Both the position numbers and the translations under genes were made by a program. Under the pieces are notes generated by a model. It was not told the DNA's origin, did no database searches, and saw only the letters and a list, made by a program, of their open reading frames with translations. Positions 1 to 64,000 of a stretch of 64,000 nt of DNA are shown here, in pieces; positions within the stretch are counted from its first letter, which is position 1; every line of letters begins with the position of its first letter. Source of the stretch: Caulobacteraceae bacterium (GTDB lineage Bacteria; Pseudomonadota; Alphaproteobacteria; Caulobacterales; Caulobacteraceae); NCBI GenBank assembly GCA_003164925.1, contig PLRV01000010.1:1-64000 (forward strand), in the 5' to 3' direction.

Positions 1-289
1 TTGACCTCCCCAAAATCAGCCAGTTATTGATGACTTATGGATGCATTCTGGCATGGGTCCGAACCCTACAATAGGCGGCGTAATGCAAATGGTGTATTCA
101 CGTTGGGTGTAGGTTGCCCCTCGATTGACGAGGTTTGTGAGCGTCGCGACACGCTGGCAAATATCGCGCTGGATGGCCCGGATTTGCCTCAAGCTCACTC
201 AGATGGGCGGCGTCGACGCGCGCTTCTACTACGGGTCGGCCCCTGCTGACGCCCGTGGCGCCGCTGGCCGCTCATCAGCATCCTGCCGA
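1..289. other. Stretch left of the integrase remnant, no gene recognised
   Basis: This segment is visibly less GC-rich than the housekeeping genes to its right, which fits the interior of an integrated element. Short open frames exist on both strands, but none resembles a known protein. The missing C-terminal half of the integrase (the region with the conserved His, Arg and the nucleophilic Tyr) would be expected here on the minus strand. I could not find it in any frame. Confidence 0.4.
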
Positions 290-1064
290 GCAAGCTGGCT
301 CCTTGTCGGACACGGCGAGCAGCGGGATGTGCTGGTCGTTGCCTTTCTTCTGTCGCGGATCCTTGCGGTCCCAGATTAGCAGCATCTTGGTCCGAGCGTT
401 GTGATCGGGCCATTCAACGCGGCAAATCTCCTCCTGGCGCATGGCGCTTGCGATGGCGAATTTGACGATCCGCGTCATGGGGATCAACTGGCGGTCGTTG
501 TTGTCCCAGTGGTGAAACAGCTTCTCCAGTTCCTCCTCAGTCGGACGCCGGTCTCTCTCGTTGGACTTGCCGACCAAGCCAAGGCGCTTCAGCGCCACCC
601 GCCCAAGATCGACCGGCTCGACCTTCACCGGGATGCCGTGTACGGCACAGCGCGTGCTGGATCACCAGCTTGATCGCCCCGATGTCCATGCTCAGCGTGA
701 CCGGGCCGGCGCCTTCCTTGGCCCGGGCGCGTCCGAACTTCACGATCCTCTCCCGGTCAATCTCGACCATGTTAAGATCGCCGAGTTCATGCTTCAGCAT
801 CTTGAGCGTGGCGCTCTTGGAGCGACCGGGCGCCTTGCCGACTTCCTTCATGTCGCTGATATGGAGGTCGATGAGTTCACCGAAGGTCTTGAGTTTACCG
901 ACGCGCGATACTGTCGGTGTCTCGCCGCGATCAATCTGTCGTTCGGCGTCAACGGCCCAACGCTTAGCATCTTCGTAGCGGACAAAATTCTCGCTGACGG
1001 AGCGACCTTTGCGTCGGACTTGGACGCGCCAGGTGCCAGCTTCTTGTTTGCGGATCGAGGCCAT
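290..1064 (-). pseudogene. Tyrosine recombinase/integrase remnant, frameshifted and truncated
   Basis: The N-terminal half (start ATG at 1064, MASIRKQEAGTWRVQVRRKG) has the Arm-type and SAM-like core-binding features of phage and island integrases. The frame breaks near 640-660 and similarity resumes in another frame. That second frame carries an ASAMRQEEICR motif, the usual place of the first catalytic Arg, and a KKGNDQHIPL beta-hairpin segment with the catalytic Lys. After about residue 240 the similarity ends and no H-x-x-R or Tyr motif follows. The gene is therefore dead: it has at least one frameshift and has lost its active-site C-terminus. It sits head-to-head with dusA, the known target of one integrase family. 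Confidence 0.75.
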
Positions 1065-1146
1065 TTTCGGGGTGCAAATCCGGTGCGATGAGTTTGAGAT
1101 AAGCTGCGAAAATCTGCGTAAAAGGGCGTAGTTTGGCGTAACGGGT

Positions 1147-2211
1147 ATGCGCTTCAACATATTGAGTTATAAAGGGAAAATCCTGCAAAATCAAGCTTAT
1201 AGATTTTCTATTGCACCTATGATGGACTGGACAGACCGGCATTGCCGGGCGTTGCATCGGGTCCTGTCGCGCAAGGCGCGTCTCTATACCGAGATGGTCA
1301 CCACCGGCGCGGTGCTGCATGGCGAGGTCGCGCGGCTCTTGGCCTTCGATCCCGTCGAGCATCCGGTGGCGCTGCAGATCGGCGGGTCCGAGCCGGCGGA
1401 GACGGCCGCCGTGGCGCGCATCGCCGAAGACTTCGGATACGACGAGATCAACCTCAATGTCGGCTGTCCTTCCGACCGGGTGCAGAGCGGCCGCTTTGGG
1501 GCCTGTCTGATGCGCGAGCCGGAGCGTGTGGCCGAGTGCATGGCGGCGATGGGCCACGCCGTGCGCATACCGGTCACGGTCAAGTGCCGCATTGGCGTGG
1601 ACGAGCAGGATCCGGAGGAAAGCCTGTTCCGCCTCGTGGATATGTGCGCCGGGGCCGGCGTCAATGTGTTCGTCGTACATGCGCGCAAGGCTTGGCTGCA
1701 GGGGCTTAGCCCCAAGCAGAACCGTGACGTGCCGCCCTTGGACTACGCCCTGGTGCATCGTCTGAAGGTCGAGCGGCCGAACCTGACCGTCGTCTTGAAC
1801 GGCGGCCTCGCCTCGGTGCATGAGTCTCTGCCGCATCTCGCCCAGGGATTGGACGGGGTGATGCTGGGCCGCGCCGCCTATCATGAGCCCGCCATCCTGG
1901 GCCAGGTCGATCGGCTGCTGTTCGACGCCCAGGCCGAGGATGTCACGCCCGAGGCGGCGGTCCTGGCCTATCGGCCCTATGTCGTGGAGCAATTGGCCAA
2001 GGGTGTGGGATTCTACGCCATGGCGCGTCACATGCTGGGTCTGTTCCATGGTCGGCCGGGGGCTCGGGCCTGGCGACGCATTCTGACCGAGGAGGGCGTG
2101 CGGCCGGGTGCGGGCGCGGAGGTGCTGGACAAGGCGCTAGCGCGGGTATCGACGGCCATGGCCGCCGGCGAACCCGTTGGGGCCTCACAGCTAGGCGCCG
2201 CCACTTTTTAG
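1147..2211 (+). CDS. dusA: tRNA-dihydrouridine(20/20a) synthase DusA
   Basis: This flavin enzyme reduces U20/U20a in the D-loop of tRNA using NADPH. The 354-residue protein has the FMN-barrel start SIAPMMDWTDRHCR (21-34), the catalytic Cys in NVGCPSDRVQSG (about residue 107), the VKCRIGVD segment, VHARKAWLQGLSPKQNR and the C-terminal GVMLGRAAYHEP. Length is normal for DusA. The first 20 codons and the DNA just upstream are AT-rich and unlike the rest of the gene. This is expected where an integrated element has replaced the original 5' end while restoring the reading frame. It converges with the protease gene, overlapping by 4 bp. Confidence 0.95.
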   Translation: MRFNILSYKGKILQNQAYRFSIAPMMDWTDRHCRALHRVLSRKARLYTEMVTTGAVLHGEVARLLAFDPVEHPVALQIGGSEPAETAAVARIAEDFGYDEINLNVGCPSDRVQSGRFGACLMREPERVAECMAAMGHAVRIPVTVKCRIGVDEQDPEESLFRLVDMCAGAGVNVFVVHARKAWLQGLSPKQNRDVPPLDYALVHRLKVERPNLTVVLNGGLASVHESLPHLAQGLDGVMLGRAAYHEPAILGQVDRLLFDAQAEDVTPEAAVLAYRPYVVEQLAKGVGFYAMARHMLGLFHGRPGARAWRRILTEEGVRPGAGAEVLDKALARVSTAMAAGEPVGASQLGAATF

Positions 2212-2762
2212 GGATGCAGGATCAGGGCCTCGGGGGTGGCCTCGAAGCGCGACAGCCGTCCGAGGTAGCTCATCCCCAGCAGGGACGTGGACAGGCCTTG
2301 CCGCACCACCATGGCGTCCACATCCTCGACCCGGGCGCTGCCGACCGATAGGGCGGCCAGATGCACGCGGGCGGCGCGGCCCTCGCCGTGGGCGGTGTGC
2401 ACCGGAATGTCGAAGCTGAGGCTCGCCAGGTCCAAGCCCAGGCGCTTGGCGTCGTCGCCCGTCAGGGTCACCGTGGTGGCGCCCGTGTCCACCAGAAAGC
2501 GGACCCGCCTTCCATACACCTGGCCGTCAGCCCAGAAATGGCCGTCGACCGCCTTGGTCACTTCGGCGTCGCCGGCGACCTGGCCCTTGGCGTCCGAGGT
2601 TTCAGAGCCGCGCAAATAAGCCGGGCCGCGCCAGGAATCCGAACCGGTCCGGGAATCGGCATCGACCGACGCCGCCGGCTGGGCCATCAAGCCATGAGCC
2701 ATGCCGGTAGCCGACAGGATTCCGATCACGGCGATGGCCGCCAATCTGATCATGAAGAACAC
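2208..2762 (-). CDS. Retropepsin-like aspartic protease (TIGR02281 type)
   Basis: A single-domain clan AA aspartic protease of 184 residues, expected to act as a homodimer. A hydrophobic N-terminus (about 5-28) acts as a membrane anchor or signal peptide and points to the periplasm. The active-site triad is FLVDTGAT at about 89-96, followed by the LGLD and SLLGMSYLGRL motifs typical of bacterial retropepsin-like proteases. Its substrate cannot be told from sequence. No partner gene is linked; the neighbour is convergent dusA. Confidence 0.85.
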   Translation of the reverse strand: MFFMIRLAAIAVIGILSATGMAHGLMAQPAASVDADSRTGSDSWRGPAYLRGSETSDAKGQVAGDAEVTKAVDGHFWADGQVYGRRVRFLVDTGATTVTLTGDDAKRLGLDLASLSFDIPVHTAHGEGRAARVHLAALSVGSARVEDVDAMVVRQGLSTSLLGMSYLGRLSRFEATPEALILHP

Positions 2763-2892
2763 CCACCACCACTGGGCCGTATGCTCGACCCTGTGCGTTC
2801 AGCTTAATGGACAGGTGTTTGCAACGCGTGAATCGCTTGCGCTGGCCTGGGCTTGACGCTTATCAGCGGGCCTTCAGCATTCTGGAGCGATC

Positions 2893-3780
2893 ATGGCGGG
2901 CGCGCCTTTCGACGACATCAAGGCCCTGATCGCGGGTCTGCCCGAGGCGCCGCAAGCCCGGTTCGCGGCGGACCCGATGCTGGGCCGATTGGGCGTTCTG
3001 GCGTCCTGGCTGTCACGCTGGAGCGAAGGCCGGCCGCGCATCCTGCGGCCCGTTGTGGCGCTCTATGCGGGCGCCTATGATGCGGTGGAAGGCGATCTAC
3101 TGCGCGCCCGTTTGGAGGCCGTCGCGGCTGGCGTCGGCGCGGTCAACGCCCTGGCTCAGGGCGTGGGCGCCGGGTTGGAAGCCTTCGATTTGGCCGTGGA
3201 CCGCCCGGTGGCCGACATGACTGCGGGCGCGGCCATGTCTGAACGCGAGTGCGCCGCGACCATGGCCTTCGGCATGGAAGCGCTGGCCAAGCAGCCCGAT
3301 CTGCTGATCCTCGGCTCGATCGCGGTAGGGGACGAAGCGGCCTGCGCCGCCGTGGCCCTGGATCTCTTTGGCGGCGCGCCTGAGCAATGGAGCGAGCATG
3401 CCGCCCATCGCGCCGCTCAGGCCCGCGTTCGCGCTCGCGCCGAAATCGAAGGCGGCTCTGCACCGCTGCAAACCCTGCGGCAGCTGGGCGGGCGCGAGAT
3501 CGCCGCCATGGCGGGCGCTATCCTGGCCGCGCGCCAGCAGGGCGTTCCGGTATTGCTCGACGGTTATGGCGCGGCGGCGGCGGCGGCGGTGCTGCACGCG
3601 GTCGATCCGCGCGCCATCGCCCATGTGATGGCCGGCGACGTCTCGCCCGCGCCCGGTCACGCGCGCCTGCTGACGCAGCTCGACCTTCAGCCCTTGATCG
3701 ACATGCGTATTGGGGCGGGCGAGGGGTGCGGAGGCCTAGCCGCGCTGGGCGTGCTGCGCGCGGCCTGCGATCTGACCTGA
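2893..3780 (+). CDS. CobT-like nicotinate-nucleotide:dimethylbenzimidazole phosphoribosyltransferase
   Basis: This 295-residue protein resembles CobT, which makes alpha-ribazole phosphate for the lower ligand of cobalamin. The match is best in the C-terminal half: LRQLGGREIAAMAGAILAA, GVPVLLDGYGAAAAAA, and the GEG motif (about residue 277) holding the expected catalytic Glu. It is 40-60 residues shorter than typical CobT and stands alone, with no other cobalamin genes nearby. Annotation as a CobT-family protein is safer than a firm enzyme name. A GGAG ribosome-binding site precedes the ATG. Confidence 0.75.
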   Translation: MAGAPFDDIKALIAGLPEAPQARFAADPMLGRLGVLASWLSRWSEGRPRILRPVVALYAGAYDAVEGDLLRARLEAVAAGVGAVNALAQGVGAGLEAFDLAVDRPVADMTAGAAMSERECAATMAFGMEALAKQPDLLILGSIAVGDEAACAAVALDLFGGAPEQWSEHAAHRAAQARVRARAEIEGGSAPLQTLRQLGGREIAAMAGAILAARQQGVPVLLDGYGAAAAAAVLHAVDPRAIAHVMAGDVSPAPGHARLLTQLDLQPLIDMRIGAGEGCGGLAALGVLRAACDLT

Positions 3781-3781
3781 T

Positions 3782-4294
3782 CTATCGTTCCAATACCCTG
3801 AAAATAAAGGGAAACTGGTCTTCGTCTGCGGCCTGATGCGCTTCGCGCTTCACTTCGCGCCATGGGCTTTCGTCGAACGGCGGCAGGACGGTATCGCCCT
3901 CGACCTCGGCCTGAACCTCGGTGATGTAAAGCCGCCGCGCCCGAGGCCAGGCCTCCGCATAGAGGCTGGCCCCGCCGATCACGCACACTTCCTCGGCGCC
4001 GTCGTCGGCGGCCTGTTCGCGGGCCATCTGCAGGGCCTCATCGAAGGATTCGCACACCACCGCTCCCTGCGGTTCGAACGAGCCGTCGCGCGACAGCACC
4101 AGATTGAGCCGGCCGGGCAGGGGCTTCTTGGGAAGGGAGTCCCAGGTCTTGCGGCCCATGATCACAGGCTTGAACAAGGTGATCTCTTTGAAGCGGACCA
4201 TGTCCGACTTCAGCCGCCAGGGCAGGGCGCCCTCCTTGCCGATCACGCCGTTGCGGGCTTTGGCGAACACCAGGGAGACGGTGGGCAACTTCAA
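3782..4294 (-). CDS. folA: Dihydrofolate reductase
   Basis: Reduces dihydrofolate to tetrahydrofolate with NADPH and so recycles the folate oxidised by the thymidylate synthase encoded just upstream. The 170-residue chain has the classic landmarks: [12 protein letters not shown] (Met20 loop), the substrate-binding acid in LKSDMVRFK (Asp31), [11 protein letters not shown], and the [12 protein letters not shown] cofactor motif. Its ATG overlaps the thyA stop by 4 bp, so the two are translationally coupled, as in many proteobacteria. Confidence 0.97.
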
Positions 4295-5136
4295 ACCGCC
4301 ACCGGGGCCTTGATATGAGGATGCGGGTCGTAGCCCTCTAGGATGAAGTCTTCCAGTTCGAAGGCGAACAGGTCGGTCTTCGGCGCGACCGTCAAGTTCG
4401 GCAGGGCGCGGGGTTCGCGCTCTAGCTGGGTCTTCGCCTGCTCGACGTGGTTCAAATAAAGGTGCGCGTCGCCGAACGTGTGCACGAATTCGCCCGGCTT
4501 CAGGCCGGTCACCTGCGCCATCATCAGGGTGAGCAGGGCGTAGGACGCGATGTTGAACGGCACACCCAGGAACAGGTCCGCCGAGCGCTGGTAGAGCTGG
4601 CAGGATAGTCGGTCCTGGCCCTCCGCATCCGGCGCCACGAAGAACTGGAATAGGCAGTGGCAGGGCGGCAAGGCCATCTGGTCCACGTCGGCCGGGTTCC
4701 AGGCTGAGACGATGTGGCGGCGGCTATAGGGATTGGTCTTCAGGCCATCGACCAGCTTGGCGATCTGGTCGATGGAGCGGCCGTCGGGCGCGGCCCAGGA
4801 GCGCCACTGCTTGCCGTAGACCGGACCCAGTTCGCCGTCCGCGTCGGCCCACTCGTTCCAGATGGATACTCCACGCTCCTGCAGCCAGCGCACATTGGTG
4901 TCGCCACGCAGGAACCACAGCAGTTCGAGCACGATGGACTTCAGATGCAGCTTCTTGGTGGTGAGCAAGGGAAAGCCACAGTTAAGGTCGAAGCGGATCT
5001 GCCGGCCGAACACGCCCAGCGTGCCAGTGCCTGTGCGATCCTGGCGCCGCACGCCATCGTTCATCACCCCCGCCAGCAGGTCGAGGTACTGCCGTTCCGG
5101 ATGGCTGGCGGCGAGAATCGGCGACAGGGCGTTCAT
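4291..5136 (-). CDS. thyA: Thymidylate synthase
   Basis: Converts dUMP to dTMP with methylenetetrahydrofolate. The 281 residues carry the [10 protein letters not shown] phosphate-binding loop near the N-terminus, the catalytic Cys in [11 protein letters not shown] (about residue 159), the [19 protein letters not shown] signature and the C-terminal APVAV. Length is normal. It forms a coupled pair with folA downstream. The phaB gene lies 57 bp upstream on the same strand and may share the transcript. Confidence 0.98.
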
Positions 5137-5193
5137 CGTCCCACTTTAACCGAGGCGCGGGCCCGGCGCGATGGCCGTAGCCCTGCGCCCACC

Positions 5194-5916
5194 TCAATAC
5201 ATGTGCTGGCCGCCATTGACCGACAGGGTCGAGCCGGTGATGAAGCCGCCATCGTCGGCGCACAGGAAGGCGACCGTGCGCGCGATCTCCTCGGCGTGGC
5301 CCAGGCGGCCCACGGGTATGCGGGCGATGATCTTCTGCAACACGTCGCTAGGCACCGCCGACACCATTTCGGTGTCGATATAGCCTGGCGCGATGGCGTT
5401 CACCGTCACGCCGAACTTGGCGCCTTCCTGGGCCAGGGCCTTGGTGAAGCCGTGGATGCCGCTCTTGGCGGCCGCGTAATTGACCTGGCCGTACTGGCCG
5501 GCTTGGCCGTTGATCGAGCCGATGTTGACGATGCGGCCGAAGCCCCGTTCGCGCATGCCGGCGAACACGGCCTTGGCCATATTGAAACAGCCGCCGAGGT
5601 TCACGCGCATGACCTCGTCCCACATCTCGAAGGTCATCTTCAGCATGGTGGCGTCGCGCGTGATGCCCGCGTTGTTGACCAGCACGTCCACCGGACCCAG
5701 ATCCGCTTCGACCTGCTTGACCCCCTCCAGGCAGGCCCAATGGTCGCCCACGTCCCACTTGTAGGTCTTGATGCCGGTCTTGTCCGTGAAGGCCCGCGCT
5801 TTTTCGTCGTTGCCGGCGTAGTTGGCCGCCACGTTCATTCCGTGGGCCTGAAGCGCCAGACTGATGGATTGGCCGATGCCGCGGCTACCGCCGGTGACGA
5901 TCGCTACCCGGGCCAT
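5194..5916 (-). CDS. phaB: Acetoacetyl-CoA reductase PhaB
   Basis: NADPH-dependent short-chain dehydrogenase making (R)-3-hydroxybutyryl-CoA, the monomer precursor for polyhydroxybutyrate. The 240-residue protein has TGGSRGIG (8-15), NNAGITRDATMLKM, the catalytic Ser in NIGSINGQAGQ, and Tyr/Lys in QVNYAAAKSGIHGFTKALA. The phrase GQAGQYGQVNYAAAKSG is characteristic of PhaB rather than FabG. No phaA or phaC is adjacent, so the assignment rests on sequence alone. Confidence 0.9.
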   Translation of the reverse strand: MARVAIVTGGSRGIGQSISLALQAHGMNVAANYAGNDEKARAFTDKTGIKTYKWDVGDHWACLEGVKQVEADLGPVDVLVNNAGITRDATMLKMTFEMWDEVMRVNLGGCFNMAKAVFAGMRERGFGRIVNIGSINGQAGQYGQVNYAAAKSGIHGFTKALAQEGAKFGVTVNAIAPGYIDTEMVSAVPSDVLQKIIARIPVGRLGHAEEIARTVAFLCADDGGFITGSTLSVNGGQHMY

Positions 5917-7332
<1,416 letters not shown>

Positions 7333-7344
7333 GGACTAAGCCGC

Positions 7345-7908
7345 ATGCGCCGCATCGCCTCGCTCTATATCGGCGGGCCCGATGCGGCCATGCCGGACGG
7401 TCCAAGGCTCCTGGCTGAGAAGCGCGCGCTATGCCAGGAAAAGGGCTTCACGCCTGTGCTGTCCACCGACGGCGTTCTGGTGGAGACCGAGCTGTCCGAG
7501 GCCATGGCGCGGGAAATCTACGCCGACCGGGCGCAACGCCTGCGTCTGGCCGATGCCGCCATTCTTAACCTCACCCCCTGGCGCGGCCCCGGCTGTTACG
7601 CCGGCGCCGCCTTCGAAGCCGGCTTTCTGGCAGGGCTGGGCAAGCTGGTGTTCGCCTACCTCAACGTCGAGGAGGAGGACGAGGCCGAACTGAAGACCCG
7701 CATTGGCCAGACCCTGGGCCTGCAACTCGACCGCGCCGGCGTCTGGCGCGACGGCTTCGGCGGCCAGGTGGAGGACTTCGGCCTGCCCGAGGACCTGATG
7801 CTATGGGCCGAGGCGCGTCGCCTGTTCGTGGTGGTCACGGCCGACGTGTGGGGCGACCTGACGGGCTTCGAAATGTGCCTGGACGCGGTGAAGCTGTATT
7901 CGGATTGA
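7345..7908 (+). CDS. Nucleoside 2-deoxyribosyltransferase family protein
   Basis: A 187-residue Rossmann-like protein of the nucleoside 2-deoxyribosyltransferase family, which swaps bases on deoxyribonucleosides or hydrolyses deoxynucleotides. SLYIGGPD opens the fold. The block GPGCYAGAAFEAGFLAGLGK (about 91-110) holds the conserved Glu nucleophile in AFEAG. ADAAILNLTPWRG is the usual preceding strand. It lies 12 bp after ilvC and may be co-transcribed, although no metabolic link to branched-chain synthesis is evident. Confidence 0.8.
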   Translation: MRRIASLYIGGPDAAMPDGPRLLAEKRALCQEKGFTPVLSTDGVLVETELSEAMAREIYADRAQRLRLADAAILNLTPWRGPGCYAGAAFEAGFLAGLGKLVFAYLNVEEEDEAELKTRIGQTLGLQLDRAGVWRDGFGGQVEDFGLPEDLMLWAEARRLFVVVTADVWGDLTGFEMCLDAVKLYSD

Positions 7909-7918
7909 GGGGGAGCGG

Positions 7919-9289
7919 ATGAAGGATCAGCGCGCGCGACCGCGGCGATCGGCCGAAGCGCTGCTCTACGACGTGGTGCGCGGCGCGGCGGTCGGCCAGA
8001 TCGTCCTGTTCGCTGCCATGACGCTGCTCACTCGCATCGCTTTGCCGTTCTCTGACGAACTGGGCTGGATCGCCGACTATTTCCACCTGCGTGCGGGCGG
8101 CTCGCTCGGCGTCTATCTGTGGACCGCGGTGAACGAGCACCACCTTCTGATGATGCGCCTGCTGGTCATGCTCGACGTCGGGCTGTTTCATGTCAGTGGC
8201 GCGCCCTTCGTCATGGTCACGGTCATTGCCGCCGTGCTGGCGGCCGCGCTTCTGGCCCACACGGCTAATCCCGCCCACGTGGAGGGACCGCAGCGCCTCC
8301 TGGCTTGGCTCGCGCCCATGCTGGTGCTTACCGTGCCCATCGCCGCCTGCTGCAGCGTGCCGCTCAACGGCCAAACTCCGCTGACCCTGGGCCTCGTCGT
8401 TCTTGGGGTCTTCCTCTTCACCCGCGCCCAGGGCGATGATGCGCGCGCCGAGCGGTCACGCCTGTGGGGCGTCTTGGCCATTGTCCTTAGCACCCTGACG
8501 CATTCGGTCGGCTTCCTCGCCCTGCCGGGCCTTTATTGGGCGGCGTGGCGGCAGGCCGGCGCGCGGCGCTGGCGTGCGATCCTGCCCATCGTCTTCACGC
8601 CCTACGCCTTCATCTACGTCAAGACGCTGGCGGTTGTCGGCGTGGCGGCCAAGGCGCCCATGTCCATGGCCGATCACCTGCATCGGTCGGTCATGTATCT
8701 CCTGGCCTTCCTCGGCCTGCCGCTATCGCGCGCGCCGCATCTGCTGCCGCTGGGCATGCTGGTCGGCGCAGCGGCTCTGGCGTTGGGTGCGGCGGCGCTG
8801 CTAGTCGAGGTTTTGCGCCGTCCACCGCCCGATTGCCTACGCCTCACCGCCCTGACGCTGGTCGCCTTCACGCTCGGCGCGGCCGTGATGTCGGCCTGGG
8901 GCCGGGTGGACGTGGAGACCGCCATCGCCCTGCCAGTGCGCTACACCGTCTATGTCGCACCGTTACACTTCGGCCTTCTCGCCCTGGCTTTGCCTTTCGC
9001 GATCCGTTGGTTCGAGCGGCCCGGCGGGCGTCTGCAGGTCAGCGCTGCTGCGGCCGGTCTGGCCGTGCTGCTCCTCGCCCTGCAGCTCGCCATCGCCTAT
9101 CCGGCCTATCGCGAGTCCCGCGAGATCTCCGCCGATCTGCTGCGTTATTGGTCGGGTGCGCGCGATCCCGACGTCTATCGCTACCTCGGCGGCGGCGGCG
9201 GCGACGGCGTGGCCCAGCCGGTCTACGGCTGGATGAAGGCCCAGGGCTACGGGCCGCCGGTCAGCTCCACCCCAGCGCCTCGCCCCTGA
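7919..9289 (+). CDS. Polytopic membrane protein, glycosyltransferase-C-like
   Basis: 456 residues with roughly ten hydrophobic helices and no N-terminal signal. The layout of a large periplasmic loop after the first helix, which contains a DE pair (FSDELGWIADYFH, about residues 44-56), resembles GT-C type lipid-linked sugar transferases and GtrII-like proteins. No diagnostic motif beyond that was found. The start is fixed by GGGGGAGCGG immediately upstream of the ATG. Its 3' end overlaps convergent trmN6 by 29 bp. Confidence 0.6.
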   Translation: MKDQRARPRRSAEALLYDVVRGAAVGQIVLFAAMTLLTRIALPFSDELGWIADYFHLRAGGSLGVYLWTAVNEHHLLMMRLLVMLDVGLFHVSGAPFVMVTVIAAVLAAALLAHTANPAHVEGPQRLLAWLAPMLVLTVPIAACCSVPLNGQTPLTLGLVVLGVFLFTRAQGDDARAERSRLWGVLAIVLSTLTHSVGFLALPGLYWAAWRQAGARRWRAILPIVFTPYAFIYVKTLAVVGVAAKAPMSMADHLHRSVMYLLAFLGLPLSRAPHLLPLGMLVGAAALALGAAALLVEVLRRPPPDCLRLTALTLVAFTLGAAVMSAWGRVDVETAIALPVRYTVYVAPLHFGLLALALPFAIRWFERPGGRLQVSAAAAGLAVLLLALQLAIAYPAYRESREISADLLRYWSGARDPDVYRYLGGGGGDGVAQPVYGWMKAQGYGPPVSSTPAPRP

Positions 9290-10016
9290 GGATCGCTTCG
9301 GCTTGGGCGGTGTGCTTGCCGCCGGATCGGTCGTGCAACACCAGCGGCGGCAGCAGCACAAGCGGCGCCTTGCCGGTCTTGATCGCCCGCACCAGGATGC
9401 GCTTGGCCGGTTCGTCGGCGAAGGGCTGGATGGGGCGGATGCGGAACGAGCCCGCGCCCTGGCCCAGAAGCGCCAGGATGTCGGCCAGGCGGTCGGCCCT
9501 GTGAATCAAGGTGATGGCGCCGCCCTCGCGCACCGCCTTCAGCAGAAAGCGCGTCCAGGCTTCCAGGCCGCCGTCGGCCATATAGGCCCCTTCGCGCTCG
9601 GGCGCGGGGCCGCGGATCGCCGCCGGATCGTCGAAGAAGGGCGGGTTGGCCATGGCTTCGTCGAAGGGCTCAAGGCCGAGGATCGAAAAGCGCTGGGCGA
9701 CATCGCCCGCCAGCGCCCGCACGCGGCCCTCCAGGCCATTGGCGGCGATGTTCTCCTGGGCCAGGCCGAGCGCCTCAGGATCGCGCTCCAGGCCGACGAA
9801 CTGCGTGTCTGGCCGCCGCACCGCCGCCGCCAGCAGCGCCGCGCCCGGGCCGCAGCCGGCCTCCAGCACCCGTCGCCCTGGCCCCGCCTCGCATGCTGCG
9901 GCCAGCAGAGCCGCGTCCAGTCCCGCGCGATAGCCCTTGATGGGCTGTTTCAGGATTATCCGGCCATCCAGAATCCGGTCCTGACTATACGGACTCTGCA
10001 GGGTTTGCGCGCTCAT
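9261..10016 (-). CDS. tRNA1(Val) (adenine(37)-N6)-methyltransferase (TrmN6/YfiC family)
   Basis: A class I SAM-dependent methyltransferase of 251 residues. SAM motif I is VLEAGCGPGAALLAAA (about residues 50-65), the acidic motif II is VGLERDPEALGLA, and the catalytic N-P-P-F tetrad is in AMANPPFFDDP. These are the hallmarks of the N6-adenine tRNA methyltransferase family. The exact target base is inferred from the family. The opening DRILDGRIILKQP is also typical of this family. Confidence 0.85.
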   Translation of the reverse strand: MSAQTLQSPYSQDRILDGRIILKQPIKGYRAGLDAALLAAACEAGPGRRVLEAGCGPGAALLAAAVRRPDTQFVGLERDPEALGLAQENIAANGLEGRVRALAGDVAQRFSILGLEPFDEAMANPPFFDDPAAIRGPAPEREGAYMADGGLEAWTRFLLKAVREGGAITLIHRADRLADILALLGQGAGSFRIRPIQPFADEPAKRILVRAIKTGKAPLVLLPPLVLHDRSGGKHTAQAEAILRGEALGWS

Positions 10017-10135
10017 GTTGATTTTCGGCCTTGCGTCCCTTGGCCTTCCTTTGCTTGACCCTGACCTATCGGACGACCATTGTCCCGACCGATTTACAGT
10101 GCGTGGCCAAAGTCGCCCACAGGGAGTCCGCCATC

Positions 10136-11146
10136 TTGGATGCAGTAAAGCAGGTCATCGCTCGTCCGACCGGCTCCGTCGACGATCTGGTGCGTTTGGC
10201 CCAAGCCGACATGGCTGGAGTGGACGCCCTGATCGTGGCGCGCATGCAAAGCCCCGTGCCTACGATCCCGGCGCTGGCTGACCATCTGGTGGCGGCGGGC
10301 GGCAAGCGCCTGCGGCCCCTGCTGACCGTGGCGGCCAATCGCATGGCCGGTGGTCGCGACGATCATTGTCTGAAGCTGGCGGCGGCGGTGGAGTTCATTC
10401 ACACCGCGACCTTGCTGCACGACGATGTGGTGGACGGCTCGCAGTTGCGCCGGGGCAAGGTCGCCGCCCACCTGATCTGGGGCGGGGCCTCCAGCGTGCT
10501 GGTGGGCGATTTCCTGTTCGCCCGCGCCTTCGAGCTGATGGTCGAGACCGGCTCCCTGCGCGCCTTGGACATCCTGGCCAAGGCGTCGGGCGTCATCGCA
10601 GAAGGCGAGGTGATGCAGCTGACCCGCTCGCACGACCTGAACCTGGACCAGGCCACCTATATCGAGATCATCCGCGCCAAGACCGCCGAACTGTTCGCCG
10701 CCGCCGCCGAGGCGGGCGCGGTGGCCGCCGGCGCTTCGGACCGACATGTGGCGGCTCTGCGCGAATACGGCCTGTGCCTGGGCCTGGCCTTCCAACTCAC
10801 CGACGACGCCCTCGACTATGGCGGCGTGACCGAGACCCTGGGCAAGAACGCCGGCGATGACTTCCGCGAGGGCAAGATGACCCTGCCGCTGATCCTGGCG
10901 GCGGCCCGGTCCGGCGCGCGCGAGGCGCCGTTCTGGGAGCGCGTGATCGGCCGGCTGGAGCAGGGCGAAAGTGATTTCCGCCGGGCGCGCGAGATCGTCG
11001 TGGGCGCCGGCGCCCTCGAGGCCACGCTGAACCTGGCCTTCGACTACGCCGAGCAGGCCAGGCTCGCGCTGCAAATGTTCCCCGACAACGACTGGCGCAG
11101 GGCGTTGGAAGAACTGACCAGCTTCGCGGTCAGCCGGGCGGCTTAG
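10136..11146 (+). CDS. ispB: Polyprenyl diphosphate synthase (octaprenyl-type, IspB-like)
   Basis: Trans-prenyltransferase that extends farnesyl diphosphate with isopentenyl units, probably making the ubiquinone side chain. Landmarks are GGKRLRPLLT, the first Asp-rich motif LLHDDVVDGSQLRRG and the second, QLTDDALDYGG, followed by GKNAGDDFREGKMTLPLI. I chose TTG at 10136, which has AGGGAG 9 bases upstream. The frame is open back to an ATG at 10031, but those residues do not look like protein and would leave only 14 bp for the divergent promoters. A GTG at 10103 is another option. Confidence 0.9.
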   Translation: MDAVKQVIARPTGSVDDLVRLAQADMAGVDALIVARMQSPVPTIPALADHLVAAGGKRLRPLLTVAANRMAGGRDDHCLKLAAAVEFIHTATLLHDDVVDGSQLRRGKVAAHLIWGGASSVLVGDFLFARAFELMVETGSLRALDILAKASGVIAEGEVMQLTRSHDLNLDQATYIEIIRAKTAELFAAAAEAGAVAAGASDRHVAALREYGLCLGLAFQLTDDALDYGGVTETLGKNAGDDFREGKMTLPLILAAARSGAREAPFWERVIGRLEQGESDFRRAREIVVGAGALEATLNLAFDYAEQARLALQMFPDNDWRRALEELTSFAVSRAA

Positions 11147-11189
11147 GCTCCTGGCCGAAGTGCGGTCGCGCGCCCGCTCAGTCACGGAG

Positions 11190-11245
11190 CCTGTCCTCGG
11201 GTCGGCCTTCGGCCGAGCCCGGGGGTGACAGCTCCCCCGTTTCAC
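11190..11245. terminator. Tandem GC-rich hairpins between convergent genes
   Basis: Two adjacent inverted repeats: TCGGCC-TTC-GGCCGA at 11202-11216 and CGGGGG/CCCCCG with an 8-base loop at 11220-11239. They sit between two convergent genes and so could end both transcripts. There is no T tract, so the element may instead be a REP-like palindrome. The loop sequence TGACAGCT recurs in the element before the EamA gene at about 14479. Confidence 0.5.
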
Positions 11246-11269
11246 GGAGGAGCACGTACTGAAAGCGTC

Positions 11270-12693
<1,424 letters not shown>

Positions 12694-12711
12694 GCCGCGT
12701 TTATTCGCGGC
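12694..12711 (+). other. Hairpin after the leuA leader frame
   Basis: GCCGCG-TTTATT-CGCGGC, a perfect 6-bp stem with a 6-base loop, begins on the base after the TAA of the short frame. A ribosome stalled or terminating there would cover or free it. It lacks a T run, so any attenuation would act by blocking or by Rho rather than as a classical intrinsic terminator. Confidence 0.4.
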
Positions 12712-12775
12712 CGGGCGCGCAGGGGGGGTCTTTGAACAGACACTGCGACGTCCATTCCCGCGAAGAGAAAATCCC

Positions 12776-14368
12776 ATGTCCGTACAATCTGAAGCCTCCC
12801 CTGAAGGGAGCAAGACCGCGTCCACATCCGAACGCGTGATCATATTCGACACCACCATGCGCGACGGCGAGCAGTCGCCCGGCGCCTCCATGTCCCTGAA
12901 CGAGAAGCTGGAGCTGGCCAAGATCCTCGAGGAAATGAGGGTCGACGTGATCGAGGCGGGCTTCCCCATCGCCTCCAACGGCGATTTCGAGGCCGTGCGC
13001 CGTATCTCGCAGATCGTCACGGAGAGCACCGTGTGCGGCCTGGCCCGCGCCGGCGCCAAGGACATCGAACGCTGCGCCGAGGCCATCGCACCGGCCAAGC
13101 GCGGCCGCATCCACACCTTCCTGTCCACAAGCCCGGTGCACATGAAGTGGAAGCTGAACAAGGCGCCGCACGAGGTGCTGGAGCTGGTCACCAGCTCGGT
13201 GACCCTGGCGCGCAACCTGTGCGGCGAAGTTGAATGGTCGGCCGAGGACGCCACCCGCACCGAGCGGGACTTCCTGCGCCGCTGCGTGGAGGCGGCCATC
13301 AAGGCCGGCGCCGCCACCATCAACATCCCAGACACGGTGGGCTACACCTATCCGTCCGAGTACACCGAGATCTTCCGCGATCTGATCGAGCATGTGCCCG
13401 GCGCCGATACGGTGATCTTCTCTACCCACTGCCACAACGACCTGGGCCTGGCCGTGGCCAACAGCCTGGCCGGGGTGCAGGGCGGGGCGCGCCAGATTGA
13501 ATGCGCAGTCAATGGGCTCGGGGAACGAGCCGGCAACGCCGCCTTGGAAGAGGTGGTGATGGCCTTGAAGGTCCGCGCTGATCGGCTGCATTTCCGCACC
13601 GGCGTGGTCAGCGAGCACATCACCCGCGCCAGCCGCTATGTCTCGGCCATCACCGGCTTTCCGGTGCAGTACAACAAGGCCATCGTCGGCAAGAACGCCT
13701 TCGCCCACGAGAGCGGCATCCACCAGGATGGCATGCTGAAGAACGCCGAGACCTACGAGATCATGCGGCCCGAGGATGTGGGGCAGGGCGCCACCAACCT
13801 GGTGATGGGCAAGCACTCGGGCCGGCACGCCTTTCGCGAAAAGCTGCAGGCCCTGGGTTACGAGCTGGGCCAGAACGCTTTGGACGAGGCCTTCCAGCGG
13901 TTCAAGGATCTGGCCGACAAGAAAAAGCACGTCTACGACGAGGACATCATCGCCCTGGTCGATGATAGCCTGGCGGCCGGGGCCGAACGTATCGCCGTGC
14001 AACGCCTGCGGGTGATCGCCGGCACCGAAGGCCAGTCGGCGGAGTTGACGCTGGTGGTGGACGGCGAGGCCAAGTCTGCGCAGTCGTCTGGCGACGGTCC
14101 GGTGGACGCGGTGTTCAACGCTATCCGCAAGATCGCGCCGCACGAGGCGGAGCTGCGCCTGTTCCAGGTGCATGCCGTCACCGAGGGCACCGACGCCCAG
14201 GCCCAGGTCTCGGTCCGGCTGGAGGAGGGCGGCCATATCGCCACCGGCCACGCTGCGGACACCGACACCCTCACCGCTTCGGCCAAAGCCTATGTCAACG
14301 CCCTGAACAACCTCGTTCAGCGCCGCGAGAAGACCGCGCCCGAACCCCTGATCGCTTCGGGGTTCTAA
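12776..14368 (+). CDS. leuA: 2-isopropylmalate synthase
   Basis: Condenses acetyl-CoA with 2-ketoisovalerate, the committed step to leucine. The 530-residue protein has IIFDTTMRDGEQSPG near the N-terminus (catalytic Arg and metal Asp), the metal ligands in THCHNDLGLAVANS, GNAALEEVVMAL, and a C-terminal LeuA regulatory domain for leucine feedback. The start ATG at 12776 follows GAAGAG. Upstream codons in frame to 12512 cover the promoter and leader and are not coding. It is divergent from aatA. Confidence 0.96.
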   Translation: MSVQSEASPEGSKTASTSERVIIFDTTMRDGEQSPGASMSLNEKLELAKILEEMRVDVIEAGFPIASNGDFEAVRRISQIVTESTVCGLARAGAKDIERCAEAIAPAKRGRIHTFLSTSPVHMKWKLNKAPHEVLELVTSSVTLARNLCGEVEWSAEDATRTERDFLRRCVEAAIKAGAATINIPDTVGYTYPSEYTEIFRDLIEHVPGADTVIFSTHCHNDLGLAVANSLAGVQGGARQIECAVNGLGERAGNAALEEVVMALKVRADRLHFRTGVVSEHITRASRYVSAITGFPVQYNKAIVGKNAFAHESGIHQDGMLKNAETYEIMRPEDVGQGATNLVMGKHSGRHAFREKLQALGYELGQNALDEAFQRFKDLADKKKHVYDEDIIALVDDSLAAGAERIAVQRLRVIAGTEGQSAELTLVVDGEAKSAQSSGDGPVDAVFNAIRKIAPHEAELRLFQVHAVTEGTDAQAQVSVRLEEGGHIATGHAADTDTLTASAKAYVNALNNLVQRREKTAPEPLIASGF

Positions 14369-14379
14369 GCCGTTCCATC

Positions 14380-14516
14380 CCTTGCGACCTCCCCCGCTTG
14401 CGGGGGAGGGGAACCGCGTAGCGGTGGAGGGGGCATGCGGCTGCGCCGCGGAACGCCCCTCAGTCAGCTACGCTGACAGCTCGCCCGCGAGTGGGGGAGC
14501 TCGTTTGCTCAGGTCC
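14380..14516. repeat. REP-like palindromic intergenic element
   Basis: A compact block of inverted repeats between leuA and the EamA transporter. It starts with CTCCCCCGC-TT-GCGGGGGAG at 14389-14408, followed by further G-rich and C-rich arms and the phrase CTGACAGCTCGCCCGCGAG. Such palindromes are scattered between genes in Caulobacterales. It may also act as the leuA transcription stop. Confidence 0.55.
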
Positions 14517-14519
14517 GTC

Positions 14520-15416
14520 ATGTTCACTTTCACCGCCCTGTGGATACCCTCGACCATCGCCGCCTCGGTGCTGCAGGTGGCGCGCAACGCTTTGCAGCGC
14601 GGGCTCTTGCCCAAGTCCGGTCCGTGGGCGGCGACGCTGGTGCGGTTCCTGTTCGGCTTGCCCTTCGCCGCGGTTTTCGCGCTCGTCGCCAAGGCCCTGA
14701 CGCCCGGCGCGAGCCTGCACTTCACGCCGCTGTTCTGGTGGGCCGCCGTGTCGGGGGCGGTCAGCCAGGTGCTGGCCACCGCAAGCCTGCTGGTGGCCAT
14801 GCGTCGGGCGGGCTTCGCGGTCGGGACGTCCATGCAGCAGAGCGCCTTGCCCATGGCGGCGATCCTGGGTTTGCTCGTGTTCCATGACCAATTAAGCGTC
14901 ATCGCCTGGATTGGGGTGGCGATCACTAGCGGCGCCCTGGTGGTGCTGACCTGGCCGCGCGAGATGGGCGGTCCGCAGCCGATTTCCGGCGGCGCGTTCG
15001 GTCTACTGTCGGGCTTGACCTTCGGCTATGCGCTGAACGCCTATCGTCAGGCAACGGTGCAACTCGATCATCTGCATCCGATCTTCGCCGCCGTGTGCAC
15101 GGTCAGCGTCACCCAGGCCCTGCAAGCCGTGGCCCTAACGGCGCTGTTGGCGATCTGGGACCGTCCCGCGCTCAGGTCCGTATTCGCCGCCTGGCGTCAG
15201 TCTCTGGCTGCGGGCCTCTGCGGCGCCCTGGCGTCGAGCTGCTGGCTGACGGCCCTGGCGCTGACGCCAGCGGCCCCGGTGCGCGCCCTGGGCGTGATTG
15301 AGGCGCCGGTGGCTGCTTTGGCCGGGCGCAGGATATTCCGCGAACGGCTTAGCGCATGGCAATGGCTGGCCGGCGCCCTGGTCGCGGCGGGCGTGGTGAT
15401 GACCGCCTTGAGTTGA
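14520..15416 (+). CDS. EamA/DMT-family transporter
   Basis: A 298-residue integral membrane protein with about ten helices in two EamA repeats, of the drug/metabolite transporter superfamily. The N-terminal repeat has FLFGLPFAAVFALV; the C-terminal repeat ends in the typical LGVIEAPVAALAGRRIFRER followed by WQWLAGALVAAGVVM. Substrate is unknown. The start ATG at 14520 places the first helix at the N-terminus. The longer open frame begins inside the palindromic element and is rejected. Confidence 0.85.
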   Translation: MFTFTALWIPSTIAASVLQVARNALQRGLLPKSGPWAATLVRFLFGLPFAAVFALVAKALTPGASLHFTPLFWWAAVSGAVSQVLATASLLVAMRRAGFAVGTSMQQSALPMAAILGLLVFHDQLSVIAWIGVAITSGALVVLTWPREMGGPQPISGGAFGLLSGLTFGYALNAYRQATVQLDHLHPIFAAVCTVSVTQALQAVALTALLAIWDRPALRSVFAAWRQSLAAGLCGALASSCWLTALALTPAAPVRALGVIEAPVAALAGRRIFRERLSAWQWLAGALVAAGVVMTALS

Positions 15417-15435
15417 GTTCTAAATTCCCTTCTGA

Positions 15436-16695
<1,260 letters not shown>

Positions 16696-16747
16696 TAGCC
16701 TAGAAGCCCTATCATTGCGGGACTCGCGCGCGCTTGGAGAGGGCCGT

Positions 16748-17815
16748 TTGTCCTATCGAGACGGACATTTTCAGGATCTCAAGGTCCCGCTGACCTGGAC
16801 CGTAGCTGTCGCCGTGGTGGTGGCGGCCGTGGTGGCCATCGCCCTTCTGCTCAGCGACCGGCGCGAGACCTTGCAGGCCTCCGCTTACGGTGTGGCCCGA
16901 GCCGTTGCGGACACGGTGAATGCGCCAGCCGGCCAAGCGTTGTCGGCTCCCGGACGGGTCGCCTCCCAAGCGAGCGATTTCCTGCGCGATTACTTTTTCG
17001 CGGCATCCGAGAACCGGCGTCTTCGCCAGGAGCTGGCTGAGATGCAGGACCTGCGCGATCAGGTGGCCTCCCTGCGCAACGTCGCCAGCCGATATCAGGC
17101 TTTGCTGGGCTTCCGCACCGACCCGCCTGTGCCCATGGTTACGGCGCGGGTGATCCTGGACGCGCGCGGGCCCTTCTCGGAGACCCGTCTCGCGGACGCG
17201 GGCAAGGAACGGGGCGTTGAGGTCGGCAACCCGGTGATGAGCGAGCGCGGATTGGTCGGCCGGGTGATCGGCGTCACCCGCGGAGCCAGCCGCATCCTCC
17301 TGCTGACCGACGTCGCCAGCCGGACGCCCGTGCTGATTGATCGGACTGACGCGCGGGCCATACTGACGGGGGATTCCAGCACCGCTCCCAAGTTGGAGTA
17401 CCTGCGCGGGCAGAGCCCCGTCCGGGAAGGCGACCGGGTGCTCACCTCCGGCGATGGCGGGCTCGGCCCGCGGGGCCTTCCCGTGGGCACGGCGGTCAAG
17501 GGACTGGACGGAGTTTGGCGTGTTCAACTGGACGCGGCCGAATCCTCCATCGATTTCGTGCGCATCATTCTGTTCACCGACTTTTCCAAGCTGGTGGACC
17601 AGAAGGAGCTGTCGGCTCTGCCCCTGCCTCCGGGGCCCCCGGCTCCGACCTCGCCGCAGACCGTGATCATGGCGGCGCCGGCCGACGTCGCCAAGGCCGC
17701 CGCCGCCCTGGCGGCCAAGGCAAAACCATCCGATGGGTCCTCCGCGCCCAAGGGACCTGCCGGTATGGTCACCGGCGGCGGCGCTTCGGCCTCCGATCAT
17801 GGGGCCACGCCATGA
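16748..17815 (+). CDS. mreC: Rod shape-determining protein MreC
   Basis: Bitopic inner-membrane scaffold linking MreB to PBP2. After a short cytoplasmic segment there is one helix (about 15-35), then a coiled coil around NRRLRQELAEMQDLRDQVASL and the beta-rich periplasmic domain (ARVILDARGPFSETRL, RGLVGRVIGV, GLPVGTAV). The last 60 residues are a low-complexity Ala/Pro/Lys tail. I place the start at TTG 16748, preceded by GGAGAGGG; a TTG at 16715 is in frame but lacks such a site. The TGA overlaps mreD by 4 bp. Confidence 0.9.
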   Translation: MSYRDGHFQDLKVPLTWTVAVAVVVAAVVAIALLLSDRRETLQASAYGVARAVADTVNAPAGQALSAPGRVASQASDFLRDYFFAASENRRLRQELAEMQDLRDQVASLRNVASRYQALLGFRTDPPVPMVTARVILDARGPFSETRLADAGKERGVEVGNPVMSERGLVGRVIGVTRGASRILLLTDVASRTPVLIDRTDARAILTGDSSTAPKLEYLRGQSPVREGDRVLTSGDGGLGPRGLPVGTAVKGLDGVWRVQLDAAESSIDFVRIILFTDFSKLVDQKELSALPLPPGPPAPTSPQTVIMAAPADVAKAAAALAAKAKPSDGSSAPKGPAGMVTGGGASASDHGATP

Positions 17816-18324
17816 GCTTTAAGGCCGATCGGATGGACTTTTGGGGCTGGATCGGGGCTCCCAGCTTGATCTGCCTGGGAGCCACCTTGTTGTTCGCCGC
17901 GCCGATCAAGGTCTTGGGCCTGCAGTTGCCTGAGCCCGTGTTTCCCATGGCGCCGGTTTTCGCCTGGGCGGTGCTGCGGCCCTCCATCCTGGCTCCCTTC
18001 GTGCTGCTCGGCATGGGTCTGTTTCTGGATATGGTGTGGGGCGACCTGACCGGGCTTTGGGGGCTCGCCCTCATTTCCGCCTACCTTACGGTGTTGCTGT
18101 CTCGCAGCATGATGACTGGCCAGAGCCGCGTGATGATGTGGGTTTGGTTCGCCGTCGCCTGCGGCGTGGCCATGGCTGTGGCCTATGCCGCCACCGCCGT
18201 GGATTCCGGCGTAGCGCCCAATCTTGTGCCGACTTTCTGGCAGTTCCTACCCACGGTCTTGCTGTATCCCTTCGCGCACCGTCTGATCGAACGGTTCGAG
18301 GACGCTGACGTCCGCTTCCGATGA
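17812..18324 (+). CDS. mreD: Rod shape-determining protein MreD
   Basis: Small polytopic partner of MreC with 170 residues and about five hydrophobic helices. It contains PAPVFAWAVLRP-like phrases (here FPMAPVFAWAVLRPSI) and FLDMVWGDLTGLWGLALIS, typical of MreD. Its ATG overlaps the mreC stop (ATGA), and its own stop overlaps mrdA in the same way. Position in the operon supports the call more than the poorly conserved sequence does. Confidence 0.9.
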   Translation: MSFKADRMDFWGWIGAPSLICLGATLLFAAPIKVLGLQLPEPVFPMAPVFAWAVLRPSILAPFVLLGMGLFLDMVWGDLTGLWGLALISAYLTVLLSRSMMTGQSRVMMWVWFAVACGVAMAVAYAATAVDSGVAPNLVPTFWQFLPTVLLYPFAHRLIERFEDADVRFR

Positions 18325-20285
18325 CCATTCAGCCGTCGATCTTCTTCAACGAGGTCAATGAGCGGCAGGGTTCGTTCCATCGCCGGGCTTTGGTCATGGG
18401 CGGACTGGCGAGCGTGAGCATCTTGGCGCTCAGCGGCCGGCTGATGGAACTGCAGCTGATCGAGGCAGGCCGTTACAAGGAGCTGTCCGCCAACAACCAG
18501 TTCAACTACCGCCTGATTCCGCCACCCCGCGGTCGCATCCTCGACCGCAACGGGGTGGAGCTAGCCTCCAACCGCCCTAATTTCCGGCTTCTGGTGTCGC
18601 GCGACGAGGTGTCGGACATCGACAGCGCCTTGGACGCCGTGGGCCAGGTGATCGAGATTCCCTCCGAGCGCCGCAAACAATTGCAACGGGAGTTCGCTCA
18701 GAGCTCGCGCTACATCCCTGTGGCGATCGCGGACGACCTGACCTGGGAGGCGTTTGCGCGGGTCAATGCGCGTCTGCCCGAGTTGCCCGGCGTGACGCCG
18801 GATATGGGCGAGGTGAGGGTCTACAATTTCGGCGGCGCCTTCGCCCACGTGATCGGTTACGTCTCGCGCGTGTCCGAGGACGACTTGGCCCGCGTGGGGC
18901 CTGATGAGGACCAGCTGCTGTTGCACCACCCCGGTTTCCGCATCGGCAAGCAGGGCGTGGAAAAGTCCCAGGATATCAATCTGCGCGGCAAGGCGGGCGG
19001 CCAGAAGGTCGAGGTCGACTCCCGTGGGCGGGTGGTGCGCAAGGACCCGCGCGGGGACGTGCAGCCGGTGCCGGGCAAGGATATCGTTCTGTCTCTGGAC
19101 GCGGACATCCAGAACCGCGGCCTGGACGTATTCGGCGAGAATTCCGGCGCGGCGGTGATGATGGATTGCCGTTCGGGCGACGTACTCTGTCTTCTGTCGG
19201 CTCCGAGCTTCGACGCCAACCTGTTCGTCAAGGGCGTACCGCCCGATGACTACAAGGCCCTGGCCGATTACGAACGCAAGCCGTTGCTCAACAAGGCGCT
19301 CACCGCCACCTATCCGCCCGGATCGACCTTCAAGACCATGGTGGCGCTTGCGGCGCTGGAGAACGGCTACGATCCGCACACCGTACATGTGTGCAACAAG
19401 GCCTGGGCGTGGGGCGGGCGCGTTTGGCACTGCGACGAGGCTCACGGTCCTCAGGATCTGCGCGGCGCCATCGCCACTTCTTGCGATATTTACTTCTACC
19501 AGTGCGCCCTCAGCATCGGCCCCGACAAGATTGCCGCCACGGCCCGTCAGTTCGGCCTTGGCCAGACATTCGATATTGGCATCTCCGGCCAGAAGGCGGG
19601 CTTGGTGCCCGATACGGCCTACAAGCGCCGCACCTTCAAGAACGACCCGGTCTGGCATCCTGGCGAGACGCCCTCCATGGGCATCGGCCAGGGCTATCTG
19701 AACTTCAATCCGCTCCAGCTTTGCGTGCAGGCTTCGCGCCTGGCCAATGGGCTGAAGGCGCTCAATCCACGCCTGATCAAGTCTATCGGCGGGGTGCTAC
19801 AGCCGCCTGGGGACGCGGCGCCGGACCTGCCTTTCCAGAAAGCCAATCTGGATTTCGTGCGCGACGCTATGGCGGCGGTGACCAGCGGCAACGGCACAGC
19901 GGCGGCCACGGCCCAGCTTGGACTTGGCCCGATCAAGATGGCGGGCAAAACCGGCACCGCCCAGGCGCACAACTACCTCAGCGGGCACGGTCAGCATGGG
20001 GCGGTGGGCGAGTGGGCCACGCGGGACCACGCCTGGTTCATCGCCTTCGCGCCCTATGACGATCCGCGCTACGCCGTGAGCGTGCTGGTGGAGCATGGCG
20101 GCTTTGGCGCCCAGGCCGCGGCGCCCATCGCGCGCGAGATCATGCGCGTGGCCCTACTCAAGGATCCCGAAATCCGCGCCCGCATCGAGACGCCCCTGCC
20201 CATGCCCGCCATCCCCACCGCCGGCCAGGCGGACGGCGCCGAGCCTCCGCCGCCGACCGACATCGTTTCGGGCAAACCCACATGA
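18321..20285 (+). CDS. mrdA: Penicillin-binding protein 2 (peptidoglycan D,D-transpeptidase)
   Basis: Elongation-specific class B transpeptidase of 654 residues. A single N-terminal helix (about 24-42) anchors it to the inner membrane. The dimerisation (pedestal) domain includes PPPRGRILDRNGVELASN. The catalytic domain has SxxK in YPPGSTFKTMVAL, the second Ser motif in ATSCDIYFYQ and KTG in MAGKTGTAQAH. Coupled by ATGA overlaps to mreD and rodA, its glycosyltransferase partner. Confidence 0.97.
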   Translation: MTIQPSIFFNEVNERQGSFHRRALVMGGLASVSILALSGRLMELQLIEAGRYKELSANNQFNYRLIPPPRGRILDRNGVELASNRPNFRLLVSRDEVSDIDSALDAVGQVIEIPSERRKQLQREFAQSSRYIPVAIADDLTWEAFARVNARLPELPGVTPDMGEVRVYNFGGAFAHVIGYVSRVSEDDLARVGPDEDQLLLHHPGFRIGKQGVEKSQDINLRGKAGGQKVEVDSRGRVVRKDPRGDVQPVPGKDIVLSLDADIQNRGLDVFGENSGAAVMMDCRSGDVLCLLSAPSFDANLFVKGVPPDDYKALADYERKPLLNKALTATYPPGSTFKTMVALAALENGYDPHTVHVCNKAWAWGGRVWHCDEAHGPQDLRGAIATSCDIYFYQCALSIGPDKIAATARQFGLGQTFDIGISGQKAGLVPDTAYKRRTFKNDPVWHPGETPSMGIGQGYLNFNPLQLCVQASRLANGLKALNPRLIKSIGGVLQPPGDAAPDLPFQKANLDFVRDAMAAVTSGNGTAAATAQLGLGPIKMAGKTGTAQAHNYLSGHGQHGAVGEWATRDHAWFIAFAPYDDPRYAVSVLVEHGGFGAQAAAPIAREIMRVALLKDPEIRARIETPLPMPAIPTAGQADGAEPPPPTDIVSGKPT

Positions 20286-21433
20286 CAGCCAGCGCCTTAA
20301 CCCGTCCCGGACAGCGGGACCGTCTGGTCGTGAAGTTCGGCGAGATCGACTGGACCTTCTGCGCTCTCTTGTGCCTGATCGCCGGCGTCGGAGCGTTGAT
20401 GCTCTATTCCATCGCCAATGGTTCGTGGGAGCCGTGGGCCGCCAAACACCTGATCCGCTTCGGGCTTTGCCTTTTGCTGACGCTCGCCCTTGCCCTGGTG
20501 GACATCCGGGTATGGTTCATCTCGGCCTATCCGGTCTATCTGGTCGGCTTGGTGCTGCTGCTGGCTGTGATGGTCAAGGGCGAGGAGTCGCTCGGCGCCC
20601 GCCGCTGGCTGAACCTGCACGTCGTGCGTATCCAGCCTTCCGAGATCATGAAAATCGGCTTGGTGCTAGCCCTGGCCCGCTACTATCACGGCATTTCAGC
20701 CAAGGAGGCTCGCTTCTCCTGGAAGCTGCTGATCCCCGCCGCGATGATCGCCGTGCCGGTGCTGCTGGTGGCCAAGGAGCCTGATCTCGGCACGGCGATC
20801 CTTCTGCTCCTGACGGGCGGCGCGGTCGTGATACTGGCGGGGCTTTCCATACGCGCCATGGCGGTTGGCGGCGTGGCCGTGCTGGCGGCTGTGCCGGTGC
20901 TGTTCAATGTGATGAAGCCCTATCAGCGCGACCGGCTGTTCACCTTCCTGCACCCCGAGGACGATCCCTCCGGCTCCGGTTACCACATCCTTCAGTCCAA
21001 GATCGCCCTTGGCTCGGGGGGGCTTTTGGGTCGGGGTTTTGGCCTGGGCTCGCAGAGCCAGCTCAACTTCCTACCCGAGAAACACACCGACTTCATTTTT
21101 TCCACCCTAGCGGAGGAGTTCGGCTTCATCGGCTGTTTCTCGGTGCTGGTGCTCTATCTGGCGGTGATCTTGATCGCCCTGCGCACCTCCAGCCTCGCGC
21201 ACAGCCACTTTGGACGTCTGGCCGGCTCGGGCGTCACGGCCACCTTCGGCCTCTATGTGCTGATCAACGGCGCCATGGTCATGGGCCTGGCGCCGGTCGT
21301 TGGCGTGCCCATGCCGCTGATGTCCTTCGGCGGCACGGTTATGCTCACGGTGATGATCGGCTTTGGCCTGGTGCAGTCGATCAAGGTGCACCGCTACACC
21401 GAGGTGACCAGCGGGCAGGGCGCGCTGCTTTAG
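20282..21433 (+). CDS. rodA: Rod shape-determining protein RodA (SEDS peptidoglycan polymerase)
   Basis: Peptidoglycan glycosyltransferase of the SEDS family, working with PBP2 on lateral wall growth. The 383-residue protein has about ten helices and the family signatures GARRWLNL, IQPSEIMKIG, PDLGTAILL, the FLPEKHTDFIFSTLAEEFGF loop and GVPMPLMSFGG near the C-terminus. It ends the elongasome operon. Confidence 0.97.
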   Translation: MTASALTRPGQRDRLVVKFGEIDWTFCALLCLIAGVGALMLYSIANGSWEPWAAKHLIRFGLCLLLTLALALVDIRVWFISAYPVYLVGLVLLLAVMVKGEESLGARRWLNLHVVRIQPSEIMKIGLVLALARYYHGISAKEARFSWKLLIPAAMIAVPVLLVAKEPDLGTAILLLLTGGAVVILAGLSIRAMAVGGVAVLAAVPVLFNVMKPYQRDRLFTFLHPEDDPSGSGYHILQSKIALGSGGLLGRGFGLGSQSQLNFLPEKHTDFIFSTLAEEFGFIGCFSVLVLYLAVILIALRTSSLAHSHFGRLAGSGVTATFGLYVLINGAMVMGLAPVVGVPMPLMSFGGTVMLTVMIGFGLVQSIKVHRYTEVTSGQGALL

Positions 21434-21689
21434 GGTTCGGCGCCGCCGCTGAGCGCCCGCCGAAGTTTACGCTATCGGCTGTCTGGAGGGTGGCGCGCCG
21501 AAGCGGCCCACGTGCGGCAAGCAGTAGCGCTTGCTGGACTGGTCGGAGAACATGGACCAGCGCCTGGCGGCGCTCTCAATTGGAACAGACCTGGGAGCTG
21601 GTTGACCCCGCCAGGCCAAGGGAAAGGCCCCCGACATTACCGGGGGCCCCTTCACCGAGAGCTTCCAAATCTCTGGCCGCTCCCGCTAG
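21434..21689. terminator. rodA downstream region with a strong hairpin
   Basis: No gene is recognised in this 256-bp stretch. At 21626-21648 GGCCCCCG and CGGGGGCC form an 8-bp stem with loop ACATTAC, followed by CC then TT. It lies after the rodA operon on one side and after the convergent glycine-zipper gene on the other, so it could stop transcripts from both directions. Only a weak T stretch is present. Confidence 0.5.
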
Positions 21690-22175
21690 CTAGCGCTCGT
21701 CGGCTGGCGCTTCATGTTGCGGAGTCGAGGCGGCGCCGGCGACGGCGCCCGTGCCGCCACCTATGGCTGCGCCAACCGCCGCGCCCGGGGCGCAGCCGAT
21801 GGGAAGAGTCACGACACATCCGATAGCGGCGCCAATGCCTGCGCCGGTCGCACCGCCCACCACAGCGCGTGCGCCGGGGTCCGCCCGCCAATTCGCATCT
21901 CTATCATACCATCCACGGTCGTCGGCCGGATCACTTAGCCAACGCCAGTGGGCGTCCTGCTGATGAGCGTCGTACCAGTCGCTGTCGTGAACGGTAATTA
22001 CCTGGTCCGCCGGGTAGGCGTACCTATGGTGAACGCGCCAGCACTCATTGTACTGATTGCAAGCCACGTAGGTCCCAGGTGCTGTATCTGCGAAAGCCGG
22101 GGTGGCGACGATGGAGCTACCACTAATAACGGCCAAGTACGATCCGAGGCCGAGCGCGGCCGTTAAGATTCGCAT
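21690..22175 (-). CDS. Secreted glycine-zipper protein
   Basis: A 160-residue exported protein of unknown role. A signal peptide ends at about FADTAPG (near residue 30). The mature part has a Trp/Asp/His-rich middle (HDSDWYDAHQQDAHWRWLSD) and a C-terminal Gly/Ala zipper (GGATGAGIGAAIGCVV and GAAVGAAIGGGTGAVAGAA) typical of small outer-membrane or periplasmic lipoprotein-like proteins. The start at 22175 gives a clean signal peptide; a longer frame to 22262 does not. Confidence 0.7.
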   Translation of the reverse strand: MRILTAALGLGSYLAVISGSSIVATPAFADTAPGTYVACNQYNECWRVHHRYAYPADQVITVHDSDWYDAHQQDAHWRWLSDPADDRGWYDRDANWRADPGARAVVGGATGAGIGAAIGCVVTLPIGCAPGAAVGAAIGGGTGAVAGAASTPQHEAPADER

Positions 22176-22337
22176 GACGACATTCCTTTTCCTGACGACT
22201 CCTATAGAAACGGCGGATAGGAAAAATGGTTCCAAGAACGTTTCCCTGATCTCGACCCACATCAGAAGCCAAGCGATTTTATTGCCACGCTTCTTGTGGG
22301 ACTAAGCAATAGAGATGGACGAAATACGGTTTCGACC

Positions 22338-22502
22338 CTAGGCCTCGGCGAAATCGCTCTGCGATATGTGCAGATGCTCGCGGATCGCTCGCACATCGGG
22401 AATCTCGACGGCGCACACGCGGGCGCCGGTCGCATCGCCCTTGGCGTGCGCGACAGCCTCCCGCATGCCCTCGATCAATGCCTTGCGGCGCTTGCTCGCG
22501 AC
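22338..22502 (-). pseudogene. Remnant of a HigA-type antitoxin
   Basis: A 54-codon stretch without a start codon at its 5' end reads VASKRRKALIEGMREAVAHA and then KGDATGARV, PDVRAIREHLHISQSDFAEA. This is the N-terminal half of HigA/RelB-like XRE antitoxins, ending in TAG right where the DNA-binding helix-turn-helix should continue. An in-frame TGA precedes the first codon. Both ends are therefore missing and no toxin gene is adjacent. It lies just downstream of the iminopeptidase gene. Confidence 0.6.
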
Positions 22503-22546
22503 TCACTCCGTTCAGATCGGCCCAGGCGCTTCAATTCGGCGGCAGG

Positions 22547-23542
22547 TCACAGCACCGCCGCTGCGTCGGTCGCCCTCACCAGGCCATCGATGATGCCCGG
22601 CTCGGTGGAGGCGTGGCCGGCGTCCCACACGATGTCGAACTTGGCGGCGGGCCAGGCGGCCTTGAGCTTCCAGGCCGCCTCCAGCGGGGTGACCACATCG
22701 AAGCGGCCTTGCACGATCCATCCGGGGATGTGGGCGATGCGGCCCATCTGGCTGAGGATCCAGCCGTCATGCTCGAAGAAGCCGCGGTTCTGAAAATAGT
22801 GGCACTCGATCCGGGCGAAGGCGATGGCGAAGTCGGCCTCGTTGAACTTGGCGGGCCGCGCCTCCGGGCCGCGGATGGAGATGGTGTCGCCTTCCCACTG
22901 GCTCCAGGCGGCGGCGGCCTCGGCGCGCACCGAGCGGCTGGGATGGGTCAGTCGACGGTAGTAGGCGCCGATCATGTCGTCCCGCTCTGGCGCGGGGATC
23001 GGCTGCAGGAACCGCTCCCAGGCGTCGGGAAACAGCATGGAGGCGCCGTCCTGGTAGAACCAGCGCAGCTCACGCTGGGTCAGCAGGAACACGCCGCGTA
23101 GGATCAGTCCGGCAACCCGGTCAGGATGGGCGATGGCGTAGGCGAGGGCCAGGGTCGATCCCCAGGAGCCGCCGAACACGGTCCATTTTTCGACGCCCAG
23201 CCGCTCGCGCAGGCGCTCGATGTCGGCGATCAGGTCCCAGGTGGTGTTGTTCTCAAGCGAGGCGTTGGGGCGCGAGCGGCCGCAGCCGCGCTGGTCGAAC
23301 AGCACCGTGCGCCAGCGCTTGGGATCGAAGAAGCGGCGCATGGTCGGGTTGATGGCGCCGCCGGGGCCGCCATGCAGCACCACCGCCGGCTTGCCCTTGG
23401 GATTGCCGCACACCTCGTAGAACACCTCGTGCCCGTCGCCGGTGTCGATCCAGTCGAAGTCGTAGGGCTCCTGCTCGCCATAGAGCCCGCGTCGGGTTCC
23501 GGCTTGGCCCTGCGTCGATAAAAGCGGCGGGTTGCGGTCCAT
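22547..23542 (-). CDS. pip: Proline iminopeptidase
   Basis: Alpha/beta-hydrolase (peptidase S33) that removes N-terminal proline. The 331-residue protein has the oxyanion segment VLHGGPGGAINP, RGCGRSRP, the nucleophile elbow GGSWGSTLALAYA, and the acid and His in the C-terminal third (QGRFDVVTP, WDAGHASTEPG). The ATG at 23542 is preferred over a TTG at 23578. Cytoplasmic, with no signal peptide. Confidence 0.93.
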   Translation of the reverse strand: MDRNPPLLSTQGQAGTRRGLYGEQEPYDFDWIDTGDGHEVFYEVCGNPKGKPAVVLHGGPGGAINPTMRRFFDPKRWRTVLFDQRGCGRSRPNASLENNTTWDLIADIERLRERLGVEKWTVFGGSWGSTLALAYAIAHPDRVAGLILRGVFLLTQRELRWFYQDGASMLFPDAWERFLQPIPAPERDDMIGAYYRRLTHPSRSVRAEAAAAWSQWEGDTISIRGPEARPAKFNEADFAIAFARIECHYFQNRGFFEHDGWILSQMGRIAHIPGWIVQGRFDVVTPLEAAWKLKAAWPAAKFDIVWDAGHASTEPGIIDGLVRATDAAAVL

Positions 23543-23581
23543 ACGGGTTCTTATGGCCAATTCTGGACCGCCGTCCAAGCG

Positions 23582-23983
23582 TTAGCGTGAGGCCGGCTTG
23601 TCGGCCAACGGTTTGCCGGGACCTCGGGCGCCGGCCAGGGCCAGTAGCGCCCAGCCGGCCATTAGCAAAAGACCGCCGATCGGCGTGACCGCGCCCAACC
23701 ACCGAGGGGCGCCGAAGGCCATCAGATAGAGCGTTCCGGAGAAGATCACGGCGCCGGCCAGGAACAGCCAGGCGCTGAGCTTGGCCAGATGCAGGCCCTG
23801 GCGCGCGTAAAGCCAGGCGGCCATGGCGGCGGCTGCGTGGACCAGTTGGTAATGTCCGCCTGTCTCAAGCCAACTCTTGGCTGTGGGGTCACTGACGCCA
23901 TGCGCGCCGAAGGCGCCGGCCGATACGGCGAGCAACCCGCTCAGTCCGACCAAGGTGAGCAGCAGGCGCGAAGATCTTTCCAT
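23582..23983 (-). CDS. DUF423 small membrane protein
   Basis: 133 residues with four predicted helices. The opening LLTLVGLSGLLAVSAGAFGAHG, the central YQLVHAAAAMAAWL, and FSGTLYLMAFGAPRWLGAVTPIGG match the widespread DUF423 family, whose function is not established. Followed by the C15 peptidase-like gene upstream on the same strand, 10 bp away. Confidence 0.9.
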   Translation of the reverse strand: MERSSRLLLTLVGLSGLLAVSAGAFGAHGVSDPTAKSWLETGGHYQLVHAAAAMAAWLYARQGLHLAKLSAWLFLAGAVIFSGTLYLMAFGAPRWLGAVTPIGGLLLMAGWALLALAGARGPGKPLADKPASR

Positions 23984-23993
23984 GGTTTCTAGT

Positions 23994-24572
23994 CTACACC
24001 AATTGAGCAGCGAAGGCTGTGGCGGCTGCGCGAACCGCTGTGCAGATATCCGTCAGGGCGAACCGCAGGCCGACCGCCGGCACATGCAGGAACCCGGTCA
24101 TCGGGACCTGGGCGAGCACCCGATAGAGGGTGAAGTTGCACAGATAGTCGCCCGCGTCGCCGGACAGGATGGCCGGTAAGCCGGCCGCGGCTATGGCCGA
24201 CCGCATCGCCCGCGCCGGCGCGCCGACCGGCCGCTGGGCCGGTCCATGGGGCTCGATCAGGGCTTGCGGCCACAGTTGGTCTTCCGCGTCGGGCTGGACG
24301 TGATCGGCGCGGTTTTGGGCCTGTGTCTCCACGCGGAAGGCTTGCGCTTCAACGGCCACGCCGATCAGCAGGACGGCGTCGGCGGCGCTGGCCTGCACGG
24401 CATGAAGGACCGCTTCAGGCGCCTTGGACCACACGGTCGGCGTCACGGCGTAGGACGCCTCAGCCCCAGCCGGCGCCCAATCTTCCGCCATCAGCCTTTC
24501 CACCGCCAGGGCGGCCGGATTGACGGGCGCCCGAGGAAAGGAGCCAAATCCGCAGATCAGCAGGCGGCTCAT
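23994..24572 (-). CDS. Pyroglutamyl-peptidase I-like protein (peptidase C15)
   Basis: A 192-residue cysteine peptidase-fold protein related to the enzymes that remove N-terminal pyroglutamate. ICGFGSFPRAPVNPA corresponds to the family opening. A Glu in GVAVEAQAFRVE, the Cys in AGDYLCNFTLYRVL and the His in GFLHVPAV correspond to the Glu-Cys-His triad. It is shorter and more diverged than classical Pcp, so substrate is uncertain. Its ATG overlaps the stop of the dipeptide epimerase gene (ATGA). Confidence 0.75.
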   Translation of the reverse strand: MSRLLICGFGSFPRAPVNPAALAVERLMAEDWAPAGAEASYAVTPTVWSKAPEAVLHAVQASAADAVLLIGVAVEAQAFRVETQAQNRADHVQPDAEDQLWPQALIEPHGPAQRPVGAPARAMRSAIAAAGLPAILSGDAGDYLCNFTLYRVLAQVPMTGFLHVPAVGLRFALTDICTAVRAAATAFAAQLV

Positions 24573-25549
24573 CCCCACAGGGCCGGGGCGAACGGTTCGA
24601 TCATCGAGCCCCGGTAGATCAGTCCCGGCTCACGGTCCTTGGCCAGGAGCAGCGGGCCGTCCAGATCCACGAACGCGGCGCCCTGGGCCAGGATCAGCGC
24701 CGGCGCTATAGCCAGCGACGTCGCCACCATGCAGCCGATCATGATCTCCAATCCCAGGCTCCGGGCCTCGCGGACGAGGGCCAGGGCTTCGGTCAGCCCG
24801 CCGGCCTTGTCCAGCTTGACGTTGATGCAGGCGTACCGCCGCGCGCAGGCCGCAAGCTCGGTCCGCGTGTGCAGACTCTCGTCCGCGCATAGCGGCACGG
24901 GACAGTCATAGCCTTCCAAAGCCTCGTCTTCGCCCGCCTTCAGCGGCTGCTCCACCAGCTTGACGTCCAGCCGCTTGAGGTCCGGAGCCAGCCGACGCAA
25001 GGCATCGAAGTCCAGCCCCTCGTTGGCGTCCACGATCAGCCGGCATTTGGGCGCGGCTGCACGCACCGCCTCGACCCGGTCCAGGTCGTCGGGTCCGCCG
25101 ATCTTCAGCTTCAGCATGGGCCGGCGGTTGTTGGCGCGGGCCTGCTGGGCCATGGCCTCGGGCTCGGCCAGACTCAAGGTGTAGGCCGTCTTGACCGGAT
25201 CCAGGCGGGCCAGCCCCGCCAGGGCCCAGGCCGGAACACCGACGCGCTTGGCTTGCAGGTCCCATAGGGCGCAGTCCAGGGCGTTGCGCGCGGCCCCGGC
25301 GGGCAGCAGGCCCTGCAGACTCTGGCGGTCCAGATCGGCCTCGATCCGCGCGCGCAGGCTTTCGATCTGTTCCCCGACGCCGGCGCAGGTCTCGCCATAG
25401 CGGGGGTAGGGGGTGCATTCGCCGCGGCCGGCGGCGCCATCTTGGTGAATTTCCGCCGTGATCACCTGGGCCTCGGTCTTGGCGCCCCGGGAAATGACAA
25501 AGGCGCCGGCGATAGGCCAGCGCTCCTCGCGGACGTCCAGCGTCCCCAT
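24569..25549 (-). CDS. dgcA: L-Ala-D/L-Glu epimerase-like enolase-superfamily enzyme (DgcA type)
   Basis: Muconate-lactonising subgroup of the enolase superfamily, 326 residues. LKLKIGG carries the catalytic K-x-K, metal ligands are in IVDANEGLD, VEQPL and CADES, and the second Lys is in VKLDKAGGL. The family epimerises L-Ala-Glu from recycled peptidoglycan, or racemises N-acyl-glutamate. Translational coupling to a C15-type peptidase supports a role in peptide or murein fragment recycling. Start ATG overlaps the tipN stop by one base. Confidence 0.85.
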   Translation of the reverse strand: MGTLDVREERWPIAGAFVISRGAKTEAQVITAEIHQDGAAGRGECTPYPRYGETCAGVGEQIESLRARIEADLDRQSLQGLLPAGAARNALDCALWDLQAKRVGVPAWALAGLARLDPVKTAYTLSLAEPEAMAQQARANNRRPMLKLKIGGPDDLDRVEAVRAAAPKCRLIVDANEGLDFDALRRLAPDLKRLDVKLVEQPLKAGEDEALEGYDCPVPLCADESLHTRTELAACARRYACINVKLDKAGGLTEALALVREARSLGLEIMIGCMVATSLAIAPALILAQGAAFVDLDGPLLLAKDREPGLIYRGSMIEPFAPALWG

Positions 25550-28002
25550 CAGTTCAGGTCGCCCACCGCCGCATCGAACATCAGGTAGGCGCGGCCCGTC
25601 TCGCTGGCCAGGCCGCGGGCGATGGCCACGCGGGTCTGCCCCCGCCGAATGGCTTCCTCCAGCCGGCTCGTCTGGTGCTGGATGAAACTGTCGGCCTGGG
25701 CCCGCAGCAGCTTGTCGGACAGCACCCGCCGAGCCAGTTTGCGGATTGCGGCCGGAGCCTGGCGATGAGCGATCTCGCGGGCGCCGCCCAGGTCGCCCGT
25801 TTCCAGCGCGGTGGCGATTTCCTCCAGACGCGGTTCGGGGAATAGGGCCATCGGATCCACGCCCAGGGCGCGGATTTCCTCGATCAATATCTGTTCCAGC
25901 TCATCCTCGCCTGCAACCTGTTCGGAGCCCAGCGAGGCGAGTAGGTCGGTCCAGGTCCAGCCGTCGCCTTCCGCGTCGCGCTCCTGTCCGCGCTCGGATG
26001 CGCGCTTGTCGGCGGCCGGTTCGAACACCGTTTTTAACGCCTCGTCCGAGGCCGTGGGGGTGAGCTTCAGCCGGCGGCGCGGTTCGGCCCCGGCGCCGGA
26101 TGTGGACTCCGCAGGGCGGCGGTGTTCTGCGCTTTCGCCCAGTCGCGGGCGCAACGATGGATTGGAGGAGCGCGGCGGCGGGGTAAGTCCTCCGCTGGCG
26201 CGCGCCGCCGCGCCGCCGCCCATCACGCCCATCAGGCGCACCGCTTCGCTGAGCATTTCGTAGTTGCGCTTGACCCGTTCCTGGAAAGCCCCGTCGATGG
26301 ACTGCAACTCAGCCGAAGCCGTCCGGGCTGAATCCAGCAAGGCTTGGGTGGCGATGTCGAGGGCCGCCTTGACCTGCTGGCCGTGCGCAGCGGCCTCAGC
26401 CGGCATCCGGGCTTCGTGGGCCGCGATCTCGGCTAGCCCCCCCTGAAGGTCTTCCAGCGCGCGCCGGGCCGAGGCGACGCTGAGATCGAGCCGGGCCACC
26501 GATTGGGCCCCGGCTTCATCCACCAGCTCCACCGAACGTTCGATCAGATCGCGCGCTTGGTCCAGTCGGTCCCCGAAGGCCGCATCGGCCTTCTGGCCGG
26601 CGGCGAAGGCGGCCTCGGACAGTTGCTCCACCTTGCGCTTGGCGGCCTCGCATGCGCTCTCCGCGGCCTTGTGCGCCTGTTCGGCGGCGATGCTGAGCGC
26701 GTCGATCGCCCTCTGGGTTTCTTCCTCCAGGGCCCGGCGCTCGAACGCCGCCGCCTCCGAGAACGCCCCCAGAGACTGCAGGGCGGCGCCGCCGAGCAGG
26801 TCGCGCTCGGTCTGGGCCCTCTCGCTCATCTCGCGGATCTGTTCAGCGGCCTCGGCGATCAGATCGCGCAGAATATGCGCCCCGCGTGAGGCTGCGGTAG
26901 CGAGGTCCTGGGACTCATGCTCGGACTGGCGCATGATTTCCAGGAACTGGGCCCGCAGCGTCTCGAAGTTGACCGCCAGGTCCTCCTGGTCGGTGCGCAG
27001 GCTGCTGGACAGGGAGACCAGGGCCGCGCGCTGATGGGTCAGGCTCTCCTCGATCACTTGGACCTGTTCGCCCACGGTGACGCCGGCCGCTTCCAGCCGC
27101 ACAGCCTGGCGCGCGAGGTCGTCGCCGGCCGACCGCGCAGCGTCCGTGGCCTCGCCCGCGGCGGCGGCCAGATCCGCGGCCCGGGCCGCCAGCGCCGCCT
27201 CGGCCTCTTGAATCTGGGTCTGGGCCAGGTCGGACGCCTCGGCCACCATGCGCGCGTGGCGGGTGATGGCCTCGCGGATGTCGGCCGCTTGCCCCTCCAG
27301 CCGTCCTGACAGGGCCGAGAACCCTTGGCGTTCGTCGCCGAGGGTTCGAACCAGGTTGCCGGCCGCCCGCTCGGAGCCCGCCGCCGCGTCGAGCAGCCGC
27401 TGGGCCTCTTCGGCGAGGCCATGCCGCAGTTGCAGCAACTGCCCGCGGGCTTGCGACACGGTTTGCAGGGCGCTGTCGACCTCCAGGCGAATGGCGTCTA
27501 CCGTTGAGCCGGTCTGGGCCGCCGCCAAGGCGGCCGGGCCGAGAATATGGTCGGATAGGGCCTGCATGCGGCGCGTCTCCGCCAACAGCATCAGCCCCTG
27601 GCGCAGGGCGAAGGTTCCGATCCAGATCAGACCCACCGGCGCCAGCGCCAGGAGAGTCAGGATCGTGGCCGTGAAGGGCTCATAGGCGAACGGGTCCAGG
27701 CGGGAGCGGTAGCCGAAGACGAAGGCCGCCAAGCCGCCGACCCACAGGGCCGTGGCCGTGGCCGCCATCAAATAGAGCACCGCCGCGTTAGGACCGACCG
27801 GTGCGGCCGGTTGGCTGAATACGGCCAGATCGCGAGAAAAATCATGGGTGGCCGCGTCGGCGGACGCCGCAGGCGCGGGGGCTTTGCGGCCCGGCATGGG
27901 CGGCGCCTCCAGCATCATCGCATCCTCCTTCGGTCCGGGGGACGGAACGGCCTCGGCGAAGTCCGGCTCGGAGAAATTCAACGGCCTGTTCTTCTTGCTC
28001 AT
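25549..28002 (-). CDS. tipN: Polar localisation protein TipN-like
   Basis: 817 residues with an acidic/Pro-rich cytoplasmic head (1-80), two transmembrane helices (about 84-110 and 118-145) and a very long Ala/Glu/Arg-rich coiled coil (about 150-580). A conserved C-terminal block follows (DLLASLGSEQVAGEDELEQI to the end, with SRLEEAIRRGQTRVAIARGL). In Caulobacter TipN marks the new pole and guides flagellum placement and ParA-driven segregation. Membership is judged from architecture and the C-terminus. Confidence 0.75.
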   Translation of the reverse strand: MSKKNRPLNFSEPDFAEAVPSPGPKEDAMMLEAPPMPGRKAPAPAASADAATHDFSRDLAVFSQPAAPVGPNAAVLYLMAATATALWVGGLAAFVFGYRSRLDPFAYEPFTATILTLLALAPVGLIWIGTFALRQGLMLLAETRRMQALSDHILGPAALAAAQTGSTVDAIRLEVDSALQTVSQARGQLLQLRHGLAEEAQRLLDAAAGSERAAGNLVRTLGDERQGFSALSGRLEGQAADIREAITRHARMVAEASDLAQTQIQEAEAALAARAADLAAAAGEATDAARSAGDDLARQAVRLEAAGVTVGEQVQVIEESLTHQRAALVSLSSSLRTDQEDLAVNFETLRAQFLEIMRQSEHESQDLATAASRGAHILRDLIAEAAEQIREMSERAQTERDLLGGAALQSLGAFSEAAAFERRALEEETQRAIDALSIAAEQAHKAAESACEAAKRKVEQLSEAAFAAGQKADAAFGDRLDQARDLIERSVELVDEAGAQSVARLDLSVASARRALEDLQGGLAEIAAHEARMPAEAAAHGQQVKAALDIATQALLDSARTASAELQSIDGAFQERVKRNYEMLSEAVRLMGVMGGGAAARASGGLTPPPRSSNPSLRPRLGESAEHRRPAESTSGAGAEPRRRLKLTPTASDEALKTVFEPAADKRASERGQERDAEGDGWTWTDLLASLGSEQVAGEDELEQILIEEIRALGVDPMALFPEPRLEEIATALETGDLGGAREIAHRQAPAAIRKLARRVLSDKLLRAQADSFIQHQTSRLEEAIRRGQTRVAIARGLASETGRAYLMFDAAVGDLN

Positions 28003-28052
28003 GCCGGCCCTGGAGTCACGACGGATACCTCGAAATATGTCGGGGGAACCCT

Positions 28053-28092
28053 AGAGCCTGATGGCTTCATCTTGAAGCCTGAATCAAGCTCT
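28053..28092. repeat. Nested palindromic element upstream of tipN
   Basis: Outer arms AGAGCCTGAT (28053-28062) and ATCAAGCTCT (28083-28092) pair with one mismatch. Inner arms GGCTTCA (28063-28069) and TGAAGCC (28073-28079) pair perfectly around TCT. A 22-base portion recurs at 60875-60896 with two mismatches, so this is a dispersed element. It lies between the SNase-like gene and tipN, 51 bp before the tipN start, and could fold in the tipN leader or act as a stop for the upstream gene. Confidence 0.6.
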
Positions 28093-28205
28093 ACCTCTTT
28101 GAATTTAGGGCAAGGTTCAGCGTTTGGGCGATTCCGCCGGAACGCGTCGTGCTCAAGCGGTGAACCTCCAAGGAAAAAGCGAGCAGACCGCAGGCGGGCG
28201 GGTGC

Positions 28206-28736
28206 TTATTGCCCCAGGCGGACCACGGCGGAAATCGGGGGCGCTCCCTGGGCCTCTTGGCTAATCGGCTGGCACCAGTCGAACCGCGGATCGGTGATGC
28301 GGGCGGCCAAGCCGTGCTGGTACAGATCCTCGCCCAGGTCCATTCCGTCCAAAAAAACCGCGCCCAAGGCGCGATTGTACTCGTCCACCTGGCCTGTGGG
28401 TCTAAAATCGATAGTCTGGGCGCGGTTCACCAGCTCGCGGACATAGGCGATTTCGTTGGCCGCCAGGAGCGCTTCGGCCCAGCAGCGCGAATGCAGCGTG
28501 CTTTGGGGGGCGGACGCATTCGACAGATGCACGTGGCGCCCGTCGATCACCAGAGTGTCGGCGTTGAGCACCACGACCCGGTTGCTGATCGATATCGGCT
28601 GGATGTGGGTCAACGGCGTCTCCCGTTCGCCGCAGCCGGCAAGGCCAAGCGTGAACGCCAGAACGGCGCCGACGACAAAGCGATCGACCGGCCCATAGGA
28701 CGGCTCTGATACGGACATGAACGAAGAGCTGCGCAT
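28206..28736 (-). CDS. SNase-like lipoprotein, probably not catalytic
   Basis: 176 residues with a signal peptide and lipobox LGLAGC, so a predicted lipoprotein. The mature domain follows the staphylococcal nuclease pattern: NADTLVIDGRHVHL, SRCWAEALLAANEI, EYNRALGAVFLDGMDLGEDL and YQHGLA. However, the usual R-L-x-G-I-D-A-P-E is H-L-S-N-A-S-A-P-Q, so the catalytic Arg, Asp and Glu appear lost while the later Arg (YNR) remains. The start at 28736 follows a GGGGGGA run; ATG 28718 is an alternative. Confidence 0.6.
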   Translation of the reverse strand: MRSSSFMSVSEPSYGPVDRFVVGAVLAFTLGLAGCGERETPLTHIQPISISNRVVVLNADTLVIDGRHVHLSNASAPQSTLHSRCWAEALLAANEIAYVRELVNRAQTIDFRPTGQVDEYNRALGAVFLDGMDLGEDLYQHGLAARITDPRFDWCQPISQEAQGAPPISAVVRLGQ

Positions 28737-28900
28737 GTCCCCCCCGGGACCTGTCATGGCAAAGCTTGGAAACATGGCCAAGATGGGAGCGACGGAGGGC
28801 CATATCAAGCACCGCCTTTGCCAGCCGATATTATTTTATGGCGGCGCGGCGGTGTGGGGTGGCGGGAAGGGGTGCTCGTCCCTCCTTGTTCCGTCAGCGA

Positions 28901-29416
28901 TCAGCCCGGAGGCGGTGGGCCTTGCGGCGCGTCGCCACCCTTCTTGTCGTCGTCCCAATGTTCGATAATCCTGCCGTTCTTCAGGCGGAACATGTCGAAG
29001 TGGGACGTGGTGTATTTCGCCCCCGGCTTGTGCGGTTCATCCACCTCGGCAACCGATACGACAGTCACCAGATCGCCATCGGCCGTGACCGCCACCAGGC
29101 CGCGGAGGGTGGGCTGGACTTCCTTCCTCGGCATCTGACCGAAAAGCTTCAAGAGGCCGGCCCGCCCAGTGGGGATCACCGGATTGTGCTCGATGTAGCC
29201 GGGGTCCACGAACTTGTCCCCCTGCTCGGTATGAGCCGCATCGAGCACGATGCGTAAGAAATCGAACACCACCTTCTTGTTGGCCGCCAATTGCGGGTCT
29301 TTATCCTTGAGCAGCGCCGCCTGATTTTCCGCGGCGACTACGGGCGCCTGTGCGAGAGCCGGCGCGGCGGCGCCCACGGCGCCGAGCATCAGCAGGAAAG
29401 CCAGCGACGTCTTCAT
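28901..29416 (-). CDS. Secreted SnoaL/NTF2-like protein
   Basis: 171 residues. A signal peptide runs to ALAQAP (about 23). The mature domain has the SnoaL-like fold signature KVVFDFLRIVLDA, DKFVDPGYIEHNPVIPTGR, VAEVDEPHKPG and DMFRLKNGRIIEHWD. Related proteins bind or transform small molecules; no active site can be assigned. The tail is GDAPQGPPPPG. It is a stand-alone gene. Confidence 0.8.
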   Translation of the reverse strand: MKTSLAFLLMLGAVGAAAPALAQAPVVAAENQAALLKDKDPQLAANKKVVFDFLRIVLDAAHTEQGDKFVDPGYIEHNPVIPTGRAGLLKLFGQMPRKEVQPTLRGLVAVTADGDLVTVVSVAEVDEPHKPGAKYTTSHFDMFRLKNGRIIEHWDDDKKGGDAPQGPPPPG

Positions 29417-29564
29417 GAGCGTCCTCCGCGAGGAAATTCTTAGAGACAATTATGAATAGGGCGCCCTCGCGTAGTCGAGGTAGGCCCATCCTCCTTGGGC
29501 TGCGAAATCAGTGTCGAAGCCGCTTCACGCGAAGGATGGGATCCGCACCTGTGGGGCTATGGGG

Positions 29565-29819
29565 CTAGCTCGGCGGCGGGCCGCCCGGAGGCGGCAGCTT
29601 GGACATGGCTTCCTTGCAGCCGGGGCTGACCTTGTCGGTATTGGCGAACAGGCACATTGGGATCTGCTGGTCGGTCTTGCCGGCGCAGAGGCTGGCGGCG
29701 TCGGCGGCGCAGGCTTTTTGCACGGCGGCCATGGCCTCCGGCGGCGGCGCCGGCGGCTGGGCGCTAGCCGAGGCCGCGGCGGCGAGACCGGCGACGAGCG
29801 CGAGTAGTTTGAGCTTCAT
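29565..29819 (-). CDS. Small secreted cysteine-rich repeat protein
   Basis: 84 residues with a clear signal peptide ending ASASAQ. The mature part has four Cys spaced C-x8-C-x10-C-x10-C (KACAADAASLC, IPMCLFANTDKVSPGC), the pattern of the GLG1-type Cys-rich repeat found in many small alphaproteobacterial exported proteins. It ends in a Pro/Gly-rich tail resembling that of the preceding secreted protein. Function unknown. Confidence 0.75.
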   Translation of the reverse strand: MKLKLLALVAGLAAAASASAQPPAPPPEAMAAVQKACAADAASLCAGKTDQQIPMCLFANTDKVSPGCKEAMSKLPPPGGPPPS

Positions 29820-29837
29820 TCCTAGGTTCCTTCCCAA

Positions 29838-30192
29838 GCCGTCGGCGCCTTGATTAGCTCCGATTCAGCAGTGGCCGAACTGAACGGTGAATCTTGTTTC
29901 AGAGCAAGATGGTTTAGGACGAAATCGCCTTAAAACAGAATCTCGTTGTCAGTTCTAAAGTGTAGAACAGGCTCGCGTCTTGTCGCCAAACGGGAACGCG
30001 CGCTCGTTTCAGCCCGATGAGAATACCGGGCGGGGGCGCCTGTCATCCCACTCTGGGTTTGGGGTCAGACGGAGCCGTACTACCGAACCTCGACAAATCG
30101 CCGGCCGTCATTCCCGGTTTACTTGCAGATCACCGTTGACGCCCTAGCCCCGACTCCGACGGGGCGGCCGAGCCGCCGACCTTCGGCATCGA
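29838..30192. other. 355-bp gap with two short inverted repeats
   Basis: No gene seen. Two small inverted repeats stand out: ATCTTG/CAAGAT at 29891-29910 (8-base loop) and GTTCTA/TAGAAC at 29952-29968 (5-base loop). Local base composition is less GC-rich than the surroundings around 29870-29970. The segment would contain the promoter of the Cys-rich gene on the minus strand. Confidence 0.35.
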
Positions 30193-30687
30193 TCAACTCA
30201 CACCCGGAAACTTGGCCAGGTTCACCTTCGGGATCGGCGCGCTGAACGGTCCGCTCGCCTTGGCCTTGTCGCGTGCGAATTGCGCCCAGGCGGTGGTGAA
30301 GGCCGCCGGCGCGCCCGGCTGCGAGGTCGTGCGGGTCAGGGTCATGCGGCGGCCCTTGGAGGCGGTGAGAATCTGGGCCCACAGATCGAGGTCTTCGGCC
30401 GGAATTTCGTCCTGGCTCGGCTGGCCGAGACGCGCCAGGACGGCGGTGAACTCGGCCAGCTCGGCGCTCGTTGTCTGGATGCTTATGGCAGTCCCCGCGC
30501 CGGCGGGCGGAAGATCGCGCAAAGCCGCCGCCAGGCCCGCGAGCGCGATGCGCCGCGCGGTGGCATGGCGCTCGCCGCCGGCCACGCCCGTCGTCTGGCC
30601 GCCCGCCATGCGCACGCTGGCCCAGCCGCCGCAGCCATAGGCCGGCAGGAAGGCGGCGCAGGTCCAGATCCGGATTTGAGGACTCAT
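30193..30687 (-). CDS. RNase H-fold protein lacking the catalytic acids
   Basis: 164 residues. The N-terminal half matches RNase HI order: a first strand with IRIWTCAAFLPAYGCGGWAS where active enzymes have I-Y-T-D-G-A, then GGERHATARRIALAGLAAAL where they have T-N-N-R-M-E-L, then ISIQTTSAELAEF where they have SDS-x-Y. All three catalytic carboxylates are replaced (Cys, Ala, Thr). It may bind nucleic acid or a protein partner without cutting. Start ATG 30687 gives the strand at the N-terminus; a longer frame to 30750 is unlikely. Confidence 0.55.
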   Translation of the reverse strand: MSPQIRIWTCAAFLPAYGCGGWASVRMAGGQTTGVAGGERHATARRIALAGLAAALRDLPPAGAGTAISIQTTSAELAEFTAVLARLGQPSQDEIPAEDLDLWAQILTASKGRRMTLTRTTSQPGAPAAFTTAWAQFARDKAKASGPFSAPIPKVNLAKFPGVS

Positions 30688-30884
30688 GGCGCCTGCATAG
30701 CGCCCCTGCGCGCCGCCGTCATGACCCTCATGGGCGTGCGCCTTTGGCAACTAATTCTTCGTCCGAGGGTTACCGCGCTCGACCAATTGTGCTATCGGGC
30801 CCGCTTCACTCGCCATCATCGGCAAGCTCAGGACGCGGCGCCTCACTCTGGTTGCCTGTGTAACGTTGAGCCCCGAAAGGACAC

Positions 30885-31247
30885 ATGCAGAACAACAGAC
30901 TCAAGACCGGCTTTGACGACCGTCTGCAAGCCGCCGCGGCGGCCAGGAAGGCGCAGCTCGCCAAGTTCACCCCCAAGCCCGCGCAAATCGATCCGCTCCA
31001 CGCCGAGCGGGCCGCCCAGCGCGAGGCCGAGCTGCAGGCCGTGCGCCAGGCGCGCGCCGACGCCAAGGCGGCCAAGGCCCAGGCCATCCTTGAGGCGGCG
31101 CTGGAGGCTGAGCGCGCACGCGCGGAGGCCGAAGAGGCCGTGCTGACGACCAAGCGCGAGCAACGCAAGGAACGCAAGGCCCTGTCGGCGGCCGAAGCCA
31201 AGGCCAAGCGCGACGCCAAGTACGCCGCCCGCAAGATGCGGGCCTAG
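30885..31247 (+). CDS. DUF6481 family coiled-coil protein
   Basis: A 120-residue highly charged helical protein (long Ala/Lys/Glu/Arg runs such as RAEAEEAVLTTKREQRKERK) typical of the alphaproteobacterial DUF6481 family. No signal peptide or enzyme motif. A strong GAAAGGAC site precedes the ATG. Function is unknown. Confidence 0.7.
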   Translation: MQNNRLKTGFDDRLQAAAAARKAQLAKFTPKPAQIDPLHAERAAQREAELQAVRQARADAKAAKAQAILEAALEAERARAEAEEAVLTTKREQRKERKALSAAEAKAKRDAKYAARKMRA

Positions 31248-31271
31248 GGGCGGGTCCGCGCGCGCTGATTG

Positions 31272-31290
31272 CTAACGCGGCGTTAACCAT
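31272..31290 (+). promoter_or_regulatory. CtrA-like box before the forward acyl/glycan operon
   Basis: CTAA-N7-TTAACCAT: the right half-site matches the CtrA half-site exactly and the left half has one mismatch to TTAA. It lies 140 bp before the GTG start of the first ketosynthase gene. Related boxes occur at 42267 and 43502, before other units of the same cluster. Confidence 0.5.
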
Positions 31291-31429
31291 GCGGATGGTC
31301 TAGTTCAGGCGTCTTTCAAGGCCCTGAATCCACCATGGCTCAGCCCCGAATAATGCGCGCCGCCTCTGCCGGGGTTGGCGGCTCGTTGCTCTGTCCGCGG
31401 CTGGCGATGACCGGAACGGGGCGCGCGCC

Positions 31430-32449
31430 GTGCTGAACGCGGCGGTCACGGCGATCGCCGGCCACCTGCCGTCGCGTGTGCTGAGCAACGAAGAGCTGGC
31501 CGCGAGCTTCGATGGCTGGAGCGCCGAGAAAATCTTCGAAAAGACCGGCGTGCGCGAGCGACATATCGCCGGACCCGAGGAGACCGCCGGCGACCTGGGC
31601 GAGGCGGCGGCGCGGCGGCTGTTCGAAGTTCATGGCATCGCCCCGTCTTCCATCGACATGCTGATCTTCTGCACCCAGGCGCCGGACTATCTGCTGCCCG
31701 CCACGGCCTGCATTCTGCACGCGCGGCTGGCCCTGCGCGGTGACTGCGGCGCTCTGGACTACAGTTTGGGCTGCTCGGGCTACGTCTACGGCTTGGCGTT
31801 GGCCCAGGGCTTGATCATGAGCGGCTCGGCGCGGCGCGTGCTGCTGGTCACGGCGGACACCTATTCCAAGCTGCTGCATCCGCTCGACCGCAGCGTGCGC
31901 ACCCTATTTGGCGACGGCGCGGCCGCGACCCTGGTCGAGGCTTCGGTCGACGGGCGCGCCAGCATGGGTCCCTTCGTGTTCGGGACGGATGGGCGGGGCG
32001 CGAACAACCTGATCGTCCCGACCGGCGGCGCCCGGCGGGCGCGCACGGCCGAGACGGCGTTGGAGACGCAGGACGCCTCGGGCAATATTCGCACTCTGGA
32101 CAACCTCTATATGAACGGGGCCGAGGTCATGGCCTTCACGCTCGGCGCCGTGCCGACGGTCGTGCGCCAGCTGCTGGAGCGTTCGCAGCTCGCGATGGAG
32201 GACTTCGACCTGTTCGTGTTCCACCAGGCCAACGCCTTCATGCTCGAGCGGCTCCGGCGCAAACTGGCCATCGACGCGCAACGATTCGTCGTCGCGATGG
32301 AGCACTGCGGGAATACCGTCTCCTCAACTATTCCTCTGGCGCTGGAGCCGCTGATGAGGGCCGGGGCCGGGGCGGTGGCCGCGCGGCGGGCCATGTTGGT
32401 CGGGTTCGGCGTCGGCTATTCCTGGGCGGCGACAAGTATCGTTTTTTGA
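31430..32449 (+). CDS. 3-oxoacyl-ACP synthase III family protein (first copy)
   Basis: Thiolase-fold condensing enzyme of 339 residues starting at GTG. The FabH triad is intact: Cys in YSLGCSGYVYGL, His in FVFHQANAFMLERL and Asn in HCGNTVSSTIPLAL. TLFGDGAAATLVE and FGVGYSWAATSIVF are also family motifs. It probably primes or couples an acyl chain to the ACP encoded 11 bp downstream. A near twin lies just beyond that ACP. Not the housekeeping FabH by context. Confidence 0.9.
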   Translation: MLNAAVTAIAGHLPSRVLSNEELAASFDGWSAEKIFEKTGVRERHIAGPEETAGDLGEAAARRLFEVHGIAPSSIDMLIFCTQAPDYLLPATACILHARLALRGDCGALDYSLGCSGYVYGLALAQGLIMSGSARRVLLVTADTYSKLLHPLDRSVRTLFGDGAAATLVEASVDGRASMGPFVFGTDGRGANNLIVPTGGARRARTAETALETQDASGNIRTLDNLYMNGAEVMAFTLGAVPTVVRQLLERSQLAMEDFDLFVFHQANAFMLERLRRKLAIDAQRFVVAMEHCGNTVSSTIPLALEPLMRAGAGAVAARRAMLVGFGVGYSWAATSIVF

Positions 32450-32460
32450 AAGGTGGGCAC

Positions 32461-32676
32461 ATGAGCGCGTTCTATGAAGGCTTGGCCGAGATCTTCGAGA
32501 TAGAGCCCGCCGCAGTCGGGCCCAGCTTGGTCCTGGCTGATCACAACTGGGATTCCCTGGCCGTCGTGTCGACGCTCGCCTTGGTCGACGAGTGCTTTAA
32601 TTGCCTGGTCGAGGGGGCGGCGCTGGCCCGTTGCGAGCGGGTGAGCGACATCGAAGCCCTGATCGCAGCGGCCTGA
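32461..32676 (+). CDS. Acyl carrier protein
   Basis: A 71-residue ACP-like protein. The 4'-phosphopantetheine attachment Ser sits in HNWDSLAVVSTLALVDECF (about residue 32). It is acidic and helical as expected, although the DSL replaces DSL/DSM of AcpP without a surrounding GxDS. Flanked by two ketosynthase III genes; its TGA shares one base with the ATG of the second. It is a dedicated carrier for this cluster rather than the fatty-acid AcpP. Confidence 0.85.
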   Translation: MSAFYEGLAEIFEIEPAAVGPSLVLADHNWDSLAVVSTLALVDECFNCLVEGAALARCERVSDIEALIAAA

Positions 32677-33737
32677 TGACAGGCGCCGACGCCGTAGGAG
32701 CTGCTGCGCCGGGCTTCTCCGTGGCCGGCGTGCGCCTGCTTGGCGTCGTCAGCGCCCTGCCGCGGCGGCGGCTTGAGAACGAGGCCTTCGTCGAGCGTCT
32801 TGGGGCCGAGGCGGTGGCCGACGTGGTCAAGATGATCGGCGTCGAATCGCGTTACTGGGTCGAGGACGGTCAGACTGCGTCGGATCTGTGCTTTGCGGCC
32901 GCCCAGCGGCTGCTGGCGGCGCTCGATTGGGACCCGGCCAGCATCGACGCCCTGATCTTCGTCTCCCAGACCTTCGACCAGCGCCTGCCCGCTACCGCCT
33001 GCGTCCTGCATGGCCGGCTAGGCTTGGCGTCGCACTGCCAGGCGTTCGACGTCGGGCTCGGCTGCTCCGGCTACGTCTACGGGCTGTGGTTGGCTGCGAG
33101 CCTGATCGCCGCCGGTTGCCGCCGGGTGCTGGTGTTGGCGGGCGACACCATCAGCCGCGTGGTCGATCCATCGGACCGGGCCACGGCGCTGCTATTCGGC
33201 GACGCCGGATCGGCGACTGCGGTCGAACACGCGGCCGAGGCGCCGCCTGCCTATTTCGTCCTGGGCACGGATGGCGCAGGAGCTGCGAACCTGATCATCC
33301 CCGGGGGCGGGTTTCGTCAGGCGTCCCACGATCCGCGACGGCCTGCGGGCATGGACCCGGAGCATCTGTTTATGGACGGGGGCGAGGTGTTCGCCTTCAC
33401 CCTGCGCGCGGTGCCTAAGCTGGTGCAGGATACGCTGAAGCGCGCGGGGCGGTCGGCCGACCAGGTGGACAGCTTCGTGCTGCACCAGGCCAACCAGTTC
33501 ATGCTGCGTCATCTGGCCAAGAAGATCGGCGCGCCCGAGAGGGTCCCAATCAACATCGACCGCTTCGGCAACACCAGTTCGGCCTCAATTCCGCTGGTGC
33601 TGACCAATGATTTGGCCGCGCGCCTTGTCGCAGAGCCTGTGCGGCTGATGCTGGTCGGATTCGGGGTCGGCTATTCCTGGGGGGCGGCGCTGTTCGACGC
33701 GGACCCGCTCGGCTGCGCGGAGACGGTGTCGGCATGA
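32676..33737 (+). CDS. 3-oxoacyl-ACP synthase III family protein (second copy)
   Basis: 353 residues, about the same architecture as the first copy, with Cys in VGLGCSGYVYGLWL, His in FVLHQANQFMLRHL and Asn in FGNTSSASIPLVL. LLFGDAGSATAVE and FGVGYSWGAALF match as well. The ATG at 32676 is coupled to the ACP stop; the open frame upstream belongs to the ACP gene. Two active-looking KAS III enzymes on one ACP suggest successive or alternative condensations. Confidence 0.9.
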   Translation: MTGADAVGAAAPGFSVAGVRLLGVVSALPRRRLENEAFVERLGAEAVADVVKMIGVESRYWVEDGQTASDLCFAAAQRLLAALDWDPASIDALIFVSQTFDQRLPATACVLHGRLGLASHCQAFDVGLGCSGYVYGLWLAASLIAAGCRRVLVLAGDTISRVVDPSDRATALLFGDAGSATAVEHAAEAPPAYFVLGTDGAGAANLIIPGGGFRQASHDPRRPAGMDPEHLFMDGGEVFAFTLRAVPKLVQDTLKRAGRSADQVDSFVLHQANQFMLRHLAKKIGAPERVPINIDRFGNTSSASIPLVLTNDLAARLVAEPVRLMLVGFGVGYSWGAALFDADPLGCAETVSA

Positions 33738-34495
33738 TCTTTTCTGACCAGGCTATGGAGGGCAGGACGGTGCTGGTCACCGGCGCCTCGTCCGGACTGG
33801 GGCGGGCGACGGCCGAGCTGGTCGCGCGCTGCGGCGGCCGGGTGATCGCGCTGGGCCGCGACGAGACACGCCTGCACGCCGCCGTCGACGCTCTGGCCGG
33901 CCAGGGTCATGTGGCAGTGGCGGGCTCGCTGGGCGAGGTCGAGGAGACCGCGGCGCTGGCGACGCGGCTGGCGGGCGAGGCGGGCGGGCTGGATGGAGTG
34001 TTCCATGCGGCCGGCGTGGAGCTTGTGCTGCCCGCGCGCCTGACCAAGGCCAAGCACATCGAAGAGGTGTTCGGCGCGGCGGTGAACGGCGCCATCGGAC
34101 TTGGCAAGGCGGCTGGCAAGGCCGGGGTGATGAAAGAGGGCGGGGCCCTGGTGATGATGTCCTCCGTCGCCGCCCGGCAGGGGCAGGCCGGCATGATGGT
34201 TTATTCTGCGGCCAAGGCGGCGGTGGAGGGGCTGACGCGCTCGCTGGCCTGCGAGCTCGCGCCGCGCCGGATTCGTGTCAACGGCATCGCCGCCGGCGGG
34301 GTTGAGACGGAAATGCATGGCCGCCTGGCCCGCGGGATGCCCGAGGCGGCGATGACGGCCTATAAGGCGGCGCACCCGCTGGGGTTCGGCGCGCCACAGG
34401 ACGTTGCCTCCGTCGCCCTGTTCCTGCTGTCGCCTGCGGCGGCGTGGGTGACGGGGGCCATCTGGGCGGTCGACGGCGGCTATTCCGCCGTTTGA
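33734..34495 (+). CDS. Short-chain dehydrogenase/reductase (FabG-like)
   Basis: 253-residue SDR with the cofactor loop TGASSGLGRATAEL near the N-terminus, catalytic Ser in MMSSVAARQGQ and Tyr/Lys in VYSAAKAAVEGLTRSLACEL. The Rossmann loop residues (ALGRDE) suggest NADP. It overlaps the second ketosynthase by 4 bp. It is expected to reduce a 3-keto intermediate made by the two KAS III enzymes, or a keto-sugar. Confidence 0.88.
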   Translation: MIFSDQAMEGRTVLVTGASSGLGRATAELVARCGGRVIALGRDETRLHAAVDALAGQGHVAVAGSLGEVEETAALATRLAGEAGGLDGVFHAAGVELVLPARLTKAKHIEEVFGAAVNGAIGLGKAAGKAGVMKEGGALVMMSSVAARQGQAGMMVYSAAKAAVEGLTRSLACELAPRRIRVNGIAAGGVETEMHGRLARGMPEAAMTAYKAAHPLGFGAPQDVASVALFLLSPAAAWVTGAIWAVDGGYSAV

Positions 34496-34526
34496 GCCGG
34501 CGACGCGCGACGGGAGGAGAGCGACG

Positions 34527-35144
34527 ATGACGGATTATGTGCTGGTGGGTGGCGGCGCCTTGGCCCGGGAGATCGTGGACTGGTTCAGCCCGTCGCTGGC
34601 GGCGGACGGGTCGCGCTTTGTCGGTTATCTGGACGACGGCGATGCTCCGATGAAGTCCTTCGGCTTCGACCTTCCGCAACTGGGGGTCACCGCCGGATTC
34701 GACTTCGGCGCGGCAGTGGCGGTGATGGCGGTCGGGACCCCGGCGGGCAAGCGCATGCTCGCCGAGCGTTACGCCGGGCGCAGCTTCGCCACCCTGGTGC
34801 ATCCCACGGCCGTGGTGTCGGCCTCGGCGCGGCTGGGCCGGGGCGTGGTCGTCTGCCCGTTCGCCATGGTGTCGGCGAACGCCATGGTCGAGGAGCACGT
34901 GCTGGTGAACGCCTTCGCCAGCGTTGGCCACGACGTGACAGTGGGCGCTTGCAGCACGCTCAGCTGCCATGTGGACTTGACGGGCGGTGTCAGCGTCGGA
35001 CGCGAGAGCTTTTTCGGTTCAGGCGCGCGGGTGATTCCCAATACGGCGGTGGGCGAGCGCTGCACCATCGGGGCCGGGGCGGTGGTGGTGCGCCGCACCG
35101 GCGACGACGCCACCCTATTCGCCGCACCGGCGAGACGGCTGTGA
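34527..35144 (+). CDS. NeuD/PglD-like hexapeptide acetyltransferase
   Basis: 205 residues: a Rossmann-like N-terminal domain (YVLVGGGALAREIVDWF) followed by a left-handed beta helix of hexapeptide repeats (SASARLGRGVVVCPFAMVSA, HVLVNAFASVGHDVTVG, FFGSGARVIPNTAVGERCTI). Such enzymes acetylate amino sugars or sialic-acid-like sugars for surface glycans. GGAGGAG precedes the ATG. Its stop overlaps the Rieske gene start. Confidence 0.85.
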   Translation: MTDYVLVGGGALAREIVDWFSPSLAADGSRFVGYLDDGDAPMKSFGFDLPQLGVTAGFDFGAAVAVMAVGTPAGKRMLAERYAGRSFATLVHPTAVVSASARLGRGVVVCPFAMVSANAMVEEHVLVNAFASVGHDVTVGACSTLSCHVDLTGGVSVGRESFFGSGARVIPNTAVGERCTIGAGAVVVRRTGDDATLFAAPARRL

Positions 35145-36157
35145 GTGAGATTCCGTTTCAGCGGTTGCTGGAAGGCTACTGGCATCTCGCGGCCCATCGC
35201 TCGGAGATGCCGAACCCGAAGGACTTCCTGCGCATCGCGTGGGCTGCCGGCGAGCTCGTGCTGTACAACGACCAGGGCTCCATCGTCGCCTTCGACAATG
35301 TATGCCCGCACCGGGGCACGCGCTTCTTCGTCGACATGGCCGGCAATGCGCCGGCGAGCTGTCCCTATCATGGCTGGACCTATCGCAACGGCTGCCTGCG
35401 CATTCCAACGCACCACCAGTCCGTTGTCGGCGAGGGCGCGCCGCCGCCGCAGCTGAACAGTTTTCCGACCGCCTGGTGCGGCGACTTCCTGTTCGTCAGT
35501 CCCCGTCCGGAACACAGCCTGGAGGACCAGCTCGGCGAATTGGCGCCGCGGTTGGCTGCAATCGCCGAGGATATCGACGGACGGCGAGATCTGAACGCCT
35601 ACGACTTCGAGTGCGACTGGCGCGTGGCGGTGGAGAACGCGCTGGAAAGCGACCACATCGACTTGGTCCATCCGGAGAGCCTGGCCGTGCTGAAGCTTGC
35701 GCCAGGGCGCTTCGAATTCGCCGGGGTAAATTCCATATGGCTGACCGAAGTGACCGATGCCCGCTCCGTTCGGAGCCTGGACGCCATCGGCCGGTACTTC
35801 GACGTCCGCCACGCCCATCGCGGCTATACGAACATCTTCCTGTTCCCGTTCGCGATGCTGTCCTCGACCTACGGCTATTCCTATTCACTGCAGATGTTCC
35901 TGCCGGCCCGGACTCCGGGGCGGACGCATTTTTCCAGCCGCCTGCTGGGCGGCCGCGCCCAGACGCCCGGCAACCCAGTGGTGGAAAGCCTGATGGAGTC
36001 CTCCACGCGGCTGAACCGCCAGGTGTTCCAAGAAGACCACCAGATCTGCCGCCGCATCAGCCCGGCCTACCGGATCGACGCCCCAGGCCGCCTGTTCGCC
36101 GCGAGCGAGGCGCGGCTACGAAGCTTCAACGACACCTTGAGGGGATTGTCCGGCTGA
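35141..36157 (+). CDS. Rieske non-haem iron oxygenase, aromatic-ring-hydroxylating type
   Basis: 338 residues from GTG 35141, which overlaps the acetyltransferase stop. The [2Fe-2S] Rieske centre is C-x-H in NVCPHRGTRF and C-x2-H in SCPYHGWTYR. The mononuclear iron site is in VENALESDHIDLVHPES, with the usual bridging Asp and two His. Substrate is unknown; in this context it may hydroxylate or desaturate the acyl or sugar product. A dedicated reductase is not encoded nearby. Confidence 0.85.
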   Translation: MSEIPFQRLLEGYWHLAAHRSEMPNPKDFLRIAWAAGELVLYNDQGSIVAFDNVCPHRGTRFFVDMAGNAPASCPYHGWTYRNGCLRIPTHHQSVVGEGAPPPQLNSFPTAWCGDFLFVSPRPEHSLEDQLGELAPRLAAIAEDIDGRRDLNAYDFECDWRVAVENALESDHIDLVHPESLAVLKLAPGRFEFAGVNSIWLTEVTDARSVRSLDAIGRYFDVRHAHRGYTNIFLFPFAMLSSTYGYSYSLQMFLPARTPGRTHFSSRLLGGRAQTPGNPVVESLMESSTRLNRQVFQEDHQICRRISPAYRIDAPGRLFAASEARLRSFNDTLRGLSG

Positions 36158-37264
36158 TCAGAACCGGGGGGCGAAAAACTCCGCCTGGGGGGCGATGGCC
36201 TGGGCCTTGCCGCGGATGACCCCCTGCACGGTGGAATAGGTCGAGCCGCAGACAATCAGCAGATTGGCGCCCCCGGCCGGCGGCGAGACGTCGGGCTCGG
36301 TTATCACCTCGATCCCAAGATAGTCCGAGCGGCCGTGACGGGTGTCGAGGATCTTGCGCACGCGGCTGCGCGCCGGGCCGAGATCGGCCAGGGCCTGGGC
36401 CATGAAGGCCGACAATCCCCAGACCCAGATCTCGCGGCCACGCTCGGCGCTACGGATCTTGTCCGCCAGCCGTCCGGCCACGGCGGCGAAATGGGCGTGG
36501 TAGTCGCCAAGCGCATTGCCGCCCCGGCGCGGCGTGCACAGCACGCGGATCGCGGGCATGTACGGCGGCGCCTGGGTCTCGAAGGCCAGCACCCGAAAGC
36601 CAGCCGCCTGCACCAGTTGCAGCAGCGAGCGGTCGGTGAAGTAGTGGGTGTGATCCAGGTTGTTGAGCGAGAACTTCAGCGAGCCAAGCCCATGTTCGGC
36701 CCCGAAATCGGGGACCTCAATATAGACCAGACTGTTGGTGAACCCGTGGAGGTCGCCGAGCAGGACGAACGGATCGGCTAGGTGCTCGACCACATGGGAG
36801 AGCATGAAGAGATTGGTCGCCTGGCGCTGATCGGCCAGTAGGCCCGGCAAGCGCCAGGTCTCCTGGTTGAGGTCGATGGGGATAAACTGGACGCCCTCGG
36901 CGGCGACCCGGTCCACGAAATCGAACACATAGGCCGGTCGGCCGATGGCCCGGCGCGCCTGATCCGCCAATTCTCCGGGTCCGCCGCCGATGTCGGCGAT
37001 CACGCCGTCGACCTGGTTCAGCGGTGCGTTGCGCCGGATAAACTCGAAGCGGAGATCACCCTCGGAATGGTCGGTCGGCAGGGCGACGGCGGAACTGTAC
37101 AGAATCTCCGGAGGAATATCGTGTCTGAGCACGCCGTGGCCGCACGCCTCGCAGATGAACTGGTGAAGCTCTGCGCCTGGATAGATCAGCTGGGCGTGGG
37201 CGATGCAGAACGGGTTGGCGACCTCGTTGGCCTGGCCGTGGCAGATGGGGCAGCTAGGCTTCAT
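36158..37264 (-). CDS. SAM-dependent methyltransferase with zinc-binding N-terminus
   Basis: 368 residues with three parts: a Cys cluster (CPICHG, CEACGHG) that should bind zinc, a class I methyltransferase core (VIADIGGGPGELADQA, MLSHVVEHLADP), and a C-terminal nucleotide-binding-like domain (EIWVWGLSAFMAQALADLG). This layout is that of sugar C-methyltransferases acting on keto-deoxysugars. The ATG at 37264 overlaps the upstream MBL gene by 11 bp. Its stop abuts that of the Rieske gene. Confidence 0.8.
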   Translation of the reverse strand: MKPSCPICHGQANEVANPFCIAHAQLIYPGAELHQFICEACGHGVLRHDIPPEILYSSAVALPTDHSEGDLRFEFIRRNAPLNQVDGVIADIGGGPGELADQARRAIGRPAYVFDFVDRVAAEGVQFIPIDLNQETWRLPGLLADQRQATNLFMLSHVVEHLADPFVLLGDLHGFTNSLVYIEVPDFGAEHGLGSLKFSLNNLDHTHYFTDRSLLQLVQAAGFRVLAFETQAPPYMPAIRVLCTPRRGGNALGDYHAHFAAVAGRLADKIRSAERGREIWVWGLSAFMAQALADLGPARSRVRKILDTRHGRSDYLGIEVITEPDVSPPAGGANLLIVCGSTYSTVQGVIRGKAQAIAPQAEFFAPRF

Positions 37265-38744
37265 GACAGGCGATCGTCGGGGTCCGCGCGCAGTAGTGCC
37301 GCTGCAGCCGCTGCAGCGGAAAGCGGGGAGCGAAGTCCTTGGCCAGACGGCGCATCTCGGCCTGGTTGGCCACGGGGTCGGACTCGGATATCCGCAGCCA
37401 GGGCGAGAGGTCGCCGCGGTCGAAATAGTAGGTGATGAAATAGCGCAGGGCCGCCACCTCGGGGCGGAACGGCTTGAGCTGGCGGTTGACGCATAGGCCG
37501 AACAGGTCGCGCCGCAGCACCTTGCCGCCGAAGGTCTCCGCCCAGACGCCTTCCGGGACGACGATCTCCTGGTCGCAGGCCTGGTCGTCCACGGGCAGGT
37601 CCTCAACCCGGACGTTCTCGCCGTCCGCCATCACGCCCATGCGGCGCAGCGCCTGGGCGTCTGAGCCGACGACCAGGAAGTCGATCCTCACCGGCGCGAC
37701 CGGGCGCGGGAAGGGGGGAATGTAGGCGTTGAGCTGTTCAATCAGCGCCGCGTAGGCGTCCGGGTCGAACACCCCTTGGGCCGCGTAGCGGTCATGGGCG
37801 TCGATCAGCTGCCCGTAGTCCGCGCCGATCTCGCGCAAGCGCCGCCGGAAGCCTGCGTATTTGACCGGGCCGGCCAGAGAGGACACCTGGCCAGAGATGG
37901 GATCGAGAAAGTCGCCGGGGGACAGCATGACGAAGCGCTCGCGTCCCACCAGGCCGGCGCCGATCAGTCGCTTGGCGAAGGAGGTGGGGGTGGGTTTGTC
38001 GGAATAGTTGCGGAACTGGTCCTGAGGGCGGTGCCAGGCGATGTCGCTGGCGATCGGCACCAGGTAGGTCGGCTTGATCTCTTCGATGATCAGCTTAGCC
38101 TGGCTGATCTCGTCGCGCTTCTTGCGCCCGAGCGAGATCTTCTCGCGCACGGTGAAGTCGAAGGCGCCCGGGTATTCCGTGGATGGACTGCCGGGGACGA
38201 ACGCTACGTCCAGCGACGGGCAACGCTTGCGTATCTCGGCCAACAGGTCCTTGTCGGCGAGGTTGTCGTTCAGGTTGATGGCGTTCCAGTCGGCGGTCTC
38301 GACGATGATCCCGCTGTTCTCCCAGTCGTGCCAGCGGCTGGTCGCGCTGGGCACCAGCGTCAGTCTGACCGGCTCGCCGAGGTCGATCTCCACGCTCTCA
38401 TAGGAGGCCAGAGGCTGGACCTTGCTGAAGCCCATGGCCCGCAGGGTGCGCTCCATGCTGCGCCCGCGCGGATGCGTCACATATTCGAATGACGGGATGT
38501 AGATCGTCACGTCGCGCGACAAGCGGTCCAGCGACGGGACGTGGAAATGATCCTCATGGTGGTGACTGATATAGACGTGGCTGGCTCCCCGGAACGCGTC
38601 TTCAAGCTCCGCGGGCACGACCGGGTACTTGATGGCCGAGTTGCCATAGATCGGCACGGTGGAAAACCAGGGGTCGCACACCAGACTGCCCGTCGCACCG
38701 CGGAACAGCAGACTGGCGTGGCCGAGAAAGCCGATTTCGATCAC
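37254..38744 (-). CDS. Metallo-beta-lactamase-fold protein with C-terminal extension
   Basis: 496 residues. The first 250 form an MBL domain with FLGHASLLF and the metal motif ISHHHEDHFH (about 59-68), close to UlaG-type and CMP-Neu5Ac hydroxylase-like hydrolases. The remaining half is unrecognised, with a helical segment and an Arg/Asp-rich end. It overlaps both neighbours, so it is made with the GT41 enzymes and the methyltransferase. Paired here with a separate Rieske protein, though on the opposite strand. Confidence 0.75.
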   Translation of the reverse strand: MIEIGFLGHASLLFRGATGSLVCDPWFSTVPIYGNSAIKYPVVPAELEDAFRGASHVYISHHHEDHFHVPSLDRLSRDVTIYIPSFEYVTHPRGRSMERTLRAMGFSKVQPLASYESVEIDLGEPVRLTLVPSATSRWHDWENSGIIVETADWNAINLNDNLADKDLLAEIRKRCPSLDVAFVPGSPSTEYPGAFDFTVREKISLGRKKRDEISQAKLIIEEIKPTYLVPIASDIAWHRPQDQFRNYSDKPTPTSFAKRLIGAGLVGRERFVMLSPGDFLDPISGQVSSLAGPVKYAGFRRRLREIGADYGQLIDAHDRYAAQGVFDPDAYAALIEQLNAYIPPFPRPVAPVRIDFLVVGSDAQALRRMGVMADGENVRVEDLPVDDQACDQEIVVPEGVWAETFGGKVLRRDLFGLCVNRQLKPFRPEVAALRYFITYYFDRGDLSPWLRISESDPVANQAEMRRLAKDFAPRFPLQRLQRHYCARTPTIACHEA

Positions 38745-40468
38745 GCCGCTTTGCCTGTCGCATCAAGTCGCTGGATGAGCCTCTTCTCGAAGAGGCGACG
38801 ATAGGTGGCCTCGAGTCGCCGCGCAAAGCCAGGGGCGTCCTGGTACGGTGAGGCGTCGAAGCGAGCACGAATTTCGGCGCGGAGCTGCGCCAGGCGGGGA
38901 ATGTCCTGGGCCAGCTCCACCGCCCGCGCGACATAGTCGTCCCAGTCGTGGGCGATCAGTTCGCGTAAGCCGATCGCCATCAGCGGCTGCACGCCGATGC
39001 GTGCATAGAAGTCCTGGCCGTCCAGGGTCAGGACCGGCACACCGCGCGAAAACGCCTCAAGCGTCGTGGTGCCGCCGGGGCAGGGCGACGGGTCGAGCGC
39101 CAGGTCGATTTCGCTGAACGCGCGCTCGTAATCGGCGCCCTGACCGTGGCCCTCGAACTGCAGATGTTCAGGCGCGACCCCATGGGCCAGGAAGCGCGCC
39201 TGAAACTGGGCCTGCAGCACCGGATCCGAAAAGGGCGCGTATTTGAACTTCAGCCGGGCGGTCGGGCAAGCCTTGAGGATCCTGGCCCAGGCCGCGAGGG
39301 TCGCCGCGCTGATCTTGGCCGGATGGTTGAAGCTGGCGAAGGTGACATAGCCCCTGGCCAGGGCCGGGGAGGGCGAAGGCATGGCCTGGGGATCGGGCTG
39401 GAACAGGCCCGTCACAGGGCCCAGGTCACAGATCGCCTCGTTGAATGCTTCCACCTTGCCGGGCGCGTCCATGAAGTCGCCGTGCAGGACATAGTCCATG
39501 GCGGCTAGGCCGGTGGTCTGCATGTAATTGAGCCAACTGATCTGCACGGGCGCGGGCTTGCGGCCGAACACCTGGAGTATGTTGCGCGCGGCGTGCCCCC
39601 AGACGTCGACCAGGATGTCGATCCGGTCCCGGCGAATCTGTTGGGCGATCTCGTCGGGCTCGACCCCCCGGGTCGAGCGCAGATGGATGTGCGGGGGCGC
39701 GCGCTCCTGCTCCGCCGCCTCGACATACAGGAATATTTCCACGGCCTTCGGGTCGTGCGCCGACAGCAGCGGGTGCATGAATTGGCGGGTCTGGTTGACC
39801 GTGAAGCTCGGTGCGACGTAGCCGACCCGCAGGGGCCTGCCGCCATGCGGTTCGAGAGCGAAGCACGGGCGGGGCGGCAGGGCGTCGTTGGCCCACAGGC
39901 GAGCCCAGTTGCGCGCTTCCTCGGCGTGGCGGCGCACGCCGTCGGCCACGAAGAATAGGGAATAGAGGAAAAAGCTGTGTCGCTGGGGCGTTGGCTCCAG
40001 CCGAAAAACGGCGGCGAAGGCGGTGGCGGCCTCGTCGACCCGGCCCTCGTAGTGCAGGGCCTCGGCGTGTAACTGCAGCGCCGTCAGCATGAGCGGACCG
40101 TGGATCGCGGCGGCGTAAGCGAAGGCCGCGGCAGCCGGAGCCATCTGCTTGGCGTTGTAGAACCGGCGCCCGACCTCCACGGCGTAGGCAGGGTCGGTGG
40201 AAAGACGGTCGAGGTCGCCGCCCGCCGCCTGCACGATCCGCCGCACATGCAGGTTTCGCGCCCGCGCCAGCACGGCCTCTGCGCCCTCCACGTCGCCCGC
40301 GGCGAACAGGGCCGCAGCCCGGATGTAGCCGACGAGGGGGTCATCGTCAGTCGAAGACGGCAGCTGATCTAGCGCGGCCTGCGCACCTCGGACGTCGTGC
40401 GCGATCAGGGCGCCCTGCGCGATGGACAAGAGTTCCTCCACGCCCGCTGGCTCAGCCATTGCAGTCAT
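38741..40468 (-). CDS. GT41 (SPINDLY/OGT-like) glycosyltransferase, second copy
   Basis: 575 residues: N-terminal TPR-like helices (about 1-190) and a C-terminal GT41 catalytic domain. In the latter, FNHPAKISAATLAAWARILK carries the conserved Lys and IDLALDPSPCPGGTTTLEAF the nucleotide-sugar motif. The position of the OGT active-site His (in SDFGNHPTSH) reads PSFTVNQTRQF, so that His is Asn. Coupled by ATGA to the first copy and to the MBL gene. Likely glycosylates a protein such as flagellin; the target is unknown. Confidence 0.82.
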   Translation of the reverse strand: MTAMAEPAGVEELLSIAQGALIAHDVRGAQAALDQLPSSTDDDPLVGYIRAAALFAAGDVEGAEAVLARARNLHVRRIVQAAGGDLDRLSTDPAYAVEVGRRFYNAKQMAPAAAAFAYAAAIHGPLMLTALQLHAEALHYEGRVDEAATAFAAVFRLEPTPQRHSFFLYSLFFVADGVRRHAEEARNWARLWANDALPPRPCFALEPHGGRPLRVGYVAPSFTVNQTRQFMHPLLSAHDPKAVEIFLYVEAAEQERAPPHIHLRSTRGVEPDEIAQQIRRDRIDILVDVWGHAARNILQVFGRKPAPVQISWLNYMQTTGLAAMDYVLHGDFMDAPGKVEAFNEAICDLGPVTGLFQPDPQAMPSPSPALARGYVTFASFNHPAKISAATLAAWARILKACPTARLKFKYAPFSDPVLQAQFQARFLAHGVAPEHLQFEGHGQGADYERAFSEIDLALDPSPCPGGTTTLEAFSRGVPVLTLDGQDFYARIGVQPLMAIGLRELIAHDWDDYVARAVELAQDIPRLAQLRAEIRARFDASPYQDAPGFARRLEATYRRLFEKRLIQRLDATGKAA

Positions 40469-42222
40469 TGATCGATCTCGCAAAGGGCGGGTTCGCTCGG
40501 CCTGTCGTCGGGCGCCGGGTTGGCCGCCTGCGTGTCGCACCAGATGCGGAACATCTCCCGATACGAAGCTTCGAACCGGCGAGTGATGGCTGTCTCGTCA
40601 CGATAGGGCGCAGCGGCGAAACCGGGGGCGACGCGGTCGCGCAGCGCCTGCAGACGCCCAGCCTCGGCGGTGACGGCGACGGCAGTGTCGACGTAGTCGT
40701 CCGGGCTGTAAGCGATTAGCTCCGGCAGGCGGGCGCCCGCGAGCAACTCGATGCCGATACGCGCATAGTATGTATCGCCAGCCAGTGTCAGGACCGGCAC
40801 GCCGTGGGCCAGAGCCTCCAGCGAGGTGGTGCCGCCCGGGGCGGGGGTCGGATCCAGCGCTAGATCGATGTGGTCGAACTCGGCGGCATAGGCGTCCGCG
40901 TCCGAATGGCCCCGGAAGTCCAGCCGCAGCGGGTCAACCCCGTGGGCCGCGAACTGGGCGGCGATGGCGGCTCGCAACACCGGATCGGCGAAATAGCGGT
41001 ACTTGAGCACCAGCCGGGCCTTCGGGCTGCGCATCAGGATGCGCGACCATAGCGCGATGGTGGCGGCGGTGAGCTTGGAAGGATGGTTGAAGCTGCCGAA
41101 CGTCGGATAGCCGTTGCGCGCCATGGGCGTTGGCGCGAGCGACGGCGATCGGTCGGGGCGGAACGCCGCAGAGGTGGCCCCCATGCGCCAGATCTTCTCG
41201 ACAAACAAATCCTGCATGCCGGGCTGGTCGACCGTGTCGCTGTGCAGGGTGTAGTCGATACCGGCGACGCCGGTGGTCTGCATGTAGTTGAGCCAGGTCA
41301 CCTGCACCGGCGCTGGACGTAGGGCGAACAGCGTCAGGCGACCGCCCGCGTTATGGCCCCAGCAGTCGACGAGGACGTCAATCCGGTCGCGGCGGATCAG
41401 CTCGAGCGCGTCCGGATCCGGCAGCTTTCCGATAGGCCGCACGACCATCGGCGGGACCTGGGTCGCACAATTTTCCTCGCCTTGGGGATAGAGGAACACC
41501 TCGACCGTCTCAGGGTCATGGTTCTCCAGCAGCGGCGTCACGAATTGGCGCGCCTGGTTATTGACGAAGCTCGGACAGACATAGCCGATGCGGAGTCTGC
41601 GGTTCGGGTCAGGCCGGTTGGCGAACGCTGGCTCGGGCCGGCCAGGCGCATAGCGTTCCGCCCATCGCCGGGCCTCGGCGGCATGGCGCTCTACGCCATT
41701 TTCGGCCGCGAAGTGCGCGGGCAGCTGGAACTCGGCGACGCCGGCGTGGTCGGCCTTGCTCGCGGCTGTGTGAAACAGCTCGATGGCCTCCTCCGCCCGC
41801 CCCTGATGATGCAGCGATAGTCCGTAGCCGAGCAGGTTCGAAATCGACACGCCGCCCGCGTTGACAGCCAGGCCGTAGATCACCCCAGCGAGGGCGACGA
41901 GCGAGGCGCCGTACAGGCGGTCAGCCATCTGCGCCGCATAGGGGCCGTCCCGCTGGCAGCGCAGCAGGTCTATGTCCGTGGCGCGGAGGATCTCGGCCGC
42001 ATGTACAATTCGCGCGGCGTCCAAGGCCTTGACGGCCTCTTCCCGTTCGCCGGCCGCCAGCAGGATGCTGGCCAAGCCATAGCGGGCCTGATGCATGGCG
42101 GGTGCGTCAGCGACCAGCCGCAGGAATTTGGCGGTGGCGCGCTCCAGATCGCCGTCGAGCAGGGCCGCCTGGGCGTGAAAGAGCCGCACGCCCAAAGGCA
42201 TGACGGGCTGCTCGGCGGTCAT
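40465..42222 (-). CDS. GT41 (SPINDLY/OGT-like) glycosyltransferase, first copy
   Basis: 585 residues, with TPR-type helices in the first 190 and the GT41 domain after. It has FNHPSKLTAATIALWSRILM, IDLALDPTPAPGGTTSLEAL and GVPVLTLAGDTYYARIG. Like its neighbour it has PSFVNNQARQF where OGT has its catalytic His. GGAGG precedes the ATG. It heads a four-gene reverse operon in which every junction overlaps. The divergent gap upstream holds a CtrA-like box. Confidence 0.82.
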   Translation of the reverse strand: MTAEQPVMPLGVRLFHAQAALLDGDLERATAKFLRLVADAPAMHQARYGLASILLAAGEREEAVKALDAARIVHAAEILRATDIDLLRCQRDGPYAAQMADRLYGASLVALAGVIYGLAVNAGGVSISNLLGYGLSLHHQGRAEEAIELFHTAASKADHAGVAEFQLPAHFAAENGVERHAAEARRWAERYAPGRPEPAFANRPDPNRRLRIGYVCPSFVNNQARQFVTPLLENHDPETVEVFLYPQGEENCATQVPPMVVRPIGKLPDPDALELIRRDRIDVLVDCWGHNAGGRLTLFALRPAPVQVTWLNYMQTTGVAGIDYTLHSDTVDQPGMQDLFVEKIWRMGATSAAFRPDRSPSLAPTPMARNGYPTFGSFNHPSKLTAATIALWSRILMRSPKARLVLKYRYFADPVLRAAIAAQFAAHGVDPLRLDFRGHSDADAYAAEFDHIDLALDPTPAPGGTTSLEALAHGVPVLTLAGDTYYARIGIELLAGARLPELIAYSPDDYVDTAVAVTAEAGRLQALRDRVAPGFAAAPYRDETAITRRFEASYREMFRIWCDTQAANPAPDDRPSEPALCEIDQ

Positions 42223-42266
42223 GGCGCCTCCAGAGTCGTCGATGGGGCGATTTCGAGCTGAATTGG

Positions 42267-42283
42267 TTCAATATGCGTTAACC
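42267..42283 (+). promoter_or_regulatory. CtrA-like box in the divergent glycan-gene promoter
   Basis: TTCA-N7-TTAACC, one mismatch from TTAA-N7-TTAACC, in the 100-bp gap between the GT41 operon (left) and the methyltransferase gene (right). It could control both directions. Confidence 0.45.
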
Positions 42284-42322
42284 ACGTTCGTGGAGTATCC
42301 TCGGCGAGTTCAGGAGGCTGGC

Positions 42323-43396
42323 GTGGGCGACACCGTTCTGATTTTCCCTGCCGGCCATCCTGGCGCCGAAGAGGGACGCGTGCAGGCGCTGGCGGAGGGC
42401 CGCAAGGTGATCGGCGCCTCTTCACTGGGTTTCGATCCAGCGCGCGGCGACTACGAAACCTGGGCGTGGCTACCCTATGTCAGCGACCCGGCGTTCCCCG
42501 CCTCGCTGGCGGAACTGATCCGCGAGCATGACATCGGCGCGGTGCATGCGCCGCATTACGTGGTTTGGCGCCATCTGGAGGCGTGGCTGGGGGAGATCGC
42601 GCCGGGGGTGCGATTGCTCGGCGGGTCGAACCTGCAGGACAACGAAAAGACCTACCGGGCGCTGCACGACCGGCTGGCGGCGCTAGACAAGGAGCCCTTC
42701 TACGCCCCGGCGCTTGGGCCCAGGCCCGACCTGGGCGACATCGTGCGGGCCGGCCTGTTTCGCCTGGTCGAAACCATCTCCGGCATGAGTAGCGAGGAGA
42801 AACTGTTCGCCCTGGTCGACATTGTGCGCTGCGCGCCGGCCGGCGACATCGTCGAGATCGGGTCATGGTGGGGAAAGTCGGCGGCGATGTTCGTGCTGCT
42901 AGCCCATCGCTACGATATCGGCCCGGTGCTGTGCGTCGATCCGTGGGCCAGCGAAGCCCTGCCCCAGGGCGACGCCATCCTGGACGCCGCAAGCGCTACG
43001 GCGGACATGGACGAAGCGTTCCGGATCTTCCAGATCAACCTGGCGCCCGTGGCCCAGGGGCGACTGAACTACATCCGTGCGCCCTCGGCTGGCGGCGCCG
43101 CCCAGTACCGGCCGGGCCTGGAGGTGCGCAGCGAGACCTTCGGCGCGGTGCGCTACAGCGGGACCATCTCGGTGCTGCACATCGACGGCAACCACACCCT
43201 GGAACACGCCGAGGAGGACATGAAGCTGTGGACGCCTCATGTGGCGGCCGGCGGCTGGATTATCTTCGACGATTATTTTTGGGTGTTCGGCGACGGTCCC
43301 AGGCGCGTGGGCGACGCCTTTTTGGAGCGGGAAGCGGATCGCATCCAGCTCAGCTTCGTGGCAGGCAAGGCCCTGTTCGTGCAGATGCGCGCCTGA
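42323..43396 (+). CDS. Class I methyltransferase (Methyltransf_24/CmcI-like)
   Basis: 357 residues from a GTG start fixed by AGGAGG five bases upstream. The N-terminal 110 residues are an unrecognised alpha/beta domain (VLIFPAGHPGAEEGR). The C-terminal part has the SAM motif DIVEIGSWWGKSAAMFVLLA, LCVDPWAS, and the active-site acids in VLHIDGNHTLEHAEEDM and IIFDDYFW typical of sugar O-methyltransferases of the TylF/CmcI group. A modifying enzyme of the glycan cluster. Confidence 0.78.
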   Translation: MGDTVLIFPAGHPGAEEGRVQALAEGRKVIGASSLGFDPARGDYETWAWLPYVSDPAFPASLAELIREHDIGAVHAPHYVVWRHLEAWLGEIAPGVRLLGGSNLQDNEKTYRALHDRLAALDKEPFYAPALGPRPDLGDIVRAGLFRLVETISGMSSEEKLFALVDIVRCAPAGDIVEIGSWWGKSAAMFVLLAHRYDIGPVLCVDPWASEALPQGDAILDAASATADMDEAFRIFQINLAPVAQGRLNYIRAPSAGGAAQYRPGLEVRSETFGAVRYSGTISVLHIDGNHTLEHAEEDMKLWTPHVAAGGWIIFDDYFWVFGDGPRRVGDAFLEREADRIQLSFVAGKALFVQMRA

Positions 43397-43501
43397 GCCA
43401 GAGGCAGACGGCTCGCGACCGGCGACGGCGACCACCGGCCCGACCGCGCGGTATTTTTGGCTCCGCTCGGCCGAGTCCCGCCATGGCGCTTAGGGCGGAT
43501 G

Positions 43502-43518
43502 GTAACGCGCGATTAACC
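43502..43518 (+). promoter_or_regulatory. CtrA-like box before the DegT aminotransferase
   Basis: GTAA-N7-TTAACC, one mismatch from the full CtrA consensus, 48 bp before the TTG start of the aminotransferase gene. Confidence 0.45.
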
Positions 43519-43565
43519 ACACCCATGGTGCGCTGACATTTGATAGCGACTCAGGGAGGTGTCCT

Positions 43566-44759
43566 TTGGCTGTGGCCCTCGTCCGCGCCCCGTTTGTCGA
43601 AGCGCCAAACACGGACTTGGCGCCGATTCCGGCGGCGCGTCCGTTGCTGCCGCCGGCCGAAGCAATCTTGCCCTATCTGGAGCGCATCGACGCCCAGCGC
43701 TGGTACTCCAACTTCGGACCGCTGCTCGGCGAGCTCGAGGCGCGCTTAGCGGAGCGTCACGGACCGGGCGTACACGCGGTCACCGCCGCCAACGCCACCC
43801 AGGTTCTGGCCTTGGCGCTGCAGGCCATGGACCTGCCGCGCGGCGCCCTATGCATTCTGCCATCCTGGACCTTTGTCGCCACCGCCCACGCGGTGATGCT
43901 GGCGGGGCTCAGGCCCTGGTTCCTCGACGTTGATCAAGATAGCTGGACGCTCGATCCCGAGACTGTGGCCGAGGCCTTGGCGCATGCGCCGGGTCCCGTG
44001 GCCGCCGTTATCCCCGTGGCCGCCTTCGGCCGGCCGTTGGACATGGGCGCCTGGCGCGCGTTGCGCGACCGTACCGGCGTGGCCGTGCTGGTAGACGCAG
44101 CGGCGGCGTTCGATGCGGTGGCAGGTGGGGCCATGGACTGCGCCGGCCTGCCGGTGGCCGTCAGCCTGCACGCCACCAAGGCGTTGGGCGTGGGCGAGGG
44201 CGGCTATTTGGCCACCGAGGACCGGGACCTGGCCGACCGTCTACGCCAGGCCAGCTCGTTCGGCTTCAAAGGCTCGCGCGAGGCGCGGTTCCCGGCCAGC
44301 AACGCCAAGCTCAGCGAGTACACCGCCGCGGTCGGCTTGGCGGCGCTGGACGCGTGGCCGGAGACGCGGCGGCGCTGGGTTCGAAGCTCGCAGCTGTTGC
44401 GCATCGCGCTGAGTCCGCTGGCCGACGCACAGTTCCAGCCCGGCTGGGGCTGCGACTGGGTGTCAAGCGTGTGCGTGGTGCGTCTGCCTGTTGGCGCGGT
44501 GAACGCCGTGAGCGCGGCGCTGGACCGGGCAGGGGTGCAGACCCGGCACTGGTGGGGCGAAGGCTGCCACACCAGCGAAGCCTTCGCCCAGGAGCTGCGC
44601 GCCCCGTTGCCGGTTACCGAGCGGCTGGCCTGCTCGACTGTGGGCCTGCCCTTCGCCATCGACCTTTCGCCGGCGGAGATCGACCGTATCGCCGCCGCCC
44701 TGGCCGGAGCCCTGGACGAGGGCGGCGCGTTCGGGCTTCAAGATGAAGCCAGGCTCTAG
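43566..44759 (+). CDS. DegT/DnrJ/EryC1/StrS-family sugar aminotransferase
   Basis: 397 residues. PLP-dependent enzyme that aminates nucleotide-linked keto-sugars. WYSNFGPLLGELE near the N-terminus, ANATQVLALAL, AVIPVAAFGRPLD and the Schiff-base Lys in SLHATKALGVGEGGYLATED match the family. The TTG start at 43566 is supported by GGGAGG upstream. Supplies an amino sugar, presumably later acetylated by the NeuD-like enzyme of the forward operon. Confidence 0.88.
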   Translation: MAVALVRAPFVEAPNTDLAPIPAARPLLPPAEAILPYLERIDAQRWYSNFGPLLGELEARLAERHGPGVHAVTAANATQVLALALQAMDLPRGALCILPSWTFVATAHAVMLAGLRPWFLDVDQDSWTLDPETVAEALAHAPGPVAAVIPVAAFGRPLDMGAWRALRDRTGVAVLVDAAAAFDAVAGGAMDCAGLPVAVSLHATKALGVGEGGYLATEDRDLADRLRQASSFGFKGSREARFPASNAKLSEYTAAVGLAALDAWPETRRRWVRSSQLLRIALSPLADAQFQPGWGCDWVSSVCVVRLPVGAVNAVSAALDRAGVQTRHWWGEGCHTSEAFAQELRAPLPVTERLACSTVGLPFAIDLSPAEIDRIAAALAGALDEGGAFGLQDEARL

Positions 44760-44789
44760 CCTCTTCAGATCGCCTATAGGGGGAGACGC

Positions 44790-45614
44790 ATGTCGGTGAT
44801 GCGAAAAGACGGGGCGCCGATCCTGAACGGTTCAGCCATGAGCCGGGAGGACTTGCTGGCCGCCATTCCCAGACTGATGGACGAGGCGCCCTGCGCTCGG
44901 ATCGTGGGCGTGCGCCCCGCCGGCGATCCCCTGACGTTCTGGCGCGAAGCCGGCGAGACCCTGGGACAGAGCGCCCAACTCCTGGAAGACAGCGTAACCG
45001 GCGAGGAGGTGCCCGCCGCCGGAGGCTGGATGGACGTGCGCTATGAGCCGGACCGCCTGGACACCTATCGTCACGCCAATGTCGGCCAGCCGCTGCACAC
45101 CGATGGGGCTTATGGCTCGATCCTGCAGGACATCGGCGTCTTCTATCTCGAGCGCCAGGCCCAGGCGGGGGGCGAGAGCCTGTTCGTGGAGGCCGATGCG
45201 GTGGCCAACTACGCCGCCGAGATCGATCCCATGCTCCTCGCCCGCCTGTTCGACACGCCGGTGCGTTTCGGCAAGGGCAAGACCATCGGCCGGCTGACGC
45301 CGATCCTGCGTGAGCACGCGGGCAAGCTGCGGCTGAACTGGAACTATTTCCGGGTGCTGCCCGACCAGGGCGAGGGGGTCGCCCGTCTGCGCGAGGACTT
45401 CCGCCTTTTTCTGGAAGACATGGTCGAGCACGGTCCGGTGGCCGCTTTCCGGTTGGATGCGGGCGACGCGATGATCTTCCGCGATGACCAGGTGCTGCAT
45501 GGCCGGAAAGGCTACGCCGCCAAGGCGTCCGGCGACCGGCTTTTGTGGAAGACCTATTTCATCAGTCCCGCCCAGGCCGTCGCCAACGCCTCATGTCCCA
45601 GCCGGGCGGCCTGA
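44790..45614 (+). CDS. TauD/TfdA-family Fe(II)/2-oxoglutarate dioxygenase
   Basis: 274 residues with the 2-His-1-carboxylate facial triad: H-x-D in QPLHTDGAYGS and the distal His in DDQVLHGRKGY, followed by an Arg for 2-oxoglutarate in SGDRLLWKTYF. It probably hydroxylates a sugar or acyl intermediate. Lies 30 bp after the aminotransferase and immediately before the aldo/keto reductase. Confidence 0.82.
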   Translation: MSVMRKDGAPILNGSAMSREDLLAAIPRLMDEAPCARIVGVRPAGDPLTFWREAGETLGQSAQLLEDSVTGEEVPAAGGWMDVRYEPDRLDTYRHANVGQPLHTDGAYGSILQDIGVFYLERQAQAGGESLFVEADAVANYAAEIDPMLLARLFDTPVRFGKGKTIGRLTPILREHAGKLRLNWNYFRVLPDQGEGVARLREDFRLFLEDMVEHGPVAAFRLDAGDAMIFRDDQVLHGRKGYAAKASGDRLLWKTYFISPAQAVANASCPSRAA

Positions 45615-45615
45615 G

Positions 45616-46470
45616 CTGACGCCCCGGCGCGAGTTCGGGCGTACGGGGATCAGTCTCAGCGCCTTAACCTTCGGCGTCATGCGCATGCTGGCGCCGCGGT
45701 TCGATGAAGGCTCGGCCACGGACTTTCTGCTGTTCCTGCATGACCAGGGCGTCACCAGCTTTCACGTCTCCCATGAATATGAAAGCTATCCCCTGGCGTG
45801 CGCCGCTCTGAAGGGACTGCGCCGAGCCCGGCCGGACGGCGCCATTGAGATCATCGCCAAGATCGCCGCGCCGCATTTCGACGAGACCGGGTTTGAAGCC
45901 GACCGCGCCCGGCGCCTGATCGAGGCGAGCCGCCGCGACCTGGGCGTGGACCGCATCGACATCGTCCAGTGGCTGATGCGCCAGACGCCCAACGAGGATT
46001 CCGCCCGGCTGCCCGTGCTGGCGCGCGACGCGGCCCAGGCCGAGAAAACCTGGAGCGGGTTGAAGGCCGCCGGTCACATAGGGGCGCTGGCGGTCTTCCC
46101 CTATTCGGACGCCTTTCTGTCCGCGAGCCTCGACTATGAGTGGGTGGACGGGCTGGTCACCTATCTCAACCTCGCCGAGACCGAGGCCGCCCCGCACCTG
46201 GATCGCCTGCATAGGGAAGGGCGGGGCTTCGCGGCCATCCGCCCCCTGTTCGCCGGTGCGGTCATGACCGATCCCAGTCTGGTGGGCCTGGAACCAGACG
46301 CCCAGGTTCGCCGAGCGCTGCAATTCTGCCTGCTGCACCCGGGGTCGGCCTCGGCCATCCTGGGAGTCTCCAGCCGCGCCCACGCCCAGGCGGCTCTGGA
46401 TGCGATAGCCGATGTGGAGCCGGACACGGCGCAGTTTCACGCCCTGACGGCCAAGGCGCCGGAAACCTGA
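45616..46470 (+). CDS. Aldo/keto reductase family protein, start uncertain
   Basis: About 285 residues of AKR barrel: REFGRTGISLSALTFG, GVTSFHVSHEYESYP, the Lys in EIIAKIAAP, ARRLIEASRRDLGVDRIDIV, and ILGVSSRAHAQAALDAI for NADPH binding. The usual catalytic Asp position (F-D-T-A) reads F-H-V-S. No ATG, GTG or TTG lies in frame at the domain boundary. Candidates are CTG 45616, just past the dioxygenase stop, ATG 45499 deep inside that gene, or ATG 45678, which would cut the first strand. Confidence 0.65.
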   Translation: MTPRREFGRTGISLSALTFGVMRMLAPRFDEGSATDFLLFLHDQGVTSFHVSHEYESYPLACAALKGLRRARPDGAIEIIAKIAAPHFDETGFEADRARRLIEASRRDLGVDRIDIVQWLMRQTPNEDSARLPVLARDAAQAEKTWSGLKAAGHIGALAVFPYSDAFLSASLDYEWVDGLVTYLNLAETEAAPHLDRLHREGRGFAAIRPLFAGAVMTDPSLVGLEPDAQVRRALQFCLLHPGSASAILGVSSRAHAQAALDAIADVEPDTAQFHALTAKAPET

Positions 46471-46524
46471 ATGGACCTATTCCGAACAGGCCGGCAGGTC
46501 AGGGACGCACGTGCGGAGCGTTGC

Positions 46525-47130
46525 TCACACGGCCTGAACGTCGGCGGTCAGCAGATCGCTTACAACGTCCCGGTCCAGCGTTTCGGCCAGTAGCCGTTTG
46601 GCCCTGTATACGCGCACCTCGACCGCCTTGGCGCTGAGGCCCAGAATCTGGCCCGCGTCTTTGTGGGACAGCCCTTCCAGAAGTGTGAGTATGAGGGGCT
46701 CTTTCAAACCAGCCGGCAAAGCCCCTATGGCTTTGTCCAGGGCGACCAGGGCCGCTTTGGTCGATATCGTCGCTTCAGCCCCAGGGGCCAAGTCCGCGAC
46801 CAGATCGGCGTTCTCGCCCTCCGGACGACGTAAGCCCAACATGCGCCGTACGGCGTTGTAGCGCGCGTGGTCTCGGCATTTATTGAGCGCGATACGTCGA
46901 ATCCAGGCTTCAAACGGTCGCTCCGGATCAAAACGATTGAGGTTGGACATGGCCGAGACGAATGCATCTTGCATCACGTCGTAAGCTTCATCGGCGTCCC
47001 CGACGTGGCGACGGATGAAGCGATAGAGCCAATGCTTGTGCTGCGCCACGAGAAGTGAAAACGCTCTTTGCTCACCCGCATTGGCGCGTCGGACGAGATC
47101 GGCGTCCGTGGGAATAGAATCCGCCTTCAA
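46525..47130 (-). CDS. ECF sigma factor (CnrH-like)
   Basis: 201 residues with sigma region 2 (HWLYRFIRRHVGDADEAYDV, then MQDAFVSAM, FDPERPFEAWIRRIALN) and region 4 (AIGALPAGLKEPLILTLLEG, SAKAVEVRVYRAKRLL). Directs RNA polymerase to a stress regulon. Its ATG overlaps the stop of the periplasmic sensor gene, and a small membrane protein gene precedes that, the same three-part order as cnrYXH of nickel/cobalt-resistant bacteria. Confidence 0.85.
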   Translation of the reverse strand: MKADSIPTDADLVRRANAGEQRAFSLLVAQHKHWLYRFIRRHVGDADEAYDVMQDAFVSAMSNLNRFDPERPFEAWIRRIALNKCRDHARYNAVRRMLGLRRPEGENADLVADLAPGAEATISTKAALVALDKAIGALPAGLKEPLILTLLEGLSHKDAGQILGLSAKAVEVRVYRAKRLLAETLDRDVVSDLLTADVQAV

Positions 47131-47591
47131 ACCGGCCCCAGCGTCAGGGATTCGAAGACCTTCTGGTCGAGGATCTGCTGCTGCGGCGGCGTCAGGACCG
47201 CACGAATGCCCAGAACATAGAGGATCGTTTCTTTTTGCAGGGCTCCCATGGAGGTCTGCAAGCTGTCAAGCGCCCGCTGGGCGGCGGTGCCAAGCGCCAT
47301 CTCATTGGCAAGGGCCAGGCCCAACTCGGCGTCCGCCGAACCCATCTGAGCTCTCAAGGCGTTGCGGCGTTGGACGTAGCGAGCGTCGATGGCGTCGATC
47401 TGGCGCGCCTGATCGGGCGTCAGTTTCAGGTCCTGGTGGACCAGCATATAGATGTTGTCTCGCAACAGGCGATGCGCCTGAGTCGCATCGACGGGTTGCG
47501 AGTGCTGGGCCCCGAGTTTGGCGCCCGCGAATGCAGCCAGCCCCGCCAGCACCACAGTGATGGCCAGGTTGCGCACAAAGGCGCCGTTCAT
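47127..47591 (-). CDS. Periplasmic sensor of the CnrX/heavy-metal-sensor family
   Basis: 154 residues: an N-terminal helix (about 8-27) anchors a periplasmic four-helix domain with LVHQDLKLTPDQ and LQTSMGALQKETILYVLG followed by IRAVLTPPQQ. In CnrX this domain binds Ni/Co and releases the sigma factor. By my recall of CnrX, only one of its His ligands is kept here; the others appear as Tyr, Asp, Tyr and Ile. The signal sensed may therefore differ. Two bases separate it from the gene upstream. Confidence 0.75.
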   Translation of the reverse strand: MNGAFVRNLAITVVLAGLAAFAGAKLGAQHSQPVDATQAHRLLRDNIYMLVHQDLKLTPDQARQIDAIDARYVQRRNALRAQMGSADAELGLALANEMALGTAAQRALDSLQTSMGALQKETILYVLGIRAVLTPPQQQILDQKVFESLTLGPV

Positions 47592-47593
47592 GA

Positions 47594-47875
47594 TCAGCTT
47601 CCCAGTCGGATGGAGGGCGCGAAGGCGCCATCCTCCGAAAGAACAGCCATTTCGGAAAGACGGGTGGACTTTGCCGGCGGATGCATGGCCCCGAAAACCA
47701 GACCGATGGCCAGGGCGGCCAAGGTCAGGGTGGCGCGAACGCCGATAGAGCTGGCCCCGGCGCCTTGTTTTCGAGCCTGGACCTTGGCCCAGATCTGATC
47801 CTCCAGTCCATCCAGATCAGCATGGAATCTGCTTTTGGCTAGGCCGTCCAAGTCATCCTCGATCAACTGTCGCAT
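47594..47875 (-). CDS. Small membrane anti-sigma factor (CnrY-like)
   Basis: 93 residues: about 43 cytoplasmic residues (EDDLDGLAKSRFHADLDGLE), one helix (VRATLTLAALAIGLVFGAM) and a short periplasmic tail. Size, topology and position before the sensor and sigma factor genes match CnrY, which holds the sigma factor at the membrane. Direct sequence similarity is weak, so the call is mainly contextual. It heads the three-gene unit. Confidence 0.65.
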   Translation of the reverse strand: MRQLIEDDLDGLAKSRFHADLDGLEDQIWAKVQARKQGAGASSIGVRATLTLAALAIGLVFGAMHPPAKSTRLSEMAVLSEDGAFAPSIRLGS

Positions 47876-48141
47876 TGCCCCTCCTCGACATCAGCGCAGA
47901 GCCCATCGCCATCGTAATAGCCATGATATGCGCCCACTGAACAGCCGCAAGCCCGCTGGCGAACCGGATCGTCACGCTGAACGGCGTTTGACTCGGCCGC
48001 TCACAAAAAGCCGCGATCGTTTGTTCCATCTCACCCGTCTTGACCCAGCTCCACTAGCAGGCATCGGCTTGTCGCTTCTAAGGTACGCTTCCGAAGCGCG
48101 CTTCCCTCAATCGGCGCAACCGGACCGCGCCGGCTGCAACT

Positions 48142-48534
48142 TCAATTGACGATTGTGGCCCCGATCACCTGTCCGTTGACGGTAGCCTTGATGAGGCTAC
48201 CGCCTGACTGTCCATTTTTCAGCGGGTGAACGACGGCTTCGACCTTGTCGCCGACCTTGAGCGAGCGCGGCGTCCAACCAAAACGGGCGAGGAGGGGGGG
48301 GCTCGCGGCCTCGATGGACCATTCCGACACCTTGCCATTGACGTCCTTCGTCCGCAGTTGGAACCAGGAATGAGGATTGGCCCACTGAAAACCCTGGACA
48401 GTGCCGACAATCGTTACTTCCCGGGTGACGTCGTACATGGCGTTCGAATGATGAGCCTCAGCTTCATTCGCCAGTGACAGGCAGGGAACGACGAGTCCGA
48501 GCGCCAGGCACATCATGACCGCACGTCTCGTCAT
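48142..48534 (-). CDS. DUF6152 secreted protein
   Basis: 130 residues with a signal peptide ending near ANEAEA. The mature start AHHSNAMYDVTREVTIVGTV, then FQWANPHSWFQL, SIEAASPPLLARFGW and KVGDKVEAVVHPLKNGQSGG, are the family's hallmark segments. A beta-barrel fold (OB-like) is likely; no enzyme role is known. The His-rich mature N-terminus may bind metal. Members often sit beside cytochromes and metal-related genes, as here. Confidence 0.8.
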   Translation of the reverse strand: MTRRAVMMCLALGLVVPCLSLANEAEAHHSNAMYDVTREVTIVGTVQGFQWANPHSWFQLRTKDVNGKVSEWSIEAASPPLLARFGWTPRSLKVGDKVEAVVHPLKNGQSGGSLIKATVNGQVIGATIVN

Positions 48535-48946
48535 GGCTCGACTCCGCAATGGGCGACAGAGGCTTACGCTCGAAAGTGGATACGCGCCGGGCGCCGGTTT
48601 CCCTCAGCCTCCGCACGGACGATCAGGGCGATCGACGAAGGACTTGTCCGTTCAAACCCGATACGCATTAGCATGCGCCCCGCCTCCTTGATCCAGCCCA
48701 TTCTCGCCAGCTATGGAAGCGGACGTCCGCCATGGGTAGATCCCCGCCTGCAGGGCGGTCCATTTTCTTGGTTCGAGGTCTCGCGGATGAGGGATCGGAT
48801 CGGGTCCATGCGTAAAGATCCGTAGCTAAAGACATCTAACGCATGAACGAGTTTCACAACGCCGTCCGGGCCCAGCCCCACCGCCGCTTCATCGGCGTCA
48901 TCGACCAGCTTGCGTCGGATGGCCGGGCGCGGGGCGAGCGCGCAGC
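48535..48946. other. 412-bp gap before the cytochrome operon
   Basis: No convincing gene. A 93-codon minus-strand frame (48711-48992) and a 35-codon plus-strand frame (48843-48950, its TGA overlapping the cytochrome ATG) cross it, but neither has a ribosome-binding site or recognisable similarity. The region should hold the promoter of the cytochrome-to-SPFH gene series and that of the DUF6152 gene. Confidence 0.35.
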
Positions 48947-49714
48947 ATGAACCAGCCAACCGGGGTTTCTCGGCCCGCCGCCCGCCCTTCATTTTTCAGG
49001 TTATATTGGCGTCGATGTCTGATGGCCGCGATAGGGGTGCTGGCAATAGGTTTTGCCGGGTTGGGCCTGACGCGGCTCCAGAGGATCGACGAGGAACGAC
49101 GTCTGTTGGGGGCGGCTCCGAACGATGTTCCTAGTCATCCTGCGTGGGTGCGTCTGGCTGTCGACCAGGCACGACCCTTGTTCGCTCGAGAGTGCGCCGG
49201 CTGTCACGGCGGCGACATGAAGGGCCATATCGCTACCGGCGCGCCGAATTTGACCGATCAGAACTGGTTGTACGGTGATGGCAGCGTGTTTCAGATTGAA
49301 CGGACCATCCTCTATGGGATCCGCTCAGATCGTCAGAAATCCCGCAACATCACAGAAATGCCGGCCTATGGCTTGCGAGGTCAGCTCAGCGACGCTGACA
49401 TCCGCAACCTGGTTCAATACGTACTCCAGCTCAGCGGTCAGCCCAACGATGCCCAAGCCGCCATACAGGGCAGGGCGGTGTACAATGGCCAGGGGGGCTG
49501 CTTTGACTGTCACGCCGCAGACGCACGAGGCAACTCGGACTACGGCGCGCCGGATTTGACGGCCAACAGCTGGCTTTATGGGGGTGATCCTCAGTCGCTC
49601 TATAATTCGATCTATTCTGGCCGTCACGGCATGATGCCGGCCTGGATTGGAAAACTGACGCTTGAACAGATCCGAGCCCTCGCGGTTTATATTTATGTCG
49701 CCTCCCACCATTGA
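48947..49714 (+). CDS. Membrane-anchored dihaem cytochrome c (CcoP-like)
   Basis: 255 residues: an N-terminal helix (about 24-44) and two cytochrome c domains with C-x2-C-H motifs CAGCHGGDM (about 83) and CFDCHAAD (about 186). Probable axial Met residues are in ITEMPAYG and HGMMPAW. The pattern resembles subunit III (FixP/CcoP) of cbb3 oxidase, but no oxidase subunits are near. It may pass electrons in the periplasm for the linked genes. Overlaps the next gene by 20 bp. Confidence 0.82.
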   Translation: MNQPTGVSRPAARPSFFRLYWRRCLMAAIGVLAIGFAGLGLTRLQRIDEERRLLGAAPNDVPSHPAWVRLAVDQARPLFARECAGCHGGDMKGHIATGAPNLTDQNWLYGDGSVFQIERTILYGIRSDRQKSRNITEMPAYGLRGQLSDADIRNLVQYVLQLSGQPNDAQAAIQGRAVYNGQGGCFDCHAADARGNSDYGAPDLTANSWLYGGDPQSLYNSIYSGRHGMMPAWIGKLTLEQIRALAVYIYVASHH

Positions 49715-50654
49715 AGCGCCCTTGAAACGCCGCCGCGGAGCCGAATTGCGCGCGGCGCTTTTGGCGCGGCCCCAGCGGCGGCTGGCCCTGGCCCTGGCTG
49801 CGGCGGCGACAGGATTGGCGCTGGCCGCGGCTGGCGTTTTTCACCCCGCTCCACGCGATCTGACGTCGGTCCCGCCTGGCGATGTGGCCTTGGTGAATCA
49901 GCAGCCCATCTTGATGAGCGACTTCGTCGACGAAACTCAGAGCACCGCGGGCGGGTCGTTCGCGGACGCGACGCCGGCCGACCGCGCCAGGGTTCTGCGC
50001 AACATGATCGACCAGGAATTGCTGGTTCAGCGCGCCCTAGCGATTAATTTGCCCGAGCAAGACACCAGCGTGCGTGACGCCCTGGCCGATGGCGTGAATA
50101 ATGAGATCAACTCGGGAGTCTTGGCTACCTCCCCCGACGAAGGCGCCTTGAGGGTCTATTTCGCCGCCCACCAATCGGATTACTCAAGCAAGGGTTCGAT
50201 GAACCTGACCGATCTGGTCCTGCATGTGGGCGGTTTCGAGAACGTGGACCAGAGCGTCAACCAGGCCTTGGCCGACGCCGCAGAGGCGGTCTACCAGCTA
50301 CGCTCCGGCGCCGCGCTGGACTATGTTCAGCAGCACTTCAGCATGATGGATTCCGGCAAGGTCAGTGGCGATACCCTGGACTTTGCCGCTCAAATTCATC
50401 TGAGCCCCAAGCTCTACGCCGTGGCCCGAGGTCTCAGTGACGGACAGGTGTCCAACCCTATCGCCGACACCGACGGTGTGCATGTCCTGGTCATGCACCA
50501 TCGCGTGGCGCCCGTTCCCGCCGATTTCGATAGCGTGCGAAACAACGTCTACAGTGACTACACCAAGGCGCGGGAAGCCGAGGCTCAGCAGGAAAATCTG
50601 AAATTCCTCCGCGCCACCGCCCAGATCCTGATCGCGCCGGGTCACGGCGAATGA
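49695..50654 (+). CDS. Parvulin-like peptidyl-prolyl isomerase (SurA/PpiC-like)
   Basis: 319 residues. A helix (about 31-49) exports or anchors it. SurA-like N-terminal segments follow (DVALVNQQPILMSDF, ARVLRNMIDQELLVQRAL) and then a rotamase-like domain (SGAALDYVQQHFSMMDSG, VARGLSDGQVSNPI, DGVHVLVMHHRV). Probably a periplasmic folding helper for a partner in this operon, such as the cytochrome. The first in-frame ATG after the cytochrome is 49695. Confidence 0.75.
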   Translation: MSPPTIEAPLKRRRGAELRAALLARPQRRLALALAAAATGLALAAAGVFHPAPRDLTSVPPGDVALVNQQPILMSDFVDETQSTAGGSFADATPADRARVLRNMIDQELLVQRALAINLPEQDTSVRDALADGVNNEINSGVLATSPDEGALRVYFAAHQSDYSSKGSMNLTDLVLHVGGFENVDQSVNQALADAAEAVYQLRSGAALDYVQQHFSMMDSGKVSGDTLDFAAQIHLSPKLYAVARGLSDGQVSNPIADTDGVHVLVMHHRVAPVPADFDSVRNNVYSDYTKAREAEAQQENLKFLRATAQILIAPGHGE

Positions 50655-51892
50655 GATCTTTTTTTGGATGGGGCCCGCTCGCGGCTGGGGTGCTGCTGCT
50701 GCTTGGCGCGATGCCTTCAGCCGCCGCCGCGCCGTCCACCGACGCTAGCTATTCCATCTGGACCGTCGATGGATCGACCGTCCACGTTCGTTTCATCCTG
50801 CCCAAGGCCGAGGCCGTCCTATTGGCGGCCGGGGCGCTGCGGATCGACGCCGCCGCCGCCGCCGCCGCGGGCGCGCAACTCAGCGTGAGCGCCTCTTCGG
50901 CCGATTGTCCCGCGCTCATCCAGGATGAGTGGGTAGGCAAGTACTACATCCTGGCTCCTGCCTCCGGCGCCTATCGCTTCGAGATGACCTTCGCCTGTCC
51001 CAGCGCCGTTGGCTTGACCCTGCACAACCATGTGCTGTTCTCAGCCGCGCCCGGTCATATCGACTATGCCAGCGTCCAGGTGGACCGCCGCCGGGCCGTG
51101 CTGGAAACGTTCACCGCGGCGCATCAGGATCTGGTGTTGCCCAGCATCGGTCAGACGCTTCATGGCCCAGGATTGGCCCCGTTCGCGCGGCAGGGTCTGG
51201 CCCGGTTGTGGGGCGCGGACGCCCTGGCCCTCGTGGCGGGACTGCTGTTGTTGGCGCGGCGCTGGCGCGACCTGCTGGACATCGGTTGCGCCTTGGCCCT
51301 GGGATACGCGACAGCCCTGGCGATTATGCTTGGCGGCCTGGTCGCCCCGGACCTCTCGATCGCGGCGGCGGCGGCGGGTTTCCTGGTCGCCGTCCTCGGC
51401 CTCTGCGCTCTTCGCGCGCAGACGGATGGACCGCCGAGCGCACCGCAATGGCGTGTGGCGATGGGCGCCTGCGCCGGCGTCCTTGGAGCCGGAGTCTTGG
51501 CCGCAGCCGCGGCCAAAGGTCTGTCGACCGGTCTTGCAGCGGCCGGTTTAGGTCTGTTCTGCCTGGCCCAAGTTTTCATCGCGGGGAACGGACCGCGCAT
51601 ACGCCTGTTGCAGTTCGCCCCCGCGGCGCTGTTCGGCCTGCTCGATGGCGCCGTCTGGGCGCAAGCCTTGCATCCTCTGCGGATGACCGGGGCGGGTTTG
51701 ACGCCCGCTTTGCTGGGTTATGACCTCGGCGCGTTCCTCGCCCTGGCGGCGGCAACCGGGGCGGGCATGGCCGGACTATGGATGTTGAGGCGTTGGCTCA
51801 GGCCGGTTCAGCTCTTCGCGGGCGATCTGGCGGCGGCGGCCTTGACCGGGCTTGGCTTGTTCTGGTTTGTCAGCCGCCTTTACGGGGTTTAG
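50651..51892 (+). CDS. HupE/UreJ-like membrane protein, diverged
   Basis: 413 residues: a signal peptide, a periplasmic beta domain of about 150 residues, then seven or eight helices. The architecture and the segment FARQGLARLWGADALALVAG match the HupE/UreJ_2 group, where the same place usually reads G-x-D-H. The His is absent here. HupE-type proteins are linked to nickel or to hydrogenase and urease loci. Overlaps the isomerase by 4 bp. Confidence 0.6.
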   Translation: MRSFFGWGPLAAGVLLLLGAMPSAAAAPSTDASYSIWTVDGSTVHVRFILPKAEAVLLAAGALRIDAAAAAAAGAQLSVSASSADCPALIQDEWVGKYYILAPASGAYRFEMTFACPSAVGLTLHNHVLFSAAPGHIDYASVQVDRRRAVLETFTAAHQDLVLPSIGQTLHGPGLAPFARQGLARLWGADALALVAGLLLLARRWRDLLDIGCALALGYATALAIMLGGLVAPDLSIAAAAAGFLVAVLGLCALRAQTDGPPSAPQWRVAMGACAGVLGAGVLAAAAAKGLSTGLAAAGLGLFCLAQVFIAGNGPRIRLLQFAPAALFGLLDGAVWAQALHPLRMTGAGLTPALLGYDLGAFLALAAATGAGMAGLWMLRRWLRPVQLFAGDLAAAALTGLGLFWFVSRLYGV

Positions 51893-51972
51893 CGGATTTC
51901 TGCTGGTCGACGGGCCGGCCTTGAGGGAATGAAGGCGGCGGCGCGTATTTCCGTGAGACTAAGGATGATTGA

Positions 51973-54051
51973 ATGGCTGGCATATCAGGGAGCGGGCCTG
52001 TGAGTTTATCTCAGGATGCCGTGGACCTTCTGCCGGGCGCCCCCTTGAGCCAGGCGCCCCAGTTGGCGCGTCGGCTGATCTGGCTGTACGGCATCTACGC
52101 CGTTGTCCTCGCCCTGTTCTACGCTGTGGCGCTTCTGCCTTTGCACGGCTTCGACAAGCTCAAGGGCATCAGCCACGAGTTCCTGGTCGGCGGGCTAGGG
52201 CCGGTGTCGCTGGCCGCGGTGGTCCTGGCCTTGACCTGCCTGGTCGCCATGGCCCTGATGGCCAATGCGCGCCTTGCCCTGCGCCGGGCCGAGGCTGCGA
52301 GGGTGGCCGGCGAACTTGAGGGCGGGACGCCGGACCTATTGGCGCCCCTATGGCGGCTGGGACCGGGCCTTCTGGCGCGCCAGGGTCAGGCGATCGTACT
52401 GCCGTTCGGACTGTTGATCATCGCGCTTCTGGTTTGGCGTCAGTGGCCCACCCCCGGCGCGCCGGTCTCGCCCGAGGCGAATCTCGCCGCGGCGCTCGTC
52501 GTGGGCCTCGCGTTTCCCTCGCTGATCGCTGAACGGATGATGGCCGCGTTTCCCGCGGCGCAGATGCCCGAGGCGCCCGGCGTGCGCCGCGTGCTGTTGA
52601 CCGTCACGGTTGTTCTGGCGCTGGGCGCTCTGAGCGAGATCGGCCGTACGCTGAGCTTCGGCTGGATCGTCTGGATCCAGCGCGGCGCTATGGTCGTCTG
52701 CGCCCTCATCGCGGCGGAATGGGCCTTGCGCGCCCTGGCCCGGCTGTTCCTGCCGACCCCCACGGCGGACGTGGCCAAGGCGGCCACCGACAGCATCGTC
52801 GCGGCGCTGATCACCGGCGGACCTCGCGCGCCGGGCGCCCTGATCCGCACCCATCTTGGCCTGGACTTCGCTCGCAGCTGGGCCTTGTCCTACCTCAGCA
52901 AGGCCGCCATTCCCGCCCTGGTCGGCACCCTTCTGCTATGCTGGGTTCTGAGCGGCGTGAAGCTGCTCGATGACAACCAGCGGGGGATTTACGAGCGGTT
53001 CGGGGCGCCGGTGAAGGTGCTGGGGCCCGGCTTTCACGTGCTGCTGCCATGGCCGATGGGCCGCATGCGCCCGGTGGAATACGGTGTCACCCACACCATC
53101 GCAGTAGGCGCGCAGCAGGGGCCGGACGCCTACGAAAAAGATGAGAAAGCGGAGCGCATCGGCGCCGAGGATATTCCCCAGGCCAACATGAACCGCCTGT
53201 GGAACACGGCTCACGCCACCGAGGCCGAGTATCTGGTGGCCAGCCAGGCCGAGGGCCAGCAGGGCTTTCAGTTGGTCAACGGCGAGATCCTGGTGATCTA
53301 CCGCACCGGCCTGTCCGACCGAGCCGCGATGCAGTCGGTTTACGGTTCAGCCGACCAGGCCACGGTGGTCGAGGAGGAGGCCAATCGTCTGGCCACCCGG
53401 TTCTTCGCATCCCATACCCTCGACCAACTGCTGGTCGGGCAGGCGGCGGGCCTGCAGGACGCTCTGCGCGGCGAACTGCAGACGGCGGTCGACGCCGACC
53501 GTGCGGGCGTGGACATCGTCTCGGTGTTGATCGACGCGATCCATCCGCCGGCCGGCGCAGCGGTAGCCTACCACTCGGTCCAAGCCGCCGAAATCAACGC
53601 CGACGCCAGCGTGGCCCAGGCGACCGCCCACGCCACGCGCACCACCGGCGTGGCCCAGCAGGAGGCGCACCAGTCGGTCTCCGCCGCCCAAGCCGGCGCC
53701 GTCGAGAAGGTCCAGGTAGCCACGGGCGACGCCTATCAGTTCGCCGCAGACCGCAATGCCTATCGCTCCAGCCCGCCGGCCTTCCTGCTGGAACGGCGCG
53801 CACGCAACCTGACCCCCGCCTTGCGCAGCGTCCGCCTGATGATCGTCGACGCTCGCCTGAGCAAGGATCAGGCGCCGATCATCGATATGCGTTCGGCCGC
53901 CGCGCCGGTCGCCGCCCAAGCCGCGGGCTCGCCGAACACCGCCGCCGATATTCCCCAGCCGGGGACATCCACCGAAGGGCCGCCGCCTCCGGCGACCAGC
54001 GAACAAGCCGATGAAGAGTCCGCCGCCCGCGCTCGCGGCCAACAGAAATGA
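51973..54051 (+). CDS. SPFH protein with polytopic N-terminus (HflK-like)
   Basis: 692 residues. About six hydrophobic helices occupy residues 35-260. A last helix (PALVGTLLLCWVLSGVKLL) leads directly into an SPFH/Band 7 domain (DDNQRGIYERFGAPVKVLG, then PGFHVLLPWPMGRMRPVEYG). A long Ala/Gln-rich coiled region follows, with a Pro-rich tail. HflK itself has only one helix, so this is an extended variant. First of three consecutive SPFH genes, 9 bp before the next. Confidence 0.8.
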   Translation: MAGISGSGPVSLSQDAVDLLPGAPLSQAPQLARRLIWLYGIYAVVLALFYAVALLPLHGFDKLKGISHEFLVGGLGPVSLAAVVLALTCLVAMALMANARLALRRAEAARVAGELEGGTPDLLAPLWRLGPGLLARQGQAIVLPFGLLIIALLVWRQWPTPGAPVSPEANLAAALVVGLAFPSLIAERMMAAFPAAQMPEAPGVRRVLLTVTVVLALGALSEIGRTLSFGWIVWIQRGAMVVCALIAAEWALRALARLFLPTPTADVAKAATDSIVAALITGGPRAPGALIRTHLGLDFARSWALSYLSKAAIPALVGTLLLCWVLSGVKLLDDNQRGIYERFGAPVKVLGPGFHVLLPWPMGRMRPVEYGVTHTIAVGAQQGPDAYEKDEKAERIGAEDIPQANMNRLWNTAHATEAEYLVASQAEGQQGFQLVNGEILVIYRTGLSDRAAMQSVYGSADQATVVEEEANRLATRFFASHTLDQLLVGQAAGLQDALRGELQTAVDADRAGVDIVSVLIDAIHPPAGAAVAYHSVQAAEINADASVAQATAHATRTTGVAQQEAHQSVSAAQAGAVEKVQVATGDAYQFAADRNAYRSSPPAFLLERRARNLTPALRSVRLMIVDARLSKDQAPIIDMRSAAAPVAAQAAGSPNTAADIPQPGTSTEGPPPPATSEQADEESAARARGQQK

Positions 54052-54060
54052 TCTAAGCCG

Positions 54061-55038
54061 ATGACTCACGACTTCGACCCCAATTCCTTGGACGCCCAAG
54101 ATCACGACGACCAGAACGAGCGTCTGAAGATGACCATTCGCGTGGCCATCGCTTCGTTCATTCTGCTGATCGCGCTGATCGCGGAATGCATGGTCATGGT
54201 GCCGGCTGACGAGGCGGTGGTGATCAGCCGTCTGGGCGATCCGGTGCGGGTCATCACAAAGCCGGGCTTGTCCTGGAAGCTGCCGGCCCCCATTGAAACC
54301 ACCATTCCGATCGACTTGCGTCTGCGCACCACCTCGACCGGCCTGCAGGATACGGGCACCCGGGATGGCCTGCGCGTGCTGGTGCAGGTCTACACCGCCT
54401 GGCAAGTGCCGGACGATCCGCAGGCGATCCGGCAATTCCTGCGCGCCTTGCGCAACCAACCGGACGAAGCGGCGCGCCAACTGCGCAGCTTCGTCAGCGC
54501 CGGCATGCACATCACCACCTCGAACTTCAACCTGGCCGACCTGATCAACAGCGACGCGCGCAATGTGCACATCGATGCCTTCGAGCAGCAACTTCGCGGC
54601 CAGATCGCGCCGCAGATGCTGCAGGGCTACGGCATCCAGGTGCGTCAGGTGGGCGTGGAGCGCCTGACCCTGCCGGACGTCACCTTGGCCGCCACGGTGG
54701 CGCGCATGAGCGCAGAACGCGAAACGGTCGCGGCTGCTCGCACGGCCGACGGCCTGCGCCGCGCCGCCGAAATCCAGGCGGACGCGGACCGCGACGGACG
54801 CGAGACCGTGGCCAACGCCCAGCAACAGGCGGCCAAGATTCAGGCCGACGCCGAGGTCGCCGCCGCCCAGATCTACGCCAAGGCCTACAAGGCCGATCCC
54901 AGCCTCTACACGACCCTGCGTTCGCTTGATGCGGCGGGCAAGGTGATGGGGCCGAACACCACGGTGGTTCTGCGCACCGACGCCGCGCCATTCCGGGTGC
55001 TCAGCGAGGGGCCGACCGGCGGACGGGGCGGGAAATGA
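54061..55038 (+). CDS. SPFH protein, HflC-like
   Basis: 325 residues with one N-terminal helix (about 25-45) then VVISRLGDPVRVITKPGLSW and the rest of the SPFH domain. RQVGVERLTLPDVTLAATVARM, a coiled region rich in Ala/Gln/Glu and a C-terminal TTVVLRTDAAPFRVL match HflC. HflK/HflC form large cages that restrain the FtsH protease. This copy is not next to hfq/hflX, so it is a specialised set. Overlaps the third SPFH gene by 4 bp. Confidence 0.85.
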   Translation: MTHDFDPNSLDAQDHDDQNERLKMTIRVAIASFILLIALIAECMVMVPADEAVVISRLGDPVRVITKPGLSWKLPAPIETTIPIDLRLRTTSTGLQDTGTRDGLRVLVQVYTAWQVPDDPQAIRQFLRALRNQPDEAARQLRSFVSAGMHITTSNFNLADLINSDARNVHIDAFEQQLRGQIAPQMLQGYGIQVRQVGVERLTLPDVTLAATVARMSAERETVAAARTADGLRRAAEIQADADRDGRETVANAQQQAAKIQADAEVAAAQIYAKAYKADPSLYTTLRSLDAAGKVMGPNTTVVLRTDAAPFRVLSEGPTGGRGGK

Positions 55039-56111
55039 GCGACGCCCTTTCCATAGGGGACGGCCAGCAGCCGGCCGAGGCGCCCGGTCCGATCCTGCAG
55101 TCGGCCGTTATCGGCTTCCGCATCGTCTACGTCGTAACGCTTCTGCTGGGCGTTCTGTGGCTTGGCTCCAACTGCCGCGTCATATCTTCCGACACCCAGG
55201 CGGTCGTGACCGAGTACGGGCGCGTCGTGCGCACGCAGAAGGCGGGCCTGTTGCTGGCCTGGCCGCGGCCGATTGAAGCGGTGCGCCTGTTGCCTGGGCC
55301 TGATCGGCAGCTCAGTCGGTCTGTCGCCGCCTTGCCGCCGGTGGCGGGGATCGCCTCATCCACGGGGGTCAACGGCAACACCGTACCGGCGGGCGCCACG
55401 CCTTACCTGACGGGCGACGGCAAGGTGGTGTTGCTCGACGCGACCTTGATCTACCACATCACCGATCCGGCGGCTTACGTCCTGTCGCAAGACCACGTGA
55501 CGCCCGCGATGGACCGCATGTTCCGCGCTTCGGCGGTGCGCGTCGCCGCCGGTCAGGCGCTGAACGACTTCCTCGTGTTTCAATCCACCGGCGACCAGGC
55601 CGGGGCGGCCTCGATCGAGGCCGTGCGCGGCGCCGTGCGCGATCGCCTTCTGGGCAGCATCAATGCCCGGCTCAAGGCCCTGGCCGCCCAAGGCGACGGC
55701 CTGGGCGTGGAGGTCGACCGGATCGACATGACCGCCTGGCTGCCCTCGGACGCCAAACAGGCGTTCGACGCCGTGCTGACCGCAAGCCAAAAGGCCGACC
55801 AGGATATCGCGGCCGCCAATACCGACGCCGAGCTGCGCCGCCAGGGCGCTCAGCGCGAGGCCGACCGGCTGATCAGCGCCGCCCAGGCTGCGGCTCTGGA
55901 GCGCACGGTCACCGCCAATGTGGACACCACCAGCATCGGCGCCATCGAGCGCACCTCAGGCTCGCACACGGGTCTGGCCGAGCAGACCTACCGCAACACC
56001 ATCGGCGGCGTGCTGGCCAAGGCGGGCGCGGTCATCGTGATCGATCCCAAGAGCGGCCAGCGCATTCTCATGAACGGTCCGGCCCAGGGCCAAGCGGTTC
56101 CCATGAAATGA
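55035..56111 (+). CDS. Third SPFH/Band 7 protein
   Basis: 358 residues. One helix (about 26-46, YVVTLLLGVLWLGSN), then the SPFH start VISSDTQAVVTEYGRVVRTQ. A variable insertion around 90-125 (GIASSTGVNGNTVPAG) is followed by an Ala/Gln coiled coil (QREADRLISAAQAAALERT) and a conserved end GGVLAKAGAVIVIDPKSG. It is neither a plain HflK nor HflC. It probably co-assembles with the two upstream SPFH proteins and precedes the P-type ATPase by 60 bp. Confidence 0.8.
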   Translation: MSDALSIGDGQQPAEAPGPILQSAVIGFRIVYVVTLLLGVLWLGSNCRVISSDTQAVVTEYGRVVRTQKAGLLLAWPRPIEAVRLLPGPDRQLSRSVAALPPVAGIASSTGVNGNTVPAGATPYLTGDGKVVLLDATLIYHITDPAAYVLSQDHVTPAMDRMFRASAVRVAAGQALNDFLVFQSTGDQAGAASIEAVRGAVRDRLLGSINARLKALAAQGDGLGVEVDRIDMTAWLPSDAKQAFDAVLTASQKADQDIAAANTDAELRRQGAQREADRLISAAQAAALERTVTANVDTTSIGAIERTSGSHTGLAEQTYRNTIGGVLAKAGAVIVIDPKSGQRILMNGPAQGQAVPMK

Positions 56112-56170
56112 GCCTATCCTAGCCCATATTCCATTTTAGCCTCTCCTCCCCCATATCCCGGGTTGGCCCC

Positions 56171-58177
56171 ATGAGCTTTTCTGATCGCCCCATCCGCATG
56201 CAAAGCCTGACCATGAACGACCCCTCGTTCGTGCGCAGGGGGTTGGCCTTTCTGGGTCTGGATCGGAAGCCGCGCCGACCCTCGGATCAGCCATCGCTGC
56301 TGGAGAACGCCGAACGCCTGATGATGGCGGCGGAGCTGACCCTGTCCTTGGCGTCCGCCTGCCTGCTGGCGGTGGCTTTGGGCATCCGCTTCCTGCTGCC
56401 CGCCGAGCGCGGTTTGTCCGACCTGGTGGCTGGGGCCGCCGCCCTGCTGGTGGCGGGGCCGGTGTTCCTGGAAGCGTGGGAGAGCATCAAGGAGCCCAGC
56501 CTGGACGGGGTGACCGAACGTCTGGTCGCCCTGGCCCTGCTGGCCGCGTGGGTTACGGGCGACATGATGACCGCCGCGCTGTTGCCGATCGTCATGACCG
56601 TGGGTCACGTGCTGGAGGAGCGCAGCATGCTGGGCTCGGACGAGGCCGTGAAGGCCCTAGGGCGCCTGACCCAGGCTGACGCACGGCGAATTCGTTCCGA
56701 CGGCGGCTATGAACTTGTCTCCACCACGGCCTTGCACGAAGGCGACATCATCGAACTGCGCGCGGGCGAGCGTCTGCCGGCCGATGGAATTGTACGCAAG
56801 GGCCTGTCCAGCCTGGACATGGCTTCGCTCACCGGCGAGTCCGTGCCGGTGGAAGTCGGTGAAGGCGACGCGGCTCTGGCCGGTTCGATGAACATCGATG
56901 GCCTGCTGCACGTCCAGCTGACGCGGGTCGGCGAGGACACGACCCTGGGCCGCATCATCACCCTGATGCGTGACGCCGAGGAAGCCAAGCCGCCGGTGAC
57001 GCGCCTGCTGGACCGGTACGCCAATCAGTACATGATCCTGGTGATCCTGGTGGCGGCGGGCACTTGGTTCGTGACCAACAACGTTCCTTCGGCCCTGGCG
57101 GTGCTGGTGGCGTCCTGCCCTTGCGCGCTGGTGCTGGCGACGCCGGCCACCTCGGTTGCGGCCATCGTGGTGGCGGCGCGGCATGGCATCCTGATCAAGG
57201 GTTCCGCCTTTCTCGAGCACCTGGCCGATGTGACGTCGGTTGTGTTCGACAAGACCGGCACCATCACCACCGGCCAACTGCATCTGACGGAGGCGCAGGT
57301 CGAGCCCGGCGCCGACGAGGCGCTGATGCGCCGCCTGGCGGCGAGCTTGGGCGCGTCGAGCAACCACCCCTTGAGCCGGGCGGCCATGACCTGCTGTCCT
57401 CCAGAAGAGCGCCTGGCCGTGCTGGAACCGCGCGAGATGGGCGGCTTCGGCGTTGTGGGGATGTATGAAGGACAGGAGGCCGCCTTAGGCCGCGCCGACC
57501 TATTCGTCCGTCTCGGCGTCGAGGCGTCCGCCCCGCCGGCCCACGACGGTCCGATTGCGGGCGTCAGCCTGGGCTCCAAGTTCCTCGGATGGCTGCTGTT
57601 CCTCGATCAACTGCGACCGGGAGCCGAGGAAGCGGTGCGTGAGTTGCGCGGGCTGGGCATGGAGCGGATTTTGCTGCTGACCGGCGACCGGGCGTCGGTG
57701 GCTCAGAACGTGGCTGCTGAAGTCGGTATCGATCAGGTCGACTCCGGCATGCTGCCGCAGGACAAGCTGAACCGTGTGCGGGACGAAATCCGTCTGGGCT
57801 ACCGGCCCATGGTGGTGGGCGACGGCATCAACGACTCTTTGGCCTTGCGGGCCGGAGCGGTGGGTGTGGCGATGGGCGCGCAGGGCGCGGACGTGGCCAT
57901 GGCTTCGGCGGATTTGGTGCTGATGACCAACGATCTGCGCCGACTGAGCACATGCATCCGCCTCAGCCGCCGTTGCCGTCGCACCATCTATGTCAATGTC
58001 GCCATCGGCCTGACCTTTACCTTCGGCCTTACCGCCCTGGCCAGTGTGGGCGCGCTGGGCGTCGAAGCCCCGATTATCGCTGCTGTGCTGCATAACGTCA
58101 GCACCTTCCTTGGCCTGGGCAACGCCGGTCGCGTCATGCTGTTCGACGAAACCCAGCCCGTTGTGGCCAAGGCATAA
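56171..58177 (+). CDS. P1B-like cation-transporting P-type ATPase without N-terminal metal domain
   Basis: 668 residues. Core motifs are present: TGES in SLTGESVPVEVG, CPC in LVASCPCALVLATPAT, phosphorylation Asp in VFDKTGTITTG (Ile for the usual Leu), HP in SSNHPLSRA and GDGINDSLAL. There is no HMA or His-rich N-terminal domain. The last helix region reads AAVLHNVSTFLGLGNAGRV, where zinc-type pumps have a conserved Asp. Metal specificity is thus open. Start could also be ATG 56216. Lies 60 bp after the SPFH genes and 57 bp before a NiCoT transporter. Confidence 0.85.
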   Translation: MSFSDRPIRMQSLTMNDPSFVRRGLAFLGLDRKPRRPSDQPSLLENAERLMMAAELTLSLASACLLAVALGIRFLLPAERGLSDLVAGAAALLVAGPVFLEAWESIKEPSLDGVTERLVALALLAAWVTGDMMTAALLPIVMTVGHVLEERSMLGSDEAVKALGRLTQADARRIRSDGGYELVSTTALHEGDIIELRAGERLPADGIVRKGLSSLDMASLTGESVPVEVGEGDAALAGSMNIDGLLHVQLTRVGEDTTLGRIITLMRDAEEAKPPVTRLLDRYANQYMILVILVAAGTWFVTNNVPSALAVLVASCPCALVLATPATSVAAIVVAARHGILIKGSAFLEHLADVTSVVFDKTGTITTGQLHLTEAQVEPGADEALMRRLAASLGASSNHPLSRAAMTCCPPEERLAVLEPREMGGFGVVGMYEGQEAALGRADLFVRLGVEASAPPAHDGPIAGVSLGSKFLGWLLFLDQLRPGAEEAVRELRGLGMERILLLTGDRASVAQNVAAEVGIDQVDSGMLPQDKLNRVRDEIRLGYRPMVVGDGINDSLALRAGAVGVAMGAQGADVAMASADLVLMTNDLRRLSTCIRLSRRCRRTIYVNVAIGLTFTFGLTALASVGALGVEAPIIAAVLHNVSTFLGLGNAGRVMLFDETQPVVAKA

Positions 58178-58234
58178 AAACAGGACCTGATCCGAGGGGT
58201 TCACGCGGCTGGTGCGTATGCATCAGCAGGAACC

Positions 58235-59359
58235 ATGTCGCTCGCGGGCCAAGCCGCGAAAAGGACCGGGATGTTCAATCTGTTGCGGCGCGCTATTGGC
58301 AATCAGTCGCCTAAGCTACGGCACAGGATTGCGGCGATCTACGCCCTGCTGATCGTGATCAACCTGGGGGCCTGGATCTGGGCCTTCGCGACCTTCAGCG
58401 TTCAGCCCGTGCTGCTCGGCACGGCCTTGCTGGCCTACGGCTTTGGTCTGCGCCACGCGGTGGACGCCGACCACATCGCCGCCATCGACAACGTCACCCG
58501 CAAGCTGATGAACGAGGGCAAGCGGCCAGTGACGGTGGGCTTCTTCTTCGCCCTGGGCCATTCCACCGTGGTGATCCTCGCCGCGCTCGCCATCGCGGGC
58601 ACGACCAAGGCCGTCAATTTCGATGCGCTCAAGCAGTACGGCGGCCTGATCTCCACCTCGGTCTCGGCCCTGTTCCTGTTCCTTATCGCGGCCATGAACC
58701 TGATGATCCTGCGCGGGGTGTGGAAGACCTTCCGCCAGGTCCGCGATGGCGGCGCCTATGTGGAGGAGGACTTCGACCTGCTGCTCAACAAGCGCGGGGT
58801 GGTCTCGCGCTTCTTCCGGCCGCTGTTCAAGCTGATCAGCCACAGCTGGCACATGTTCCCGCTCGGCTTCCTGTTCGGTCTGGGGTTCGACACGGCCACC
58901 GAGGTGGCCTTGCTGGGCATCTCGGCGACCCAGGCGGCCAAGGGCCTGTCGATCTGGACCATCATGGTGTTTCCGGCCCTGTTCGCCGCCGGCATGGCGC
59001 TGATCGACGCCACGGACGGCATCCTGATGCTGGGCGCCTATGACTGGGCCTTCGTTAAACCGATCCGCAAGCTCTACTACAACCTGGTCATCACGATTTT
59101 GGCGGTGGTCATCGCCGTGCTGATCGGCGGCATCGAGGCCTTGGGCCTGATCAAGGATCAACTCAACCTGTCCGGCGGCCTGTGGAACAAGGTCGACATG
59201 CTCAACGGCAACTTCAACAGCCTGGGGTTCATCATCATCGGCCTGTTCATCGTGGCCTGGGTCGGTTCGATCATCGTCTATCGCTATATGGGCTACGATG
59301 AACTGGAGACACGCGCTGTCGCGAAAAGATCGCCGAGTGAAGAGTTGTTGAGGGACTAG
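58235..59359 (+). CDS. NiCoT-family nickel/cobalt transporter (HoxN/NixA-like)
   Basis: 374 residues with about eight helices. The signature RHAVDADHIAAIDNVTRK in helix 2 (H-x4-D-H), FALGHSTVV, FLFGLGFDTATEVALLG and LFAAGMALIDATDG are all typical of high-affinity Ni2+/Co2+ uptake permeases. AGGAACC precedes the ATG. Being next to an efflux-type ATPase and near a CnrX-like sensor supports a metal-handling locus. No nickel enzyme or cobalamin operon is adjacent. Confidence 0.92.
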   Translation: MSLAGQAAKRTGMFNLLRRAIGNQSPKLRHRIAAIYALLIVINLGAWIWAFATFSVQPVLLGTALLAYGFGLRHAVDADHIAAIDNVTRKLMNEGKRPVTVGFFFALGHSTVVILAALAIAGTTKAVNFDALKQYGGLISTSVSALFLFLIAAMNLMILRGVWKTFRQVRDGGAYVEEDFDLLLNKRGVVSRFFRPLFKLISHSWHMFPLGFLFGLGFDTATEVALLGISATQAAKGLSIWTIMVFPALFAAGMALIDATDGILMLGAYDWAFVKPIRKLYYNLVITILAVVIAVLIGGIEALGLIKDQLNLSGGLWNKVDMLNGNFNSLGFIIIGLFIVAWVGSIIVYRYMGYDELETRAVAKRSPSEELLRD

Positions 59360-59415
59360 AAAATCTTAAATCGCCACGGAAGCACGGCGCTTTCAGAAGC
59401 GCCGTCAGGGCCAAG

Positions 59416-60672
59416 TCATCCCGTCAGGGCCGTTGCGGATAGCCGTACCGGCAAGCATTCCACATTGCACGTGGCCGCGCCCAGGGGACTTAGCGATAAG
59501 CCCGAAACCCCGGGTCCACTGATGAACGTGACGCTCCTGGCAACGCAGGCCGCCACCTCGGTCCTGGTGGCGATGCGGGAAACGCCTGTCCCGATCTGCC
59601 GACGCTTGAACAGCTCGGGGTCCTTCATGAAGGTGCGTATTGCCGCTAGGCGCGTCCGCGGTTCGGCCTCGGGCAGCGCCAATGTGATGTAGCCGACGAC
59701 ACCGGCGGGCAGCTTCTCGACTTCGAATCCCGGGTCCGACACCAACAGTTCCACCCTGGCGAAATTGTTAGCCAGAAATCGAAGCGCCTCGCTCAAGGCG
59801 AAAAAAGAAGGATCGCGAGGGGTCTCGTAGATCGACGCCACCAGCCTGGCCCTCTGCGCCGCAGGCAGGCGCGAAAGGAACTGGGCATAGGCTGTTCGCC
59901 CCGCCGGTCGGATCAGGGATGAGAAGTTCAAGGGAACATACAGGACCCCGCCGACCTTGCTCTGGCTCACGGCGGCTATGGCGCTTTCCACGCAGCCTTC
60001 GTCGAACTCCTCAGGAGCGATATCGTACAGCGCCCTGATGCTAACCAGATTGTCATGCAGGGTGTTCACGCTCAGGGGTTTGCACAGCGCTAAATCGCCG
60101 ATGAACCGACCAGAGGGAATGGAGTACACGCCGCGATAGACCGGATCGTAGTTTCGATCGAACTTGGGCGCGGAAAACCTCAAGGGCTGTGCGGCGCCTG
60201 GAGAAGGCGTGGAGGGACCGATGGGGATGGATTGCACGCCCTTGGCCGTTAGCCGGTTCAGTTGTCCCTCGAAGGGCGGATGAATGTCGCTGCCTTCGCC
60301 CGCGGTCATTTTTCTCAGGTCGTTGATGTCTATGTTGGCGAAGCGATGGGTTTCCAATTCGCTGCCCTCGAACACCAGCAACGTCACCTCCCCGCTGCCC
60401 GAAGCACCGAACAGCTTGACCTGAAGCTCGTGCGCCAAGGCCTGGAGGCTGACTGTGTCCAGCACACGAACCCTCGGATCCGACAGGATGTAGGCGAAGG
60501 GCGTCATTTGAATGAATTGGCGGGGCCACGCCCAGCGGCTCTCGAGGAAGGCGTTGATCAGCTTGCCCACGAGAATGTTGAGCTCCGTTGACGTGGGCTT
60601 GCCCTGCTTTCCCTGCACCAGCACCCGAAGGCAGGCGATGGCTTTGGATACCTCATCGACGTTAGTCATCAC
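59416..60672 (-). CDS. Uncharacterised 418-residue protein, faint EAL-like C-terminus
   Basis: I do not recognise this protein firmly. No signal peptide or helices. The C-terminal half has phrases placed as in EAL phosphodiesterase domains (FDEGCVESAIAAVSQ, VLYVPLNFSSLIRP, LVASIYETP, GTGVSRIATRTEVAACVARS, VTFISGPGVS), but none of the E-A-L, N, D-D or metal ligands of an active enzyme. The N-terminal half (TLLVFEGSELETHRFANI) is unplaced. It could be an inactive relative that senses or scaffolds. Monocistronic. Confidence 0.5.
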   Translation of the reverse strand: MMTNVDEVSKAIACLRVLVQGKQGKPTSTELNILVGKLINAFLESRWAWPRQFIQMTPFAYILSDPRVRVLDTVSLQALAHELQVKLFGASGSGEVTLLVFEGSELETHRFANIDINDLRKMTAGEGSDIHPPFEGQLNRLTAKGVQSIPIGPSTPSPGAAQPLRFSAPKFDRNYDPVYRGVYSIPSGRFIGDLALCKPLSVNTLHDNLVSIRALYDIAPEEFDEGCVESAIAAVSQSKVGGVLYVPLNFSSLIRPAGRTAYAQFLSRLPAAQRARLVASIYETPRDPSFFALSEALRFLANNFARVELLVSDPGFEVEKLPAGVVGYITLALPEAEPRTRLAAIRTFMKDPELFKRRQIGTGVSRIATRTEVAACVARSVTFISGPGVSGLSLSPLGAATCNVECLPVRLSATALTG

Positions 60673-60933
60673 ACACAGACCTGAATTCGATTACATAGAC
60701 ACGAACGTGGCCGCCCGGTAATCGGGCTAGGTTTGAACATTACCCGCAGATCATCCTGTGGTTTAATGATGGCTGTCGATGAAGAATCATCAGTTAACGG
60801 GCCGGCTTAGCGAATTTTCGTTGAATGATTTATTGTGGCATAGGACGAAGCGCGATGGCTCCGTTGTCTGGGCCAGAGTCTGATGGCGTCATCTTGGGAC
60901 ATGCGGCAGGTGGGCCACTCATCGCCCACGCTG
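60673..60933. other. Intergenic stretch with a partial copy of the tipN-type repeat
   Basis: No gene seen between the EAL-like gene and the histidine kinase. Bases 60875-60896 match 28053-28074 in 20 of 22 positions. The right half of the palindrome is missing here, so this is a partial copy. The segment is relatively AT-rich near 60720-60840 and should contain the promoter of the EAL-like gene. Confidence 0.45.
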
Positions 60934-62520
60934 CTAGACCGGCGCGTCCTGTTGCTGCCTGGCGTATTTCGCGATCATCAGAGCCAGCTCCGCCTGAAGA
61001 AACGGTTTTGTAAGGCGCGGCAGATCGAGGGGTTGGTCGGCCGTTTGGGGAAGCTCCGCGAAGCCGCTCGCCAGAATGACCTGGAGCTCAGGCCTAGTCT
61101 GGCGTAACCGCCGCGCCAGCTCCAAGCCCGTCGTGTCGGGCATGGCGTGATCGGTGATCACCATATCCACCTGACTTTCATTTTCCAGAAGGACCAGCGC
61201 TTCGGCCGCAGATCCAGCCTCCAGAACGGTATGGCCCAGGTCCTCAAGCATGGCGGCCGTGCCCCTGGCGACGAGAAAATCGTCGTCCACAACCAGCACC
61301 CTGCATGGGCGCGACGGCGGGAAGATTTCAGCAGGCCTGTCCGGCCCCGGGGCTTGGGGGGTGGCGGGGTCGGCGAGGGGGAGCCACAAGTCGATCCGGG
61401 CGCCTTCGCCCGGCCGGCTTGACAGCTTCAGCGCGCCTTCCGATTGCGCGGCAAGACCGTGCACCATGGACAGGCCCAGGCCCGTGCCCCGGCCCACGCC
61501 CTTGGTGGTGAAGAACGGGTCGGTGGCCCGGGCGAGCAGCGTCTGGTCCATGCCGCAGCCGGTGTCGATCACGCTGAGCCGGATGTAGCGGTCGCGCGCC
61601 AAACCCGCAGGCGCCTCTGGACTCGTCGCATCTATCTCGGCGGCGGCGAATGTGATCGCGCCCCCGTCCGGCATCGCGTCGCGGGCGTTGAGCGACAGGT
61701 TGAGGAGCGCTAGTTCAAGCTGGTTGGGGTCGATCAACACGGGTGACAGATTGGGCGGTAAGTCCTGGAGGACGCGAATTTTTGGCCCTAGCGATTGGTC
61801 GAGCAAGCCTGCCATCCCCGTGAAAAGCTGCGCTAGATCGACCGCGTGCGGGCGCAGCTCCTGACGGCGTGCAAAAGCCAGGAGCCGCTTGGTCAGGGAG
61901 ACCCCGCGCTGGGCGCCCTGCATGGCGTTGTCCAGCAGGCGGTGCGATGTCGGGTCGTCCGCCAGGCGCTTCTTCAGGATCTCCAGACTGCCCATGGTCG
62001 CCATCAGCAGGTTGTTAAAATCGTGCGCCACGCCTCCGGTCAGGTGTCCGATGGTGTCGGATTTTTGCGCTTCGAACAGCTGAGCCAGCGCCTGTTCACG
62101 CTCGCGCGTGCGCTGCTCGATGCGGATTTCCAGTTCCTCGTTGAGCTGCTGCAAGGCCGCGCTTGAGGCTTCCAGCGCCGCGGTTTGCTCGGCCACCCGC
62201 TGTTCAAGTTCGGCGTTGAGCCGTTCCAGTTCGCGCGTCTTGCGGTGCAGTTCAGCGAATACCCGCACCTTGGCCCGCAGCAGGTCCGGTACGACCGGAA
62301 CGGGCGCCTTGGCTATGGCGATGGTCACTTCGGCGATGTTGCGCACCTGGGCGGTCAGGTTGGACGCCATCGAATTGACGGACTCGGTCAGGTCCTTCCA
62401 GAAGCCGGTCACCTCGACCACCTGCGCCAGGCCGCCGAGCTTCCCGTCGGCGCCCACTTCGCGCGCCTTGGCCCCAGGACCGGACTGACGTGGCGGCCTG
62501 GTGTGAATTTTCGGTCTCAT
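60934..62520 (-). CDS. Soluble hybrid histidine kinase with truncated N-terminus
   Basis: About 528 residues. The start ATG 62520 leads within 20 residues into [16 protein letters not shown], then [20 protein letters not shown], the linker of multi-HAMP kinases, but entered mid-repeat. This passes at about 75 into [19 protein letters not shown], the tail of receiver-linker kinases. Then come a coiled coil, the H-box [11 protein letters not shown], an HATPase ([32 protein letters not shown]) and a receiver domain ([27 protein letters not shown]). No membrane helix or sensor domain remains. Confidence 0.82.
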
Positions 62521-62637
62521 CGGCGCCCCCCGCGCCCTCTCCATGAGAAAGCGGCAACGCCCCCAACGCCAAGGGACGCTATTGGTTCCCCCCGTGAGCC
62601 ATCTTTCCCGCGCGGTCCCTGATACCGAAACGGTATT

Positions 62638-62656
62638 GAGAATGATAATGCTTCGC
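62638..62656 (+). promoter_or_regulatory. Probable Fur box before the siderophore receptor
   Basis: GAGAATGATAATGCTTCGC matches the 19-bp Fur consensus in 14 positions, with GAATGATAATG as the best part. It lies 110 bp before the receptor ATG. A small inverted repeat TACCG/CGGTA at 62623-62635 is immediately upstream. Iron-dependent repression of the receptor is expected. Confidence 0.6.
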
Positions 62657-62765
62657 AATTGCGGGTGGCCATGTTAGCTGTCCCACATGAGCCTCAGATG
62701 TCGGCGGCCACCGGTCGAGGACTGGGGTTTGGCGAACAATTTAAGAGGACCGATTGGGGTATCGT

Positions 62766-64000
62766 ATGCGCGCTTCATCTGTTGCCGAGCGAAATGCTTC
62801 TTCGCTGGGCGCGACGCTCCAGACCATCGGAGCCGTAAGCGTTTGCGGTCTTGGCGCAGGCTCGGCGGCGTTCGCCCAGACCGCGACGCCGGACTCATCG
62901 GGCGCGGCGGAGCATCCCAAGTCTGCGAGCTCTAGCCAGGCCAGCCAGCTCGTCGTGACCGGCGTTCACCCCCTGCTGGGCGACAAAATTCCGTTGAGCG
63001 TCCAAGACACGCCCCAGTCGGTCAACCTCGTGCCACAGCAGCTTTTGCAAGAGCAGTCGGTCAGCCGGCTAGAGGACGCCTTGAAGAATGTTCCCGGCGT
63101 CACCTTGAACGCCGGCGAGGGCGCCGCGCGTGGCGACACCATCAACATCCGCGGCTTCTCGGCCTTCAACGACTTCTTCCTCGACGGCGTCCGTGACGCG
63201 GCGACCTATGTTCGTGACCCCTTCAACCTCGAAACCATCGAAGTTCTGAAAGGGCCGTCGGCGACCCTGTTCGGCCGCGGATCGACCGGCGGTGCGGTCA
63301 ACCAGGTGAGCAAGGCGCCGACGTTGAGCCCCATCGATACAATAACCGCCGATGTCGGGACCAATGACGAATATCGCGGCGTGGTCGACATCAACCAACC
63401 GATCGGCGCCAACGCCGCTTTCCGGCTGAACGCCATGGGCGAGTCCTCGCAGGTCGCGGACCGCGATGACGTCAAGAATCGGCATTGGGGCGTGGCGCCG
63501 GAACTCACGCTTGGCGTCGGCGAGCCCACGACCGCGACTCTGGCCTATTTCCATCTGTCGGAAAACGACAGGCCGGACACCGGCGTTCCATTCGTGAACG
63601 GCGCGCCCGCGCCGGTGAACCGGAGCAATTTCTATGGCCTGACCTCCGACCACGCGATCTCGGACGTCGACATCGGCACCTTGCGGATCAAGCACAACTT
63701 CGGTGCGAACCTCTCGCTGGCCAGCACCACCCGGTACGCCAACTATGCGTTCAACTACCAGTTCGACGCGCCGAACTTCGGCAGCGTCGCCGATGGGGGG
63801 CAGGGGCCGCCGACCGCCGGCGAGCCGCTCAGCAACATCTTGGTCGGCCGAGATTCCCCGAGCAGCTCGGGCGTGCAGACCAATCTTACCCAACAGCTCG
63901 ATCTGACAGCCCGGTTCCAGACCGGCTTTTTGCGCCACACGCTCGTGACCGGCATTGAGCTCGCGCGCCAGACCAACGACCTTCGCAGCGACAACAACCC
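62766..64000 (+). CDS. TonB-dependent siderophore receptor, 5' part
   Basis: The gene runs off the right edge; 411 codons are visible without a stop. An N-terminal export signal ends near SAAFAQT (about residue 38). A plug domain follows: QLVVTGVHPLLGDKIPLSVQ, TPQSVNLVPQQLL, SRLEDALKNVPGVTLNAGEG, the DTINIRGFSAFNDFFLDGVR block and VLKGPSATLFGRGSTGGAVN. Barrel strands then begin (VGTNDEYRGVVDINQPIG). These are typical of catecholate or ferrichrome-type receptors of the outer membrane. No TonB-box variant could be pinned down. Confidence 0.92.
   Translation, partial: MRASSVAERNASSLGATLQTIGAVSVCGLGAGSAAFAQTATPDSSGAAEHPKSASSSQASQLVVTGVHPLLGDKIPLSVQDTPQSVNLVPQQLLQEQSVSRLEDALKNVPGVTLNAGEGAARGDTINIRGFSAFNDFFLDGVRDAATYVRDPFNLETIEVLKGPSATLFGRGSTGGAVNQVSKAPTLSPIDTITADVGTNDEYRGVVDINQPIGANAAFRLNAMGESSQVADRDDVKNRHWGVAPELTLGVGEPTTATLAYFHLSENDRPDTGVPFVNGAPAPVNRSNFYGLTSDHAISDVDIGTLRIKHNFGANLSLASTTRYANYAFNYQFDAPNFGSVADGGQGPPTAGEPLSNILVGRDSPSSSGVQTNLTQQLDLTARFQTGFLRHTLVTGIELARQTNDLRSDNN

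Follow-up and report, generated by a model that had tools for sequence, protein, structure and literature searches.

The window analyzed here, the whole 64,000-nt stretch spanning positions 1-64,000 of Caulobacteraceae bacterium contig PLRV01000010.1 (GCA_003164925.1), carries five adjoining open reading frames, all on the + strand, whose SPFH-SPFH-SPFH-ATPase-NiCoT arrangement in the preliminary description was confirmed by exact coordinates and family matches. The first gene, S1 (51973..54051), encodes an HflK-like SPFH protein of 692 aa in which six extra N-terminal membrane helices precede an anchor helix, the SPFH domain and a long C-terminal helix. It is followed by S2 (54061..55038), encoding an HflC-like SPFH protein of 325 aa with a short tail, and by S3 (55035..56111), encoding a third SPFH protein of 358 aa. 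A P1B-type metal-transporting ATPase of 668 aa (56171..58177) and a NiCoT (HoxN/NicO) nickel/cobalt permease (58235..59359) complete the run. Successive genes are spaced by 9 bp, a 4-bp overlap (S2-S3), 59 bp and 57 bp. A search for terminator-like sites gave none between the five frames from S1 to NiCoT; one weak site of this kind lies at 51847-51859, just 5' of S1 and at the 3' end of the preceding gene. No riboswitch was detected in 45500-60700, where a search against Rfam with E values up to 0.5 gave no hit.

Three further + strand genes lead up to S1: one for a c-type cytochrome like CcoP (48947..49714; 168 bits against a ccoP cut-off of 180), one for a PpiC-type peptidyl-prolyl isomerase (49662..50654) and one for a membrane protein weakly like HupE/UreJ_2 (50651..51892; 23.7 bits, Pfam cut-off 24.5). 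The HupE-like gene overlaps the PpiC gene by 4 bp, ends 80 bp before S1 and is possibly co-transcribed with it. On the strand opposite to S1, positions 46525-47875 hold a CnrYXH-like set consisting of an ECF sigma factor, a Metal_resist protein and a small one-helix protein.

Profile searches matched Band_7 in all three SPFH proteins (S1, E 1e-15; S2, E 2e-26; S3, E 3e-14), but none reached the cut-off of a canonical family: against HflK (TIGR01933, 159.4 bits) S1 scored 50.6 and S3 58.8 bits, and against HflC (TIGR01932, 134.4 bits) S2 scored 108.0 bits. In the tree, S1, S2 and S3 formed one clade each; that of S2 is sister to canonical HflC, and those of S1 and S3 fall on the side of HflK. 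The six-helix extension previously proposed for S1 was supported by structure prediction, which placed six long helices within residues 24-257 and the anchor helix at 303-326 in a model of medium confidence (pLDDT 75.8, pTM 0.48), and hydropathy agreed. The S2 tail carries at least five histidines in 73 of 88 homologues, whereas that of the window has two and hence is not His-rich; among close relatives, the count is 0-2 in L043, L044, L045 and L047 and 16 in L049, with some zeros in the survey due to the chosen start codon or contig ends (L046, L048, L067, L078).

The ATPase passed the P1B profile TIGR01525 (500.7 bits, cut-off 346.25) and that of the cadmium family, TIGR01512 (468 bits, cut-off 313.5), while its score against the copper family (356 bits) was under the cut-off of 397. 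Its motifs are intact (CPC in TM6, HNxST...N..R in TM8, DKTGT, TGES and HP), and Pfam found no N-terminal metal-binding domain. Among the matches listed, CPC, DKTGT, TGE and HP are intact in 86 of 86 unit ATPases. ZntA and CopA have CPC as their membrane motif; members of the unit are marked by its combination with HNx[S/G]T, CPC lying in TM6 and HNx[S/G]T in TM8, with H and N present in 86/86 and T in 85/86. The metal ligands of ZntA-type P1B-2 exporters are a TM7 Lys and a TM8 Asp. In the unit, TM8 His641-Asn642 occurs in 86/86 and Lys is absent from the commonest residues shown at 608-628, in a comparison for which the printed 4umv alignment stops before TM8. The fifth protein passed NicO/TIGR00802 (418.3 bits, cut-off 333.05).

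The SPFH-SPFH-SPFH-ATPase order, which the preliminary description had proposed seeking in other genomes, proved strongly conserved. That description would have been refuted had SPFH and ATPase genes failed to occur together elsewhere, and this outcome did not arise. Given S2, through which both samples were found, the other genes are there: S1-S2-S3-ATPase stood in this order on one strand in 82 of 87 relative loci (among the matches listed, from a scan with at least 258 relatives of which the best 80, mostly Pseudomonas and Paraburkholderia, were kept), and likewise in all 10 further genomes of the phylum sample. The exceptions were four contig ends and L062, which has S2-S3-ATPase without S1; 84/87 of the listed loci contain an S1 relative. 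Since many loci end at contig ends, missing neighbors may lie beyond them. S2 scores were bimodal, 518-605 bits in 11 of 398 genomes against 149 or less for the other matches listed, and pairwise distances of the four proteins correlated at 0.85-0.95 across 30 loci (raw values, without control). Relatives of the unit occur sporadically in Alpha-, Beta- and Gammaproteobacteria, on plasmids as well as genome contigs, so the unit has probably spread horizontally. Taken together, these comparisons of gene order and kinship show that S1, S2, S3 and the ATPase (51973-58177) belong to a sporadically spread four-gene unit.

The permease fared differently. Although co-directional and close behind the ATPase, NiCoT was absent from the examined flanks of the 97 other loci (0/87 relatives, 0/10 phylum sample); of the five-gene set originally proposed, the first four genes therefore stand as a conserved unit and the fifth does not, a place for NiCoT in the complex is unsupported beyond the window, and we rejected a conserved role for it. 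The two nearest genes on either side of the unit were mostly of mixed families, as judged from the 25 commonest of 118 families in a survey of 29 loci (85 rows: 83 of 107 frames, overlapping or doubtful ones being dropped, plus two added). Among the examined loci, the cytochrome, PpiC and HupE-like genes accompany the unit only in the window and, not always as a full set, in three close relatives (cytochrome in L043, L044 and L045; PpiC in L043 and L044; HupE-like in L044).

In its gene order, its protein families and its relatedness to Pseudomonas loci, the unit is of the same kind as the hmtA cluster of P. aeruginosa (PA2439-PA2438-PA2437-(PA2436)-PA2435), whose SPFH trio has the alias PaFlo5-6-7 in PA14. 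The kinship rests on Pseudomonas locus L169 rather than on PA2435, with identities over the aligned parts of 58% for S2, 57% for the ATPase, 40% for S3 and 37% for S1. In the parts of the literature available to us, PA2434-PA2439 were up 5.6-14.4-fold in a znuA mutant (PMC4542158), their proteins were higher without zinc, not all significantly (PMC11761036), the PA2439 promoter was shifted by Zur (PMC8531726), and N-acetylcysteine induced PA2437-PA2439 together with the zur regulon (PMC9431628). HmtA is reported to import Zn/Cu (PMC8456098, PMC10393844), a direction that needs confirmation according to PMC10393844. Added zinc did not lower hmtA mRNA (PMC8531726), and PMC10393844 names hmtA as an exception among Zur-bound uptake genes, in conflict with the gel shift of PMC8531726. 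Deletions of SPFH genes had slight effects only in the tests described in the accessible part of PMC13086221, where the sole mention of zinc concerns FtsH. In the same body of work, pump and SPFH genes are treated apart, although PMC4542158 and PMC11761036 list both as one zinc-responsive cluster; our literature search found no paper joining "hmta" and "spfh" and few joining "hflk" and "hmta".

We also found a link to zinc among the homologues. A Zur-like box was present in 42 of 84 homologue regions compared to 8 of 420 random ones, in a one-strand scan from 350 bp upstream to 90 bp into the S1 frame for which the best-separating of five consensus forms is quoted and the related loci are not independent. 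ZnuABC genes lie near the unit in L037, ZnuABC/Azt-like genes in L046, one ABC-3 gene in L045, and ZIP and COG0523 genes in L048; with L037 left aside, 17 of 86 loci have ZigA-like genes nearby, and all of these are from Pseudomonas (among the matches listed). In the window itself, the best + strand match to the box had five mismatches, and with both strands scanned there were four before S1 and five before the cytochrome gene, a level (four or fewer) that 9 of 200 random pieces reach, so no convincing box was found. The sole FUR-family protein found is closer to Fur than to Zur and is under both cut-offs, and no shared upstream palindrome stood out in the window and L043-L045. Searches of the window's genome for the ZnuA and ZIP families were negative, which says little on zinc supply since a Caulobacter control likewise gave no match. 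The metal role originally assigned to the set gains support from the Pseudomonas hmtA cluster and, among homologues, from the Zur-like boxes and the His-rich S2 tails.

From these observations we infer that the unit probably serves the acquisition or careful handling of a scarce transition metal, in many homologues zinc and perhaps also copper. The whole explanation that we favor, by a modest degree of belief, is an hmtA-type four-gene unit for metal handling under scarcity, with the SPFH trio as a periplasmic dome holding or controlling the pump. S1, S2 and S3 might co-assemble into a dome like that of HflKC, which could hold the ATPase in the membrane or gate or protect it; the six extra S1 helices might dock the pump, and in most homologues the HflC-like protein might hand metal over through its His-rich cytoplasmic tail. 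Since the window lacks the His tail and the Zur box, and has NiCoT and the CnrYXH-like regulator alongside, its metal may differ from that of homologues and could be Ni/Co, Zn or Cu.

A bolder form of this dome reading, which we put forward tentatively, is that the three SPFH subunits seal the dome around the P1B ATPase, creating a private chamber that would concentrate scarce metal or shield it from competing binders; in the window, NiCoT could share the dome. If true, this could explain apparent import by an enzyme of an exporter family. SPFH proteins are found across all domains of life and the roles of most bacterial members are unclear, as stated in the available part of PMC12005517. A constant yet mobile genetic tie to a single pump points to that pump as a likely client, opens the question of caging to experiment and touches the puzzle of how HmtA, from a family made up mostly of exporters, could import metal. 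The unit suggests that in certain bacteria a metal pump may be enclosed by a cage of proteins.

We considered it rather improbable that the trio is instead a dedicated FtsH modulator that keeps the protease off the pump, or hands the pump over to it once metal is back, acting on proteolysis rather than transport. The clades of S2 and of S1 and S3 lie with known FtsH partners, and an FtsH link is noted in PMC11761036. The genome bears on this too: it is 99.4% complete and yielded nothing above the hflK cut-off, which would leave room for the trio to take on the HflK role as well, and the proposal that the trio is separate from a housekeeping hflKC locus was not borne out. The genome has five Band_7 places, three of which are S1, S2 and S3; the other two are each without an SPFH neighbor in the sequence stretch examined and read as one stomatin-like and one further SPFH protein. 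However, the trio falls under the HflK and HflC equivalog cut-offs, and no FtsH family appeared among the 25 commonest neighbor families. Moreover, four Pseudomonas genomes checked all keep a further neighboring SPFH pair besides the trio, and the two of these pairs put into the tree group with canonical HflK and HflC, so that there the trio is no stand-in.

We likewise think it unlikely that the unit is an ordinary metal-resistance exporter with accessory membrane-organizing proteins, which in the window would be part of an island for Ni/Co/Zn/Cu stress controlled by the CnrYXH-like system. P-type metal pumps are usually efflux pumps (PMC10393844), this one passes the cadmium-family profile, some of its best matches among solved structures carry names for copper efflux or export, and the CnrYXH-like set is present in the window. 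Nevertheless, some homologues lie near metal importers, the Zur-like box in half of the tested upstream regions is a starvation signature, and the published induction is by zinc lack (PMC4542158). The CnrYXH-like set was also rejected as a standing partner, since other loci gave one weak ECF sigma-factor match (L063) and one DUF6152 match (L078). Chance neighborhood with no functional link fits the permease and the cytochrome, PpiC and HupE-like genes, given their narrow distribution, but is scarcely credible for the four core genes, for which the order counts across three classes, plasmids and genome contigs refute it.

The window unit can be set against known systems. Like canonical HflK-HflC, the trio has SPFH domains and N-terminal anchor helices; unlike it, the trio forms separate clades of three subunits rather than two, includes the six extra helices of S1 and is linked to a P1B ATPase. 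The catalytic core of that ATPase is common to the P1B structures 7qbz (which we take to be CoaT), ZntA 4umv and CopA 3rfu, and the HEGST of 7qbz aligns with its TM8 H..ST, while its pairing of CPC with HNx[S/G]T and the lack of a detected N-terminal metal-binding domain set it apart. Stomatin domes, which enclose the transporters AQP1 and UT-B, provide a precedent for SPFH oligomers that enclose membrane transporters, although the available part of PMC12407830 describes a human erythrocyte protein that there encloses a water channel and a urea transporter rather than a primary pump. The hmtA cluster by annotation has the gene content of the window unit. Compared to it, the window is without a convincing Zur-like box and a His-rich S2 tail, adds NiCoT and the cytochrome/PpiC/HupE-like trio, and lies in a genome without an HflK over cut-off. 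The coupling of SPFH proteins to the pump seems barely studied, and the window seems to hold a differing version of a kind of locus that is already known.

An ORF check of the window recovered five plus-strand genes: an HflK-like SPFH gene (S1, 51973-54051), an HflC-like SPFH gene (S2, 54061-55038), a third SPFH gene (S3, 55035-56111), and two genes (56171-58177 and 58235-59359) whose products were identified in profile searches as a complete P1B-type ATPase and a NiCoT permease, respectively. The same searches found a Band_7/SPFH domain in all three SPFH proteins. The genes are closely packed: S1 and S2 are 9 bp apart, S2 and S3 overlap by 4 bp, and the ATPase gene is separated from S3 by 59 bp and from the NiCoT gene by 57 bp. 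In addition, six membrane helices N-terminal to the anchor helix of S1 were seen by hydropathy and in an AlphaFold2 model (pLDDT 75.8, pTM 0.48, 24 sequences). Behind the NiCoT gene, the minus strand encodes a 418 aa protein (59416-60672) with no Pfam match at E up to 0.001.

Relatives of the S1-S2-S3-ATPase unit were found on both plasmids and genome contigs. A plasmid protein search returned 13 records, namely 10 S1 relatives from Rhizobium, Burkholderia, Paraburkholderia, and Klebsiella (35-38% identity over 51-60% of S1) and three weak matches annotated hflK. For four of the seven plasmid regions inspected, the annotation gives two HflK/HflC-type genes, then the third SPFH gene, then a P-type ATPase gene; in the three regions lacking annotation, ORFs and tblastn located the four genes likewise. 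Scanning genome contigs with an HflC-like alignment gave at least 258 relatives, the best 80 of which were taken forward; apart from a Bryobacteraceae MAG (locus L047), those whose taxon was noted were Proteobacteria. Across the resulting 87 loci (the best 80 of at least 258 relatives plus the 7 plasmid loci), S1 was present in 84, S2 and S3 in 87 each, and the ATPase in 85, with the complete order found in 82. The missing gene coincides with a contig end in four loci (L043, L044, L046, and L048), and a Paraburkholderia piptadeniae locus (L062, 7000-10000) genuinely carries S2-S3-ATPase without S1 upstream within the stretch examined. In a phylum sample of 398 genomes, S2 occurred in 11, including the window's own, at 518-605 bits, with the other listed matches at 149 bits or less, and all 10 other S2-positive genomes carry the four genes in order on one strand. 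Thus, the SPFH-SPFH-SPFH-ATPase association proposed in the preliminary description is real and conserved. The NiCoT permease, which that description joined to the set, was present in none of the examined flanks of the 87 loci or of the 10 sample genomes, so this tie falls.

The unit's distribution is patchy. Within one Pseudomonas-type genus, S2 was detected at E 1e-60 or better in 13 of the 25 genomes searched, and in the window's order a search of 298 further genomes gave a best S1 match of E 1.4e-13. This patchiness, together with the plasmid locations, speaks for spread of the four-gene unit by horizontal transfer.

We next considered the identity of the SPFH proteins. In a 63-sequence tree, S1 (16 sequences), S2 (16), and S3 (14) each formed one clade with support of 100/99 or better; S2 was sister to canonical HflC, S1 and S3 were placed beside HflK, and all three scored under the HflK/HflC equivalog cut-offs. 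The four Pseudomonas genomes checked all have further SPFH genes outside the unit, including one adjoining pair, and the pair from two of these genomes clusters with canonical HflK and HflC. In the window's genome nothing scores above the hflK cut-off; of the 41 genomes searched, 26 have such a match. The claim that the set stands apart from a housekeeping hflKC locus therefore does not hold here.

The pump is intact. CPC (in TM6), DKTGT, TGE, and HP are kept in all 86 ATPases compared, as are the TM8 residues His641, Asn642, Asn651, and Arg654, with Thr645 kept in 85. The closest solved structures are 7qbz, ZntA (4umv), and CopA entries, and TM8 aligns to the HEGST of 7qbz; CPC combined with HNx[S/G]T is the hallmark of this ATPase group within our data set.

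Homologous loci carry several metal signatures. A Zur-like box, GTTATAACATAAC (up to 2 mismatches), lies near the S1 start in 42 of 84 regions compared with 8 of 420 random ones, and 73 of 88 HflC-like proteins have at least 5 His (counts 7-20) in the tail ahead of the membrane helix. Strongly His-rich N-terminal tails were observed in L037, L040, L049, L050, and L111, among others. ZnuABC, a Fur-family regulator, and ZigA lie near the unit in L037; L046 has ZnuABC/Azt-like genes nearby, and L045 an ABC-3 permease. In L048, a ZIP zinc transporter gene (3886-4629) lies close behind the ATPase gene in convergent orientation, with a COG0523 gene also nearby. Setting L037 aside, 17 of 86 loci have ZigA-like genes, and all 17 are from Pseudomonas; the two nearest genes on each side are otherwise mixed. 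These boxes, tails, and uptake genes agree with the published zinc link discussed below.

The window's version differs. No convincing Zur-like box precedes S1 or the cytochrome gene, the best having 4-5 mismatches (9 of 200 random pieces have no more than 4), and its S2 has 2 His and no His-rich tail. L043-L045 and L047 likewise lack such a tail; L049 has one. The genome's one FUR-family protein is nearer Fur than Zur models, below both cut-offs, and a family search found no ZnuA or ZIP members in this genome. Upstream of S1, ORFs and profile matches identified a tightly packed plus-strand trio (48947-51892, gaps no larger than 80 bp) encoding a CcoP-like cytochrome c, a PpiC isomerase, and a weakly HupE/UreJ-like protein; a terminator search placed a weak terminator-like site ahead of S1 (51847-51859), such sites being rarer in the window than in shuffles. 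L043, L044, and L045, all near relatives, also have the cytochrome gene, and in part the PpiC and HupE-like genes, beside the unit, there in divergent orientation. Further upstream, an ECF sigma factor (46525-47130), a Metal_resist/CnrX-like protein (47127-47591), and a small one-helix protein without NCBIfam match (47594-47875), all on the minus strand, may be read as a CnrYXH-like set, a name based on gene order and families. It is not a standing neighbour in other loci, and we rejected it as a constant partner of the unit. Between this set and the cytochrome gene lies a minus-strand DUF6152 gene (48142-48549, 113.5 bits), and elsewhere the minus strand carries two adjoining glycosyltransferase family 41 genes (38741-42222), one with TPR matches. 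The window variant could act on zinc, copper, nickel, or cobalt.

The four conserved genes encode an intact pump along with a trio of SPFH proteins; we infer that trio and pump act jointly. HflK/C build cages with FtsH (PMC12048511) and stomatin encloses AQP1 and UT-B (PMC12407830), so a caged pump is plausible by analogy, and an SPFH dome may surround the ATPase. The S1 extension would then be a docking part for the pump, and the His-rich S2 tail, in most homologues, would serve metal hand-over. The main rival explanation is that the trio instead controls pump turnover through FtsH. The SPFH-pump link merits experimental work.

The closest known counterpart is Pseudomonas aeruginosa PA2434-PA2439, whose gene content matches that of the unit, and published work there ties the unit to zinc starvation. 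In a znuA mutant, PA2435 (HmtA), PA2437, PA2438, and PA2439 were up 5.6- to 14.4-fold, with a weak Zur site reported (PMC4542158); the cluster's proteins were more abundant without zinc, some not significantly (PMC11761036), and N-acetylcysteine induced PA2437-PA2439 among zur-regulon genes (PMC9431628). Zur was shown to bind the PA2439 promoter, but hmtA mRNA did not drop with added zinc in the same report (PMC8531726); contrary to that report, a review describes hmtA as the exception among Zur-bound promoters and states that the import direction of HmtA still needs confirmation (PMC10393844). Import of Zn and Cu by HmtA is stated elsewhere (PMC8456098), both of the latter sources citing Lewinson 2009. 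The SPFH trio has been described as PaFlo5-6-7, probably acquired horizontally and with slight deletion phenotypes in the tests used, in an article whose main text mentions neither HmtA nor a P-type ATPase (PMC13086221); our literature search combining hmtA with SPFH found no paper, and one combining hmtA with HflK gave three. The locus is of a known but poorly understood type, here in variant form.
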